From Aurantiochytrium sp. KH105 (Eukaryota > Sar > Bigyra > Thraustochytrida > Thraustochytriidae), in assembly GCA_003116975.1 (NCBI GenBank), contig BGKB01000025.1:248001-312000 (forward strand): a stretch of 64,000 nucleotides of DNA, in the 5' to 3' direction. The position numbers and the translations under genes are program-made. This document shows positions 1-64,000 of this stretch, piece after piece. Positions within the stretch are counted from its first letter, which is position 1; every line of letters starts with the position of its first letter. Under the pieces are notes generated by a model, which ran no database searches, was not told where the DNA came from, and saw only the letters and a list, made by a program, of their open reading frames with translations.

Positions 1-1620
1 GCCGAGGAGGCCTTGATAAGGCCAATCAGGCGCTCCAAAATCGGCTGCGTGAAGTTGCCGAGAAGTTCAGCACCCTTACCATCCTCGAAACCTGAGCAAA
101 AGTAGGCGACAGCCAGAGCGCCCTTGCTCGCAAAGGCCCACTGCGCGGGCGACTTGCTCTGGGGCGGCTCGAGGGTCTTGGTGATGCACTCAAGGAGCAT
201 GGGACCAAAGAGCGTTTGCACATTCGGGCGCTCGTTGTTGCCGCTCGAGTCAAAGCCGGTCTCGTCAGAGTCCTCATCCTCGTCGTAAAGCGTGCTGGCG
301 TCAGAGTACACAAAGAGCAGGGTGCTGAGCGTGTCGAGCGCCACGTGGCGCACACGCATTTTCGTGTTCGGGTTGTTGACAAAGGGCACAAGGCGTTCGA
401 GAACAGACTGCAGGTTCTCGTAGAGCAACTTGCCCGAAGTATAGGCCAACGAGTTGAGCGCGCTGATGCCGGCACGCTCGCGGCGCCAGTCGCCCGAGGC
501 AGCAAGAAGCTGATGGATCATAGGGAAGAGCAGGGGCACGGTAAGGTCCTCGCCAATGTTCTCGATCAGGAGATAGAGGGCGCGGAAACCATGGTCGTAC
601 AGGGTGTCTTCCGTGGCGGCGCCCTCGACCTTGGCAAAGTCGTCCTCGTCCTCGTCCTCGTCGACACTAAGCGTGAGGCGGATGCAGCTCTCGAGCAGGC
701 TCTTGATGAGCTCCTGATTGGCCTTAATGGCAAGAGGAAGCTCCATGGCGATCTGCACACACACCTCGAGGCTCTGCTTTTGCACGTCCTCCGAGCCGTT
801 GTTGGCAGCGGCGGCACCGAGCTCGAGCATGGTCTTAACGAGAGGCTCAGCCACGTTGCTCTTGTGAACGAGACGAGGCTGGTTCTGAATCATCTCAATG
901 ACGGACTCGCACCACTTGAGCAAGAGTTCCTCATTATTGCCCACAGCGGTGACAACATTGAGCGCCGCAGGCACGATGGCATGGAACTCGGAAGCATCGT
1001 CCTCGTCGAGAAAGGTGAGCAGACACGCACCCGCCGAGACGGCCGCGATGCGCACCTGGATACTGTCATTGGGTGGTGACGTCATGAGTTTAGTCAGGAG
1101 ATCGCGCAATTCAAAGGGGGTGCTGCCCACCTCGACCTTGGGAGGAACAGTCTTCATGAGTTCTTCGATCGTGACGACTGCCACATGCGCCGTTGCGCCA
1201 CCTTCGTCGGAGCTCGAGCACATTTGCGCAAGGTTACCGAGCAGCGTGGGCCAATGATCATTGCCATTTGGGTCAAAGGACATGCGTGCGACCTGGGCCA
1301 CAATCTGACTGACTTGGCGCTTGGTCTTGGGCGTGGGTGCGGACTGCAGCCTGCCGAGGAGCACGCTACGAAGGTTCTCCTTTTCGTCGTTGCTCAAGGT
1401 CTTCCACCACTTCTCTCCGGTCTTTTTCCGAGTAAGTTGGCCGCGGAAGAGCACGGCGCCGAACTGGCAGATGGCCGCGTCTGGGCTAACGAGCACAAGC
1501 TGCAGGAGATTGTTCATGGTCGACCTGACATCGCTCGCCAACGCCTGCACGAACTGCTTCTCGGCGGCATCGCGCTCCGCGTTGTTGTTCGACTGCAGGC
1601 TCCGCAGCAGACCCTCCATG
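1..1620 (-). CDS. Importin-5 (karyopherin beta-3) like nuclear transport receptor, N-terminal part
   Basis: An open frame runs from the ATG at 1620 to the left edge without a stop, giving the first 540 residues; full-length importin-5 is about 1,100. The protein is a chain of HEAT-type helical pairs starting EGLLRSLQS, with a conserved stretch FDPNGNDHWP near residue 120 that matches importin-5 (ID.DGN.QWP in animals). An acidic loop DEDEDEDD lies near residue 320, where importin-5 also carries one, and it is followed by a GDWRRERAGI helix typical of karyopherin HEAT repeats. By family knowledge it binds RanGTP and carries ribosomal proteins and histones through nuclear pores. No intron is needed. 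The gene is cut by the window edge, so the cargo-binding C-terminal half is unseen. Importin-4 is the main alternative. Confidence 0.85.
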
Positions 1621-2671
1621 GTTTCTCCCGTTGCTCGTGGACTTGGTCGCCACCACTCGTGCGTCTCGTCTCGGACCTCGCCTCTCCTTCAGACCGCGCC
1701 GCCGCAGTCACCGCCGCAGGGACGGCGGGATGGCGAGCGGGGGCCGCGCGTGCGCGACTGAGAGAGCGAGCGAACGTGCGTGCTTGCTTGCGTGCGTGCG
1801 TGCGTACGTGCGTGCGTGCGTGCGTGCGTGCGGCGTACGAGTCGCGACTCGCAGCGCCTGGCTGGTGTTTCTGGTCTGCGCCGTCTCCGCCAGCCGATCT
1901 CCCGCGGGGGCACTCTGCGAGTGTCAACGAAAAGCTAGTGCAGGTCTACATACTAGATCAATACACGATTTGGATTTAGGTCCACCCAAATTCCCAGTAT
2001 ACACCCGTCTAGAATCCGAGGTGATTCCGCGCCGACCCGAGTCCTTTACTGTCGTTGGGGCCGGAGAGGCAGGCTCCGGCTACGCAAACGAGGCCGGCGA
2101 TGGCCGAGGACGCTGGCAAGGTGGAAAACGCCCGAAACGGAGTCCCCGGAGCGTGTCCTTGGACGGCGAGGGTCCTGAACCGCTTTGCGGTCATCGTGAC
2201 CTCGAAAAGGCTTGAGTACCGGTACCTGGTACCAAGCCGAGTAGACAGGTGGTACCAAACCGGATTCGCCACGTCGCGGGTCGACAAAGCGCCAACCACC
2301 ACGAGCACGAGCACAAGCACGAGCGCAAGAAGCGCGAGCAGCAAGGCAGGCAAGAAGACAGCAAGAAGGCGGGCGGGACGAGAGAGGTACGTGCGAGGCA
2401 AAGACCGACCGGCTCGCGCAAGTGGGCGTGCAGGCGGGCAAAGCGAGGGGGCGGCAGGCGAAGAATGCGCCGACCAACCTAACGACCCTGCCTTGATCCA
2501 TGGAGGATAATTTGTGCGTCGCGCACGGGCGGACGGGCAAGGATGAGTGAAGGGGTGCAGGTGCAAGGGTGCGAGGGATGGAACGTGAACTGACGGCTGC
2601 GACGCTTTATCTACGATCTTCTTCATCTGCAAAGACAAGAAGAAGAAGAAGAAGAAAAACACATTTTCAAA
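1621..2671. other. Divergent intergenic region between importin and the acidic protein gene
   Basis: No convincing gene. Just upstream of the importin ATG lies a GCGT microsatellite. Three GGTACC palindromes sit at 2221, 2228 and 2251; the last two belong to a 12-base direct repeat, TGGTACCAARCC. The stretch from 2636 to 2655 next to the downstream ATG is a GAA-type purine tract. Long open frames on both strands here are low-complexity and lack recognisable domains. Confidence 0.6.
1785..1832. repeat. GCGT/TGCG microsatellite upstream of importin gene
   Basis: About a dozen tandem copies of the tetranucleotide TGCG with a few substitutions, starting roughly 165 bases upstream of the importin start codon. 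It is one of many short tandem repeats in 5' flanks of this window. Confidence 0.85.
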
Positions 2672-3424
2672 ATGGAGGCCATTGTGGGACTCATGACCAA
2701 GGTTGGTCCCATTGTGCAGACGGTGCTGATGACCGAGGCGGGCGAGTTCGAGGAGATCACCATGGACATGACGCCAGCCAAAGATGAAATCACCAAGCGT
2801 CTGCAGGGTCGAGCCACCTTTCTTGGCAAATTCAGGGAACAAAATGTTGTTCTGATGACCGTACGGGACCCTGTCGAAGACCTGCACAAGGTGAATGCCG
2901 GAAAGCTGCCGTACCCGTTTAACGAGCTGCCCGAGGCTGTGCGCGGTGCAGTGCTGCTCGTCAAGATGGGCGACGACGCCGAGCCGGAGACATTTACTCT
3001 CAAGGACTTTGAAACCCTTTCTGCCACCCAAAAAGAAAAGCTCGAAAAGGGCATCAACGAGGACGCCGTTGAGGACGCCGGTGATGACGCCGAGGTCGCC
3101 CAGGAAGAGGAAGATGACGAAGAGGAAGATGACGAGGACTTTGATGGCGAGGGTGACGAGGACGAGGACGACGATGAGGACGACGATGAGGATGACGACG
3201 GCAACGAGGATGAGGAAAATGACGACGACGACGATGAGGACGAGAAAGATGAGAACGAGGAGGACGAGGACAAGGCTGTGGATGACGCTGAAGAGGCCTC
3301 GGACGAGAAGCCCGTGGAGGCTGATTCTTCCGAAGCAGACAATGCGACGAAGCGCAAGCCCGAGGTCGACGCTGCGCCTGACAGCGCCAAAAAGGCAAAA
3401 ACCTCTGCGCCAACAGAGGCCTAA
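2672..3424 (+). CDS. Conserved N-terminal domain protein with long acidic tail and nuclear-type C-terminus
   Basis: A 250-residue protein starting at the ATG at 2672, preceded by a GAA-rich leader. Residues 1-115 form a compact domain with the pattern DMTPAKDEITKRL...RATFLG, followed by PYPFNELPE.VRGAVLLVKM and EPETFTLKDFE. This resembles a small domain of unknown function that I recall from algal and stramenopile proteins (possibly Pfam DUF5880); I could not check the match. Residues about 120-205 are almost entirely Asp and Glu. The tail (KRKPEVDAAPDSAKKAK) looks like a bipartite nuclear localisation signal. Acidic tails of this kind occur in histone chaperones and nucleolar proteins, but this is only an analogy. 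Function unknown. Confidence 0.8.
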   Translation: MEAIVGLMTKVGPIVQTVLMTEAGEFEEITMDMTPAKDEITKRLQGRATFLGKFREQNVVLMTVRDPVEDLHKVNAGKLPYPFNELPEAVRGAVLLVKMGDDAEPETFTLKDFETLSATQKEKLEKGINEDAVEDAGDDAEVAQEEEDDEEEDDEDFDGEGDEDEDDDEDDDEDDDGNEDEENDDDDDEDEKDENEEDEDKAVDDAEEASDEKPVEADSSEADNATKRKPEVDAAPDSAKKAKTSAPTEA

Positions 3425-3684
3425 GCAACAATTCCAAACAAAATCTCTTTCGTGTGATCTTTTTCCAAGGGATTTGTAAGCAGACAATGTCTTCCTTGAG
3501 CAAATACAAGAGAAAGTCGAACTGTTGCCATTTGCATGTATCACATTTACAATTTTGAATTCGAACATTTCCTTTTGTTCAACTATACACGCAATTTGTC
3601 ATATTAGAGCTGCAATCCCTTGCGAGAGAGTCTCAAACTGATTTACATACCACGCTGTGTCAACTTGCGTTACTATTTACAATC

Positions 3685-5229
3685 TTAATCTTGTTCACTT
3701 ACTTCGGGATAAGCCTCACCAGCACCCTCGTCGTCTTCGTACATTGGACCGACCTCGGGATATGCATTGTATTCCCCGTCTTGGAAACTTGGTCCAACTT
3801 CTGGGTAAGCACTTGCTTCCCCACCTTCGTGTGGCATCGATGGACCAACCTCCGGATATGCGGTCTTGTTTCCTTCGTCTTGGGAACTTGGTCCAACTTC
3901 TGGGTAAGTACTGGCTTCCCCGCCTTCGCTTTGCATTGATGGGCCAACTTCCGGATATGCGGTCTTGTTCCCTCCGTCCTGAAAACTAGGTCCGATCTCT
4001 GGGCGGATTGTTGAACTACCCTTGACGTGCTTGATGACTCGAGAAGTATCCACGTCAGTATGCACAGTGGCTGATTCGACTTGGTCCAAGGCTGGTGAAA
4101 CACCGTCGCGTACATGAGTTAAAAGAGTCTTGTCGCCAGCATATTGAGACCGAGATGGATCCTCATGAAGGGCCGTTGGACTTTGCTGCAGCGTCTCACG
4201 ATTCCTCGTTTCGACTTGCTCTCGTTTCGCAAGAACCGCGCTTGTGTCGATTTGATAGTCTTCTTCAACGTCAGAGAAAATGTCCCCGTCGTCATCGTCA
4301 TCCTGATTTTCAATACCACTATTGGCAGCAAGATTTTTCGGATGATGATGATGATCATGATGATTGGCCTCTGCGTCTCCTGAATGAGTGTCACGGACGT
4401 TTTCGTTGTCGGATTTTGCAGATGATCTTTCTGACCAGGCGCGCCAAGCAAGGGACGATGGCTTTGGAGGATGTAAAGGTATCAAAGCTATTGGTTCCGT
4501 TGTACGCGGCTTCAATCGTGGAATCCTCTCGTTGGGGCTGTAGATAAAATGCAAAGCCCCAGGCGCAAAGGGCGGACGCGAACGCGCGCGAATAAAATTA
4601 TGATCACGTTGATTGCGCGCAAGGCAAGCATGAACAATGCTCACAGCTGCACTGGAGACTTGGACTGCACCGCTGCGTTGTGCCGCAGCTTCTTCTTCGC
4701 GGCGAATCTCTTCCCGGCGTTTTCGAACCTGGTCGAGGTCAAGCCCTCGCTTGAGGTGACCAAAATCTTCACCGTTGTCGTCCGTTGGTCCCACAACGCT
4801 AGCGTACTCGCTGGCATGGTCTACGGCGTCAACGAGCCCCCCGCGACCAGCTCGGCGCTCCGCGGCACGGTCCCTGTACAACTGGGTCTTCTCCCCTTTG
4901 GGACCCTCCGAGGCCTCATTCTGCACTTCCGCGTCGCGGCCTTGCTGATTTGATCTTCGGCCATTTCCGTCGAGGTCGAAGCGATTCGCATCGACGTCCT
5001 CGTGGCCGTTATTCAAAGTGTCCTCTGCATCATCGTCGTGCATGTTGCGGTCATCGAGGTCGTTGTCAAGGTCATCGTCGTCGTCGAACTGGCGCTCCTG
5101 GCCATGAGCTTGGCGCTTCGAGTGCCGGCGGCGCGCGGCGTCACGGTGGACCTCGTGCATCACAGCGGCGTCTACCTTGCGGCCCATGATGTCCGCGGCT
5201 CCCGCGAGCCGCGGTCGCTTGCGCTCCAT
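3685..5229 (-). CDS. RED/IK-like spliceosomal B-complex protein with C-terminal YPEVGP repeats
   Basis: The ATG at 5229 (MERKRPRL) gives 514 residues; the frame stays open upstream only through a non-ATG codon. Residues about 113-185 match the RED core: YRDRAAERRAG, then VGPT, then HLKRGLDLDQVRKRREEI (animal RED has YRDRAKERR...VGPT...HLVKGLDFALLQKVRAEI). Residues about 205-255 align with the next RED block (CL.RN...F.PG...F.Y), so this segment is coding and not an intron. By family knowledge RED acts with SMU1 in the spliceosomal B complex. The C-terminus holds seven imperfect copies of a 15-17 residue unit (Y-P-E-V-G-P-S plus acidic residues), apparently an amplified form of the short Tyr/Pro-containing C-terminal motif of RED. 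His-rich and Asp-rich runs occupy the middle. Confidence 0.8.
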   Translation of the reverse strand: MERKRPRLAGAADIMGRKVDAAVMHEVHRDAARRRHSKRQAHGQERQFDDDDDLDNDLDDRNMHDDDAEDTLNNGHEDVDANRFDLDGNGRRSNQQGRDAEVQNEASEGPKGEKTQLYRDRAAERRAGRGGLVDAVDHASEYASVVGPTDDNGEDFGHLKRGLDLDQVRKRREEIRREEEAAAQRSGAVQVSSAAVSIVHACLARNQRDHNFIRARSRPPFAPGALHFIYSPNERIPRLKPRTTEPIALIPLHPPKPSSLAWRAWSERSSAKSDNENVRDTHSGDAEANHHDHHHHPKNLAANSGIENQDDDDDGDIFSDVEEDYQIDTSAVLAKREQVETRNRETLQQSPTALHEDPSRSQYAGDKTLLTHVRDGVSPALDQVESATVHTDVDTSRVIKHVKGSSTIRPEIGPSFQDGGNKTAYPEVGPSMQSEGGEASTYPEVGPSSQDEGNKTAYPEVGPSMPHEGGEASAYPEVGPSFQDGEYNAYPEVGPMYEDDEGAGEAYPEVSEQD

Positions 5230-5492
5230 CTTGCGCCGGCGACTGGCACGGGTGGCTTGGCGTAGCCCCAAGTCGATCTGCGCGCTCAACTCGAGCGAGC
5301 TCCCTTGCTCGTGGCCACGGAATAAAAGTAAAGAGCAAAACAGCAAGCTGCGACGCGCAGCGCAACGCAGTGCGACAAAAGAGGTGGTGGCGCGCGAACC
5401 ACTCCCGACGTATCAGTCGACGACAATCTCGGCGCTCGTCGTTCGTGTGTGGCCGCGTAAGAAAGGAGTAAAAGGAGAAGAAGAAGGAGAAG
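5230..5492. promoter_or_regulatory. Short bidirectional intergenic region (RED / methyltransferase)
   Basis: Only 263 bases separate the two divergent ATGs at 5229 and 5493, so both promoters must overlap here unless transcription starts inside a neighbour. The right end is a GGAGAAGAAG-type purine leader, like that before several other starts in this window. I see no clear TATA box. Confidence 0.4.
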
Positions 5493-6599
5493 ATGGCGGC
5501 CATGGCCACGGAGCACGAGCAGGACGAGGACCTGGCCGAGCTGCTGGCGGCGCTGGAGCCGTTGCCACTGCAGTTCCTGGACCAGATGCTGGGTGGCATG
5601 CTCTTCCCCAATGGTGTGGTGGGAGACCTGCAACAATGGCGGGGAAATACGGGGCTGGCCGAGTCTCTTCGCAACATGTACCTGCGCAAGGCCTTTGGCC
5701 GCGGCGAAGCCTACGAACGCGGTCTACAGCGCGCTGCAGATCCAGGGTATTTGCCCTCGAGACAAGATCTCATCGAACTCTTTGGCCTTCAGAGACCAGC
5801 GCCAGAGAATTGGCAGCGCGCAGGCCCCAAGGACCACCTCAAACGCAAACAGGATCTCATGCGTCAGGCTCTGGCCGCGCAGCCTCCAGGCAGCGTGCAA
5901 GGCTGGTCTCTCGAGGATAAACTCGAGGCTCTGGGATGCGCCATTTGGGGTCGTGGGGCATTTAACCTTGTGGCGGAGGAGACCGGGCGGTACGAATTCT
6001 ACACGCGCGAGTACATTGAGTCTTTGGCGCGATATGTGCATGAACGGCTCGAGGCCCTCGGGGCGGCTCGGGGTGGTGCCTCTGGAGATCTCGTCGAGGT
6101 TGGTGCCGGCAGCGGCTCGTTGACCTTTTTTCTCAATGCTGCGCTGGAGAAACTTGGCTCCAGACATCGCTGTCTCGCTACGGATCCAGACTTGCGACCC
6201 GCACCACGACAGCGCGCTGGACCATCCGGAGAATCAGGCAGCTACACCATCGACCCACTCAACGTATCGCAGGCGCTTTCCAAGTACAGTCCGGTCATAG
6301 TCCTTTGCGCATGGATGCCGATGGACACCGATTGGTCAAGCGAGTTTCGAAAATGCGCATCTGTTCAAGAGTACGTGCTTGTTGGCGAGGCAGACTTTGG
6401 CGCTTGTGGCCATAACTGGCTTACGTGGGGCAATGCAGAGTTTCGTGATGAAGGCAAACACGAAAACACTGCGCCTTTTCATGCAGAGGGGTGGAGTCGG
6501 GTGGATTTACCCGATATCTCGAGATGGCAGATGCAGCGCTACGATAGCGACCACTATGCTGGAAATTCCATCACTGTTTCCTTTCGCCGATCTCCATGA
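5493..6599 (+). CDS. SAM-dependent methyltransferase-like protein, uncharacterised family
   Basis: A 368-residue protein. A motif I-like SAM-binding loop, LVEVGAGSGSLTFFL, lies at residues about 199-213, and an acidic motif-like segment (CLATDPD) follows about 25 residues later. A conserved block PVIVLCAWMPMDTDW and then EYVLVGE...GHNWLTWG lies in the C-terminal half; I recall this arrangement from plant, fungal and protist hypothetical proteins, but no substrate is known to me. The N-terminal 150 residues are helical and may recognise substrate. No signal peptide or membrane segment is visible. An in-frame ATG three codons downstream is an alternative start. It converges on the E2 gene with 148 bases between stop codons. 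Confidence 0.7.
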   Translation: MAAMATEHEQDEDLAELLAALEPLPLQFLDQMLGGMLFPNGVVGDLQQWRGNTGLAESLRNMYLRKAFGRGEAYERGLQRAADPGYLPSRQDLIELFGLQRPAPENWQRAGPKDHLKRKQDLMRQALAAQPPGSVQGWSLEDKLEALGCAIWGRGAFNLVAEETGRYEFYTREYIESLARYVHERLEALGAARGGASGDLVEVGAGSGSLTFFLNAALEKLGSRHRCLATDPDLRPAPRQRAGPSGESGSYTIDPLNVSQALSKYSPVIVLCAWMPMDTDWSSEFRKCASVQEYVLVGEADFGACGHNWLTWGNAEFRDEGKHENTAPFHAEGWSRVDLPDISRWQMQRYDSDHYAGNSITVSFRRSP

Positions 6600-6747
6600 C
6601 GAGGTCTCGGCTCGACGCGAGGTATGCTCTCCGACTATGTTTTCGTAAGGATACTATCCGTCATACGGGGGGAGGGTTCCGGATGGAAAAGAAGAGGAGC
6701 TACACCGACCTCCCAATCAAACTTGAAGGGATAAAATCTTTTACTTC

Positions 6748-9522
6748 TTAGACAAGGCTAATGGTTTCCGTTGGCGCCCTCTTCTGAGTTGGAGGTGGCG
6801 CATCAGACACGAGATCAATGGTTACTTCTCCAGAAGCGCCGACTAAAGAGGACAACGACGACGACGACGAAGACGAAGAAGATGAGGAGGACGACGATGA
6901 CGACGACGACGACGAGGATGAAGAAGATGACGAAGCGGTTGCGCCTGCGGCACCAGCACTTGATGCAGACGTAGCAGAAGTAGGCGCTTGCTTCGAACTT
7001 TCAAATTTCTGCAGAGCTTTTCGAATTTCTGCAATAATTTTGAGCAGCTTCGCGTCTGCGGCGCGGTGCACGTGGGGAGGCGTATACGGCACAAACCCGT
7101 TAAAAAGGTCCTCGGAGTTATCATAGAAGCTCGCCTGCATGGTAGCATACTCATCATTTCCTTCCTTCTCTCCATCGTCGTCGACTTTGTCGCCCCACTT
7201 GTCGAGTTCTCCTTCGTCATCAAAGTACTTGTGCGTTCCGTAAAAGCCCTCCATCATGGTGGCCCATTTGCTCATCGCATTGCCATAGAAAGTTTTACTG
7301 AACGTTTTTGCCTTCGCTTGATACGTTGCCTCCTGACTCTTTTGTGCACTTCCTGAAGATGTGGGGCTCGGCTTAGATAATTGATACCATTGCTCGCACT
7401 GATCAGAAATGACCTGCTTCTTTAACGAGAAGTGAATGTCCAGCACGTCGCGAAAAAGGTATGGCGGGTTCTTGATCATATCGAGAATTCCCCAGCGGAG
7501 CGTATCGCGCCGGATGGCCTGATTGTAAGCGTCAGAGCACGCCTTGCCCGAAGCCGTGCCCATCGTGCTTTCAAAGCCCGGTTCGTTAAAGTATGGCTGT
7601 TCGACAAAAATGAGCGCTTGGATCGAAATCAGAACCTGCAGAAGCGTGCTTGTTCCCGGCGTCCAACCAGGACCACTCCATGTTCCCAGCAAAGAGAGAC
7701 AAACCTTGCCGTTGGCGTAAAGATTCGGATTGAACCGTACCGAGCCTCCGCCCGTCGTCTTGAAGATCGCAAGTGGAGGCTTGTTCGGGTACTCGGGTGG
7801 AAAGTAAAAGTCGAACAGAAAGGCACCATTTGCGTAAGGCGTATCTTCAGGGCCCAAAATGAGCACGGAGATGACGTCGAACCGCGTCTCGTCGACACGC
7901 GCAAAGATACCACTTCCCCAGGACATGGGAAGACTCGTGCGAAGCGTTGAGATTTCGCGCGTGATTTTCCGCATGCGTTGTACGCTTGCCGAGCCGTTCG
8001 TTCGCCAGCTGAGAGCTTCCTGAAGGTAGTGGTACCTTACCGTGGGCTTTGGACGCGTTTGCGCAAGGTCCAGGAGGGCCACCGGGCGAAACTGAATGTC
8101 GCGGAGCGTGTCAACATATAGAGCCTTGCGCTGAGCATCATCGAGAGACCCAGCCGCCCCGGTGCGCAAGAGCGAACGGCGCTCGGATTTCTTGCGGGGA
8201 CGCAGCGCCGCCAAAGTATCGCGGTAGTATCGATGGGCTTGCAGAGCCTTGGTGATGCGGTCAATGGATTCGTGGAAGTTGGTAAAAAATTGGTAGGACA
8301 TATCATCTGCCGCTTGAGAGCCTTTCGTGGCGAGCACGTCACGCAACGAGTCCGAGCTGAGCTCATCCGATCGAGCGTGCTCAGCCAAAAGTAGCTTGCC
8401 TTGAGCATCAAGTTTGGTCATGTGCGAGAGCGCGGAAGTGACTGGTGAAGTGCTCGAGGGCACTGGGCCAGCAGAAGCATTTCCTGGAGTTCCCTCGTCC
8501 AGAATCTCGGTCAGGTCTTCCTCCGCTCCTTTCGGGGCGACAAGGAGACCTGGGAGACCCGTGTGAATAGGCTGCGATCCGAGAAAGTTGGTGATCTTGA
8601 GCAAGCTTTGGTAAAGAGTATGGCGCTCCGCTACATCGATTGTGCTGTCGTTGTTCCATAGCGAGCACAATATGCCAACGAACGAAAGCTTTCCACTTGC
8701 AGGGTACCTTTCAGTCTTGTCAAAGAGACGCTTCTTCGAGCCACGACCTTTTGACATGGAGTCCGCAAAGCGATGGACTTCCGCAAGAGGCATACGCAGC
8801 AAACCAGCAAGTCCAAGCACCATATGAGACTTGTCTTTGCTAGCGTCCGCAACGCTTGTTTCGAATGTGGATTGAAATTCGTTGAGGGCTTGACTCAGAG
8901 CCTCATCTGCCTTGCGCTCGCGCTCGACGGCCGCCTTGCGAGCAGATTTCGAACGGGCATCGAGATCCACGCTTCCGCCATAACCAGTGCCAGAGACGAA
9001 GCCAGATCTCGGCCTAAAGTGCGAGGCGCGGGCTTTCTTGCGAGATCGCGAGGACGACTTTTTACCCTCGCTGTGTTTCACAAACTCTACAGCGACCGCA
9101 GTCAGGCTGTCAGTCAGAGCTTTGAGCTTTTGCGCAGCGAGGCCCGCTTTGGCTGTGTCCGTGCAAAACCGCTCAAATTGCGCGCGATCTAGAACCACAG
9201 ACAGATGATCTACAGGCTGCTTTTTTAGTATCTCGCCCTCCGCAGGGTCCGCGCTTCGTTCGCTCGCAGTGAGGTCGATTGCCGTCTCCTCAGCGGGCGT
9301 GGTTCCCTCTACAGCGGGGGATGCTGCCTCGAGGTCATCATCCAGGCACACGAGCGAGCCGGTGCTCTGGCGTCGCAATGCGGACTGCGCGTTTCGTCTT
9401 TCCCTCCTTCTCGACGTCTTGGTCATGCTTGTGGTGGTGGTCGTCGTCGTCAAGTTCGCCGGAGTCGTCAAGGTCGCCGTGGTTGTGCTTGTCGCCGCGA
9501 AGTCGCCTCGCGAGCTCGCCAT
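6748..9522 (-). CDS. BIRC6/UBE2O-type ubiquitin-conjugating enzyme (E2)
   Basis: 924 residues from the ATG at 9522. The E2 fold lies at residues about 512-680. It contains RFNPNLYANGKVCLSLLGTW with the likely catalytic Cys at residue 608, then LLQVLISIQALIF and PYFNEPGFE. These blocks match BIRC6 (BRUCE) more closely than ordinary class I E2s, as does the following segment (WGILDMIKNPP...CEQWY). The N-terminal half is Ser/Thr-rich and Lys-rich and shows no BIR domain, so this is far shorter than the ~4,800-residue animal BIRC6. The C-terminus carries a long polyserine tract. Two SUMO-interaction-like strings (AIDLT near the N-terminus, TIDLVSD near the C-terminus) are visible. Expected role: E2 or hybrid E2/E3 ubiquitin transfer. 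Confidence 0.85.
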   Translation of the reverse strand: MASSRGDFAATSTTTATLTTPANLTTTTTTTSMTKTSRRRERRNAQSALRRQSTGSLVCLDDDLEAASPAVEGTTPAEETAIDLTASERSADPAEGEILKKQPVDHLSVVLDRAQFERFCTDTAKAGLAAQKLKALTDSLTAVAVEFVKHSEGKKSSSRSRKKARASHFRPRSGFVSGTGYGGSVDLDARSKSARKAAVERERKADEALSQALNEFQSTFETSVADASKDKSHMVLGLAGLLRMPLAEVHRFADSMSKGRGSKKRLFDKTERYPASGKLSFVGILCSLWNNDSTIDVAERHTLYQSLLKITNFLGSQPIHTGLPGLLVAPKGAEEDLTEILDEGTPGNASAGPVPSSTSPVTSALSHMTKLDAQGKLLLAEHARSDELSSDSLRDVLATKGSQAADDMSYQFFTNFHESIDRITKALQAHRYYRDTLAALRPRKKSERRSLLRTGAAGSLDDAQRKALYVDTLRDIQFRPVALLDLAQTRPKPTVRYHYLQEALSWRTNGSASVQRMRKITREISTLRTSLPMSWGSGIFARVDETRFDVISVLILGPEDTPYANGAFLFDFYFPPEYPNKPPLAIFKTTGGGSVRFNPNLYANGKVCLSLLGTWSGPGWTPGTSTLLQVLISIQALIFVEQPYFNEPGFESTMGTASGKACSDAYNQAIRRDTLRWGILDMIKNPPYLFRDVLDIHFSLKKQVISDQCEQWYQLSKPSPTSSGSAQKSQEATYQAKAKTFSKTFYGNAMSKWATMMEGFYGTHKYFDDEGELDKWGDKVDDDGEKEGNDEYATMQASFYDNSEDLFNGFVPYTPPHVHRAADAKLLKIIAEIRKALQKFESSKQAPTSATSASSAGAAGATASSSSSSSSSSSSSSSSSSSSSSSSSSLSSLVGASGEVTIDLVSDAPPPTQKRAPTETISLV

Positions 9523-10421
9523 CTCTCGCTGCAACCAACAAAGCGATAGGTGACTGCTGCAGAAGCGGCGCAGCTCGCAGCCAGTGCCACCCACGCGTGC
9601 CGCAGCTTATCCTTCGTCTGTTGTGAGAGCGAGAGCGGGAGTGAGAGCGCGGTTGAGAGCGAGAGCGAGAGCGTGAGCGTGAACGAGAGCGAGAGCGAAG
9701 ATGCCCCAAGAATGCGCGTCTTCCTTCTTGCGCCAGACAAGGCGGTCTTGCCTTCGCGCTCGGGAGGTCTATGGCCCCCAGCGCTCGTTGGCTGGGCCCT
9801 CTCTCGCTCGCTCGCGTCCTGGCGCACGCGTGCGGACGCCGCACGCGGTGCAGGAGCCGGGATCCCTTTTTGCGATTGCTTGTGTCACGGTCGCGCGCGT
9901 AGGTCTCTTCCAATAGGCTCAAATGGATCAGGAGTATCGTGATACTACACTATAATTGACGATCGCAAGGAAAACTCACCGCCAAACACGATGAGTTCTG
10001 GCGGTGCAAGACGATACGATCTCAACTTGGTTGGAGAAAATTGGCAGAGAGTGTGACTCCCAGTAACTCGATGGGACGATTTCAGTAAGAACCCTGGTGA
10101 ATGAGAACCGCGGCCGCAAACTTGAGCCCGACGGGTAGCGAGCGAATTTTGCACCAATCTCAGAGCACATGAATGTGAAAGAGTTGCCGCGAAAGAAGGG
10201 CCTTGTCTCCTCCTCAGTCTTGGGGGTATTGGAGAAAGATAAAAAATCTGCAACGAGAGGCGAGACAAGAAAAAAGGAGCGCTGTTCATGATCCATAAGT
10301 TTATTTTGTTCTTCTGTTGATGGTCGGAGGAGAGGACTTGTAGCACACGCACATGCTCACGCGCAAAGAAGAACAACGCACACACACAGAAATTATTTTG
10401 GCTTCATCTTGGGCCTACTAT
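9523..10421. other. Intergenic region upstream of the E2 gene
   Basis: It lies between two minus-strand genes: the 3' flank of the membrane protein gene on the right and the 5' flank of the E2 gene on the left. A GAGAGC-type repeat sits near 9620-9700. No open frame here has a recognisable domain. Confidence 0.6.
9622..9700. repeat. Imperfect GAGAGC/GAGCGA hexanucleotide repeat
   Basis: About twelve hexamer units of the GAGAGC type with occasional T or A substitutions, roughly 100-180 bases upstream of the E2 start codon. Strand-asymmetric: purine-rich on the plus strand. Confidence 0.8.
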
Positions 10422-13019
10422 CTACTTGCTCTTGGAGCTGCGCTTAAAGATTGCGGCCTCCTTCATGTCTTCCTGCAGCCTGTCACGGAGTTCCTCGGCA
10501 TTGAAGGCAAGGTTACGTTTGGCAAGCCTACGATTGTATTGGAGCTCAATCGTATGCAGAAATTCGGTCTTGAGGTCGTAGTGCAGCGTGATGCGGGGCG
10601 CGTAATAGCCCCAGAGCTTGCGGTCTGGCTCAACCCAGGACACGGCGACCATCTCGTTCGCCTCCTGCGTGACAATCCGCTCCTCGGTGGTAATGTTGGC
10701 GCCTTTTCGTTGCAGATATTTGTTGAAGTTCTGCATGTCGAGCTTGCGATTGACAACCTCGCGCAATGTAATGAGTCCCTGCGCATTGTGGGTGACCGTG
10801 TTAAAAGCGCGCTTGCAGGCCACCATAAAGCAGGCAAAGAGAACAATGTTGACAATGAACCATAGAAATGGCGTGTTTTTCATGAGCGGCTCCACGATCG
10901 AACGCATCCAGTCTGTGTTGACCACAGACCACTGTCCGGTAAGCCGGTCAAGGGTGTTGAAGGCAAGGGTTCCCGCAAGCACGAGCTGGACAATTTCGAG
11001 CGACTTGCTCGACTTCTCGTTGTGCACTTGCAAGTTGCAAAGCTGCCGCGTGTACTCGCGGGAGCCGTCGTTGATGTTCATGCTCTTGCGCTCTCGCAAG
11101 GTCTCCACCATGTGCGAGAGCAGCTCAAGATGCCGTCGCGTGGCATTGACAGACTTGACCAGATCCGAGGCCCTGCGGACGAGCTGGTCCTTCATGTCCG
11201 CAACCTGCAGTCGCTCATAGAGCGAACGTCCACTTTGCTCCGGAGGCTGCGGAGGAACGACAACCTCCTCAAGCGATTCTCTGATGAATCCAAGAATCTC
11301 CTCGAGCAGGATGACTTGCTCCGTCAACTTGGTGTGCTCCTTGAGACACCATGCATACGCGCGTGGGTCCGTATCTGCAGTATCGATATGCTGACGGAGC
11401 TCCTTCATTTCGTCTAAGAGCATGTAGAGACGGTTGAAAAAGTTCTGCAAAAAGAGGTCCGTGCTTTGGAACTGAAGATAGGCGCACAGGAGCGGCTCGT
11501 GGTGTCGCGAGTTTGGGCCCGCAACCAAGAGACCGTGCGCACCAAAGACGAGTGCGTCGTGCTCGCTAATGTCGTAAGCAGCCCGCGTGTCACCGAGGAC
11601 CTGTTTCAGCTCGTTCTCGTACTCGCCTTGGTCCATAAACTCTTCTGCCGTGAGATGTGGAGTAATTTCGTTGGCGACAATCAGGTTCACCTTGTCGCGA
11701 TACTCGGCAAAGTTGTTGTACACAAGCTGCATGAGCTTGCGCTGGTGTTGTGAGATCACTGAATCGATAATCTTGCTGCTGTCCATGTGCACGTCGACGA
11801 GGAGTCGCGCAAGATGATCAAGACTAATATTGTCCTTGATCCGATCCATCACGGCCTCCACCTGCATGCCGTAAAAGAGGGTGCCGTCGCTGTTCACTGA
11901 AACACCAAAGGTCTCCACCTGAACTACGCCGTCTTCATTGGGATAGTGAATGTTCGCTTCAAAGTTGACGTGGTCGGCAAGGGTGTAATCGAGAATGCTG
12001 ATGCTCGTCAGGCCCGGTGAGAGCTCCAGCTTGGTTCCCGAGGTGTCCGAGTCAACGTTGGCGGTGAAGAAACCACCCTGTACGCGCTCCGTGCTTCCAA
12101 TGTTGTTGTTTAGCTGTACGATATTGTTCGTGCCAAAGGGAATGTACTCGCTCACAATTACGGAAACCGAATTCAGCGTGATTACCTCGTCTAGCTCGTC
12201 CCGAATGGCGTTGTCGCCTTGCCCGCATTCATGCGCTCGGTGGGCATTGCTCAGCGTTGGGCGCCCCCCGTGTCGCAGGCACTGAGGAATGTATGCGCTG
12301 CTCACGTACGAGACGTCCTCAGTGTTCATGACCGTGCTTTTGCGAGTGTACCCAGACGCACTCGAGAGGTAAAATGCGGCCTCGTCTTCGCGCCAGCTCA
12401 CCTTGAGCAGCTCGCGGGTTCCTGGTGCAAAGACCATCTCATGCACGGCCTCGCGGTCATGCTTTCCCAATTTTTTCAAGATCTCCTCGCCCTTTTCACT
12501 CACCTGAAAGCATGTCACTGGTTGGTATTCCTTGCTGCTCAATTTCAAGCCGTTCAACAGCTCCTCCTCGCGCAAAAAGTCCAGGTCTGATTTGCCTTCC
12601 TGCGAAACATTAAAGTATGCCCTTCGGAGACCGATCAGCTCGCTCGAAGGCGCGTAGTCATAGTCAAAGACCTGCAAGACAATGCCCTCATAAATGAGCA
12701 CCTGCACCGCTTGCTTGCGAATCCACTCTTCTTTTTCTTCTTCGCTGCGCGCAGCGTGCGAGTACAGGCTAATCATGTACAGCAATCGGTTCTGCGTTTC
12801 TGTGAGTCCAGTGTTGGACGCCGACCCGGCGCTGTCGCTGTCGTCATCATCGTCGTCGCTGTCGATATCTAGGCCGAGACCAGCGGCGATGGCATTGCTT
12901 CCCGCGCCGGGTCCGTCCGCACCTTCGCCTTCGCCGCCCTTGTTGGCGTTCTCCTCCTCCTCCTCCTCGTCGCCATCATCGACGACCTCTTCGTCATTGT
13001 CGGGGGCGACCTTCTTCAT
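10422..13019 (-). CDS. Uncharacterised membrane protein with C-terminal helical hairpin and two TM segments
   Basis: 865 residues from a clear ATG at 13019. The first 70 residues are acidic and low-complexity. The body up to residue about 480 is mixed alpha/beta with several isolated Cys and no motif I recognise. Residues about 500-665 are long amphipathic helices (ELRQHIDTADTD, then LVKSVNATRRHLELLSHM). Two membrane segments follow at about 670-690 (EIVQLVLAGTLAFNTL) and 715-735 (PFLWFIVNIVLFACFMVA). A cytosolic-type basic tail of about 130 residues ends in RSSKSK. The order of long coiled helices followed by two close TM segments resembles CorA-type magnesium transporters, but no GMN motif is present, so transport is not claimed. 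Function unknown; clearly a real gene by length and composition. Confidence 0.75.
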   Translation of the reverse strand: MKKVAPDNDEEVVDDGDEEEEEENANKGGEGEGADGPGAGSNAIAAGLGLDIDSDDDDDDSDSAGSASNTGLTETQNRLLYMISLYSHAARSEEEKEEWIRKQAVQVLIYEGIVLQVFDYDYAPSSELIGLRRAYFNVSQEGKSDLDFLREEELLNGLKLSSKEYQPVTCFQVSEKGEEILKKLGKHDREAVHEMVFAPGTRELLKVSWREDEAAFYLSSASGYTRKSTVMNTEDVSYVSSAYIPQCLRHGGRPTLSNAHRAHECGQGDNAIRDELDEVITLNSVSVIVSEYIPFGTNNIVQLNNNIGSTERVQGGFFTANVDSDTSGTKLELSPGLTSISILDYTLADHVNFEANIHYPNEDGVVQVETFGVSVNSDGTLFYGMQVEAVMDRIKDNISLDHLARLLVDVHMDSSKIIDSVISQHQRKLMQLVYNNFAEYRDKVNLIVANEITPHLTAEEFMDQGEYENELKQVLGDTRAAYDISEHDALVFGAHGLLVAGPNSRHHEPLLCAYLQFQSTDLFLQNFFNRLYMLLDEMKELRQHIDTADTDPRAYAWCLKEHTKLTEQVILLEEILGFIRESLEEVVVPPQPPEQSGRSLYERLQVADMKDQLVRRASDLVKSVNATRRHLELLSHMVETLRERKSMNINDGSREYTRQLCNLQVHNEKSSKSLEIVQLVLAGTLAFNTLDRLTGQWSVVNTDWMRSIVEPLMKNTPFLWFIVNIVLFACFMVACKRAFNTVTHNAQGLITLREVVNRKLDMQNFNKYLQRKGANITTEERIVTQEANEMVAVSWVEPDRKLWGYYAPRITLHYDLKTEFLHTIELQYNRRLAKRNLAFNAEELRDRLQEDMKEAAIFKRSSKSK

Positions 13020-14408
13020 TGCGTCAAGCTTCGCGCTCGCGTACGCACGCGAGTTGAAAAGAGACTCTGTACCGACTCGGCCTCTCTACGTTTCCTCGTC
13101 TCCACGACCTCCCGCGATCGGGCGCCCGCCTCGGCGGACGGGGTCTCGTCCGTCCGCTGTTTGGTTCTGCCAGTGAATGCTAAGCGATGGTCTCAACGTT
13201 CCCAATCGACTGACCAGCTCGTTCGTTCGCTCGCTCGGAGTACGTCTTGCTCGACAGTACGAACGCGCGCAATGGCGAAGAGCAAGCGCACGCGACCCGC
13301 TCGATGCGCCCGATTCGCTCTTCGCGCGCCTGTCTTTTCGTTCTGCCCCAAGTGCACGATGCTCTCACGAGCGGAATACGTGCGAGCGCTTTGCTTCGCT
13401 TCGCGTTGCTTTGCTTTGCTTTCCTCCCCTTCCCTATGCTCTGCTTTCTTTTGCTTCACTTTGACAGTGACTCCAGTCAGCTGCTTGGTTGACTGCCAGT
13501 GGGTCTCGATGTGTCGCGTTGCGCGAGCTGCTTCTTGTCACGAGCTCCGGTGAACGTTATTATACCAGTGAGCCAAGCTGAGCTATCTCTCCGCGCCGCA
13601 GCCACAAGGCGACCCAACGTTCTCGCTTGCAATCTCCAAAAAAGGCTTGCGTGCATATCACATGAGCGCTTGCTTGCTATGATCGCCACCACTAGGCCTA
13701 GGCTAGCAGCAGCTGAGCGCCATCGTCAATATTTATCCATAATGCCAGCGCAGTCCAGTGCTGCGCCGCTGACGTCCCGTAACGGTAACATCATCCCTGC
13801 TGGGGGTGCCTCTTTAGTATTATTCAGGTAAAATTTACGCCATGAAATATATGCAGAGGAACAGCTAGGGGGTCGCTCTGGGCTGCGCAACCCTTTTTCA
13901 GTTGCGAGACGTTGGGCTCGAGGCCGGAGCACAAGTCAACCTTGGAGGACGGGCACCGCCAGCCCATTGTCAGTTGATGCCAGGGCCGTGGCTCTGAGAA
14001 GGAGCCCTGCTGCTGGTTGCTGCGAAAGGAGAGAAGATCAGAGCCCGGGACCCCAGCGCAGTTGGCTGAGAGGGAGGCGAGCCGCCCAGCCAGCAGGCGC
14101 AACAGAAGTTGGTCTCCGGTGTCCCGCCCCAAGAAAACCAACGTGAAGACGGGTGACGCAGACCTGCGTCGCCCTGGCAGGGCTGCTTGCAATCTCCTCG
14201 CCTGGCGGCAGGCGCCCAGACCAGACAGGATCGAGCAAAAGAAGCTGGGTGCCGCAAAACAATCTGAGACAGAAAGACGTTTGCTTGGGCGGGCGTCCGG
14301 TTGGGCGGCCGGGCGTGAGAACCCACGCTTTGGTGTCCCACCGCCCGTCACCTTGCAGATCAGAAAGCAAGGTAGCGGAGCAGGGACCGAGACGCGGCTT
14401 AAAATACG
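13020..14408. other. Divergent intergenic region, 1.4 kb
   Basis: Lies between the ATGs of the membrane protein (-) and the giant surface protein (+). It contains GCTTC/GCTTT-type repeats near 13390-13460 and one copy of the octamer TAGGCCTA at 13693. Overlapping open frames on both strands at 13824-14615 have Arg/Ser/Pro-rich composition and no domain, and look spurious. Confidence 0.6.
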
Positions 14409-17400
14409 ATGCAGGGGCTTACGCGGCGCGTGTCCGCGAGCATGTTCAAGGTCGCACCGGGCCGTATCGTGAGATCTGCTCCAGCGCCACAACGCCATGT
14501 TCCCAACGATGAAGAAGTCGAAGAATACTTGGAAAATATGCGACATATCCCGCCCGAAAAGACCGGTGGGAAAACAGCAGAAGCAAGAGTCCGCAGACTC
14601 TCCAAAGAGCAGCAAAGCTTTCGCTCAAGACTCTTGGAGACCTCGACACCGCTCACCATCGCGCGAGAACACATTCTCAAACGCTGGACGCATGCCTACC
14701 TGGTCTTAAAGCTGGCGCTCACGGCGCTTCTTGCAATTCTGCTCATCACGTTTGGCTTTTTGGGGGCCAAAGCCGCAGAAGAAAACGAAGTGGACCAGTT
14801 TGCATTCAAAATTATGACCACCTTTGGCTTTCTTATTCTTTTCTCTTCCTTATTGGGCATCTATGGCGCGGGTCGCGTCAAGCGCGATCTACTCAAAGAC
14901 GATGACGGCATGGGAACTCCCGGCCAGCAAATGCTCGAGATATTCTTTCATGTCAGCTTTGCCTTCAATGTCATGGCACTACCAATCGCGATGGCAATCC
15001 TCACGGATCGTGACGCCTTTCTCAATGATGGCGCCTTTGGCGACATGGAACGCTTCGCCACGGCAGGGGCCAGCATTATTCTGATAGTCTCCATCATCAT
15101 GATGTTGGCGATGCGACGTACCATCCAGATTGTCACCATGTACGAAATGGCGCATAGCTTTTTGGAATCGTTTTCCACGCTCCTCGTGGGCGTCGGCGTG
15201 GTCGGTCTTCTCGTGGCATTCTCCCTTCTTGAGTTTGGCCAAGGGCTCGAAGATGATTCTGTGGATGCAAGCATCATGACCGTTCTCTATGTTTTCATAT
15301 CCCTGTGCGCCATGCTGATTGTTCTGAGCGTTCTAGGGTACGGGGCTGCGCTCATCGAGCACATTGGAATGCTCAAGCTTCACCTTGCGTCTATGGCAGT
15401 ACTCTCGGTATGTATCTTTGCTGTCATTATTGCTTTTGCAAGTACCGACGTTGAGGACATCATCCTCTCCAATTGCCGAAGTATATTACAAATTATGGCA
15501 GAGGAATGGTGGCAGAGCGTTGTGGCCTGCGAAAAGTACGGTGGTTCTGCGATGGGCGCAAAGATCGAAATCTATGACGCCGACACGGGATTCTACTCGT
15601 ACGTGTCGAGTGGCGTCGGCACGTCAGCCCAGTGTCCACTTCTAAACCAAACTGCCTTTGCATGGGAATACTATGTGGCGGCGAACGCTTCTTCGACAGT
15701 CTTTGAGGGGTGTCTTAATGAGGCCTGTTGCCAGGTCCTCGCCAACCACCTATTGCAGCACATCACAATGATCGTTTACGGGTCGATCGCTCTCTTTCTT
15801 TGCTGCATGATCGCTATTCGCGCCGACTGGTGGCTCATCAAAAATACACCGCCGCAACGAGCCACAGTGAAGCTCATATCGCGCCGGCAGGCGCGCATGC
15901 TACTTGGACTCATCGCCGTTATTATAGTCGCTTTCATTGTCACCTTTGCCGTATTCTTCAACGATACGACGACTCGCATCGATCCGCAAGCCATCGCCGA
16001 TCAGCTTGCACTTCAGGCGTTTAACAGCTCCGATGCCAGCACAGTCGTGGGTGAAGAGATTCATCTGTGTACCAATGGAATCATGGATGGCAATGAGACG
16101 GGAATCGACTGCGGGGGCAGCGTCGCTCTCGGCGGTTGCCAGGCGCGCTGCGCCGTTGGTCGAGGATGCACTTCAGATTCAGACTGCATCTCCGGCAAGT
16201 GCAATTCTACCTCGCTGGTTTGTAGACGCGAGACGGCTTGGGAACAATGTAACAATGGAGTTCGCGATGGCGCCGAAACGGGCGTCGATTGCGGTGGTGG
16301 CACCTGCAGGTCCTTGCTTTTGAAAATGATCGACGCTGGCGAAATTGACGAAGCCGACGAGGAGGCTGACGTCAACTTTTTGTGCTCTCTTCGCGAGGCC
16401 TGTAGCGTCGACAGCGATTGTGCTTCCAAGTACTGCGACGCTGGTAAATGTGCGAGCTGCCAGGACAATCGAAAAAACACGGACGAGGGCGACGTCGACT
16501 GTGGTTCACCTCGATGTATTGAATATTACGAAACGTATCCGGAAGATTCGCCAGATATGTTTGTTGCAAATGGGACTTCACCTGCAGCCGACGACGACGG
16601 TCTCTGCCTGGACGGGCGTACCTGCACCTCTCCCTCGCAATGCTCGAGTGGTGTTTGCAATGAAGAGTACGGAATTTGCGTATCATGCTCGAATGGGATT
16701 CAAGATGGTGACGAAACCGGCATCGACTGCGGTGGCAAGGTCTGTCAAAGGCGCTGCGCGGTTGGAGAAGGTTGTCGTCAGCAGTACGACTGCCGTACGC
16801 AGCGGTGCACGTCGAATTGCTCAGCGGGGTTTTGTGGAGATGGCGTCTGCGAAAGTCTTTTTTCCGAGAGTGATCTTTTGAATGCGGACCTTCCCGATCT
16901 TGCGTCGTACACTGCGATTAGCATTGACTGCACAGACGGCGAGCGTTCCTCTCATGAGACCGACATTGACTGTGGAGGTAGTTTGTGTCCGAGTATTGGA
17001 CTCACGTGTGAAGATGGGCAGTCTTGCACCAGCCATGGCGACTGCAGCTCTGCTCTGTGCTACGGCGGGGAGTGCGTGTCCTGTGAGAACGGCATCCAGG
17101 ATGGTCAAGAGACTGATATTGACTGCGGTGGAGCCGTTTGCTCCAAGCGCTGTGCGCGAGACAAGGGATGCGTCGAAGATGACGATTGTCGCGAAGGCTA
17201 CTTTTGCTGGACAAACGAGACGTACCAGTACACATTGGAGATGCTGGCTGAGCAGAATCTTACCGATCTTCTGGACGATCTCGAGCTCCCTGAAGATGTT
17301 AACACATGTCAACGCGTGTCTAATCTGACTTCCGAGGCGCAAGAAAGTGCGGCGCTGACAGATGGTCTTACTCTCGACGACTGCTTTGTTCCAGCTTATG

Positions 17401-20400
17401 AAGATTCTGGTCCCGAGCAAGCTGCAGCGCAGGGCAATGAGTCCAGTGTTGACGAAGACATTTCAGATGAGGAGAGCCAGACGGCCGAAGACAGCGAAGT
17501 TTCTGCACGAAGGCGGCTCTCGCGTCGCAATCGTCACTCACGACGGCTAACCTGGGGCCACCAAAGCAGTTCAGGCACGTATCTTTACTCGTTTTGGCCG
17601 TATTTTTGCAAAGTGGTTTCGTCGTACACAACGGAGGACGATATTCGATTTGAAGTCGAGAAGCTCAACGATGCCTCGGTTGAGGTCGTCGCCAATAACG
17701 AGATCGTCGTGACACGCTCCTATGGATCTGGAACTCCAGAAATACAGATCTATCCTTCGTCGTGCAGTGTCAGTCTCGCAGACGGCGTGACAATCACGCG
17801 GACTGACTCAGTGAGCTGGCTGTGCAAGTGGCTCGACTTGCCAAGCATCCGATTCGTATCACTGGATATATCTTCGACGACGACTCTCCAAGGCTCGGTG
17901 GTTGACGTCAACGGAAACCCTATTGAAAACGCCTACGTTCGCTTCTGGTCTTCACGGAAGGGGTCATGCACCGACAGCGATGCGCGTCCACAATCATGCG
18001 ATGACACCAATTGCAATGTCTTTGACAGCGTGTACTCTTCTTGTTCAAAGGATAATGCTGACTGCTGCACGTGGACGGAGGACGAAGACCTTCTCGTGAC
18101 ATCTTGTACTGATGGCGACGCGTCCACCACACCACTTGTGGACAGTACGTCGGATGATGGTTCGTTTTACGTGGGCATCCCGACGCTTGACGCGTCGAGC
18201 GAAGCGGGTGGTAAATTTAGACTCACGTACACGGTGACGCACGACGAGTACATGCCGAGTCAGGGTAACCTTGTGATCGCAAACCTTGGCGATTCGGTAT
18301 CGCTATCCAACATTCAGCTGACGGCCCGTCCTCTCTCAGCGTGCTCATGCGCCTCTTTCGAAGGAAGCGCCTCGAATAGTGAGGCCAAGCTTTGCAAGAA
18401 CCCCGTCACGGCTGCTTGCGCGCTCCCCGGAAACGATAATTCGTGCGCGTCCTATACGGATCGGGAGGCGTGTGACAACACGATCACCGCGGCACCAACT
18501 TCTGCGCCCACCGCCAAACCGACTGCGCTTTCGTTGGCAAAAGGTAATCTCGTGGAATCGTCACTTATCACGGGAAGCAACTATATCGTGGAGTTTACAA
18601 TCCAGCTCCACGCAGTGCACTCCGACTGGAGAAACGTGCTTCTTCGAGGAAACTCTTGGAACGAGCGTTCTCCTGCTATATGGATCTATCCCGACACCCC
18701 TCGGCTGCACATTCGCTTTTCTACATCGTACGACTTCAACGAGGGCTGCGACCCTGCGAACCTTCTCACTTACGACCAAGAATACCTGGTGCGAATCGAG
18801 GTATACCTCAATACTGTCGAAGTGTACATTGACAACATCCTGAGCTGCAGCGCCGCACTTTGGGGTACACTGGCCAACACGGATGTGCCGCTGCCACTTT
18901 ATGTATCAAGTCCTGATTATGAAGCGGCCTCGTGCACGGTGGGAAATCTTTCCTTTTCGGAAATCACAGATCGCCCTGTTCCATCTCCAACACCAGAGAT
19001 CCCTCGATTGACACCGGGCACAATCGTGGACACCCTATCGCTGACCCGCAATTGGCAGTTTGACATGCGTATTACAGTGTACGACACGACGTCTTCGTGG
19101 GCTAATGTGTTGCACTTTGGCAATGACAAGTGGAGCGAGCGTATCTGGATTCTTTGGCTCGTTCCGGGAACGACGCGGCTCAGTGTCAAGGTCAACACGA
19201 TCACCAGCCCGGACTCAGGGTGCGAAAGTCCGCAGGCCTTGACGATTGGACAGACTTACGACGTTCATGTCGAGGTATTTGAAACCCGTTTGGAGCTGCA
19301 CATTGACGGCATGCTCTCATGCTACAGAGAGCTTTTGGATGCGAATCACGCGAGCACTGGCGAAAATCTTTACGTAAGCGGTCCGTGGTACACCGGCGCT
19401 CCTGTGGAGGTGGAAGATCTGACGTGGTCGGACATTACAGACCGTCCTACCCCGCCTCCAACCACTATCCCGCAGCTTGCGCAAGGCGATTGGTCTCAGA
19501 TGGTGGCTCTCGAAGCCAACTGGTTCCTCGAGTTCAGGGTCACTCTCTTTGCAAAGACTTCGGACTGGTCCAGCGTCCTGCACCTGGGTGATGAGAATTA
19601 CAATCGCGGCCCTGGCATCTGGTTCTATCCAGGTTCCTCGCGTCTCCATGTGCGAACGAGTCTCGTTGATTCGCGTAATGCAGGCTGCGATCCTGGAGAA
19701 CACCTCGAGCTTGGGCGGGAGTATCACGTTCGCTTGGAATTTCTTGGCTACACGCTGTCTGTGTACTACGATGAAACGGCAGTTTGCACGCAGACATTTT
19801 TGTCCCCATTCCACGTTCGCGGTGCGCAGCGCCTATACATTTCAGATCCATGGTACACGCCAGCCAAGGCAACTGTCACGGACGTGGTCTTTGGCGCACT
19901 TGCAAACGAGGCCACTCCAGCACCAACTGTAGCGCTCTTACCATCGGGGAACAAGCTTTTCGACGTTACACTATCTACAAGCTGGCAGCTCAACTTCGAC
20001 CTTGTTGTATATCAGAAACGCACTGTGATTGCCGAGTTGATCCACGTAGGAAACAATGCGCAAGAGCGTGGGCCAGTCGTTGGACTCATGCCTTATTCTT
20101 CGGCGCTGCAAATTCGCGTTTCGACCACCGAGTTCTGGAATGATGGCTGCAACACGAAGCGTGAGCTTGAACTAGGACGCGCGTACGCGGTGCAGGTCCA
20201 GCTCTACGCGCAAGAGTTCTTTGTCAAGGTGGACGGGGTCACGCTTTGTCGCGTCTCTCTCTCTGCGCCCATGATCGATTTCGGAAGTTTGCCAGTTTGG
20301 AGTGCGTCCTCCTGGGCCACCCCGGCATATGCGCAAGTGTCCAATGTAAACTTTCAGGATACGCCCTGCGATGTTTGCGACGAGGCTACGATTCGCGTGC

Positions 20401-23400
20401 GATGCGACAATTACTTTCGTTTCCGTCAATACGAAATGGTGGACGGAGATTATGCGCTCGTTACGACGGAGCACGCGTCAGGCGTGTACGATTTCCAAGA
20501 CTGGAGGCAGACCTGGACGCGGACTGTTTCTGTCACACCCGACACAAGGTTTGAGTTTGAATGCTACGACGTGGGCGTTGTGGGAGGCTTTGCTGCAACT
20601 GTTGAGACCTGCGGAGAGACCTTTCGCACAGATGAGGATGTGGTCTATTCTTCGGGCAATCGACCGTTTGAGTTCTTTGTCAATCCGGACAAGACGGATG
20701 CGTCCGACACGAGTCTCGTGTATATTGCCTTAGGCCAGGGCAGGTGGGGATCTACGAGTTATGGGACTGCTCCGCTGGTTGATAGCAGCGTCATGTGGAT
20801 TTGGAACCAGGAGATTTGGAACACAATGACCTTTGGCTTCAATATGGGTTGCCAATTACCTCTCACGCTAGCTCCTACGCTCGCGCCCACGGACCCAACC
20901 GCGGAGCCAACGCAAAGCCCAACACTCCAGCCTTCGACATTTCCAACTTCAAATCCGACACAATCGCCGACGCGAATGCCGACGCTGACGCCAACGCTTG
21001 CGCCGACGGATGCACCGACAACGTCGCCGACACCAGCGCCCACACCAGCGCCCACACGTTCCCCAACGAATACGCCGACGGATGCGCCATCGGACGCGCC
21101 GACTGCTTCACCCACGCAGAGTCCTACACCGCCGACTCGAGCGCCCACAGATTCGCCTTCTGCATTCCCTACACGCGCTCCTACGCCTCCGACTTCGGCG
21201 CCCACCCTGGCCCCGACGAAGAGTCCCACAGACGCACCCACAGACGCTCCTACTGATGCACCGACGGATGCTCCAACAGACGCGCCTACTGATGCACCGA
21301 CGGATGCTCCGACCGATGCGCCCACGGACGCGCCTACCGATGCGCCGACAAGAGCACCCACGAATGCGCCCACGGACGCGCCCACGGACGCGCCCACGGA
21401 TGCGCCAACCTCGTTCCCGACAGACGCGCCGACCGCATTTCCAACAGACGCACCGACTAATGCGCCCACCGATGCGCCTACGGATGCGCCCACCAATGCG
21501 CCCACCGGATTTCCTACAGACTCCCCCACGGACGCTCCCACGGATGCGCCAACGAAGTCGCCCACGTTGGCCCCAACGCCCCCGACCGTGGCACCGACAC
21601 TATCGCCTTCATTGAGTCCAACGATGGCACCCACGCCGCCGACCATGGCGCCCACAGACGCGCCAACAAGATCTCCCACGGACGTGCCTACTGCGAGACC
21701 TACATCGTCCCCCACGGAATTCCCAACATTGTCACCAACGCTGGCGCCGACGCAGAGACCTACCGCGGCTCCTACATTGGCACCAACAGCATTTCCCACG
21801 CCTGCATGCGGAGGAACGAACCCGCGGCTCTACGTTGTGGCGCACTTTAACGACGGTGCGGACTCCCGTGGGTATGTACAAAGCTCGTCTGGCGTCGAAG
21901 TTGTTCCCTCGCTGCACGCGAATGCAAGCGCGGGGACCGTGTACATGGACTTGCCCAGTACGGGCTCTGGGGACGACTACAGCGAGTACGTTCTCGCACT
22001 TGACGCGATGGAAGTTTTGAGTGTCGGGCGTTATGATCAATTTCTCCTGAAAATGTCGACAACGTGCAAGGCAGAGGAGGACGCCGCGCTTTGCGCATCG
22101 CAAACCGCCGCCCACGTGCAGATATACCTGCACGACTCCACGCACGGTCGCTTCGAGCTTTTCAAAGGCGCACTTGGCGCCTCGAACGAAGTTGCCGTCC
22201 AACTTGGAGACATTAATCCTGTTCTCGTCGCCAATGTTGATCAGGTCGTCATCCGCACGAATCATACAGTGGGAACCACGACACATGTGATTTTGGATCA
22301 AATCAGTCTCTGGGGCTGCACGACGCAGAAACCAACTCTGCAGCCTACCTTGGCGCCAACGTTTGCCCCTGTGGACTGGACGATCGAACCATTCACAGAG
22401 ATCGTCGTCAATATCGTTTCAATTGATTGGATCACCAAATTGATTGAGGTGATTGAAGGAAAAGTCCAGGAGGCTTCTGAGACGGCCACCGGATGGACCG
22501 ACTTTGCGTTTGTAAATCAGTTCACGGCAGAATGGACAGAAACCTTTGATCTTGAGGTCGACTCCATTGGCGATTGCGTTTACGACCAGGAGGTTATGGA
22601 GAGCACGCTGGCGCTAGCTCGATGCGGATCGCTCGTTTCTTCGTCAAACTCCTCGTGCGAAGCTACTCTCAGCGTGGATGGCGACGTCATCTCCGTTCGC
22701 ATTGACTTGTACATTGGCTCCGTTCGCGATGCATACCTGCTTGATCGTCGGCAAACAGCGCCAACATACGATACTGCGACGAGTAACTTCCTCACTACAC
22801 TGCAGTCTTCGGTAGAAGGCTGCTGGGCTGCGTACGCCTCAATCGAAGGCCCAGATGACCTCGAGGTGACCGGAACACTCGTTTTTGAGGTTAGTGTTCA
22901 AGATCACGTCAACACCGGTGACGAGTCCACGAGCGCACAAAATGTCGGCAAGGAGCTTGAAGACGCACTTGGCGGAGATGCGCTTGAAAAGGACCAAGAG
23001 CTCATGAAAGATCTTCCCAATGCCGTCAACATTACCGTCGAACGCTGTCCTGCCAGTCGTTTGTGTTCGGGCAACGGCGTCTGCTGCGACGCGGCGTCGC
23101 AATACACGATTGACTGCTCCGAGGAGGAGTTTGGCAAGTGCATCTGCAATGATCCATGGACTGGGTTTGACTGCTCCATCTACGATCCGGAGCTGACGCC
23201 CACGGTGGCGCCTACGGACGCCAAATGCATTCCTCGCGAGTCTTTTGGGGGCGAGGGGGCTTCTGCTGCAATGCTCGCATTGTGTGCCGCCGAGGGTGCG
23301 TGCCAGTCGAACCCTCTCATGTGCGAGTACTGGAAGAGTATCGACTACGCCTCGGCGGGTATTACGGCTTGCGAGGATGGCTCGTGGTTTGAGGTTTTCC

Positions 23401-26400
23401 ACCAATTCGACTGTCGTGTGACTTTCAATCTTGGTCGCACCATAATCAACTCCTTGTTCGATCTTCGCAAAATGTGGCGCTACGACATCGGTGCCGAAAC
23501 GTACCTGTATTACAAGTACACGAGCGCATCGCTGCCGGAAAACTATAGCGCTTATGACATGATGTTGAATGAGTGGTCAAGCATGGACGGCAAGCACCTG
23601 ATCAACGCAAACTTTAGTCTCTTCGCTAGCGAGGTTGATGCGGTGAATGGAACAAATGCGTGGCAGTGGAGCAACTATGACGATGCAGTTGGATTCCCAC
23701 GGGATGCAAGACCCATTGCGCTGCAGAGCAACTTTGACAGCACGAACCAGACATGGTCCGCTTACGTGGCAAGTTTCTACTATAAATGGGCCAAGGCACA
23801 CTGTACCGTTACGCAGCACAAGACTCCTGTCAAGGAGTTTTCCTTTTCTCTTTGCATTCCCGAGAGCGAATCTGCTCTTGCGAGCGCGGTCTCTTCGACT
23901 TCGAGCGCAGAGACATCGAGCGAGTCCGTGACAACTTATACGGTTTCCGGAACGATTCGAGACATTCAAACGGGCGGTGGCGCCGAGGCGCGCGTTCAAC
24001 TGTACCGGGGTCGTGTTGCGGCCTGGGAAGGTGTGACGCCTCTTGAAAACGTGGCAGCAACATTTTTGACAACCTCAGTGGCAGCCGACGTTGGGAGCGA
24101 TGGGCTTGCGGGATTTACCTCGTGCCTTTCGGCCATGGAAAATGACACTGCAACAGCTTCTGACTCGACAGAGGACAGCGTCTACATACAAAGCAGTACC
24201 TTTCAGTTCGATGCACTGGCTGCAGGTACCTACACTGTGGTGATTTCATATGAGAGCGGACTCGTGGGCAGCACTGTTTTGGGGGCCGGCGCCTTTACCT
24301 CGCGTGTTGACACGTTTGAGGTCGTCGATGCTGACGTATCGCTTACCTTTGACATTGCGCGTAGCCTTCCTTCGAATGCCATTCTCGTGGTCTTCGAGAG
24401 CAAGATGTTGGGACTTGATGCCGTCGTGGAGTTCTCCGCTGCGGCAGGCACGACCGAGGAAGATTCTGAAGTCACAACCTGTGTCGTGAGTGCTAAGTTG
24501 CTGGCAGATGGCGCGTGCAGCTGCGGCAGCGCCCACTTGGTGCGTGCCGACTCTGTTTTGCAAGACAATGGCAAAGCCACCACCGTCATTTACTTTTCCG
24601 AGCTGTACCAGACACAGTACAAGTTGTACCTCTCACGAACGGACCCGGTGGGGACCAGTGTGTACAAGAAGCACCGTGATGACGGACGCTGTGGTCCAAC
24701 CTATCCTCTGTCCAGCGGCGAAGCGGCACGCTGTCCGCCGGTAGCTGTGACATGGGGAGATGGTATCAAGGCCCTTCGCCCATGCTGTCATATTCTGAGC
24801 GGACAGTGCGGCAGCGGGGACACCTTTTGTGGGACGCGGTGGTCGATCGACTATCGAATGTTTCTCGACGACGCCTGGATGACTCAGTATCGCGACGATC
24901 TGCTTTGCAACCGTCCAGAACAGCTCTACTCTTCAGACGGCGCAGACGACATTTTAGCAAAGTGTCCCGAGGACGCCCCTTGCTGCAGCCCTCAAGGCAA
25001 GTGCGGTTCGCTCTCGTATCACTGCGACTCTGCACGGTCAATTGATTACCGTGAGTTTTACGAGGAAGCTCTCGAGGCTAATGAAACCTCGCAAGATGCT
25101 GTCGAAGAGTCCGAGACGGTAATTTCCGTTTACACTGCGAGTGGACTCGCAGAATCGTACACACTCCCAGACCCACTCGTTCAGCTCAATTACTTTGATG
25201 GTCACGAGTATACCGCGGAAGAGGCGACGGCTTCTTCGACGTACATGCGAGCCTTTTGCATTGATGCCACGGCGACCTCGCCGCAACTCTACGAGTATCC
25301 AGCGCCTCGTTACTTTGAGTTCAAGGGCCAAATGCTCGGCATGTCTTCAAGCTGTCCAGCTGAGTCGGATTGCAACTTTGCACAAATCACGGGTATGCAA
25401 GCAGCGTTTGAACGAGAAGATGGTACATATGTTCCAGCGTTGAGCGGAATTTATCTTCGGAGGTACGAGGAGCAAGGCGGCTTTAAAGCGTACGTGGGCG
25501 CGTATGTGGATTATGATGTGACCTGTCGTACTGCAGTGACGGACCCTTCAGACGGCGTTTCGCGATGGTACATTTCTGTGTCGCCGGAGGACTGGGACCC
25601 AGCGTCTTGCATTGAGCTCTGTGAAGAAGATGATGACTGTCAAGTCGTGGCGACACGACAGTGGATTGACAGTACCACTCAAGAGTACAAGTACCGATGC
25701 TCTTTTCACAAAAACATTCACCTGTGCAATGGGTTGTACACTGTTAGCACGGCTTCGTCATCATCCTCGTACATGGTATATCGTCGCCGATCTTCGCTTG
25801 CTGCCTCTGGGGTCTGGTACTCACAGCTATCAAGCATGTTTAATGATGCGGACGACCAGGTTCATCTCTATCGGGACGAGACGAGCAACACATGGTACAT
25901 GGACAATGACCTTGTACCAGGAAATGGTCACTTTGCGCTCGCAGTATCGAGCGAGGATAGTGAAATCCCGCCATCATCTCCTTGGCGTTATGTGTCCTCG
26001 TTTGCAGAAAAATCGACGAGCGCGCACACAGGCTCTGTATCAGTGCTTGCATTTGAGGAGGATTGCCTCGTGGGTGGTAACTTTCCCACGCTGAATAGCA
26101 CAGCCGAGAATGCCGGATGCGAATGTTCGAGCGCATCATCGTCATATAACTGCTACGGCTTTACGTGCAGTACGATGCGTCTCCGTATTGAGGGCACAGA
26201 CATTTGCCTCGAGGGTGACGCCAGCTTGAGCGCTTTAATGAGCAACAAGTGTGAGTTGGGCGAGATTGGCCAGGCATTCGTATTTGATACCGTGTCTCAG
26301 CAGCTCGAGGTGCGCGCCACGAACGCAACGGACGGGACTACAGTGCACTACGTTGTTTCAGAAGGCTTTGCTTTGACCAAGGTAACAAGCTCTAGCGTTG

Positions 26401-26606
26401 AGGTTGAGGACGCTCTTTCGTTCGACCTGACGGAGGAGGGATACATTTGTCTTGCTCAGGGTACGCGCGAGTATTCGTCTTATGTGGAAGCGGAAGAAGA
26501 CCAAGAGGACCAGTCCTGCATTTTCCTTGCTTCTGCACCAGGAGATTTCCCTCTTTTGGTGGACTACAGCCGCCGTTCTGAGTGGTCAGTGTTTGTCGTC
26601 GTATAA
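14409..26606 (+). CDS. Giant cell-surface protein: nine TM segments plus a ~3,500-residue modular ectodomain
   Basis: 4065 residues in one uninterrupted frame; ATG at 14409, with 14442 as an alternative. Nine hydrophobic segments lie near residues 94-120, 135-157, 175-198, 217-239, 251-277, 288-313, 324-346, 453-475 and 491-519. This gives a cytosolic N-terminus and an extracellular C-terminus. Segments 5-8 have tetraspanin order, with a Cys-containing large loop ending in EACCQVL. The ectodomain then has: about six Cys repeats (NGIQDGDETGIDCGG type, 551-938); a basic string at about 1033-1048; four LamG/ConA-like repeats (about 1378-1986); a Thr/Pro repeat (about 2156-2466); an EGF-like module (about 2880-2925); and two hevein-like Cys clusters (about 3418-3546). 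There is no C-terminal anchor. Likely role is adhesion or cell-wall/scale attachment, by inference. Confidence 0.85.
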   Translation: MQGLTRRVSASMFKVAPGRIVRSAPAPQRHVPNDEEVEEYLENMRHIPPEKTGGKTAEARVRRLSKEQQSFRSRLLETSTPLTIAREHILKRWTHAYLVLKLALTALLAILLITFGFLGAKAAEENEVDQFAFKIMTTFGFLILFSSLLGIYGAGRVKRDLLKDDDGMGTPGQQMLEIFFHVSFAFNVMALPIAMAILTDRDAFLNDGAFGDMERFATAGASIILIVSIIMMLAMRRTIQIVTMYEMAHSFLESFSTLLVGVGVVGLLVAFSLLEFGQGLEDDSVDASIMTVLYVFISLCAMLIVLSVLGYGAALIEHIGMLKLHLASMAVLSVCIFAVIIAFASTDVEDIILSNCRSILQIMAEEWWQSVVACEKYGGSAMGAKIEIYDADTGFYSYVSSGVGTSAQCPLLNQTAFAWEYYVAANASSTVFEGCLNEACCQVLANHLLQHITMIVYGSIALFLCCMIAIRADWWLIKNTPPQRATVKLISRRQARMLLGLIAVIIVAFIVTFAVFFNDTTTRIDPQAIADQLALQAFNSSDASTVVGEEIHLCTNGIMDGNETGIDCGGSVALGGCQARCAVGRGCTSDSDCISGKCNSTSLVCRRETAWEQCNNGVRDGAETGVDCGGGTCRSLLLKMIDAGEIDEADEEADVNFLCSLREACSVDSDCASKYCDAGKCASCQDNRKNTDEGDVDCGSPRCIEYYETYPEDSPDMFVANGTSPAADDDGLCLDGRTCTSPSQCSSGVCNEEYGICVSCSNGIQDGDETGIDCGGKVCQRRCAVGEGCRQQYDCRTQRCTSNCSAGFCGDGVCESLFSESDLLNADLPDLASYTAISIDCTDGERSSHETDIDCGGSLCPSIGLTCEDGQSCTSHGDCSSALCYGGECVSCENGIQDGQETDIDCGGAVCSKRCARDKGCVEDDDCREGYFCWTNETYQYTLEMLAEQNLTDLLDDLELPEDVNTCQRVSNLTSEAQESAALTDGLTLDDCFVPAYEDSGPEQAAAQGNESSVDEDISDEESQTAEDSEVSARRRLSRRNRHSRRLTWGHQSSSGTYLYSFWPYFCKVVSSYTTEDDIRFEVEKLNDASVEVVANNEIVVTRSYGSGTPEIQIYPSSCSVSLADGVTITRTDSVSWLCKWLDLPSIRFVSLDISSTTTLQGSVVDVNGNPIENAYVRFWSSRKGSCTDSDARPQSCDDTNCNVFDSVYSSCSKDNADCCTWTEDEDLLVTSCTDGDASTTPLVDSTSDDGSFYVGIPTLDASSEAGGKFRLTYTVTHDEYMPSQGNLVIANLGDSVSLSNIQLTARPLSACSCASFEGSASNSEAKLCKNPVTAACALPGNDNSCASYTDREACDNTITAAPTSAPTAKPTALSLAKGNLVESSLITGSNYIVEFTIQLHAVHSDWRNVLLRGNSWNERSPAIWIYPDTPRLHIRFSTSYDFNEGCDPANLLTYDQEYLVRIEVYLNTVEVYIDNILSCSAALWGTLANTDVPLPLYVSSPDYEAASCTVGNLSFSEITDRPVPSPTPEIPRLTPGTIVDTLSLTRNWQFDMRITVYDTTSSWANVLHFGNDKWSERIWILWLVPGTTRLSVKVNTITSPDSGCESPQALTIGQTYDVHVEVFETRLELHIDGMLSCYRELLDANHASTGENLYVSGPWYTGAPVEVEDLTWSDITDRPTPPPTTIPQLAQGDWSQMVALEANWFLEFRVTLFAKTSDWSSVLHLGDENYNRGPGIWFYPGSSRLHVRTSLVDSRNAGCDPGEHLELGREYHVRLEFLGYTLSVYYDETAVCTQTFLSPFHVRGAQRLYISDPWYTPAKATVTDVVFGALANEATPAPTVALLPSGNKLFDVTLSTSWQLNFDLVVYQKRTVIAELIHVGNNAQERGPVVGLMPYSSALQIRVSTTEFWNDGCNTKRELELGRAYAVQVQLYAQEFFVKVDGVTLCRVSLSAPMIDFGSLPVWSASSWATPAYAQVSNVNFQDTPCDVCDEATIRVRCDNYFRFRQYEMVDGDYALVTTEHASGVYDFQDWRQTWTRTVSVTPDTRFEFECYDVGVVGGFAATVETCGETFRTDEDVVYSSGNRPFEFFVNPDKTDASDTSLVYIALGQGRWGSTSYGTAPLVDSSVMWIWNQEIWNTMTFGFNMGCQLPLTLAPTLAPTDPTAEPTQSPTLQPSTFPTSNPTQSPTRMPTLTPTLAPTDAPTTSPTPAPTPAPTRSPTNTPTDAPSDAPTASPTQSPTPPTRAPTDSPSAFPTRAPTPPTSAPTLAPTKSPTDAPTDAPTDAPTDAPTDAPTDAPTDAPTDAPTDAPTDAPTRAPTNAPTDAPTDAPTDAPTSFPTDAPTAFPTDAPTNAPTDAPTDAPTNAPTGFPTDSPTDAPTDAPTKSPTLAPTPPTVAPTLSPSLSPTMAPTPPTMAPTDAPTRSPTDVPTARPTSSPTEFPTLSPTLAPTQRPTAAPTLAPTAFPTPACGGTNPRLYVVAHFNDGADSRGYVQSSSGVEVVPSLHANASAGTVYMDLPSTGSGDDYSEYVLALDAMEVLSVGRYDQFLLKMSTTCKAEEDAALCASQTAAHVQIYLHDSTHGRFELFKGALGASNEVAVQLGDINPVLVANVDQVVIRTNHTVGTTTHVILDQISLWGCTTQKPTLQPTLAPTFAPVDWTIEPFTEIVVNIVSIDWITKLIEVIEGKVQEASETATGWTDFAFVNQFTAEWTETFDLEVDSIGDCVYDQEVMESTLALARCGSLVSSSNSSCEATLSVDGDVISVRIDLYIGSVRDAYLLDRRQTAPTYDTATSNFLTTLQSSVEGCWAAYASIEGPDDLEVTGTLVFEVSVQDHVNTGDESTSAQNVGKELEDALGGDALEKDQELMKDLPNAVNITVERCPASRLCSGNGVCCDAASQYTIDCSEEEFGKCICNDPWTGFDCSIYDPELTPTVAPTDAKCIPRESFGGEGASAAMLALCAAEGACQSNPLMCEYWKSIDYASAGITACEDGSWFEVFHQFDCRVTFNLGRTIINSLFDLRKMWRYDIGAETYLYYKYTSASLPENYSAYDMMLNEWSSMDGKHLINANFSLFASEVDAVNGTNAWQWSNYDDAVGFPRDARPIALQSNFDSTNQTWSAYVASFYYKWAKAHCTVTQHKTPVKEFSFSLCIPESESALASAVSSTSSAETSSESVTTYTVSGTIRDIQTGGGAEARVQLYRGRVAAWEGVTPLENVAATFLTTSVAADVGSDGLAGFTSCLSAMENDTATASDSTEDSVYIQSSTFQFDALAAGTYTVVISYESGLVGSTVLGAGAFTSRVDTFEVVDADVSLTFDIARSLPSNAILVVFESKMLGLDAVVEFSAAAGTTEEDSEVTTCVVSAKLLADGACSCGSAHLVRADSVLQDNGKATTVIYFSELYQTQYKLYLSRTDPVGTSVYKKHRDDGRCGPTYPLSSGEAARCPPVAVTWGDGIKALRPCCHILSGQCGSGDTFCGTRWSIDYRMFLDDAWMTQYRDDLLCNRPEQLYSSDGADDILAKCPEDAPCCSPQGKCGSLSYHCDSARSIDYREFYEEALEANETSQDAVEESETVISVYTASGLAESYTLPDPLVQLNYFDGHEYTAEEATASSTYMRAFCIDATATSPQLYEYPAPRYFEFKGQMLGMSSSCPAESDCNFAQITGMQAAFEREDGTYVPALSGIYLRRYEEQGGFKAYVGAYVDYDVTCRTAVTDPSDGVSRWYISVSPEDWDPASCIELCEEDDDCQVVATRQWIDSTTQEYKYRCSFHKNIHLCNGLYTVSTASSSSSYMVYRRRSSLAASGVWYSQLSSMFNDADDQVHLYRDETSNTWYMDNDLVPGNGHFALAVSSEDSEIPPSSPWRYVSSFAEKSTSAHTGSVSVLAFEEDCLVGGNFPTLNSTAENAGCECSSASSSYNCYGFTCSTMRLRIEGTDICLEGDASLSALMSNKCELGEIGQAFVFDTVSQQLEVRATNATDGTTVHYVVSEGFALTKVTSSSVEVEDALSFDLTEEGYICLAQGTREYSSYVEAEEDQEDQSCIFLASAPGDFPLLVDYSRRSEWSVFVVV
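18540..20365 (+). repeat. Four tandem LamG/ConA-like domain repeats inside the giant surface protein
   Basis: Four units of about 140-145 residues begin near 18540, 19010, 19480 and 19945. Each carries the pattern hydrophobic-strand, W..VLH.G, ER.P.IW..P....L, then N.GC...L..G..Y.V..E, then a short Cys (V.LSC type) and a Y(V/I)S.PWY-like end; the fourth unit is the most diverged. Linkers are Pro/Thr-rich (PTPPPT). The pattern suggests a beta-sandwich carbohydrate- or ligand-binding fold. Confidence 0.7.
20875..21805 (+). repeat. Thr-Asp-Ala-Pro (12-bp) repeat tract of the surface protein
   Basis: About 310 codons of Thr/Pro-rich sequence. The centre (about 21229-21570) is a nearly perfect 12-bp repeat encoding T-D-A-P; the flanks are older, diverged (T/S)-x-x-P variants. 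It probably forms an extended, O-glycosylated stalk. Such repeats mutate in copy number, so the length may vary between strains and may be collapsed in assemblies. Confidence 0.9.
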
Positions 26607-26932
26607 AAAGTAAAATGGGTTTTTGAAGATCACATTGGAATCTCCGCCTCATCTTTCCAACGCTTATTCTTTCTCTTTCTCTCTCTCTCTCTCGTGCGCG
26701 CGTACCGCCCGGAATGAATATGGCGCCTCCACATTTGCTTCCGCTCACGGGTCGTGGACCTACGATCTGGTCGTTTCTTTCAATCAAGTGACTCGTCCTT
26801 TCATTCATTGCAAGCGAATCCCACCCCCATAATTTTTGAAGAGAAAAATAGGAAAAAACAAGAAAAGCAAAAATTCTGTGTCCGTGACAGCATGGGATGT
26901 TCTTGTTATTATTGATAGAGTCGTGTGAAATG
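26607..26932. other. Short convergent intergenic region
   Basis: 326 bases between the stops of the surface protein and GSK3 genes. It includes a CT-rich tract near 26667-26695 and AT-rich DNA that should hold both 3' ends. Nothing else seen. Confidence 0.5.
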
Positions 26933-28102
26933 TTATCGCGAAGCATCATCTTGCTCCGAAGAGGCTGCGGCTGCCAATGAGGCAGATGCAAGGCCGCCAG
27001 AATTCGAAGCGGCAGGGATCGAGAAATCGATTGCCTCGCAGGCCGCAATCTGTGCATGCTCATCCGGCGTGAGCTCCAGCAATGCCAAAGGCAGAGGCTC
27101 GCCGCCCGGGAGCCGGGTGTCTGGGTCCTTGATCTCGTCAAAGAAGGGGTGCGCCAGGGCCTGAATTGGAAGTATCCGGTTGTTGGGCTTGTAGGCGAGC
27201 ATTCTCGATACAAGATCGATGCCTTCTGGTGGCGTGGACGAGCGGAAAATCTTGTTCCATGGATGCGCCTGGATTTGTGGGAACTTGAACTCGGTGTAGT
27301 ATCGATTCATCGCCTCGATCTCATCGCGAGAAGGCGTTCCGAGAACCTTGATAATCTCTACGAGCTGGTCGACGCCGCTGCCGCCAGGAAAGAGGGGCTG
27401 GCCGAGCATGAGCTCGCCAAAAACACATCCGAGCGACCATATATCGATGGCAGTCGTGTATTCTGTAGATCCGAAGATGAGTTCGGGTGCGCGATAAAAG
27501 CGCGAGCAAATATATGACACATTGGGCTCACCTTGGACGAGCATCTTTGCACTTCCAAAGTCGCAAAGCTTGAGCGCATGAGTGGCCGAATCCAGCAAGA
27601 GGTTCTGCGGCTTAATGTCGCGGTGACAGATCCCGAGGCTGTGGATGTATCCGAGCGCCCTGCAGAGTTGGTAGACGTAGAGCTTGACAAAGAGCGCGGG
27701 CACAATCTCCTTGGCCTTTTGGTATCTGCGAATGATCCGGTACACCGTTTCTGGGACGTACTCCAGCACAAGATTCAGGTAAAGCTCGTCGGCCGTGTCA
27801 CCATTGCTGTAAAAACAGTGCTTGAGCTGTACGATGTTCGGATGATCGAGCTGTCGCATCACCTGAAGCTCGCGGTTCTTGAATCGTTTGTCCTGAAGAA
27901 CCTTTTTAATGGCCACGACCTCTCCGGTTTGCGCGACGACGGCGCGAAAGACCACGCCGAACGAACCGTTGCCAATCACTTTTTCCGCACTGTAGCTGAT
28001 AGTTTGTGGCTGGTCTCCCACGCCGCCGCCCTTGCCTTCGTCGACATGCTGGTTCATGTTCGCTTCGCCCCCGGCGTTATCACCGTGCATTCCAGACGAC
28101 AT
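26933..28102 (-). CDS. Glycogen synthase kinase 3 (GSK3/shaggy family)
   Basis: 389 residues from the ATG at 28102. The kinase domain spans about 35-330. It has GNGSFGVVF (P-loop), [31 protein letters not shown] and [17 protein letters not shown]. The three phosphate-pocket residues that read primed substrates in animal GSK3 (Arg in KRFKNR, Arg in HRD, Lys in SAK) are present. The activation-loop Tyr of VSYICSR is present too. No Ser9-like inhibitory site is seen at the N-terminus. Expected role: constitutively active Ser/Thr kinase acting on primed substrates. The frame remains open for 113 codons upstream in low-complexity sequence with no other ATG, which I treat as 5' untranslated. Confidence 0.95.
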
Positions 28103-30759
28103 GGTTGAGACCGCGAGCGACTCGGGCCTCTTTTTTCCAGGGTGCGTGCGAGCGCAGTGCGTCGGGAGGAGCTTCCTCCACGCGCGCGGCTCCCGCTCAA
28201 GCGAGTCACGAGCCTGCTCCTCAACTTCTACTTCTACTTCTTCCTCGGCGGCGGCGGCGGCGGCGGTCTCCTCCTCCTCGCCGAGGCGCCCGTCGCGGCG
28301 CAGCTTTCCTTCTTCTTTACCCGCGACCGCCTCGGGGCGCGAAACGAAACGAAATGAAACGAAGGGACGAGACGAGACGAGCTGGACACGGGGTCTCGGC
28401 GCGCGCGCGAAGGCGTCGGCCGCGACGGAGTCGACGTGCACGCGGTCGGTCGGTCGGTCAGTCGGTCGCTCGCGCGCTAGGAACGGGCGAGCGGCTCACC
28501 ACGAGCTGGCCCGCAGGCTCGCCGGCTCGGCTCGCTGGCTCGGCGCGTGTCCGCTGGCCGTCTCCGCTCGGGCGCGAGGTGCGCTCGGGTGCGCGAGCTG
28601 CACAAGCCGTGCGAGCGACGACGGCTTCGAGCAAAGGCTGCCTTCTTGCCTTTTTGCCTTTTTGCCTAGCGGGTCTGCTGGTGCTGCGGCGTGCGCGATG
28701 CGCAGGGCGAGCTCCGCGCCGGGCGTGTCCAGCGGGGCGGTGCTGGCGGCGGCGAGGCGGCGCCGTGGACTCGGGGCCTGCCCGCGCGAGAGAGAGGTCG
28801 GCGCACCGAAAGAAAGATGGATGGAGAAGGATGGATGGATGGACCCTCGCCAGGCAATTTCAATTCGGCCTTCCTCGCGCACCCCTCCTCTCGTTCCTTC
28901 TCCACCGCGCCCCTGAGGGACGAGCGGTGGCAGCAGCGGCGGCGGCGGCGGCGGCACCGGCAGCAGCAGCTGCGGCGGCGGCGGCGGCGGCAACGGCGCG
29001 GAGAGGACGGGCCTGGACGCGAGAAGGAAAGGCGATTTGAACGAACGAATGAACGAACAGCCGATCGATCGAACGGGCCGGAGCCTCTGCGAAGAGAAGG
29101 GGGAGAAGGCCTCGCGCCGTGCGGCTGCGGTGGCTTCCACCCTCCTAGAGGTTTCGCCGACACTGGTGTTATGTTTCTGGTTTGGGTCAGTCGAGCAGTA
29201 CACAGCTGCAACTAGGATGCACTAGGACTTGACGTGCTCGCTGCGGGAATTAGCACTGTAGGATAATAGTTGCAGCATGTACACTGGAGATGGCCGTTGA
29301 GAGGAGCAGGTGGGAAAAATTGTGAGGTGTGGGAGCACTTTTTTCTTAATTATCGCCTTCGCAGCCAATAAATATTTCCCACAGTGCATATTTAGGTTGA
29401 CAAATTTGTTGATTTTCTGTAGTGGTCTCCGGCTCGGAAAAATACAGTGGAGGATTTTAAGTTAGTACGATGAGACATGCTCATGAAGCGCACACGCGAA
29501 GCTTGGACGAATTCCAGCTCGAACGAATTCCAAGCCGTATGCGAGCAAGACGATCGCGAGGGAGGGGGGAGGGGGGGGAGGCAAGGAGGGGAACGAAGAG
29601 CTCGGATGAGCTTTTCAAAGATCACGTGCCAGAACGAGAGGAATGCATACATGCGTTGACTGAAAAGGCAGCCAATGTTCTGTGAAAATTACGGTTTCGA
29701 AGACTCACGGTCCAGTGCTGAGTTGGCCTGGATCACTCACAGTCCAGAGCCTAGGAAACGCGAGGCCAGCCACAGTGATAAGCGTCCTCTGTGTTCGCTT
29801 CGCCTGAGGCGAATGGTGGATGAGAAGCCTGCGCTCCGACACGCACACAAATACGCGAAAATAAAACTGGACGGAGCGTATTCATAGCTTTATGTTTCTT
29901 GGTTTTATCTCATGGGAACCATGCAGGACTGCGAAAGAAATTGATCCAGAGGTCGGTCATGGCGAATGCGGGAGAACATTTTCCGAGGTTGGGCAGCTGG
30001 CTGCCCTTCTGTGTCTTGATGTCAGCTATTCCTTGTATTCTTCTTTCCTTCCCGTGGTCTCTGACATTGATCGGACGAGAGTACTCTCGAAGAACAGAAA
30101 TACACGCACACACCGCTCACAAGCACACGCCGACATGCAGATTAAGCTCCTCCTCTTCTCTCCGATGTTAGAAATTGATCCGAGGTGCCAAATACTCCTC
30201 GTCGGTTCGACGATACCGCCAAAAGCGCAACGAGTCCGCAGCACGTTGCCGCCATCTTGAAAATACACAGACCTTCTACTACATCATCGTTCGTCTCAAA
30301 AGCTCTGCTGCGTGTTGGATGCCCCAGATCGCGCATCCAAGGGTCTTCCCAGTGGTTACCAAGCTGCCTCGCGCCTGTCACCCTCCGCGAGGTGCTCGAA
30401 ATAACCGTCGATAAATCGACAGTAGCCGTAATCGCGGACTAACCCGCAATAGAGCGATGAGCTGGCCACGTTGCCAAACCGCAAAGTATCATCATCGTCG
30501 CCATCTCGAGCTCGCAGCGCGCACGACGCAGATCTCCTTGGGCGGGGACGTGCGGCGCCGGTCGGGGAGACAGGCTCAGGCGCGCAGGCGAGGCCCAGCG
30601 ACGGCGTGGGCGCCGGAGCAGGCGGGGCGGACGTCTCCAGCGAGAAGGCAGATCGAGCCGTCTGGCCTGGAGCCGGCGACGCGTACGAGAGGACTAGACG
30701 TTTGCTAGGAGTTTCGTTCTGGTTTTGTCTTGCGTGGGTCAGGCAGGTCGACGAAGAAG
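28103..30759. other. 2.7-kb divergent intergenic region, repeat-rich
   Basis: Between GSK3 (-) and coatomer zeta (+). From 28200 to 29040 the DNA is very GC-rich, with CGG-type runs near 28245-28265 and 28935-29000, GGTC repeats near 28447-28470 and GGAT repeats near 28815-28845. From 29220 it becomes more AT-rich and holds no domain-bearing frame. Overlapping long frames on both strands (28006-29211) are Arg/Ala/Pro-rich and look spurious. An unrecognised RNA gene cannot be excluded. Confidence 0.55.
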
Positions 30760-31293
30760 ATGGCAACGCCCAGCGTCAAGGGCGTGGTGATCCTGGACAG
30801 TGCGGACGGATCGCGCATGCACGCAAAGTACTTTGCGAAGTCGCTGCGGGACCAAAAGGCGCAGCTCGAGTTCGAGCGAAGCCTGTTCCAGAAAACACGC
30901 GGCCAGAATGCAAGGTCAGAGGCCGAGATCGTGATGCTCGACAACACTGTCGTTGTTTATCGCGCCGGCATCGACGTTATTTTCTACGTGTGCGGAGAAC
31001 CGGACGAGAACGAGCTTATTCTCACCACTATTCTCGATGCCATGTACGAGGCCCTTAGTGGGATCTTGCGCAGCCACCTCGAAAAGCGCACCTTGCTTGA
31101 CAATCTCGACCTCGTACTTCTCACGGTCGATGAGCTTGTCGATGGTGGTCTCATTCTCGAAACGGACCCAGTCGCCATTGCCAACCGCGTGCTCATGAAG
31201 GGAGCCACCGGCGAGACCCCCATGAACGAGCTCACGATTTCTCAGGCGCTGCAGAGCGCAAGGGACCAGCTTGCCAAGTCATTCCGGAATTAA
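30760..31293 (+). CDS. Coatomer subunit zeta (COPI coat)
   Basis: 177 residues from the ATG at 30760, the same length as animal zeta-COP. It is a longin-type small adaptin chain: KGVVILDSADGSRMHAKYF at the start, then FQKTRGQNARSEAEI, VVVYRAGIDVIFYVCG and ENELIL, then LVLLTVDELVDGGLILETDP, where the DE.VDGGI.LETDP signature is diagnostic. By family knowledge it pairs with gamma-COP in the F-subcomplex of COPI and acts in Golgi-to-ER transport. A GAAGAAG leader precedes the ATG. Confidence 0.95.
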   Translation: MATPSVKGVVILDSADGSRMHAKYFAKSLRDQKAQLEFERSLFQKTRGQNARSEAEIVMLDNTVVVYRAGIDVIFYVCGEPDENELILTTILDAMYEALSGILRSHLEKRTLLDNLDLVLLTVDELVDGGLILETDPVAIANRVLMKGATGETPMNELTISQALQSARDQLAKSFRN

Positions 31294-31379
31294 ATACAAA
31301 CTTCGATCCTGCAAACCTAGATTATCGGGTACGTGGATGGATGAGTGACTGGAAGGAAGCCTGTGCTGCGTTCTTTGTG

Positions 31380-31409
31380 CTGCGGCGCGATGGCTATCAT
31401 GCGCCGCAG
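31380..31409. repeat. Inverted repeat, 9-bp GC-rich stem
   Basis: Arms CTGCGGCGC and GCGCCGCAG match perfectly across a 12-base spacer that can itself pair GAT with ATC. It lies 87 bases after the coatomer zeta stop and is followed by CCCTTTTAAAG. It may shape a 3' UTR or a transcript end; function is inferred only. Confidence 0.65.
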
Positions 31410-31451
31410 CCCTTTTAAAGCCCCGTATTTTCTTCGCACTGCGGCCTTTTC

Positions 31452-31465
31452 ATGCCGTGCGGCAT
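31452..31465. repeat. Inverted repeat, 6-bp stem
   Basis: Arms ATGCCG and CGGCAT around a 2-base centre, 43 bases after the first hairpin and in the same convergent spacer. Confidence 0.5.
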
Positions 31466-31695
31466 CCGCGCGCGCAGACTGCACCGCTGTCACTTATGAT
31501 ACACAATGAAAAACTGATCGCTTACACGCGCGGCCTGCAGCGGGCGGTCTTCCAATGCAACTTCTTTCTTGTTGGTTGTTCTATTTGCTTTACAGTCAGT
31601 CTTCAGGTAGGGTAGACCAGGTGCTTGAGCTCAAGATTTGCATTGAGCCTGCTTCTTTTCACTTTTACATACAGTCCATCTTATTCGTTTTTTTG

Positions 31696-34386
31696 TTAGT
31701 GGGCAGCGGAAGACGTCTCGCTGTCAGCAAGTGTCATTTGTCCAAAGCTACCGCTCTGGAGAAGAAGCATGGCTACATCATCCACGCATATCATCAATTC
31801 AGCTTCGCCTTCCATTTTGCAAGCAAATTCTTCGAGTTCGCTTTCCATCAATCTCCATGTTTCCTCCTGCTCTTTCTTGCTGCTCATGCGAAGGCCAATC
31901 GAGTTCCCTTTCCACATGTCATCATCGTCATCAACATCATTGTCGTCGACGTCATCGGCAACCACATCTAGATTTTCCTCCGTCGCCGCGTCGTCATGAT
32001 GTGAAGAGCTCCCAAGCGTCTGAGGGTTTTCATTCCCGCGCGAGAGGTTTTTCCCATTCACAGATGATAGGAAACAGCGTTTCGCAGCGGCTCGAACCAG
32101 GTCCAAGTCGGTCCAGAGTGCCCCAGCGTCTGCGTCTTGCAGTAATCTTGGCTGTAGAGCAGCTAGAAAGTCGTAAAACCGGCAGACTAAATCGCTCGGG
32201 GCGTCACAAAGCTTGCGAAAGACTTCGATACCCACACGAGTGGTCTTCCAGCGAATCAAAGAAAGGTGAAAATTAGCCAGGGCGCAGTCCGCAAGATCAA
32301 TGTCCCCATATTCCTCATGGAAAACATCTGCCACCCTCGTCGCAAAGGGGTCTTTCCCGAAATAGGCCCGTCGCCGTCGATCAAGCACCCAAAAGTGGAC
32401 TCGAGTGATTGCCTCAAATACATTTCGTAATGACCAAGTGATGCGACCACCGCCTCTCGCAAACACGGAATCGTCAGCAGGAGATCGGAAGCTTGCCAGA
32501 ACAGGTGCGGGAATGTCAAAGCGCGAAAGTGGTGCTGCATTTGAACGCAGCGCCGCTCGTTTGGCTTGATCCGGTGGTTGCGACGCCTTGTCTTTTCCAT
32601 TCTTTGAAACTTGTGCTTTCTTTTTCGTTGGCGAGGCGCGTGTTTTCTTGGGCGAAGAAGATCCTTTTCCCTGTGGTTTCTTCTTCGCTCGTCGCCTGTC
32701 AAGTTGCGATGCTTCATTTTCGCTCGTCTCCCAGCTCGCCAAATGTAGCATATTCTCATGTTTGAAGTATTGACGTTCCTGCGTGTACGATCGCTCGAAA
32801 CGCAGAGTCAGGCTCTCGACTTCTTCACAAAGTGCTTTGAGCACGTCCAGATCCTTGACTTTGATGAGCTGTTTCCTTCGTCGTACTTCCCGCTCTTTTT
32901 CACGTGCCTCTTGCGCCCTTTCAACTTCACGCTCCACGTCCTCAATCTCCTTGTTCATCGCCGCGAGTTCTTCCTCAATGGCTTCCTCCTCGGCGAGTTC
33001 CATGGCTTCTCCCAGCGAGTCACTCGAGGATGACGAGCACGTGGTTCCCGAACATCGTGACAGGGATCGCGAGACAGTGAGGGCATTGTCCTCCTCCCTC
33101 TGGGAGGACAATGACTCCTTGCAACCGGGAGAAGCTTTTGCGTTCGCCAAAAGACCTTTTCCCAGCATTTCAGATATGCAAAGCGTAGACTCTTTGTTGT
33201 CATCGCCCAGACCGTCAGCACCGCTTTCGTCGCCATTCCCTGCTTCACTGCCTTCCTCGTGCTCGTCTACCTTTTGCAATTGAGCTTTTACATCCGAATC
33301 GCGATGATCTTCGGGCTTTTCCTGCGAATCATCTGACGTTGTCTCAGACGCCGCTGCTGGAGGCACATCTGGCTCAGCGCGAGCCTGTTCAAATTCGAGT
33401 TCTTGCTTTGCGAGAGTGACCAAGTGCTCAAAGTCCTGTTCCATCGTGAAGAGCAAACGCTCTTGCTCAACCAGGGCTGACAATGTCTCTTCTTTTCCAG
33501 CGAGCCTGCGTTGAAGCTCGTTTCGCTGACGATTGAGCACATCGATTTCCTGCGTTGCGTGAGCCAAGAGCTGCCGATTCGAGTCATATCGATTAGTGAG
33601 TCGCTTTATCTCCTTGACGAGTTGCGCATTCTCCGCGTCTGGAGCCATGTCCTGCTTGCACCTTGAAAGCACTGCCATAAGAACCTCGAGATGCATTTTC
33701 CACACACGAAGCAAGGCGGAGGCGAGAAGAGGTCTCGAGGCTGAAAGCCGCTCCGCGACCCGCTCGAATGTCTGTGAGTAAATGGGAATTACTTCGACGA
33801 CACCCTGAAGGCTTTGCGAGCACTTTTTCACGCGTGTCCAGTCAAATCCAGTTCCTTCGTGCACGTTGCGAATATCTAATACTGCCACCTCGAGGTCGTG
33901 ATGGGCGCCGCTGCGCAATTTGCGGTCAATGAGTCGACGGGATCGCACGTTCGGACTGCTGCGACCATTTGTACACGATTCAAGCCTGGGATTTGGCGCC
34001 ACAGGGACATCCCTTTCGATAGAGGCAGTAGCGTCACAAGATCTGCTTGAGTCATGCTTTGCATCTGCGCGAATTTCTGGTTTCGTAGAAGCGCCATTTG
34101 TTTCAGAACCCGACAGTGGCAGGAGCGCCATTTTCTCTGCATACTCTCCAGAAGAAAGGAAACTTTCATATTGATCACGTATACCCTGTAGCAGGGGAGC
34201 GCAGACATGAAGCTCGCGAGTGAGTAGCTCCAAAATCTCATCTGCTTCCAGGTCTTGAAGAAGTGCCTTATCGAAGCGGAAGAACACGTCATCTTTGCCC
34301 TTCCCCGTTGTCTCGGCAGCATTTGGCTCGGGGTAGTCTGTGCCCGGTGCCAAAAAGGCGTTGAGCTTGTGTAGAGCGTCCTCCAT
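31696..34386 (-). CDS. Coiled-coil protein of unknown function
   Basis: 896 residues from the ATG at 34386 (MEDALHKLNAF). The open frame continues upstream only through an AAAG/TTTC microsatellite, which I regard as non-coding. Residues about 190-340 contain helices and a coiled coil (AQLVKEIKRLTNRYDSN, then a heptad stretch). A second strong coiled coil (EEEAIEEELAAMNKEIEDVEREV) lies near 475-520. A Lys-rich linker (KKKPQGKG...SPKK) follows, then a more globular segment at about 650-780 (RITWSLRNVFEAITRVHFWVLDRRRRAYFG...EEYGDIDLADCALANFHLSL). An acidic tail closes the protein. The gene is co-oriented with the coiled-coil/IQ gene upstream. I do not recognise a family; a cytoskeletal or ciliary role is a guess from context. 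Confidence 0.75.
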   Translation of the reverse strand: MEDALHKLNAFLAPGTDYPEPNAAETTGKGKDDVFFRFDKALLQDLEADEILELLTRELHVCAPLLQGIRDQYESFLSSGEYAEKMALLPLSGSETNGASTKPEIRADAKHDSSRSCDATASIERDVPVAPNPRLESCTNGRSSPNVRSRRLIDRKLRSGAHHDLEVAVLDIRNVHEGTGFDWTRVKKCSQSLQGVVEVIPIYSQTFERVAERLSASRPLLASALLRVWKMHLEVLMAVLSRCKQDMAPDAENAQLVKEIKRLTNRYDSNRQLLAHATQEIDVLNRQRNELQRRLAGKEETLSALVEQERLLFTMEQDFEHLVTLAKQELEFEQARAEPDVPPAAASETTSDDSQEKPEDHRDSDVKAQLQKVDEHEEGSEAGNGDESGADGLGDDNKESTLCISEMLGKGLLANAKASPGCKESLSSQREEDNALTVSRSLSRCSGTTCSSSSSDSLGEAMELAEEEAIEEELAAMNKEIEDVEREVERAQEAREKEREVRRRKQLIKVKDLDVLKALCEEVESLTLRFERSYTQERQYFKHENMLHLASWETSENEASQLDRRRAKKKPQGKGSSSPKKTRASPTKKKAQVSKNGKDKASQPPDQAKRAALRSNAAPLSRFDIPAPVLASFRSPADDSVFARGGGRITWSLRNVFEAITRVHFWVLDRRRRAYFGKDPFATRVADVFHEEYGDIDLADCALANFHLSLIRWKTTRVGIEVFRKLCDAPSDLVCRFYDFLAALQPRLLQDADAGALWTDLDLVRAAAKRCFLSSVNGKNLSRGNENPQTLGSSSHHDDAATEENLDVVADDVDDNDVDDDDDMWKGNSIGLRMSSKKEQEETWRLMESELEEFACKMEGEAELMICVDDVAMLLLQSGSFGQMTLADSETSSAAH

Positions 34387-34674
34387 GGTGTCTCTCTCTT
34401 GCCCTGACAATGGGCGCGGCGGAGCTCTCTCCGCTCGTCGGTCTCGTGATGACACGAGGGCTTTACCTTTCAGGTATGCAAGCCCCCGCACAATCATGCA
34501 ATTTGCGTTGTCTCCTTTCTCAGAGCGCGCACGTTGTGAGCAGCCGCAGTGCCAGTGGCACGGCGCCAGTGGCAGCGCCACGCAGTCCGTAACGGGTATC
34601 CTAGTCTTAAACATGACCTGGCTTGACGACCGTATCGAAGAACGAAGGGGAACGAGTGCCAGAGAAAGTGGGAG

Positions 34675-34803
<129 letters not shown>

Positions 34804-34888
34804 CAATAACGGGAGTCAATTCAGAAACAAAGTTCGTCGCAAGAGACATCAACCGGGAGACAGGAAATAGAGTTCATGAATTATAGAC

Positions 34889-37800
34889 TTAGAAATAGCC
34901 GGGCGGATCAGGATCGAAGATTGCATTGTCGCCTTCATCCATGATGCCAGGCTTTGGCGAACGGGAAGCGCGCAGTAAACGTCTAGCGTTGTGTATGATT
35001 CGCTGCAGCGGGTTTTGCCGAAAGAACTCCTCTTCTTCTTCCTTGGCCTCAGCGGCTCGGATGGCCGCGACAAACTCCGCAAGCTCGAAGCGACGATCTT
35101 CTGCAATTTTGCGAGCCTGAAAACCGCGGAAGACACGCTGCAGGGCGATCGCGGCAGCCTCGCGCAAGTTTTCCAGCGCAATGATCTGAAGACGGCGAGC
35201 TGCCCAGGCAACCGCCGCGCGACGACCCAAATGACCTCGCGCGACACTCTGAATCTTGATGGCTGCAGTGGCCTCGCGCCTCGCCTGCTGAGCGCGTTTC
35301 TGAAGCTTTGCCCTCTCGTCCTCGAGTCGCTTTTCGACGCGTGCATGCCGCACTTTCTCGCCTGCCGACGCCTTTTCCATGGCGAAATCCATTGCGCGTT
35401 TCCGTCCTGCCACGTGCGCCGCGGTCGATTGCATCCGCTGGCGTTCCGCTGCAATAGCTGCAGCATCCATGCCAATTGAATTCGCTCCTCGCCGTCGGTG
35501 GTGGCTGCCTGGTCCGTGACGTCCGTCAAATCGCGACTTGCGCAAAAGCGTCATGGCACGAAAGTACATCAGCGTCATGGTGAAGATGCCAAAGCGAAGC
35601 ACATTCTCCGTCTCGTCGAGCTGGTGCTTTACGTCTGCCTTCATATCCACCGCCTTCTGACGGCGCTCTCTGCGCGCGACGCTGCGAGAGATGCTCGCCC
35701 ATTTCTCTGCGGGGGGCTCTCGGACATTTCCTGCATTGCCTTCGTTGTCATGATCGCCCGTGGCAGGCTTGAACACTTCCGAGTCACGCTCCCCAAAGAT
35801 CCAACCTTCCAACATAAAGTCGAGCACGCCGTCGATGAGTTCCTCCACAACTTCGCCACCCAAAAGACGCCCGCGCTCATTTTCAAGTGCCAAGACGACA
35901 TTTTGAGTCCATTGAACTTGCTTGTAGCCGTGGAGGGCCTTGGTTTCCACAAAGGCGCTCTTCGATGCGCACGCCATGTGCAGTTCCTCGTCGACAATCT
36001 GAAGCCTGATTTTCCTCTCGAGGGAGATAAGCTCCGCGTCAAGCTCGCGAAGGAGGTCTGTGCGCAGCATGCGCGAATTGCCTCCTTGTTTCACGCTGCG
36101 CGCCACAGTGCTCTCTACGAACTTCACGTTGACGTCAATTCTGCGGACGGCCTCGAGCTCCTTGCGCAGCTCCATTTTCCGCTCTTCGGTCTTCACAAGA
36201 TCGACGGGCGGCTGGTATGAGCACGGGCTTGTGTTGCATGCTTGGCAAAATGCGCGCTCGGCAGCCGCCTTGGCCTTGGCTGCGTTAATTCGCGCGGCAG
36301 TGCTATCAGGATCACCGTCGTCATCGCTCGCGTTACCATCATCTTTTGATTGGCGTTTCCGCGCCTTCGCATCGCCAACTTCATTGTCACCATCGTCGCC
36401 CTCGTCATTTTCGTCTCCATCGTCCTCCTCTTCCTCCTCGTCCTCCTCGTCGGAAGAACTCATCAGCTCAGCTAGGTCGTCTTCCTTTGTCGCCTGGGCT
36501 AAAATGAAAGAGTCTCGTTCCTTTCGTCGAAGCTCCTTCAAGATGAAGGTCTCCTGCTCCTTCACCTGCAGCAAAAGCAAACGATCAAGCTCTCGATTGA
36601 GCTCGTTTCGCAGAATTCGGATGGGGAAACGCTGCTCGGAACTGTGAAGGACAGAGGAGTCCATAAAGGCGTCCTCGCTCTCATTGGCGCGCTCAAGCTC
36701 TGCGAGAACCAAGCGACAGCGACGATCCACGTCGGTGACCACTTCGGCAGCTTTGACATCAAATGTCATCTTCTCGTGCCGAAGCATACGCGGTTCCCGG
36801 AGCATGGGTTCTACCAGACACCCCCGCTCAAGAGGGTGTGCGCGTTCTCGCAGCAGATGATGCATGATGATGGCCTTGGGGCCTTGCAAGCTCTCCGTTT
36901 CCGTAAACATGAGAGCAAGAAGATCTTCTCGGTTGCAAGTGCCCTCGGGAGCTTGCAAAATTGGATCCGGGTCCCCTGCGCGAATTGCGCTCTCCGGGTG
37001 CAGTATCAAGTACGCGTCCGACCAGCATGCGTCCGCGTTGCTCTGCTCACTGAGAATGTTTTCAATGGCCGTCTGAGCATTCTGACGATCGCGCTCCGCC
37101 GCTGCAGAAAGTTTGGCCGTTCGCGAAGCCACGCCCAAGGCAATTTCCTCCTCGGTGACCATGCCCATGCGTTTGAGAGCTGCAAGGCGGCTCGTTTTGG
37201 CAGCCTTTTCTTCGCGCAACTCCCTCTTGGCGTTGGCCATATCCGCTGTGCCCCGGCGGCAATCGTGATGTTCGGTTCGACGTGAGGCTGCGAGGCGAAC
37301 CCATTTGTCAAACTCCCGTTCGAGCTTGGATAGGTTTTTTGCGGTGCATTTCTTCAAAGTTTCCTCATCGATTTCAAAGTCTTCTTCATCTTGGCCCTTC
37401 TCAGGCGTGAAGCCTGGCCCAAGTTCCTCGCGTTCACGACGCTTCAGCAGGACTCTGGCAATCATAGCCATTTCATGCTCCAATGATTCGCAGCGGGCCT
37501 CTGCGTCCTTTACAATACCTGCCACAAGGCTAAGCTTACGTTCCGACAAGTACAAGCTCACGGTTAGATGCTCCGTGGCCTCGTCGATCTCAATGAGCCG
37601 ATCGTGCAGAGCGAGCGCTTCTGAACGCGCGTCAAATTCCACGCTCTTGATGGACTTGCACGTTTCTGCAAGGACAGTGATGGAGTATTGCGTTAGGGAT
37701 GCGGCGCCAACGACGACCTGGTATCTGCCGTGCTGGAGAGGAATGCCGTCTTCCTCTGGGTCATGAATAAGCGTGAAGCGACCCATGGCATCGCTTGAGC

Positions 37801-40800
37801 TGAGACTCACCTCGTGCGACTGGGAGCACACGCCGATGGGAATGGTCTCATTGAGGTAGAGCGCCGCGGAAAGCCTGCCATTTGCGTACCCGCGCTCATC
37901 AAAGCCACCCTTGTACACGACGTGCACTACAAGCTGAATAACGACGAGATCGTGAGGCATGAAGAAAGAATGCACGCGACCCTGTCGAAAGTTTAGAACC
38001 TGCTCGTCAACATGATAGAGCCGCGTCCACGAGTCGCGAAGCAGAACTGCCGTCTTATCGTCGTCAGCCTCGAGACGATCTTCCTCTTGTAGGGTAAGCC
38101 GGTAGTGTTCTGCGGAGTTGAAGACACGGTACTGCTTTTCGCCTTTGCGCCGCAGTCTCGCGTTGACACGATCGAGCCGCAGAAGCTCGTCTGGGTCATT
38201 GCCAAAGGAAAAACGCTGGATCAGCTGATACGCCCGCATCTGGGCAACACTCCGTATAAACGGTAGAGCGAGATTTAATTCTTCGGGAAGCTCGTAAAGG
38301 ACGTCGATGATCTCATCCGTGAGCTCCGTTGGCCTGTAGTGCCGATAGTTATGGACGTCTTCCTCCTCATAGAGCTCGGAGTAGCGGTTGATGCACATAT
38401 CGAGCGCGATCCATTCACGCTCATCTTGTGTCCTCGCCATTGGTGGTTTCCGGCGTACCTCACTGGCTAGATCGGCCTGAAACGTTTGTCTCGTGAAACC
38501 TGCCTTCTTGCCTGCACCGCCTTTCCTGTCACCACCTGCGGATTTGCCCATCGAAGAGCTAAAGACGAGATCATCTTGGTACTCATCATCTCCATTCAGA
38601 GCCCCACTCTGAAGCTTCTCCTTATTTGCCTCTTCCTCTTGCTGTTGTTGATAGTCTGCTTGAGCCTTTCGTTTGATTTCCCCTGAGCGAAAGAGAACGA
38701 GAGCGCCATTTATAAATTTGCGCTGCGCCACGACATTGGCGCGATCTCGCTGCAATTGGGCGAGTCGACTGTCAACCCGAGTGATGCTTTCTTCCTGGGA
38801 AGTGACCTCCTCAGCCATGTACTCGATACGCTCCGCAATCGTCAGGCGCTCACTCGTCAAGTAGTTGATCAGTTCCGAGGTCCGAATACGTTGCATAACA
38901 CCCGCCTGCCAAATGGAGCTGTCACAATACTTGGTGTCAATGTGCCGGCAGCGCTCGAGCTCATCTTCAATATCCTGCAAACGCGCTTGAGCAATCTCAT
39001 GGAGGCCTGTGATATTATGGTGTTGACGCACAGCCTCTTTGCGCCGAACACGCAACGATGCGTTTTCCTCGTCGAGCTCTTGTTGTAAACCTGCGAGGCG
39101 AGCGATCATATCGTCCATCTCATTTGCGCGCCGCTGCAGAATGATAGCGTCCGTCTGAATTCTGCTATTCACCTTGCTAATATCGCTTTGCATGTCTTTC
39201 AGCTTGACGTTGATGGCGTGAACCAGCGAGACGGTCTCATCTCGACTCTTGACCACATCCCCAAGCTCTGCGCTGGCCTGCTCAGCTTTACGCATCCGCT
39301 GTCGACTCGCTTTGCCTCTCGCACCCACGTGAGCAGTGGCGCGCAAAAGAATAATGGCACGCTCAAGCTCGGCAACGCGTTTGGCGCTTGTATCACGCTG
39401 TGCTTGGGTGTCCTTGATCTTTGCGAGAAGTGCCTGCGAATGTTCAATGTCAAGAGCCTGCCGTTGTGCGATTCGAATGAAGTCCAGACGAATCTTGGAT
39501 GCGCCGGATACTGAGCTGCCAAGAACAGCTGTCGTTTCCATGCCATCCTCTAGCGCGTTAATGGCCGCCTCGGCATCGTCGTCGAGAAGGACCTGCCGTG
39601 TAAGATATCGTTTCGTTTTCTCGCGCTCGAGCTTCCTCTTCACTTGGTCTTCCTCGCGCGCCTTGTCCGTGTTGCGAGCTTTTTGCAGCTCTTCAAGCCT
39701 CTCCTTCACCAAAGCTTGCTGCTTGATCCATCTCTGCTCTTCACGCCAGGTGCGTCGGAGGTCTTTCGAGAAACTATCAGCGTCCATCATCATGGATCGT
39801 TCCTCAGCCTCAGAAGGGCGATTTTTCCAAAATAGCTCCATGCGGAGTCGCTTGGCCTCCTTTTGACGCAAAGCTTCGCGCTCTGCCCTCTCCCGCTCAA
39901 TGGTTTCTCGAGATCGAGATCGAGCTCGAGCTTTGCCGCGCCGTTGCGCACCGGCCCGGGTGCTTAAGTCCTCGTCATCCTCGTCTTCATCATCATCGTC
40001 AGACTCCGAACTCGAGTCCGTGTTGGAGTTGTTGTGATGGCGGCCTTTTCGTCTGCGCTGTGAGCGATGACGGCGACTGTGGGAACGATCAAGCTCGGCG
40101 AGACCGTCGGCGTCCTCCTCCTGGAGAGATCCTTCAATGACCTGGCTTGGTGTTGCCGCTGCTTCCTCTGAATCTTTCGTTGGAGCTTCTGGGCCGGCAG
40201 GTGATGCAATTTCCTGTTCTTGCTTTTCGGCAATCAGCTGGATGTCATTAATGTTGCGGAGTATACCATAGATTTGGTCAAAGAGATTGCTCATAAAATC
40301 TTCGCGGGACGACCAAACATTGTGCCCGGCTTTGAGCCACATGACATGGTTTTGTACTTGGTCCTGGTGCCGAATGCAATCACGTAGCGAGCTAGAAACT
40401 GTACGCGGTGCACCACGCGTGTTCAGAATGGTCTCAACGTGCATGGGTAGCACGAGTCTACTTTCTGTAGACTGAATAAGGACCATGGGCACGCGAAGAA
40501 GATGAAGAGCACTTCGAAGGTCTAGAAATTCCGTTCGGAGACTTGCGATGATCCGCAACGCCTCGGGATGAACCTCTACTGCAAGCGATGATCGAGCGGC
40601 TCGGAGCAAGGTCCTGTCAACGTGAGCAAACCCGTTCACGTTGACAACAGCCTGCAAATTGGTACATTTTCGGTACGCGGCCATGTGCATGGCAACATTC
40701 GCTCCAACGCCAACGCCAGCGAGCACCCACGGCCGCTTTCGTCCCTTGCCTACACCAAGGTGATCCATGAGTCGATGCAGCCAGTTGGACAGGAGGACAT

Positions 40801-41866
40801 TGCTCGGAGGTATGGCTGCTGGCCGAGTGTCCTTGAAGAGGCTCACGAGGATAACGCGAAGCCCTTTTTGCGCGGTAGTCCGCGCGAACTCCCGCAATTC
40901 TGGTAATGGTTCCAGACAGTCTTCGACGAGGACGATGTCGACAAGATCTCGCACTGTGGATGAATAGACTTGAGCGTAGTCCTCAAAACTGAGATCAAGG
41001 CCGCCAGAGGAGTTCGCGTCAGCTTCTGCTTTGGAATTTCCGGCAGCAGAAGCCACACCATTCGCATCTTCGACGCGACCATTGCTCTTAGGAGTATGCG
41101 CGATTACATTTCGTAAACACTTTGCAAAGGTAACGTGCTCCGCAAAGCAAAAGGTCGGCAAGCGCAGACACGTGGGTTCGCGTTGCTTTGAGCGGGGTCC
41201 TCTTCTCTTTTTGGTGGGACTCGAAGGGGAAGACGAAGGGAAATTCGCTTTCGTTCGCGCAGCATGATCGTCTTCCTGATACAGCGCAAATCGAGCGGTC
41301 AGGCCCTTGATTGTGTGCTGCGGAGACCACGTGTTGAGGAAGTTGGTCAAGCGGTCGAGAACCTGCACCAGTTCAGGATCACTGCAAAGCGAGAACATCG
41401 GATAGTCGAGGGGGACCAGGTGCTTGGTTGGCGGCGTGTACCCTTGCACGCAGACGATTTGTCTTTGCCACTCGAGACTGCTGAAAACCTCAAAGAGTCG
41501 AGTCACGGACAGCTCCTCGCATTCACCCGACGCATACCAAATGAGGCATTGATTGTACGTAGTGCTCATTTTCAGGACAACGTCGAGAAGAACCTTGGGG
41601 TCGTCCATGGCTAGTAGTTCAAATGTTGCATCTCCAGAGGCCGCATCAGCGCGCATTAGTTTTCGTGGGGCGCCAGACTCATAAAGCAAGGTATCAGGAA
41701 TTGCGCAAGGAAAGTGTTCCTTGCCATCGTCGCCCTCGCTGCTGCTACCGCTATCGGCACCACGGGCCCTTTGCGCTTTCATAGTCCTGCACCATTTATC
41801 GCCTGCTGTCCAAAGCGCTCGAAGCACCCATAGGCTTGCTTCATTGTCTTCGAGGGTGTTGTCCAT
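34889..41866 (-). CDS. Large alpha/beta-hydrolase-like, coiled-coil and IQ-motif protein
   Basis: 2325 residues from the ATG at 41866. Residues about 300-560 look like an alpha/beta-hydrolase fold (LRVILVSLF, RPWVLAGVGVGANVAMHMAAY, VPMVLIQSTESRLVLP, WLKAGHNVW). At the nucleophile elbow (about residue 380) the usual G-x-S-x-G reads GVGVG, so the catalytic Ser is absent, while a His-containing AGH remains. Residues about 640-1160 and several later blocks are charged coiled coil (QRRANEMDDMIARLAGLQQE and similar). A beta-rich module near 1290-1410 separates them (VVIQLVVHVVYKGGFDERGY). Acidic and Cys-containing segments follow. Near the C-terminus are two IQ-type calmodulin sites: AAIKIQSVARGHLGRRA and AIALQRVFRGFQARK. 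Probably a cytoskeletal or axonemal scaffold; this is inference. Confidence 0.8.
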   Translation of the reverse strand: MDNTLEDNEASLWVLRALWTAGDKWCRTMKAQRARGADSGSSSEGDDGKEHFPCAIPDTLLYESGAPRKLMRADAASGDATFELLAMDDPKVLLDVVLKMSTTYNQCLIWYASGECEELSVTRLFEVFSSLEWQRQIVCVQGYTPPTKHLVPLDYPMFSLCSDPELVQVLDRLTNFLNTWSPQHTIKGLTARFALYQEDDHAARTKANFPSSSPSSPTKKRRGPRSKQREPTCLRLPTFCFAEHVTFAKCLRNVIAHTPKSNGRVEDANGVASAAGNSKAEADANSSGGLDLSFEDYAQVYSSTVRDLVDIVLVEDCLEPLPELREFARTTAQKGLRVILVSLFKDTRPAAIPPSNVLLSNWLHRLMDHLGVGKGRKRPWVLAGVGVGANVAMHMAAYRKCTNLQAVVNVNGFAHVDRTLLRAARSSLAVEVHPEALRIIASLRTEFLDLRSALHLLRVPMVLIQSTESRLVLPMHVETILNTRGAPRTVSSSLRDCIRHQDQVQNHVMWLKAGHNVWSSREDFMSNLFDQIYGILRNINDIQLIAEKQEQEIASPAGPEAPTKDSEEAAATPSQVIEGSLQEEDADGLAELDRSHSRRHRSQRRRKGRHHNNSNTDSSSESDDDDEDEDDEDLSTRAGAQRRGKARARSRSRETIERERAEREALRQKEAKRLRMELFWKNRPSEAEERSMMMDADSFSKDLRRTWREEQRWIKQQALVKERLEELQKARNTDKAREEDQVKRKLEREKTKRYLTRQVLLDDDAEAAINALEDGMETTAVLGSSVSGASKIRLDFIRIAQRQALDIEHSQALLAKIKDTQAQRDTSAKRVAELERAIILLRATAHVGARGKASRQRMRKAEQASAELGDVVKSRDETVSLVHAINVKLKDMQSDISKVNSRIQTDAIILQRRANEMDDMIARLAGLQQELDEENASLRVRRKEAVRQHHNITGLHEIAQARLQDIEDELERCRHIDTKYCDSSIWQAGVMQRIRTSELINYLTSERLTIAERIEYMAEEVTSQEESITRVDSRLAQLQRDRANVVAQRKFINGALVLFRSGEIKRKAQADYQQQQEEEANKEKLQSGALNGDDEYQDDLVFSSSMGKSAGGDRKGGAGKKAGFTRQTFQADLASEVRRKPPMARTQDEREWIALDMCINRYSELYEEEDVHNYRHYRPTELTDEIIDVLYELPEELNLALPFIRSVAQMRAYQLIQRFSFGNDPDELLRLDRVNARLRRKGEKQYRVFNSAEHYRLTLQEEDRLEADDDKTAVLLRDSWTRLYHVDEQVLNFRQGRVHSFFMPHDLVVIQLVVHVVYKGGFDERGYANGRLSAALYLNETIPIGVCSQSHEVSLSSSDAMGRFTLIHDPEEDGIPLQHGRYQVVVGAASLTQYSITVLAETCKSIKSVEFDARSEALALHDRLIEIDEATEHLTVSLYLSERKLSLVAGIVKDAEARCESLEHEMAMIARVLLKRREREELGPGFTPEKGQDEEDFEIDEETLKKCTAKNLSKLEREFDKWVRLAASRRTEHHDCRRGTADMANAKRELREEKAAKTSRLAALKRMGMVTEEEIALGVASRTAKLSAAAERDRQNAQTAIENILSEQSNADACWSDAYLILHPESAIRAGDPDPILQAPEGTCNREDLLALMFTETESLQGPKAIIMHHLLRERAHPLERGCLVEPMLREPRMLRHEKMTFDVKAAEVVTDVDRRCRLVLAELERANESEDAFMDSSVLHSSEQRFPIRILRNELNRELDRLLLLQVKEQETFILKELRRKERDSFILAQATKEDDLAELMSSSDEEDEEEEEDDGDENDEGDDGDNEVGDAKARKRQSKDDGNASDDDGDPDSTAARINAAKAKAAAERAFCQACNTSPCSYQPPVDLVKTEERKMELRKELEAVRRIDVNVKFVESTVARSVKQGGNSRMLRTDLLRELDAELISLERKIRLQIVDEELHMACASKSAFVETKALHGYKQVQWTQNVVLALENERGRLLGGEVVEELIDGVLDFMLEGWIFGERDSEVFKPATGDHDNEGNAGNVREPPAEKWASISRSVARRERRQKAVDMKADVKHQLDETENVLRFGIFTMTLMYFRAMTLLRKSRFDGRHGPGSHHRRRGANSIGMDAAAIAAERQRMQSTAAHVAGRKRAMDFAMEKASAGEKVRHARVEKRLEDERAKLQKRAQQARREATAAIKIQSVARGHLGRRAAVAWAARRLQIIALENLREAAAIALQRVFRGFQARKIAEDRRFELAEFVAAIRAAEAKEEEEEFFRQNPLQRIIHNARRLLRASRSPKPGIMDEGDNAIFDPDPPGYF

Positions 41867-43046
41867 GCTTCCTCTTTGGTCTCAACGCTTCGGCATTCGA
41901 CGTCTGCTGCCTTTTTTCCCTCCTTTCGGGCCAAGACTGCACCTGCGAGCACGGCCGCGAGCACGACCGCACGCTGCGAGCTCCAATGGTCTCTGAGCTA
42001 TGCAGTTGTTCCTTGAGACTGGGACGCTCTCCATCGTCCCAGCAACTTGAACATTCATGTCGCCGTGGCAACTAGGCCTTGCGGAGAAACGGTCTAACAG
42101 ACCTTTGTTTCGGGCCTAAGTCAGGGCGCACTCGCGCGCGAAAAAACCAAAAGGTGTGTTCCCCCAACTCCCCCACAGTGGACCTTTTGCCCCATGTCAA
42201 CGACTCTCCTCGCGTCTTGGCGCGAGAAGGATGCGCGGGCTGCACGCACGGCCCTGGCAAAGAAACACGGAGGCTCGAATCTGGCCGGGAGATGGAAGCG
42301 CCAAGAATGCCTTGCGCGAGTGCGTGGTGGTATAGTACAATAAAAGGTGAAGGTGGGTGGGGTCAAGTCGTAGGTCGCTGAATTCAATAAAGTCGTTTCT
42401 GTCAATTCATCTTGACTGGGGCCATGAAACAAAATGAGAAAAGTCCCGACAAAGGGAGCAAAAGGAGGAAGAAAGGAAGAAGGGAGGGAGGGAAGCTAGA
42501 AAACCTTGAAAGTGGATCGACGCGGAAGATGGCAGCTTGAGATTGGTAGTGTAATGTTACCTTTCACCACCTTTTTCCAATAGATAGAGGGGCTGAGAGG
42601 AGAACAGCCATCAACCATTAAACTGCGGCGCGGACCCACGGGAAGAACATAGCCTGCGCCACTCGGCGCGGCCGAATGGACTTTTTGTCAGAGAAGCTAG
42701 CCGCTCAAGCTATCACCTTCTTCTGCCCAGCCCCACCCTCCAGGGTGCACATCACCACGAAGCTAAAGTCGAGACAGCGCGGCTCGTATTGCCGCAGACC
42801 AGGGTCATTGCGCATCTCACGCTCGCGCGCGGCGTAGCGCGCGTGGGTGCGCGAGGGAGCGAGGGAGCGAGCAGAGAGGCTCGCTTTGAGCATCTATCTA
42901 CGCATACGTGTAAAGGTGTCTGAGAGGTCGCGTGCAAAATTTGCGCGCGAGGTAGATCTCGGGAGATAGGTTTCCGAGGCATTCTGGAGTGCAAAACTTG
43001 TTGCACCAGCAAGCTTCACAAAAGCGCGCTCTAGCGTCACGAGACG
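41867..43046. other. Divergent intergenic region, 1.2 kb
   Basis: Between the IQ protein (-) and the phosphatase/pseudokinase gene (+). It includes a GGAA/GGGA purine tract near 42455-42500 and GAGGGAGC repeats near 42852-42870. A near-match to the shared octamer (TAGGCCTT) lies at 42073. No supported gene. Confidence 0.6.
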
Positions 43047-46000
43047 ATGGGGTGCAGCGCGTCAGTGCAGGCGCCTGATGGTCCAACATCGCTTTCGAAA
43101 GGCGGATCTCCGCTGACCTCCAAACAAGCCATGGCGCAGATCCGTAAGATCGGTAAAACTGCTCCGCGAAAGAAGCTCGAAGAGGCTGGTACGTACGAGA
43201 TCAAGGTCGACGGGAAACTCGTGCCTTTGCCCTTTGCATACGTGTCCCAGACAGGTTACTACCCCGATGAGCTCGACAAAGCGAACCAGGATTCTCTTGT
43301 GACGCGAGAGGATATTGGCGGGAGAAACAAGGAGCTCGCCTATTTTGGGGTCTTTGATGGCCACGGGAAAGCAGGTGACCTGTGCTCCAATTATGTACGA
43401 GCAGAGCTTTGGGAGAATCTCGAAAATGAGCCTGCTTTTGCCGAGGGCGACCTTTTCAAAGCGCTGGTGGATGCGCATGTTCGTACCAACGAGGAAATGC
43501 ATGAGCAAGAATCAATGCAGGCCTTTTCGGATATGATGAGCGGGACAACTGCGATTTCCGCACTCTTTGAGGGCGACCGCGTGTTCATCGCAAATGTGGG
43601 AGATTCGCGCGCGATTGCCATTGTTGAGCATGATGACAAGCTGGTGTCCGTTCCATTGTCAATTGACCAGACGCCCTTTCGCAAGGATGAGCGCGAACGC
43701 GTCAAGCAGCAGGGTGCTCGTGTACTGACCATGGCGCAGATTGAAGGCTTTCAAGATCCAGACGAGGACGAATATGGCGATGAAGACGACAATGACGGCG
43801 ATCCACCGCGGCTGTGGGTTCAGCAAGGCAATTACCCCGGCACGGCCTTTACGCGGTCTCTGGGTGACCGTGTGGCTGAAACAATTGGAGTTCATGCAGT
43901 TCCGGAGGTTCTCGAACGGCAGCTTACAACCTCGGATCAGTACATTCTTCTCGCTTCGGATGGTGTGTTTGAGTTCATTACTTCGCAGAGCGTTGTGGAC
44001 ATCTTTAGCCGTTTCGAGCACGATTTGCTCAACGCCGCACGCGCGATTGTTGCCGAAGCATACCGCCAATGGTTGCAATTCGAGACACGTACAGACGACA
44101 TCACCTGCATTATTATTGATGTACGCAGACTGGGCCAGAGCCAGGTCAAGCTGCAGGAGCTGCTCAAGCGCAAGGGAAGCTACGGTGTCGAATTTCTCGC
44201 ACAAGAGATCAGATCGCAGCAAGTTCAGCATTCACCGGACCAGGCGCCCGCACCAGAAGCCGAGAGCGTGGACGCGGACCTCAGCGAGGCACATTTCGAC
44301 CCAGCGAAGCTTGTTCATCTCGCGTCCTTTCGCTTGGATCGGGGACGGTCTTCCCTTCACGTGGCCAGCAGTACTGGGGAGGCCACGGCTGCGACGAAGA
44401 GCGACAAGAAGGATGCCATGCAAGAGCGAGGGCCCGAGGCGTTTATGTCGATGGAGTTGCGGCCCGTCCGACGAAAGGTGGCCAACAACGTTGGTGTCGT
44501 GCACTTTGACCCGGCAGAGCTTGAGGGGTACGAGCTTCCCGTGCACGACAAGACTGAGCGCGAACTCGAAGAACTCGAGGAAGCCTTACGCTCGAACTAC
44601 ATGTTTGCGCACCTGAGTGAGGCCCAGAGACGTCGGGCAGCGAGCGCGATGCAAAAGGTCGAGGTGAGCGCCGATGACGTGATCATCAAGCAATTTGACA
44701 AGGGTGACCAGTTCTACGTAGCAACGAGCGGGCGATATGCAGTTGAAGTGGCGGTGAACAAGATGATGGAAGATTGTGCAGGCAAGATGATTCCCATTGA
44801 GGGCGAGTTTGAGGCGCCTCGCGAGATTATGGAGTACAATTGCGAGGGTGGATTCGCTCAGAGCTTTGGCGAGCTGGCTCTCATGTACAATAAGCCTCGT
44901 GCGGCAACGATCACGGCACGGAGCGACGGTACATTGTGGGCATTGGAGCGCAAGGCCTTTCACTCTGTGCTCATGCGCGACTCGGCTCATCGCCTGGTCA
45001 AGGTGTTACGCAAGGTCCAGGCCTTTAAATCGCTCACGTACAATGAAGTTGCGCGACTTGTGGACCTTCTCACAGAGTTGCGCTTCAAGAAGGGCGAGTA
45101 CATTGTGCAGCAGGGTGACTTGGGCGACTCCTTTTACGTCATCAAGCAAGGTCGCGCCAAGGTCACGATAGACTCGGGAGACGGGGAGGAGAAGGAAGTG
45201 ATGCGGCTCTCCGAGTACGAGTACTTTGGCGAACGTGCACTTTTGAACAAGGCTCCTCGTGCTGCAAACGTTGTTGCCACGGAGGATGTGGTTTGTCTGA
45301 TGATCCGCAAGGAGCTCTTTGACGAAGTGCTGGGTCGTCTTCAGAACGTCCTGGCCAATGATGCGCGAGAGCGTGAGGCCGCTGCCGAGCAATATCACAA
45401 TGTGAGCTCCCTCCAGGACCTCAAGGTCTTTCCCGGAAGCTTCCCCATCCATGAAGGTACCGTCTTTCGCGCGGCTGTTCGAGTAACCATTGGCGAGGAT
45501 ACGAGCAGGGTAAAGTTTGTCTCACTTCGACGCATCCTGCAACCCACGGGCGAGGAAGCTGGCGATATGCCTGCGCTCATCGCGAACGAGCTGGATATTC
45601 TCGGCAAGGTGGCCAAACCAACCTTACTGGCTCGTTTCGATAACCCGGACAAGCAAGACATCACCTACCAGGTATTTCAGCAAGAGTTTGTTTCGGACCT
45701 TGCAGCGCTCGTGTCAACGCGGCCCCTGGATTCGGCATCTCAAATGCTCAAGTTTGCGGTACGAAGCATTGGCGCTGGTCTTGTGCAGCTGCAGCAGCAC
45801 CGGGGTATTCTCAGCCGAGGCATTTCGCCTGAAGGCATTCTGCTCGACATCAACGGACAGCTCTGCATTGCAGACTTTCGCTATGCCAAGGTGACTGCGG
45901 GCTCGCGCACGTTCACGGCATGCGGAGTTCCAGAGTACATGGCTCCCGAAGTCATTTTGGGAACTGGCCATGGCTTTGCTGCAGACTGGTGGTCCCTGGG

Positions 46001-46370
46001 CATCCTCATAATTGAGGCCTGCACTGGGAAGAGTCCCTTTGGGGATATGCGTGAGCCAGATATGTACGCATCCATTACATCGCAAACGTTTATTCAAGAC
46101 TTTCTCGCGACGAAGCTGGGTGACGTGCACGGCCCCTGCAGCAAGCTCATTCGAGGTCTCTTGTCCTTCAATGCCGACTCGCGTTCGCTCTTTGTCCATG
46201 AGGACGAGATGGACAATGTGCCCTTCCTTGCTCGCATCAAGCTGCGCGACTCGCCTCTTTCGCAGGCCGCAAAGGAGATCGCTTCGAATCTCATGAGGGC
46301 CGAGGCCAACAGCAGCGGCAGTTCCTTGCTTGTGTCGCCCGTCCACAACAGCGCTGAAGGGCGCTTTTAG
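43047..46370 (+). CDS. PP2C phosphatase, two cyclic-nucleotide-binding domains and a PKA/PKG-type pseudokinase in one chain
   Basis: 1107 residues. The start MGCSAS suits N-myristoylation at Gly2 and palmitoylation at Cys3, so membrane attachment is likely. A PP2C domain spans about 60-360 with intact metal-site motifs: FDGHG (103-107), SGTTA (165-169), GDSRA (185-189), SDG (304-306) and DD (350-351). Two cyclic-nucleotide-binding domains follow, with FGEL...PRAA at 607-620 and FGER...PRAA at 727-740. The C-terminal AGC-kinase-like domain (about 780-1060) keeps TACGVPEYMAPEVI but has lost catalytic elements: HRD reads SRG (923-925), the catalytic-loop Lys and Asn are Ser and Gly, DFG reads DFR (943-945), and no glycine loop is evident. 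PP2C/PKG fusions are known to me from protists; a dead kinase half is the unusual part. Likely a cyclic-nucleotide-gated phosphatase. Confidence 0.88.
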   Translation: MGCSASVQAPDGPTSLSKGGSPLTSKQAMAQIRKIGKTAPRKKLEEAGTYEIKVDGKLVPLPFAYVSQTGYYPDELDKANQDSLVTREDIGGRNKELAYFGVFDGHGKAGDLCSNYVRAELWENLENEPAFAEGDLFKALVDAHVRTNEEMHEQESMQAFSDMMSGTTAISALFEGDRVFIANVGDSRAIAIVEHDDKLVSVPLSIDQTPFRKDERERVKQQGARVLTMAQIEGFQDPDEDEYGDEDDNDGDPPRLWVQQGNYPGTAFTRSLGDRVAETIGVHAVPEVLERQLTTSDQYILLASDGVFEFITSQSVVDIFSRFEHDLLNAARAIVAEAYRQWLQFETRTDDITCIIIDVRRLGQSQVKLQELLKRKGSYGVEFLAQEIRSQQVQHSPDQAPAPEAESVDADLSEAHFDPAKLVHLASFRLDRGRSSLHVASSTGEATAATKSDKKDAMQERGPEAFMSMELRPVRRKVANNVGVVHFDPAELEGYELPVHDKTERELEELEEALRSNYMFAHLSEAQRRRAASAMQKVEVSADDVIIKQFDKGDQFYVATSGRYAVEVAVNKMMEDCAGKMIPIEGEFEAPREIMEYNCEGGFAQSFGELALMYNKPRAATITARSDGTLWALERKAFHSVLMRDSAHRLVKVLRKVQAFKSLTYNEVARLVDLLTELRFKKGEYIVQQGDLGDSFYVIKQGRAKVTIDSGDGEEKEVMRLSEYEYFGERALLNKAPRAANVVATEDVVCLMIRKELFDEVLGRLQNVLANDAREREAAAEQYHNVSSLQDLKVFPGSFPIHEGTVFRAAVRVTIGEDTSRVKFVSLRRILQPTGEEAGDMPALIANELDILGKVAKPTLLARFDNPDKQDITYQVFQQEFVSDLAALVSTRPLDSASQMLKFAVRSIGAGLVQLQQHRGILSRGISPEGILLDINGQLCIADFRYAKVTAGSRTFTACGVPEYMAPEVILGTGHGFAADWWSLGILIIEACTGKSPFGDMREPDMYASITSQTFIQDFLATKLGDVHGPCSKLIRGLLSFNADSRSLFVHEDEMDNVPFLARIKLRDSPLSQAAKEIASNLMRAEANSSGSSLLVSPVHNSAEGRF

Positions 46371-47886
46371 CCGCAGCCGCGCAAGTATTCGGTTTGCATA
46401 GTTCTCCCTTTTTATAAATGAATCTCACCTCGTACAGCAGGCACCACGATCAAGTGCGGAATGAGGGACGGACACCAGCTCCACTCCTCTTCTCTCTGGC
46501 GAATCGTTCTCAGCCGTCTCCGGGGACCGAACCGTAAAAGCAAGCGACACGATCTCAAGAGGAACGGGGAACCCTGCCACACCACTCGCACTCGCAGTCG
46601 CAGTGGTCGCTGCCGCGCTCGCGCTTTCGCTGCCGCGACTAGCGCGCAGGCCGGGGGTCGCCGGCGACCTCGTGGCAGCGGCGGCCGGACCGGGCTCGCG
46701 TACGCCACCTCGCGGGCGACCCGGCCGCTTCCGCTGCCCTCGCTCGCTCGCTCGCTCGCTCCGCTTGCCAGCTGCCCTGGCCGCCCTGGCGAGCCCGCCG
46801 CGGCAGGCGGCAGCAGCGGCGGCGGCGCTGCCGCGGCGAGCGTTTGCGAGAGCGGCGTTCGCGCGCAATGGCGGAGTCGGGTCTCGGTCGATCGCGCGGG
46901 TGTGATGATTGAGTTGGTTGACCGAGACGTATCCATCCCATCACCTCACGCGGCGAGCGGTCCTCGCGGCGCGGCGCGGCGCGGAGTCTGCCGCGCGCGC
47001 GACTGCGAGCATGGAGGACGGGACGTGCATGGGCGGATGCACGCACGCTGGCGCGGGTCGCTGTCGCTCGCGGAAAGAAAGAAGAAGGGCTCCAGGCGAC
47101 GCAAGGATATTCGGGATCGCCCTGGCCATCGCAGCTGCGACCTGCGACACCCTGCGAGCTACAAGCAGTGGGCGAGCGCTGCGGCCGCGCCCCCGCCCTG
47201 CGCGCCGCGAAAGGGTGGCGGCTGCCTCGGGCGCGGCGCTGAGGAAAGCTGATTGCGTTGTATGCATGTATGCGTGCCAGGAAGCATGCATGGCGTGCAT
47301 TGCATGTAGGCCTACGTGTCGCAGTGTACGAGGGAGGCGATAAATTTTTATTTATTTATTTTATTTTATTTTATTTTATCTTACCTAGGCCTGCTACGCG
47401 GGGTTTGCAGGGCCGCGAGCAAGTGCAGCCCGCAGGTGCTGCAAGTGCAGAATGCGCGGCATAGCGCTGTTGCAGGCGGCGGCTGCAAGTGGAGAACAGG
47501 CGCCTCCCGGATTGCCTGCGTGCCCGGCCACACACAGAAAGAAAGGAGGAAAGAAAGGAGGGAGGAACAAAAACCGGAGGCGCGGCAGTAGCGCAGTTGC
47601 GGCGGCGCGCGCAAGTGGGTTATGCGCGCGCGGGAACACGGGTATGGCGCGGCGGCAAGGGCTGCATGCGGTGGCAGCGCGCGACCAGCCAGCCAGCCGG
47701 CGGGATCAGGCGGCGAATACGAGACTAGCAGGACCAGAAAAAGAAAAGAAGGGTGGAAGGAGGCAGAGGAAGGGCAGGAAATGCAAGATGCATGAAATGA
47801 ATGTGAGGGAGGAGTGAATGATCGATCGATCCATCGAACGAAGGAGAAAAGAAGGAAAGAAAGAAGGAGAGAAAGAAAGAAAGGAG

Positions 47887-47960
<74 letters not shown>

Positions 47961-48569
47961 CAAATTCAAATCGCAGCGGCGTCTCGCGCGCCCAGCGACC
48001 TTGAGCCGGACGCGAGCGCAGGCAGGCAGGCGGCGGGCAGGCGGGCAGGCGCGCGCGCGCAGGGCGCTCCCTCGTCGGCGGGCGGCCTGGGCCGGCGGTG
48101 GTCATCCTTCTCTCTTCCTCTCTTTCCTTCCCCCGCTCGCGGGCGCGTGGCGGCGGCCTGGTCCATTCATTCATTCGTTCGTGCCTGGCGCCCGCGCATC
48201 CCCCCTCTCCCCGCGACTTCCTCACCCCCGCGCGGCTCCGGGCTGGCCCGCGCGGGCTCGCCTCGCCCCGCCCCGCGAGCGGCGCAGGCAGCGCCAGCCA
48301 GCCAGCCAGCCAGCCAGCCGGGCGACGCGGGGCGCGGGCGCCGCGGCGAGGCGCGAGGTCCGGCGAGCGAGCCCGCGTAGGGGTCCCTAGGCGGCGGCTA
48401 GGCGCACCGGCCCGCCCTGCTTGTTGGCCTGGTCGCCTGCTTCGCCTTGGTGCTCTCTCTCTCTCTCTGCCTGCCTGTTCGTCGGTCTCTCTCGGACTCC
48501 GTGGCGGCCTCGGACTCCGCGGCGGCCTCGGACGGCGGCTCGGCCAAGGCGGGCGCGGAGGGCGGCGGC
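46371..48569. other. 2.2-kb intergenic region upstream of the CCCH gene, low complexity
   Basis: Very GC-rich apart from an ATTTT/ATTT repeat at 47346-47380. It contains the GAAA microsatellite at 47845-47960, GCCA repeats near 48294-48320, CTCT near 48450-48470, one octamer TAGGCCTA at 47307 and a near-match at 47386. Overlapping frames on both strands are Arg/Ala/Pro-rich and unsupported. Confidence 0.6.
47845..47960. repeat. GAAA tetranucleotide microsatellite
   Basis: The pure part runs from about 47887 to 47960 and is preceded by GGAAAGAAA-type variants. It is the second long (GAAA)n tract of the window, about 610 bases upstream of the CCCH gene ATG, and has the same purine-rich plus strand as the tract at 34675. 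Confidence 0.95.
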
Positions 48570-49612
48570 ATGGCGAGCTTCGTGCTGGAGCGGCGGCCCG
48601 GGATGGAGCAGCGGGCGGCGCTGCGGCGCGGCGACGACGGCGGCCATGGCGATGATGGGGATGCGGATGGCGCGCGGCCGCGCGGCGAGGCCGGCAGACC
48701 GCAGGCCGCGGAGCCGGCGTGCGCGGCGCGGCGGCAGGCGGCGGCGGCGGCGGCGGAGCCGGCGGCGGAGGCAGAGGCGGCGGCGGCGGCGGCCGGCGCG
48801 CCCTCCTCGCCGCGGTCGCTGTCCAGGGCGTCCTCGGCGTCGTCGACGGCGTCCCCATCGGGAATGATGCACAAAAAGACGCACGCCGGGTCCGCGGACA
48901 GCGTGCGCGACGGGACGGGCACGGGCGCGTCCAGCACGACCAGCAGCACGAGCGCGTCCTCGATCGAGCCCAACGGGCCCGGCGCAGAGGCCTCGCTCGC
49001 GCTCGCTGAGGGCACCGCGGCCACCTCGCCTGACGGCGCAGCCGTCAACAGGGGGCCTCGAGGCCTTGGCAGTGCTTGCACCGGCTCCGCCCCCGGCTCC
49101 GGTGGTAGCAATAACGCGAACTCGAGCGTGAATGGCGCCGCGCCTGCGAATGCGAATGCGAATGCGAATGCAGCGAACGGTGGCCCGGCCGTACCGCCCG
49201 GCCCTGGCGGCCCCGGCGGCCCCGGCGGCAAGCAGGAACACACCAAGGAAGACCTTTACAAGACGGAGCTCTGCCGTAAGTGGCAGCAGACGGGCTCGTG
49301 CCGCTATGGAGACCGTTGCCAATTCGCGCATGGTCTCTCCGAGCTTAGAGCACTAGTTCGCCATCCGCTGTACAAAACCTCAATGTGCAAAAGCTTCGAG
49401 GCCACGGGAGAGTGCCGCTATGGCAACCGCTGTCGCTTCATCCACGATGAGGACGAAGACTATCTGAACAGCCTGCCACGTGGCGTCGCCACGCTCAACA
49501 TCACGCCGGCGGATGATCCTTCGTTCCGGCGAATTCCTTCCGCGCCTGCAAACCTCGACACCTACAAACAGGGTCAAGCTCCTCTTGCCGCGCACCTTCT
49601 CGCCCAGCAGCA

Positions 49613-49664
<52 letters not shown>

Positions 49665-51409
49665 CAACAGCAACAGCAGCGTCAACAAGGCCATGTTTCA
49701 CGGATTTCTCCCACACCAATGCACCAGCAATCGCACCATTCTGTTTCCCAGCAACAACAGCAACAACAGCATTCGCCCACACTGCAGCACCCGCAAGGTC
49801 ATTATCAGCGGGATCTGCAACACCAGCATCTGCAGCATCACCAACACGCTTCCCAGGCTCACCGCCAGGCCGTCCCGCGCGTGCAGAGTGCTCGTGTCCC
49901 TCTTCACCAGCATCCGTCTCTGCTGGCTGAGCAGCAGCATGCAAACTACCCATACGCAGGTCGCAGCGAGCGCCGCGTCCGTTACGCCGACGGGCCTCAC
50001 CCCGGAGCAGGTCATCAGAGCCAAGGCTCCTTGTCTGCAGGTCGCGGCCTTCGATCGAACTTTGAGTCGATGCCCATGGGCTACGACGGCATTCCCATCG
50101 AGGACGTTGCCTCTGGAACTGGACCCTATGAGCTCGGCGTCATTGGCGAGGGACTCCCTTCGTCGAGGTCCATGATGAACATGAGCATGCGTCACGCCGA
50201 GTCATCTGCGAATCTTGGCGGAAACAGCGTCGGTCTCGGGCTGCCTTCAGACTTTCACGACTTTCAGCAGTCGATGCAACGGTCTGCCTCGCACGCGGAC
50301 CTCGTACGCCAGCAGGTCTCCCAGTACCACAGCAGCAACGCCGAGGATGGCATGGGTGGCCTCTTCGCGTCCGGATTCGCGCCTCACGATGCGAGCCAGA
50401 TCCCCGTCGCCGGTTCTGGATCTGGTTCTGGCTCGGGATCTGGCTCGAACTCTGGCTATGGAATGCATCATTCGGGATACCATGGTGGGGCAGAGGACAA
50501 TGGTTCCGGCCCGCCGTCGCCAACCTCGCCCCCGCGGGCCCGCGGTACTGGATCAGATGCTGAACTCCGTGCGTCGGCGTCTGCGGTGGCCCTTTCGACG
50601 CTCGAATCGCCCGAGTCAAAGCCTCTTTCAATGCATGCAGAGGCTCCTTCGTCTCGCGTCTTGTCCACTGCTGAGCGTATGAGCGCGCTGCACCTGCCTC
50701 CCAACGCCGATGGCTCGGGAGCACACATGGGCTCTGGCATGAGCCGTAGTGCTTCACAGCCTGCTTTCAAGCATATGACAAATGGCTTTACCTCTGGCTA
50801 TGGCGTGCCCATGCAACCGCGAATGGACTACGCTGCCGGGAATTACTCGCCTCCGTTTGCGCAGCAGCACATTTCCCACCCGCACCCACGGACGCCGTCG
50901 CCAGAAATGTCTTCTGCGTCGCCTACAGGTTTTGTCGATCGGACGCACTCTCCGAACGCTTATGGCCGTGCCCACGCGAGCGGGTTGGCGATGCATGATG
51001 ACGGCTATGGTCGAGCTCCGCCCCGTTCTATGTCTATGCAATACCTCGCCTCGCAGCAGCAACCGCAGCATCAGCAGCAGCAACAACAACTTCAGTATCA
51101 GGGTGCCATGCACTCTTCTTCGTCTTCTTCTCAGCAAGGATATCAGCACCACAATACGCCCTTGCACTCCAACAATAGCATGAGCGCACTTTCGTCTCAG
51201 CTTGGTGGCCTTGGGCTCGGATCGCAGGCATCAAATTCTTATTATGGCCGTGCGCAAGAGCCTTCGCACCATCACCATCAATCGCAGCAACAAGAACAGC
51301 AACACCAGGACTTTGATCCTATTCGCAAGGTTGCAAGCTTCAATTCCACCTTTCAGCGGAATCCCTTTTCTGCTTCTGCGCAGGAACTCCAAATGCACAG
51401 CCAGCAATC

Positions 51410-51450
<41 letters not shown>

Positions 51451-51554
51451 GAGTTCAAGCGCCCCGAAGTGACGGCTTTGGCTTCTTTCCAAGTGTGAAT
51501 AGTGACATGGATCGTCTCGGCCAAGACTATGGCGATGGCGGTCCTGCCTTTTGA
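48570..51554 (+). CDS. Tandem CCCH zinc-finger (tristetraprolin-type) RNA-binding protein with polyglutamine
   Basis: 994 residues from the ATG at 48570; the open frame upstream relies on a non-ATG codon. Two CCCH fingers of the C-x8-C-x5-C-x3-H class lie near residues 226-290. The first is introduced by YKTELC, the second by YKTSMC, and they are separated by about 18 residues, as in TTP/ZFP36 proteins that bind AU-rich 3' UTRs and recruit mRNA decay factors. The rest is low-complexity: Ala/Gly/Pro-rich before the fingers, then a run of about 25 Gln, a second of about 13 Gln near the C-terminus, Gly-Ser repeats and many Ser/His/Gln. Such regions favour condensate formation. Other ATGs at 48603 and 48864 are possible starts. 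Confidence 0.88.
49605..49679 (+). repeat. CAG/CAA repeat encoding the first polyglutamine tract
   Basis: About 25 consecutive glutamine codons, mostly CAG with interspersed CAA at both ends. Confidence 0.95.
51411..51449 (+). repeat. CAG repeat encoding the second polyglutamine tract
   Basis: Thirteen glutamine codons, almost pure CAG, near the C-terminus of the CCCH protein. Confidence 0.95.
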
Positions 51555-52218
51555 TTCAGGCATCTGTCTTTCTCGCATAATTTATCAGATTCCATATTTT
51601 CTTCTATCTACTTTCTCGGGCAATTCCATGAAATCAAGCATCGTTTTTTTTTTTTGTGAGAGAAGGGTAAACGGGCGGGTCTACGCTCCAGGCTAATTTG
51701 CATTATAATTTTGGCATTGCTCTTTTCGTGCACAAGATGTCGTTGTCAAGCAACGAGGATTTCACCACTGATCTTCCTAAGTATAAGTAGGCTTTCCATC
51801 TACACGCAATAGGCCTAGTGGTCTTCAAGTCCCTCCTCCTTTTTGAGGCACCTTGTGAGCGGATGCCACGCATGGCGGTAGCAAGAGCAATTGGCACTAG
51901 CAAGAAGCTGTCAATCGTTTTCGTCATACATTTGTGGTCGGAGAGTTCTCCATCCCTGCTCTCTTGATCTTCAAGAGGAGCAAGCGCATTTAGAAAAAGA
52001 TAAAAAATTGAAGATTTCAAAGCGATCGTTTCAAAGCGGCAATTCGCGCGGGTCAAGCGGGCTCCGTTTCGCGAGAGTCGCTTGAGGAGCGGTTCGCACA
52101 TCCTCGCGCACAACACGCACGTCATTCTCATACTCACGCACACCCGCACGCCCGCCCGCACGCACGCACGCACGCGCCGAAGCCGAAGCCGAAGCCGGAG
52201 CAAGATTGCGACGCCGCT
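51555..52218. other. Intergenic region between CCCH gene and ATG12
   Basis: 664 bases holding the 3' flank of the CCCH gene (a T-run at 51646-51655) and the 5' flank of ATG12. The latter includes GCAC-type repeats near 52137-52175 followed by four GAAGCC units just before the ATG, and the octamer TAGGCCTA at 51810. Confidence 0.6.
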
Positions 52219-52482
52219 ATGGAGGACGGCGCTGTCAAGGTGAACCTGGTGCCGGCGAATGCGCCCGTCTTGCGTGAGCGCGTGCTAACCTTCAAGGCGA
52301 ACGCGCGTGTCTATGACCTGCATCGCATGCTCCGCGAGCGACTCAAGCTGGAAACCCTTGTGCTCATCGTCGAAACGTGTTTCGCGCCTACTCTGGACCA
52401 GGAGCTCGGTGATCTCGCCAAGAACTTTGGGCGCAACGGGACCCTGCACATTACGTATGGCCCGCAGGCCGTCTTCGGATGA
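52219..52482 (+). CDS. ATG12: ATG12, ubiquitin-like autophagy modifier (minimal form)
   Basis: 87 residues from the ATG at 52219. The sequence covers almost only the ubiquitin fold. The C-terminal half (CFAPTLDQELGDLAKNFG, then GTLHITYGPQAVFG) matches the ATG12 signature (FAPSPDQEVGTLYECFG...L.L.Y....AWG in animals). The terminal residue is the Gly used for E1/E2 activation and conjugation to ATG5, so covalent conjugation should be possible; the usual Trp before it is Phe. The N-terminal extension found in most ATG12 proteins is absent. Expected role: ATG12-ATG5-ATG16 complex, which promotes ATG8 lipidation on autophagosome membranes. Confidence 0.9.
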   Translation: MEDGAVKVNLVPANAPVLRERVLTFKANARVYDLHRMLRERLKLETLVLIVETCFAPTLDQELGDLAKNFGRNGTLHITYGPQAVFG

Positions 52483-52504
52483 AGAGTCTATAAATGCAAG
52501 CAAA

Positions 52505-52542
52505 GGGGGGGGGGGGGGGGGGGGGGAGAGAGAGAGAGAGAG
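52505..52542 (+). repeat. Homopolymer of 22 G followed by GA repeat
   Basis: An uninterrupted run of 22 guanines (52505-52526) continues into alternating AG. It starts 23 bases after the ATG12 stop, so the sense transcript would carry a G-quadruplex-prone 3' UTR if it extends that far. Confidence 0.95.
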
Positions 52543-52678
52543 AAAAGAAGAGAAAGAACAAACCCAACAACCCAACAACCCAAGTCAAAACCCAAAAATC
52601 AAATCAGCGGAGCAACGCAAAGCAACACAAAGCAAGCAAAGCAAACAAAAAAGAGGCAGGTTTGAGATGGCCAATCAT

Positions 52679-55600
52679 TTATGCCACCTTCGGCTTCGTC
52701 GCCGGTGGCGGTGGCGGAGGGAGCAACTTGGGTGACGGCATAAAGAGCGAGTGCGGCCGATTCCAAAGCATGAGCGCAACGAGCGAGCCAAGGTGGCCTA
52801 GACCGTCAACGACAAAGTCTTCAGCAGCCGCGGGGGCCTTGACATCCGCAGGATCTTCCACTTTCCCATCCGCAACAACCATCTTTTGCCGCTTTGCTGC
52901 GGGCACAGATGCTTCGTCGAGGTTGGTAATGGAATTAGACGGGGCCCTGCCTCTGGGATCTGCAGGAGCCCTTTTGAAGAAATTGTCAAATCGCAAACGA
53001 AGTTTACCATCCGGCGCAGCGCGGATGAGTTGTCCAAAGATGAGGTGATTCCTGAAAACCTTGGCATTGCCGACGACATACAGACCCTTGCGCGCTGCAG
53101 AGGCGGCAAAAATGCTGCGGCGTGGGTCGCCCATGAGATCATCCTGCAGCGTCGAGGTTCGTACGAGCGACATGAGGACAAAGCTCACCGTCTCACCAAC
53201 GTGCTCCTCGAACGAGAGAATGGCCCGCGGGAAAGGTAACGGCGGGTTCGTGGCGCGCGCGCGCGAGTGTAGAACATCTATAATAAGCAACTTTTGCGCT
53301 TGGTACGGTGTGAGTATGACAATCTCCTTGGGCGGGTATCCGAGCGCCAGCATGTAGTGAAAGAGAGCGACGACCCACTCGGCCTCTTCGAGGTTTTGTA
53401 CCTCTCCAGGGTGCGCAGTAACACGTTCCCGACCCTTGACGTCGATGAATTGCGCGCGAAGAGCAAAGCCGGGGTTTCTCTCCGTTGCCCCCGCGGCGCC
53501 GTCGCCATCAAGGAGCTTGTCGAGCGGGACGAGTGCCGGCGCAAAGTCGGCGAGACCAAAGCGCTCGTCAAGCGTTGCATTGAGCGTCTTGGGCATCGCG
53601 GGACGCTCGTAGCGAACACCGAGGCGGCAAAGCTTTTCAAAGAGAGAAGTCGTGGAGGAGCGCGGACGAGGCATCTCGCCCGTCCGGTCGCCGGCGACAA
53701 TCATGCGCGACAGCCGTTGGCGGTCCAGGCCTGCGAACATGAGCATCGCATCGCGCTCCAAAAGTCGTCCTGCGTAAAGAAAAATGATACGATCCATTCG
53801 AAGGCGCTTGCAGGGACCGTCCGTGTGAATGTACTGAAGCATGTCTTCCACGGCGGCAACAACAATTCGAGAATGGTCATGCAGAACGAAGTCCATTCGT
53901 TTGTTGAAGTCCCAAATGAGCTCCAGAAGACGATACGAGTTCAGCTCTTCAAACATGGCCCGAATCATGTACACTTCCCGCTTGTTGCGATTCTTTCGGT
54001 CATCGCGGGTACCAAAATAAAACGCAAAGGGGAACGGAGGAACCTCCTCGCTCGCCTCGTACGCTTTAAGCTCGGGCTGCACGTAGAGGCGGTAAAAGTG
54101 GAGCGCCGTCTCGCAGCTAAAGTGGCTGGCACCTGCGACGCCGAGGCCTGTGGCAATCTCCTCAACCTCGGCGAGCAGCTCGAGGCGTCTCTGAAGACAG
54201 GCTGCGATACGGCCCGAAATGTCAGGTCGACGCAGACGCGTAAAAGGATGCGCAGTCTCCTTGGCAAGGTACTGCACAAGCACGACGGCGTGCACTTCGT
54301 CTGGGACAACAATAAGAGTCTTGTCCGGATTTGGTCCTACGAGCTCTTCGACGATATCGCCAACAAAGGCATCACCGCTGTAGTGCATAAGACGCAAACG
54401 ATCGTCGGTGGCGCGCTGCAATGCCTTTCCGTGGCCCAAGAGAAAGTGTGCAAAGGCATCAGGAAGAAGCTTTTGCTCCGATGAGTCCATGAGCTGTTTG
54501 ATGAGCGCGAGCCCGACGCGCCGCGGCACATCGTTGGCCCACTTGCGACGCACTAATACGTATTGCTGCTGCTGAGGAGCGTTCTCATTGTGGATGGGTT
54601 GCTTGTCATTACAGATCCAGTGTAGCGACACGACGCCGCCGGCGAGGTCGACGCTGCGCACTTGGGCAGGATAAATGGCCGTCACACGGCAGCGATTCTT
54701 GGTTTTGGGGTCGAGTTCAACGGCACAAAGAACTACACTGAGCTGCGACACTGGCAAGCTTGCCCATTCGGCGACAATGGGTCTTGGTGTGTCGACAAAG
54801 CTGCACTTGACAGAGGATCGCGTCAGCAGCGAGCATGGCATGGCCATGCGGGCCCAACCGCCAAAAGAGATTTTGGTCGGGCTGCTTGCGTCTCCGCGGA
54901 CCGCGAGGAGCTCGAGCGCGCGACGAAGGTCGTAGGCCAGCGCGAAGCGAGCCTCTTCCATCATGTGCACGAGGTTTTCCTCAATCATGGCCTCTTCTGA
55001 AATGTGCTGCAGACGACAGGCGAGCGCCTCACGCACAAGCGTCGCGCGCGCGCGACCTTCGTTTTCGAGCTTGAGGAGATCGTCCTCGAAGGCGACGTTG
55101 CTTCCGCCTGGAAGCAAAAACCACGCCTTGGCGTCACCCTTGTCCTTGGTACATTTGCCAAACGGCTTCACGGGCCGGTGGGCTACCTGGAGCACCTTGG
55201 CCAGAAACGCCTTCGATTGCGGCGAGGTTAGTTCTTCTGGCTTGCAGCCATGCAGCGAGGGAACACGGCGCGTCGAGAGGCCCAAATAGTCACAGAGCGC
55301 CGCGAGCTGGTTCGCGTTGAGTGTTTTTGCAAGCGTGCCCTCCTCGTTAATGGCCACTTGCGCCTTTGACACGGGAAGAAAGGCAAGGTTTGCGTGGCTT
55401 TCGCTAAAGTGCCGGTCGAGGACGCGCTGGAGAAGGCGCACGCGCGCGGTGCGAAATCGCCGAACCTCCTCGGAGCGCTTGGTGGCGCACACGAGAGCTT
55501 GGTCGAGCTTTTCCAACAAAACGTGAGTGCTGTGATCGTCCGCGCTTACCTGCAGCTCGAGTCGCGCCACGAGACTCGCGTCTTCTACCAGAAGCGCGAG

Positions 55601-56443
55601 GAATCTACGGAGCATGGGAGACATGAGGCAGTTGGTGATGAACTTGAGGGCCTCCTTTCGAGCGCGCAGGGACACGCCAATGAGCGCGTGAGCAAAGACG
55701 GAACGCCAAAAACCGTGAATGTACTCCTTTTCGGAGTCATCGATGGACTTGGAGTTGAGCGTCTTCCATTGTTGGCGAAGGGCGGAACCTTGCTCGGAAA
55801 GGTGACGCGCGAGGCGCTCTTCGTCCACGAGGTTCCAGAGTTCGTGCGACGAGAGACGCAGCAAGGAGCTGCGAACAGATTGCAAGTCCATGCGCCCAAA
55901 GAACAGAGAAAACATGCCGAGGTAGGAGGTCGACACATTTCGCGTTTCGCTCGCGCGGGGATCGAGTTGCGTGAACTGCCGGACGACCCGCTGCACGTAA
56001 TCGGGGAAGACGGCGTGCTGGCTCATGCCTTGCACGAGAAGGGCCCTTTTACCCGAAGTAGCGTACCAAAGCAAGGCTACGCTTACATGGATAATGTCAG
56101 CGTGACATCCGTCAACATCTTTAGAAATGATGGGCCACAACTGCATCAAAAGAGCCTCCTCGCGGTCCAGCTTGGCGAGCACCTTGCAGTTCTTGGCGTT
56201 GCCCAGATCGATTCGCAACCACATGTCGACAATGGGGACGTCCTCCTCCTCCTCCTCCTCCCCCTCCGCCACCTCCATGGTCTTTCCATTCTTCTCCGAG
56301 GCCTCCTCGGCGCTGGCCTGCGTCTTGTGGCCGGGCTCGGCGGCGTCTTGGTCAGTCTCCATTGCCGCTCTCGCGGCGGCCGTGGCTGAACCCGCAGACG
56401 CGGCGCTCGCGCGGCGACGCTTACGAGCAGGCTCGCCCGCCAT
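52679..56443 (-). CDS. Aquarius (IBP160/AQR)-like protein with degenerate helicase motifs
   Basis: 1254 residues from the ATG at 56443; human AQR has 1485. Homology is visible in order. [10 protein letters not shown] near residue 550 corresponds to the AQR block [23 protein letters not shown] segment follows. [29 protein letters not shown] near 760-790 corresponds to [57 protein letters not shown] near 1030 and VLMSLVRT near 1095 match the C-terminal helicase lobe. The ATPase motifs are lost: the Walker A site (GPPGTGKT in AQR) reads YSGDAFVGD, the DEAA-like box reads FLYAG, GDHHQLPP reads GDRTGEMPR, and the final SRAR reads SAAR. Expected place: intron-binding part of the spliceosome, acting as a scaffold. 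Confidence 0.85.
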   Translation of the reverse strand: [1254 protein letters not shown]

Positions 56444-58321
56444 CCTTCGTCAGCTGCGTCTCTCCGCTTTCCTCCTCAACAAGCACGCGCCGCGCGCGCT
56501 GCTCGAGGTCGCCAAGGTCGTCGACGCCGCCGCCGAAGATGATATGATGATACGCGTGGAAAAAGACGCGGCGCGCCGCGCGCGGAGGCAAAAGAAACAC
56601 AGACAGACGCAGGCGCGACGCGACGCGGAGACGGGCGCGGCGCGCGCGGTCGCGCGCGAGAGAGAGCGCGGGCTCGCGCGGGCGGCGCGGGCGGCCCCGG
56701 TGGCGCGGGTCTCCCGTAGCGCCGGCCGGCTGGCTGGCTGGCTGGCGAGGTGCCAGTGGCTGATGCGCTTTTCGATTTTGTTTTGAATTCGAATTCGGTT
56801 TTGAACTTGACCAGGCAGAGAGCGAGAGAGCAGAGTTAGAATTTGAAAGCAAAAGCGCAAAACCACGAACGCGAGGCAGCCGCGCCGCCGCGTCCCGCGG
56901 GCCGGCAGCCGCGGACGCCGAGCGCGTCGTCGCCTTGGCCGCTTCTCCGCGCGAGGCAGGGCGTCCACGCGGCCGCGGGGGAGCCGGGCGAAAGAAATTG
57001 GAGTCAGGGCGCAAGCGCAGCCCAAAGTTGATTTTCGACGGCGGCGACTTCACGGCCGCGGACCCGACCCACCCACCCTGCGCGCGCGCTTGGACGTCTA
57101 GGGCGGCACCGCGCGCGGAGAAGGCTGTGGAGGGGGATAGCAAGGAGGGTGTGCGTGGTGGACGACGGGAAATTGGGGCTGCTCAAAAGAGAAACAATGC
57201 TCGCTTGGATTGCATGAATTGCTTGAACTGCCCAAGTTTAAAAACGTAGACGTTCAGGAGAGGATGAACTGATCTCGCTTCGCAAAAGGTGAAATCCGAG
57301 TTGGACCAGCTCCGGGTCGCAGTTGCAGTTGCAGTTGATGGCGCTCTTTTCTACTTTTTTATCTTGAAGAGGTTCTAGGCCTACATTTGAAAACTTGCTG
57401 GCTGCTGCACTCCTTTTGCATCGCTGCAAGAAAGGTGTTCGTGCTTCTTTCTCTTTTTTTCCATTGTAAATCCACACAGGGGCTTGCTCTCTCTCGGTAA
57501 TCCAAAGTCTCAAAGCACTTGCTTCTTGTCGCGATGTGTGTCAGATTTATCAGAACAATCGTATACCGTTCTGTGATAGGCCTATGATTTTTTTTTGTCA
57601 GATTCAGACTTGTGCTTGTCGTGAAACTTGATTGCAAAATAGCAGTCGACCTTCTGTTTCTCGTTCAAGATTTGATGTAAAGAAACACTGGTGTAGCCTT
57701 ACCATCTTACTCGCAGTGCGGCTCAAAATCTGATGTAAAGAAAAGAAGACTGGTATACACACCAGGGTTTCAAAATGCGATCTTGCTTGCAGTGCAGAAC
57801 AAGACTCGATGTCATTTTAGAAAAAGTGCATAAATGCCGCGGATCGACCAGTCGTGGATGTATTGGGTGAGAGCATGCAAGAAACTCTTATGGAGAACCG
57901 GTGACAAGGCTAGAGCAAAGCATGATATCTCGCGATCTTTGCTCTCGTACAAGATCATCGCATTCGCATTCGCCTTCAATTTTATTCTTCAATCAGTATT
58001 GATCTGGGTCTGCATAGCCTTGTGCCCAATGGAGATCCAACGAAGGCAACTTGAGCGTCAAGTCTGGTCTTGTCTCGACTTGCCAGGCCATTACAACTAC
58101 TACAACATCATTGGCAATGAACGCTGTTTTGTGTTGCTCTCTCTACTTTTCGGCATTCCCCTTTTACAGTATCTTCGCGAGGGCTGGTTGACGACAAGGT
58201 GCGGCCCCGAGCGAGGGCGAGACGCACGAGCGCAGAAGCGTCGCGGGCAAGCCCGTAGTCGTGAAGCTCGGGTCAGCTCGCGCCCTCCGCGAGCGAAAAG
58301 ACTTTGCTGCGGCAGAGCGAG
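56444..58321. other. Divergent intergenic region with an AT-richer island
   Basis: Between the AQR-like gene (-) and the CDPK gene (+). From 56444 to 57130 it is GC-rich and low-complexity. From about 57180 to 58190 it is clearly more AT-rich and contains two TAGGCCTA octamers (57376, 57577), an imperfect tandem duplication (57664-57797) and a possible small reading frame (57834). Confidence 0.6.
57664..57797. repeat. Imperfect tandem duplication with common core GATGTAAAG
   Basis: Unit 1 (57664-57722) and unit 2 (57723-57797) share, in order, TCAARATYTGATGTAAAG, ACTGGT and ATCTT(A/G)C(T/T)(C/T)GCAGTGC. A third partial start (CAAGACTCGATGTCATT) follows at about 57801. The second unit contains an insertion of about 16 bases. 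Confidence 0.6.
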
Positions 58322-58442
58322 ATGGACCAGATTGACGAGGCGACCACGCCGCGGAGGACAACGACCACGACGAGCGCCACGACAGAGACAGCCACGATCG
58401 AGGAAGGCTCGCTGTCCGGGATCTGGGGCGCCGTTGAGCTAG
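57834..58442 (+). CDS. Doubtful small membrane-type reading frame
   Basis: 202 codons from an ATG at 57834. The first 120 residues look protein-like: a hydrophobic segment IIAFAFAFNFILQSVLIWVC near 43-62 and another, CFVLLSLLFGIPLL, near 96-109. The remaining 80 are Arg-rich and overlap the CDPK coding start in another frame, so the end as listed is probably not real. A GT donor-like AAG/GTGCGG occurs at about 58199. It could be a short membrane protein, a 5' exon of the kinase, or chance. Confidence 0.2.
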   Translation: MPRIDQSWMYWVRACKKLLWRTGDKARAKHDISRSLLSYKIIAFAFAFNFILQSVLIWVCIALCPMEIQRRQLERQVWSCLDLPGHYNYYNIIGNERCFVLLSLLFGIPLLQYLREGWLTTRCGPERGRDARAQKRRGQARSREARVSSRPPRAKRLCCGRARWTRLTRRPRRGGQRPRRAPRQRQPRSRKARCPGSGAPLS

Positions 58443-60490
58443 GCGATGTGCTCTTCGAGGGCAAAGTCTTGAAGCAGAGTGAAATCCTCGGGCGCTGGAA
58501 CGAGCGCTACGTGCAAATCGTGCGCATCCGGCAGGGTGTCCTCGTGTGTCTGTACTGGACGAGCGAGGAAGCACGCGAGCAGCATGCGCACGCTCCCCGC
58601 GGCCTGCTGGACGCCTCAAAATCAATGGTGAGCACCTCGCCCGAGTCACTGACGATCGAGGTGCGTCATTTTAGTGACCTTTTGCGCGAGTCAGACTGCT
58701 TTGGGCCTCGGCGCGACATTGTCGCGAATTTGCGCGTTGACTCGACCGAGGTCCTGGAAAAATTAGCTGGCGCTCTCCAAGGCATCGGCGGACCCTCTGG
58801 CGATGGCACCGATGGAGCTGCGGCCCTGCAATTTGGCAACATGGTCACGGCGTACTCGCGGGAACGCGCCTTATCAGCTTCGGGAAAAGAAAAGAAGAGC
58901 CATGGTGCCGACAAGAACAGGAACCGACTCGACGCAGACTTTGCTCTTTTGGGAGAACTTGGTCGCGGCGCGTTTTCGATTGTGTACCGTGCCAAGAGGC
59001 GCAAGAGCGCTGCTGCAAAGAATGAGAATGGCCACAAAGAAGACAATGATGAGCTGGCCATTAAAGTCGCGCTGCTCACGAAATTGTCCGTCCGGGAGCG
59101 TAAGACGCAGCTTCGGTACCTGAATAGCGAGGTCTCCATCATGCGCAAAGTGCGCGAACAGTTGCCAACAAACGAGAATGTGGTTCACCTGCTCGAAAGT
59201 TTTGCGGAGCCACGGCCGAGTTATCGCGTCTGCATGGTTCTCGAGCTGTGCAACGGTGGCGAGCTCTTCGACCGCATCGTGGAACGACGGTCCTTTTCGG
59301 AGCGGGACGCAAAGGACGTGATTCGTAGTCTGGCGCGTGCTTTGAACGAGTTGCATGCCATCGGCATTGTGCACCGCGATCTCAAGCCGGAGAATCTAAT
59401 CTATGCGACTTCGGCTCCCGATTCTGTGCTCAAAATCACTGACTTTGGCCTCGCGCTGGACATGGAGTACCCGGAGCGCGATGTGTACAAGTCTCATGTT
59501 GTAGGAACAAGCGGCTACTTTGCGCCTGAAGTTCTCTCTTTGCGCTACAGCCCGGCATGCGACGTGTGGTCGCTTGGTGTAGTGTTATACATTCTGCTCT
59601 GTGGATACCCTCCATTTGTGGGGCGGACTCGAGTCGAGGTGCAAAAGGAGATTCGCGAAGGAAGATATGAGTTTCACATGCCGGAATGGAAGAACATATC
59701 TCTCTCGTCGCGTGACCTTATTACGCGCATGCTGCAAGTGAACCCGAAGCGCAGGATACGCATGTCTCAGGTGCTTGAGCATCCTTGGGCCACAGAACTG
59801 TCATCTTCAGATGAGAAGCCCATTCCGCTTGCCAAGCACAAGCAGTTTAACAACCGTCGCAAGCTCAAGGCTGCTGCGTATGCTGTCATGTGGGGTGCGC
59901 GACTGCGCAACAAGCGCAAGGAGACCTTGACGGCTCTTGCTAAGCGTATGAAGCCCGACGGTTTTACAGCGCAGGATCTCGAACTCATCCGCTCTACCTT
60001 TGACGAACATACCAAGGAGCGCGGGGGTGTTATTGAAGATGCGCCCCAGCTGGAAAGCATCATGCAAGTCTTGGGTTTTCAGAACGTGCCGGCGGACCGC
60101 ATTTTCAATTTGTTTGATGACAATGGCGATGGCCACGTGGACCAGGCAGAACTTCTTTCGGGGCTGGCTGCCTTGCAAGGTCCAGGGGAGGATTCGCTCA
60201 AGTTTTGCTTTGACGTCTACGATAGGGATGGGTCGGGCGAGATCGACAAGGATGAGCTCATGAGCGTGTTATCGATGGCCATTACCAACACCTCAATCGA
60301 CACGGACAAATTCGCAGGTGACCTTTCCGAGGCCTTTGATCAGGTTGACACCGATCGCAACGGAGCTATTTCCTTTGAGGAGTTCAAGTCCGCCTGTCAA
60401 GTGAAGCCGTACCTTGTCGAATGTCTCCTCTCGCGCAAGCTTTCAGGTGCAGTCAAAATTCCTTCGTCTTCGTCATTGTCGTTGTCATGA
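58322..60490 (+). CDS. Calcium-dependent protein kinase with N-terminal PH-like domain
   Basis: 722 residues from the ATG at 58322. Residues about 45-165 look like a PH domain (VLFEGKVLKQSEILGRWNER..., beta-rich, ending in a helix ending near LAGALQ). The kinase domain spans about 202-488: LGRGAFSIVY, AIKVA, HRDLKPENL near 350, TDFGLAL, GTSGYFAPEV and SLGVVLYILLCGYPPF are all intact. A CDPK-type junction and four EF-hands follow (about 553-700). The first is degenerate (DEHTKERGGVIED); the other three have canonical calcium loops (DDNGDGHVDQAE, DRDGSGEIDKDE, DTDRNGAISFEE). The PH domain suggests phosphoinositide-guided membrane targeting. PH-bearing CDPKs are known from apicomplexans (CDPK7 type). 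Expected role: calcium-activated Ser/Thr kinase. Confidence 0.92.
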   Translation: MDQIDEATTPRRTTTTTSATTETATIEEGSLSGIWGAVELGDVLFEGKVLKQSEILGRWNERYVQIVRIRQGVLVCLYWTSEEAREQHAHAPRGLLDASKSMVSTSPESLTIEVRHFSDLLRESDCFGPRRDIVANLRVDSTEVLEKLAGALQGIGGPSGDGTDGAAALQFGNMVTAYSRERALSASGKEKKSHGADKNRNRLDADFALLGELGRGAFSIVYRAKRRKSAAAKNENGHKEDNDELAIKVALLTKLSVRERKTQLRYLNSEVSIMRKVREQLPTNENVVHLLESFAEPRPSYRVCMVLELCNGGELFDRIVERRSFSERDAKDVIRSLARALNELHAIGIVHRDLKPENLIYATSAPDSVLKITDFGLALDMEYPERDVYKSHVVGTSGYFAPEVLSLRYSPACDVWSLGVVLYILLCGYPPFVGRTRVEVQKEIREGRYEFHMPEWKNISLSSRDLITRMLQVNPKRRIRMSQVLEHPWATELSSSDEKPIPLAKHKQFNNRRKLKAAAYAVMWGARLRNKRKETLTALAKRMKPDGFTAQDLELIRSTFDEHTKERGGVIEDAPQLESIMQVLGFQNVPADRIFNLFDDNGDGHVDQAELLSGLAALQGPGEDSLKFCFDVYDRDGSGEIDKDELMSVLSMAITNTSIDTDKFAGDLSEAFDQVDTDRNGAISFEEFKSACQVKPYLVECLLSRKLSGAVKIPSSSSLSLS

Positions 60491-60711
60491 GATCAACAGG
60501 GATGAGGTTTGAGGGAGGTGCTTAGGATCAGCGTCTGCTACCCGATCAATCACTAGCGAGCGTGGAAAAGGATCAAAGAAAAGAATTGTCTTTTTTCTTG
60601 TATAGTTGACGGCTTCTTGTTCGTTTCCCCCTCTTTTCTTCCCGTGCCGGCCGCCGTTCTTCGCTTCAAGAGGCTCATTTTCTTTAGAAAAAATCATTTC
60701 CTTTTGTTTTA

Positions 60712-61740
60712 TCATGCACGTGCCTTGATACGCTCAACAATCGCAAGCGTGCGCTTGGCATTACGGTAGTGAAGGTTCTCAACAAGCTTGCCGTCGACAG
60801 TGGCGACCCCTGAGCCGGTGCGAACGGCGTCTTCGTGTGCCGCAATGACTCTCTCGGCGTGGTCAATGTCGGCTGCGCTGGGAGAAAAGAATTCGTTGGC
60901 TTGGGCCACCGTCTTGGGGTGAATGAGCGTCTTTCCATCAAAGCCGAGGTCACGACCCTGGTGACACTCGTCAATGAAGCCCTCTTCGTTTTGGAGATCA
61001 ACATAAACACCATCCAAGGCACTAACGCCGGCGGCGCGAGCAGCAATGACGCAGCGCTGAAGCGCGTATTGCAGATTGAAGCGTCCCGGGGCCATCGGTT
61101 TGCAGCTCAAGTCATTTGCAAGGTCGACAGTACCCATGAGAAGTGCAGTGACGCGCGGATGAGCTGCGAGCTCTTCGACATTGCTTACACCGCGCGGTGT
61201 CTCTACCATGCACCAAACCTCCATGGAGGGTTTTGCGCCAGCTGCATCAAGCCTGTCCACGAGGTCGGCCACATCATCGCGGGACTCAGCCTTGGGAAGG
61301 AGCACAGCGTCGGCCCCGCTGGTCGCTACGGCTTCGACATCGCTCGCGTACCAGGGCGTGGTGCGCCCGTTGACCCGGATACAGATTTCAGACATGCCAT
61401 AGGCCTTTGTCTCGACCTGCTCGCGCGCGGCCGCGACGGCCTGCTGGCGTGCAAGCTCTTTTTGCTCTGGCGACACGGCGTCCTCGAGGTCAAAGATATA
61501 GGCGTCGGCCTTGATGGTCTTGGCCTTTTCGAGGGCCCGCTGCCGCGAGGAGGGCATGTACAGTACGCTGCGGCGCACTGTAGCATCTGCGTCGTCCCCT
61601 GCGGCTGGCGTCGGCGCTGTCGAGAGGGCCGCGCAGCGTGGCCATGTCCGACATTGTCGAGGAGCAAGTTGCGTTCGCTGTCTTGCCTGCACGGAGACGA
61701 GGAGCGGCGCGCGAAGCGCCCTGTGTGCGGCAGCTCGCAT
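60712..61740 (-). CDS. CLYBL-type HpcH/HpaI lyase, probably mitochondrial
   Basis: 342 residues from the ATG at 61740. The first 45 residues are rich in Arg and Ala and nearly free of acidic residues, a mitochondrial targeting pattern. The TIM-barrel lyase follows: RRSVLYMPSSRQRALEKA, IFDLEDAVSP (metal-site Glu/Asp), RVNGRTTPWY, LLPKAES, VWCMVETPRGV (Glu) and LLMGTVDLANDL (Asp). The C-terminus has DLGFDGKTLIHP. These motifs are those of the citrate-lyase beta-like family (animal CLYBL, a citramalyl-CoA lyase acting in C5 and itaconate catabolism); malyl-CoA lyase is the alternative. It converges on the CDPK gene with 221 bases between stop codons. Confidence 0.9.
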   Translation of the reverse strand: MRAAAHRALRAPLLVSVQARQRTQLAPRQCRTWPRCAALSTAPTPAAGDDADATVRRSVLYMPSSRQRALEKAKTIKADAYIFDLEDAVSPEQKELARQQAVAAAREQVETKAYGMSEICIRVNGRTTPWYASDVEAVATSGADAVLLPKAESRDDVADLVDRLDAAGAKPSMEVWCMVETPRGVSNVEELAAHPRVTALLMGTVDLANDLSCKPMAPGRFNLQYALQRCVIAARAAGVSALDGVYVDLQNEEGFIDECHQGRDLGFDGKTLIHPKTVAQANEFFSPSAADIDHAERVIAAHEDAVRTGSGVATVDGKLVENLHYRNAKRTLAIVERIKARA

Positions 61741-62472
61741 GGTGACTGTAAAAGGATGTGCCGAGCCGAGCCGTGCCGTGCCGTGCCGTGATGCGATGCG
61801 AGCGATGCGAGGCGGCGCGGTGCAACGCGCTGCGCTTCTACTTTATCTTTTGATCCGCGTTTGAGGTCTGGTCGAAAGACGTCCGACGTCTGTAAAGGAA
61901 GAAAGGTGGGTTGCGCAGATCTACAAATTTAGCTATACAGCAGGTCAAGTGATGCGAAAATGACGTTGTTTGCAGTAGGCCAAGGCCCCATGCAGCAACG
62001 AGCTTCATGAAGATGGCTGGCCGTCCAGACGAAAACGTCGCACAGTCAAGACCGACAACGACCAGGACGGTATGATGGTAGTAAATGGTTGATTGCGAGC
62101 AGGCACGTGGAACGAATCCTCGCGAGCAAACAATTCAATTCACAAATGACGACGACGACGACGAAGAAGAAGAAGAGACTTGCAAGATAATGTACGTGTT
62201 TCCTCTGCTACTTCGCCACGCTGGAAACCAAGTTTTGTTTTGATAGCTGGCTGGCTTGGGTGGCTGGCTTGGATGGCCTGGATGGCCTGCCTGGATGGAT
62301 GGATGGATGCAAGTGGTCATGTCATTATCCAAGTTGGCGTTTTGCAGCCAGGCGACAAAAGACTGACTGACGAACGAAGGAGCGAACGAGAGCGCGCAGC
62401 AGTAACGCAAGCGCGGCGCGCAGGGCAAGGAGGGAGTGGAGTGCAAGGAGGAGAGGAGCAGCGGAAAGAACG
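61741..62472. other. Divergent intergenic region CLYBL / MTR-1-P isomerase
   Basis: Contains GCCGT/GCCGA units at 61761-61791 and GATGC units after them next to the lyase start. On the right are (GAC)n and (GAA)n at 62148-62175 and GGCT/GGAT repeats at 62247-62310 upstream of the isomerase. No supported gene. Confidence 0.6.
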
Positions 62473-63594
62473 ATGGACGTCTCGACGCGAGACCGCGCGC
62501 TGCGCACGGTGTTCTGGGAGGGCGGAAACGCAAGGTCCGGACACATCAAGCTCATCGACCAGCCGAAGCTGCCGCTGGCACTGGAGCACGTGACGTGCGA
62601 GACGGTGGACGGCGCGTGCGCGTGCATTCGCGACATGGTGATCCGCGGAGCGCCGGCCATTGGCGCAATGGCAGGGTACGCGATGGTGCTGGCAGCCAGA
62701 GACTGCGACGCTTCGGCCTCGGTTGCTACACGCGTGGAAACCCTTCGCGCGGCCAAAGCCAAGCTCGACGCCTCGCGGCCAACGGCGGTGAACCTGATGT
62801 GGGCGACGCGGCGCATGGTGGAGCTGACGGAGGCGACGGACGCGTCAGAAGACCTTGCAGAGGTAATTCTCCGCGAGGCCGAAGCCCTTGCGGACGAGGA
62901 TGTGGCCATCAACATTGCCATGGCCAAACATGGCGCCGAGGTGGTGCAGCAGGGAGCCAACATTTTGCACATTTGCAACACGGGCTGTCTGGCCACGGTC
63001 GACGTCGGCACGGCACTGGGCGTCATTTACGAGAGCTTCCATCAGGGCAAGGACATCCACGCCTGGGTTTGCGAGACGCGGCCACGTCTCCAAGGTGCGC
63101 GACTTTCGGCGTGGGAGCTCATGCGCGAGAAGGTGCCCATGCATTTGATTGCTGACAGCGCGGCCGGACTGCTCATGCACCGCGGCAAGGTGGATGTTGT
63201 TTTGTATGGAGCTGACCGTATCGCGGCGGACGGCTGGGTCGCCAACAAGATTGGTTCGCTGCCAGTTTCGATCGTAGCGCGCGAGCACGGCATCCCCGTT
63301 TACGTTGTGGCGCCGACGTCAACGATCGACCTCGAGGTGGCGACGGGCGCCGACATTCCCATTGAGGAGCGTGGTGCCGAGGAGGTGACCTCGCTCATGG
63401 GCGGCAACCGCACGGCGCCTGAGGGTGTCCAAGTGTTCAACCCGGCCTTTGACGTGGTGAACCCCAAGTACATTACCGGCATTGTCACGGAGCACGGCAT
63501 TTGCTACCCTCCTTTTACTAAGAGCTTGCGAGCTGTGAAGGAGACGGCAGAGAAGGCCATTCGCGCACGCTGGAGCTCTGCTGGGGCCAAGTGA
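62473..63594 (+). CDS. Methylthioribose-1-phosphate isomerase (methionine salvage)
   Basis: 373 residues from the ATG at 62473. It belongs to the eIF2B-alpha-like MtnA/MRI1 family: DMVIRGAPAIGAMAGYAM near the N-terminus (the RGAPAIG signature), ILHICNTGCLATVDVGTALG with the likely catalytic Cys168, VVLYGADRIAADGWVANKIG with the likely catalytic Asp248, and VFNPAFDVVNPKYITGIVTE near the C-terminus. Both catalytic residues are offset by eight from those I recall for the Bacillus enzyme (C160, D240). It converts 5-methylthioribose-1-phosphate to 5-methylthioribulose-1-phosphate in the cytosol. The family length of about 370 fits. Confidence 0.95.
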   Translation: MDVSTRDRALRTVFWEGGNARSGHIKLIDQPKLPLALEHVTCETVDGACACIRDMVIRGAPAIGAMAGYAMVLAARDCDASASVATRVETLRAAKAKLDASRPTAVNLMWATRRMVELTEATDASEDLAEVILREAEALADEDVAINIAMAKHGAEVVQQGANILHICNTGCLATVDVGTALGVIYESFHQGKDIHAWVCETRPRLQGARLSAWELMREKVPMHLIADSAAGLLMHRGKVDVVLYGADRIAADGWVANKIGSLPVSIVAREHGIPVYVVAPTSTIDLEVATGADIPIEERGAEEVTSLMGGNRTAPEGVQVFNPAFDVVNPKYITGIVTEHGICYPPFTKSLRAVKETAEKAIRARWSSAGAK

Positions 63595-64000
63595 TTTTAT
63601 TCTGACGTGTAGCGGATAGATAAGCTGCTCGATTTTCTCTTCTTCTTCTTCTTCTTCCTTGTCCTTTTGATCATGCATGAGCATTTCTGTGTGTAAATGC
63701 GCGTGCGTGCGTGCGTGTGCACAGTGTTCGTTCGAGTGCGTCTTGCGCTTGCGTTGCCTTAGCGCGTGGACGCCTTTCTTGCCTTTACTCACAGGTCCGT
63801 CACCACCGATCTCGATCACCTCTCAAGTCAGGAGTCAAGTCGAGGCAAAAAGCCGCGCGAAAGCGATTGCGCCTTCTCTTCTCAAGTCCGTCCGTCGAAA
63901 CATTAGAGTCGCGACCATTTATCGACATCAATTCGCGACCTTTTCGCCACAACAGGAGCCGACAAGCAGCTTCGTTCGTCCAGCCCGAGAAAGTCTTGCT
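63595..64000. other. 3' flank of the isomerase gene to window end
   Basis: Contains a TTC run near 63640-63657 and a GCGT microsatellite at 63698-63720. No open frame with a recognisable domain. The 5' flank of a next gene may begin at the right end. Confidence 0.5.

Follow-up and report, generated by a model that had tools for sequence, protein, structure and literature searches.

A 64,000 nt stretch of the Aurantiochytrium sp. KH105 genome, corresponding to positions 248001–312000 of contig C25 (BGKB01000025.1) and referred to below as the window, carries on its minus strand an open reading frame (ORF) at positions 52679–56443. The frame runs from ATG to stop, single and uninterrupted, over 1254 codons, exactly where an original prediction, made from the DNA letters, had placed an Aquarius (AQR) homologue that had lost its ATPase motifs. 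A search of solved structures with the full ORF gave 15 matches at E ≤0.001, the top six being AQR; the best AQR match scored 113.6 bits and the best UPF1 match 34.4 bits. AQR being by far the best PDB family, the ORF is, on these similarities, an AQR rather than any other SF1 helicase. The Pfam domain AAA_12 was found above cut-off in the second RecA domain (residues 992–1128, E 1.7e-13), while Aquarius_N_1st, at residues 87–418, scored slightly below its cut-off (E 6.3e-6, 25.9 bits; cut-off 26.6). Residues 51–539 aligned weakly to chain 9l5r in the full-length search (i-Evalue 0.036). When residues 70–560 were used alone, no PDB match was obtained at E ≤10, indicating that the N-terminal half is much diverged. 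The features of the locus are as follows (window coordinates, with the evidence in brackets):

52679–56443, minus strand: predicted AQR orthologue without ATPase motifs, single-frame ORF of 1254 aa (ORF, PDB, Pfam, whole-genome protein search)
55190–56185, minus strand: N-terminal region matching Aquarius_N_1st, residues 87–418 (Pfam, sub-cut-off)
54836–54865, minus strand: AQR-type block, residues 527–536 (motif reading, chain comparison)
54356–54397, minus strand: place of motif I (Walker A), where the reference reads MVVGPPGTGKTD (spacing from TLIV)
54278–54319, minus strand: place of motif Ia, where other letters stand for the reference TLIVTHSNQALN (placed by the shared TLIV)
54080–54214, minus strand: conserved AQR block including FSCETA, residues 744–788 (PDB alignments)
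53756–53797, minus strand: place of motif II (Walker B), FLYAGR for MEEAAQ (AQR alignments)
53666–53701, minus strand: place of motif III, reference GDHHQLPPV (AQR alignments)
53156–53221, minus strand: place of motif V, reference DKYQGQQNDF (AQR alignments)
53072–53128, minus strand: place of motif VI, reference VALSRARLGLY, first Arg lost (AQR alignments)
53060–53470, minus strand: RecA2 remnant, AAA_12 match, residues 992–1128 (Pfam, E 1.7e-13)

Five different AQR chains with solved structures, from four species because two are human, served for comparison with the protein; 8ro0, 8xi2 and 9l5r we take to be from C. elegans, Chlamydomonas and a fungus, respectively. The AQR-type 10-residue block of the KH105 protein lies at residues 527–536; at the equivalent place the human chains, 8ro0 and 8xi2 have F-x-GWARMA, and 9l5r has FAGFSKMALP. 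A conserved AQR block begins at residue 744, with FSCETA at residues 775–780; SLVRT occupies residues 1092–1096, and the blocks common to spliceosomal AQRs span residue 744 to about 1134. All the AQR-specific blocks originally quoted as kept were therefore found in place. The protein shares these RecA-region blocks with human and C. elegans Aquarius (IBP160, AQR, EMB-4), the SF1 helicase of the intron-binding complex; a trace of Aquarius_N_1st, the finding of one gene, and the presence of the partner genes SYF1 and ISY1 in the KH105 genome are further points of likeness. It differs, however, in its length (1254 aa vs 1485 in the human chain), in its much diverged N-terminal half, and in the replacement of motifs I, II, III, V and VI.

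All five reference chains carry GPPGTGKT, MEEAAQ and SRAR; their motif III reads GDHHQLPP (GDHYQNSP in 9l5r) and their motif V contains QG. The reference alignment for motif I was made with a borrowed P-loop lobe, and those for the other motifs with the RecA part. In the KH105 protein GPPGTGKT is replaced, the place of the P-loop being residues 683–696; motif I was positioned by its spacing from a shared TLIV because the stretch itself gave no significant alignment. The Walker lysine, which is K829 in the 5mqf chain (counted along the alignment row), is missing: the stretch between residues 674 and 707, in which it was expected, is free of lysine. Motif II reads FLYAGR (residues 888–893) in place of MEEAAQ, LY standing for EE. 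Motif III reads GDRTGEMP (918–925) in place of GDHHQLPP and motif V HVGE (1081–1084) in place of YQGQ, each with loss of the Gln, while motif VI reads SAAR (1115–1118) in place of SRAR, with loss of the first Arg. Still in place are GD in motif III, G in motif V and the second Arg in motif VI. Human AQR Y1196 aligns with a Gly in the KH105 protein.

The replacement of Walker A, the Walker B/DEAA box, motif III and the last Arg motif, as first read from the letters, was thus confirmed against the five AQR chains. The original prediction had considered that an intact P-loop might lie elsewhere in the protein; a scan for GxxxxGK[TS] found none in the KH105 protein or its allele. A P-loop hidden by a frameshift was also rejected, since no G-initial match appeared when the gene and about 1.5 kb on each side were scanned in all six frames; the two matches to [GA]-x4-GK[TS] were both A-initial and not P-loop-like. 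The two assembled haplotypes agree on the motif loss, making a sequencing error an unlikely cause. The P-loop and the catalytic acids of an active SF1 (UPF1-like) helicase are therefore both absent from the KH105 AQR, for which SF1-type ATP binding or hydrolysis would hardly be possible.

The 76-Mb assembly contains its loci in pairs. The counterpart of the window on contig C71 aligned in four collinear blocks with 94.7–96.1% identity, a relationship that fits, as expected, two haplotypes of one diploid. The AQR allele on C71 has an open frame of 1250 codons. Over 1250 aligned codons the two alleles showed 84 nucleotide differences (10, 10 and 64 at the first, second and third codon positions) and 19 amino acid differences, giving a dN of 0.0067, a dS of 0.0756 and a dN/dS of 0.089, values that compare two alleles of one genome and do not represent long-term rates. 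Nonsynonymous and synonymous codon differences numbered 4 and 1 in residues 1–75, 5 and 20 in residues 76–420, 3 and 15 in residues 421–700, 0 and 21 in residues 701–1159, and 7 and 8 in residues 1160–1254. Under neutrality, 21 random changes in residues 703–1159 would all be synonymous with a probability of about 1e-11. The remnant RecA core is the most constrained part of AQR between these alleles. The relaxed selection and broken frame of a pseudogene were not observed (dN/dS 0.089, both haplotypes open): the AQR ORF is not decaying, and its frame is held by purifying selection. Selection on the frame had been proposed at the outset, and a ratio far from the relaxed value of ∼1 agrees with it. 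Over the 16 ORFs measured, dN/dS ranged from 0.012 to 4.7, the top two values belonging to two ORFs antisense to AQR (53294–54484 and 55394–56389, plus strand). These were rejected as real genes: each has a shorter counterpart in the other haplotype, and first codon positions account for 22 of their 24 varying sites.

The genome was then considered as a possible source of a second AQR. A whole-genome search with the AQR protein gave eight matches at E ≤0.1. Two were the alleles themselves (100% and 98%); the remainder lay at the UPF1 (26.6 bits), DNA2 and SMUBP-2 loci and covered residues 997–1140 only. AAA_12 had 18 matches in the genome, forming nine pairs that include the AQR gene. From each of the remaining eight pairs one member was read, and all eight possessed a G-x4-GK[TS] P-loop. 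UPF1, SMUBP-2 and DNA2 were recognised among them by their own Pfam domains and the other five showed helicase-type domains only, with no Aquarius domain at E ≤1e-5 in any of the eight. AAA_11 had 26 matches, which fell without exception in these eight pairs; the AQR gene had none. The Aquarius_N_1st profile had no match across the whole genome; since even the known gene went undetected and the control genomes gave no match, this result speaks only against a more canonical copy. No relatives of AQR were found in viral contigs. The original prediction had left two alternatives, a paralogue or the only AQR of its lineage. The protein, AAA_11 and AAA_12 searches revealed no intact AQR, so a paralogue beside an intact AQR seems unlikely, while the second alternative stands, just two alleles being found in the assembly.

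Genes for U2 and U6 are present at at least two places each. Two cyclophilin loci, picked for their broken matches, contain two and three GT-AG introns of 89–128 bases, which were chosen by eye and whose excision yields open cyclophilin frames. The genome encodes the intron-binding complex partners SYF1 (an open frame of 868 residues) and ISY1 (279 residues). Six places were examined out of 39 cyclophilin matches; PPIL4 was found there, its gene matching PDB chain 7qtt_V over almost its full length (346 bits), while PPIE was not identified among the six. From this gene content, splicing looks active in KH105. The suggestion that the lineage has few introns gains only indirect support: 12 genes (AQR, the eight helicases, SYF1, ISY1 and PPIL4) matched as single long frames, some of them cut by the fetched stretch, but real GT-AG introns exist. 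No match to Mago nashi, a component of the exon junction complex (EJC), was found in the whole genome. The same search matched no control genome either, so that loss of the EJC from KH105 is suggested as a possibility and not proven. A weak UPF3-type domain, UPF1 and introns are present. Magoh and Y14 were absent mainly from intron-poor species in a published survey, as it is described in PMC5862402.

The most plausible explanation, to which we assign a probability of roughly three in four, is that the sole detectable AQR of KH105 is now a pseudo-ATPase that serves as a scaffold or clamp on SYF1/ISY1, its ATP step having become dispensable or been shifted. In humans, AQR joins SYF1 and ISY1 in the intron-binding complex and powers the second part of catalytic activation through its ATPase. 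In KH105, selection would have retained the RecA fold and the AQR-specific surfaces while SF1-type ATP use was lost. The protein would still dock on SYF1 and ISY1 in the intron-binding complex, and near U2 it would act as an intron clamp or a scaffold. The second step of catalytic activation, which is driven by ATP, might then be dispensable, or be performed by PRP2 or another helicase. The structural role first proposed for this AQR thus gains support from selection and gene content, and would follow from conservation. Against docking counts the N-terminal half, which by itself had no solved-structure match at E ≤10. In addition, the dominant-negative P-loop mutant K829A is described as stalling the spliceosome in human extracts (PMC10208982) and, by analogy, harm should be expected from an AQR that is dead yet still docks, unless the machinery around it has been altered. 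In KH105 release must proceed despite a dead AQR in the docked position, which requires a change in the interfaces or in the reach of PRP2. Such altered interfaces would agree with the strong constraint on the remnant core, although that constraint does not demonstrate them.

Loss of the motifs, the diverged N-terminal half and the lack of a Mago match would also suit an AQR that has left the spliceosome and whose RNA-binding and scaffold surfaces are reused, for example in snoRNA or R-loop handling. The retention of SYF1, ISY1 and PPIL4 in the genome, and of the blocks common to spliceosomal AQRs from residue 744 to about 1134, makes this departure unlikely. There is even less to be said for an unconventional nucleotide-binding or ATPase site that replaced the canonical one and left the protein an active motor: the zero amino acid differences between haplotypes in residues 701–1159 and the survival of GD in motif III and of the second Arg in motif VI would agree with such a site, but the Walker lysine, the motif II acids, the glutamines of motifs III and V and the first arginine of motif VI were lost together. 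Finally, that the ORF is a divergent paralogue or a recent pseudogene, with a true motif-intact AQR elsewhere in the genome, is very improbable in spite of the extreme divergence of the N-terminal half and an assembly in 367 contigs of unstated completeness, since the protein search returned two alleles with UPF1 (26.6 bits) as the next match, the 18 AAA_12 and 26 AAA_11 matches included no intact AQR, purifying selection is strong, and the same gene would need to be absent from both haplotypes.

If the KH105 AQR is a pseudo-ATPase, a parallel may exist in Cwf11, the fission yeast AQR (PDB chain 3jb9_X), which at 1284 aa is also short. Masking the borrowed P-loop cost the five AQR chains 17.8–18.7 bits and Cwf11 only 4.5, drops that include flanking residues because the alignments retreat beyond the masked stretch. 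Swapping motifs V/VI to the 8ro0 letters, in a query two residues shorter than its unswapped counterpart, raised the five AQR chains by 30.8–33.3 bits and UPF1 by about 21, and gave Cwf11 nothing (53.3 to 53.1). Judged from these scores alone, its residues being unread, Cwf11 is most likely also without a canonical P-loop and motifs V/VI; the likeness to KH105 would thus extend to the motifs, in a lineage that we assume to be distant. A passage of the review PMC4830896 treats Cwf11 as a spliceosome component and speaks of 'the Aquarius(Cwf11) ATPase', in conflict with the score result, and a sequence check is therefore needed. Strains of fission yeast with cwf11 deleted are described as viable, and the deletion is termed a known splicing mutant (PMC4210515). 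Given Cwf11, the KH105 AQR may not be the first motor-less case. No report of an AQR having lost its ATPase motifs was found in the titles and abstract starts of open-licence literature.

Utp25, of the SSU processome, belongs to a helicase family other than that of AQR. It resembles the KH105 protein in being described as a pseudohelicase within a large RNP (PMC9539457), although the machine is other than the spliceosome. Kinetoplastids are reported to splice without AQR, their PRC complex (SYF1, SYF3, ISY1) being of the intron-binding type and operating without the AQR ATPase (PMC8682746); AQR is wholly missing there, whereas KH105 keeps it as a probable dead enzyme. Budding yeast, too, splices without AQR according to PMC10208982.

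The two ATP-dependent activation steps, by PRP2 and then Aquarius, are presented in PMC10208982 as what 'might be a universal mechanism', with PPIL4 as part of a 'molecular brake'. A eukaryote with introns, SYF1, ISY1 and PPIL4 but only a motor-less AQR under selection would be a natural counter-example, and the KH105 AQR lets the structural role be tested apart from the ATPase. A broader proposal, which we put at slightly below even odds, is that activation proceeds in KH105 without an Aquarius motor despite the PPIL4 brake, AQR acting as a passive clamp and the second step falling to PRP2 or being dropped; Cwf11 would have decayed independently, two-ATP-step activation would not be universal, and the conserved role of AQR would be structural.

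Several other ORFs of the window deserve mention. Directly downstream of AQR and convergent with it lies an 87-aa ORF (52219–52482, plus strand) that, by eye, resembles the ubiquitin-like protein ATG12, for which it is presumably a candidate. The ORF at 43047–46370 (plus strand; 1107 aa) combines a PP2C phosphatase, two stretches of cNMP-binding type and a protein kinase, and is thus a phosphatase-kinase fusion. Two long single ORFs are also present: one of 4065 aa at 14409–26606 (plus strand), with a between-haplotype dN/dS of 0.08, and one of 2325 aa at 34889–41866 (minus strand), with a dN/dS of 0.13 and an IQ-motif score above cut-off.
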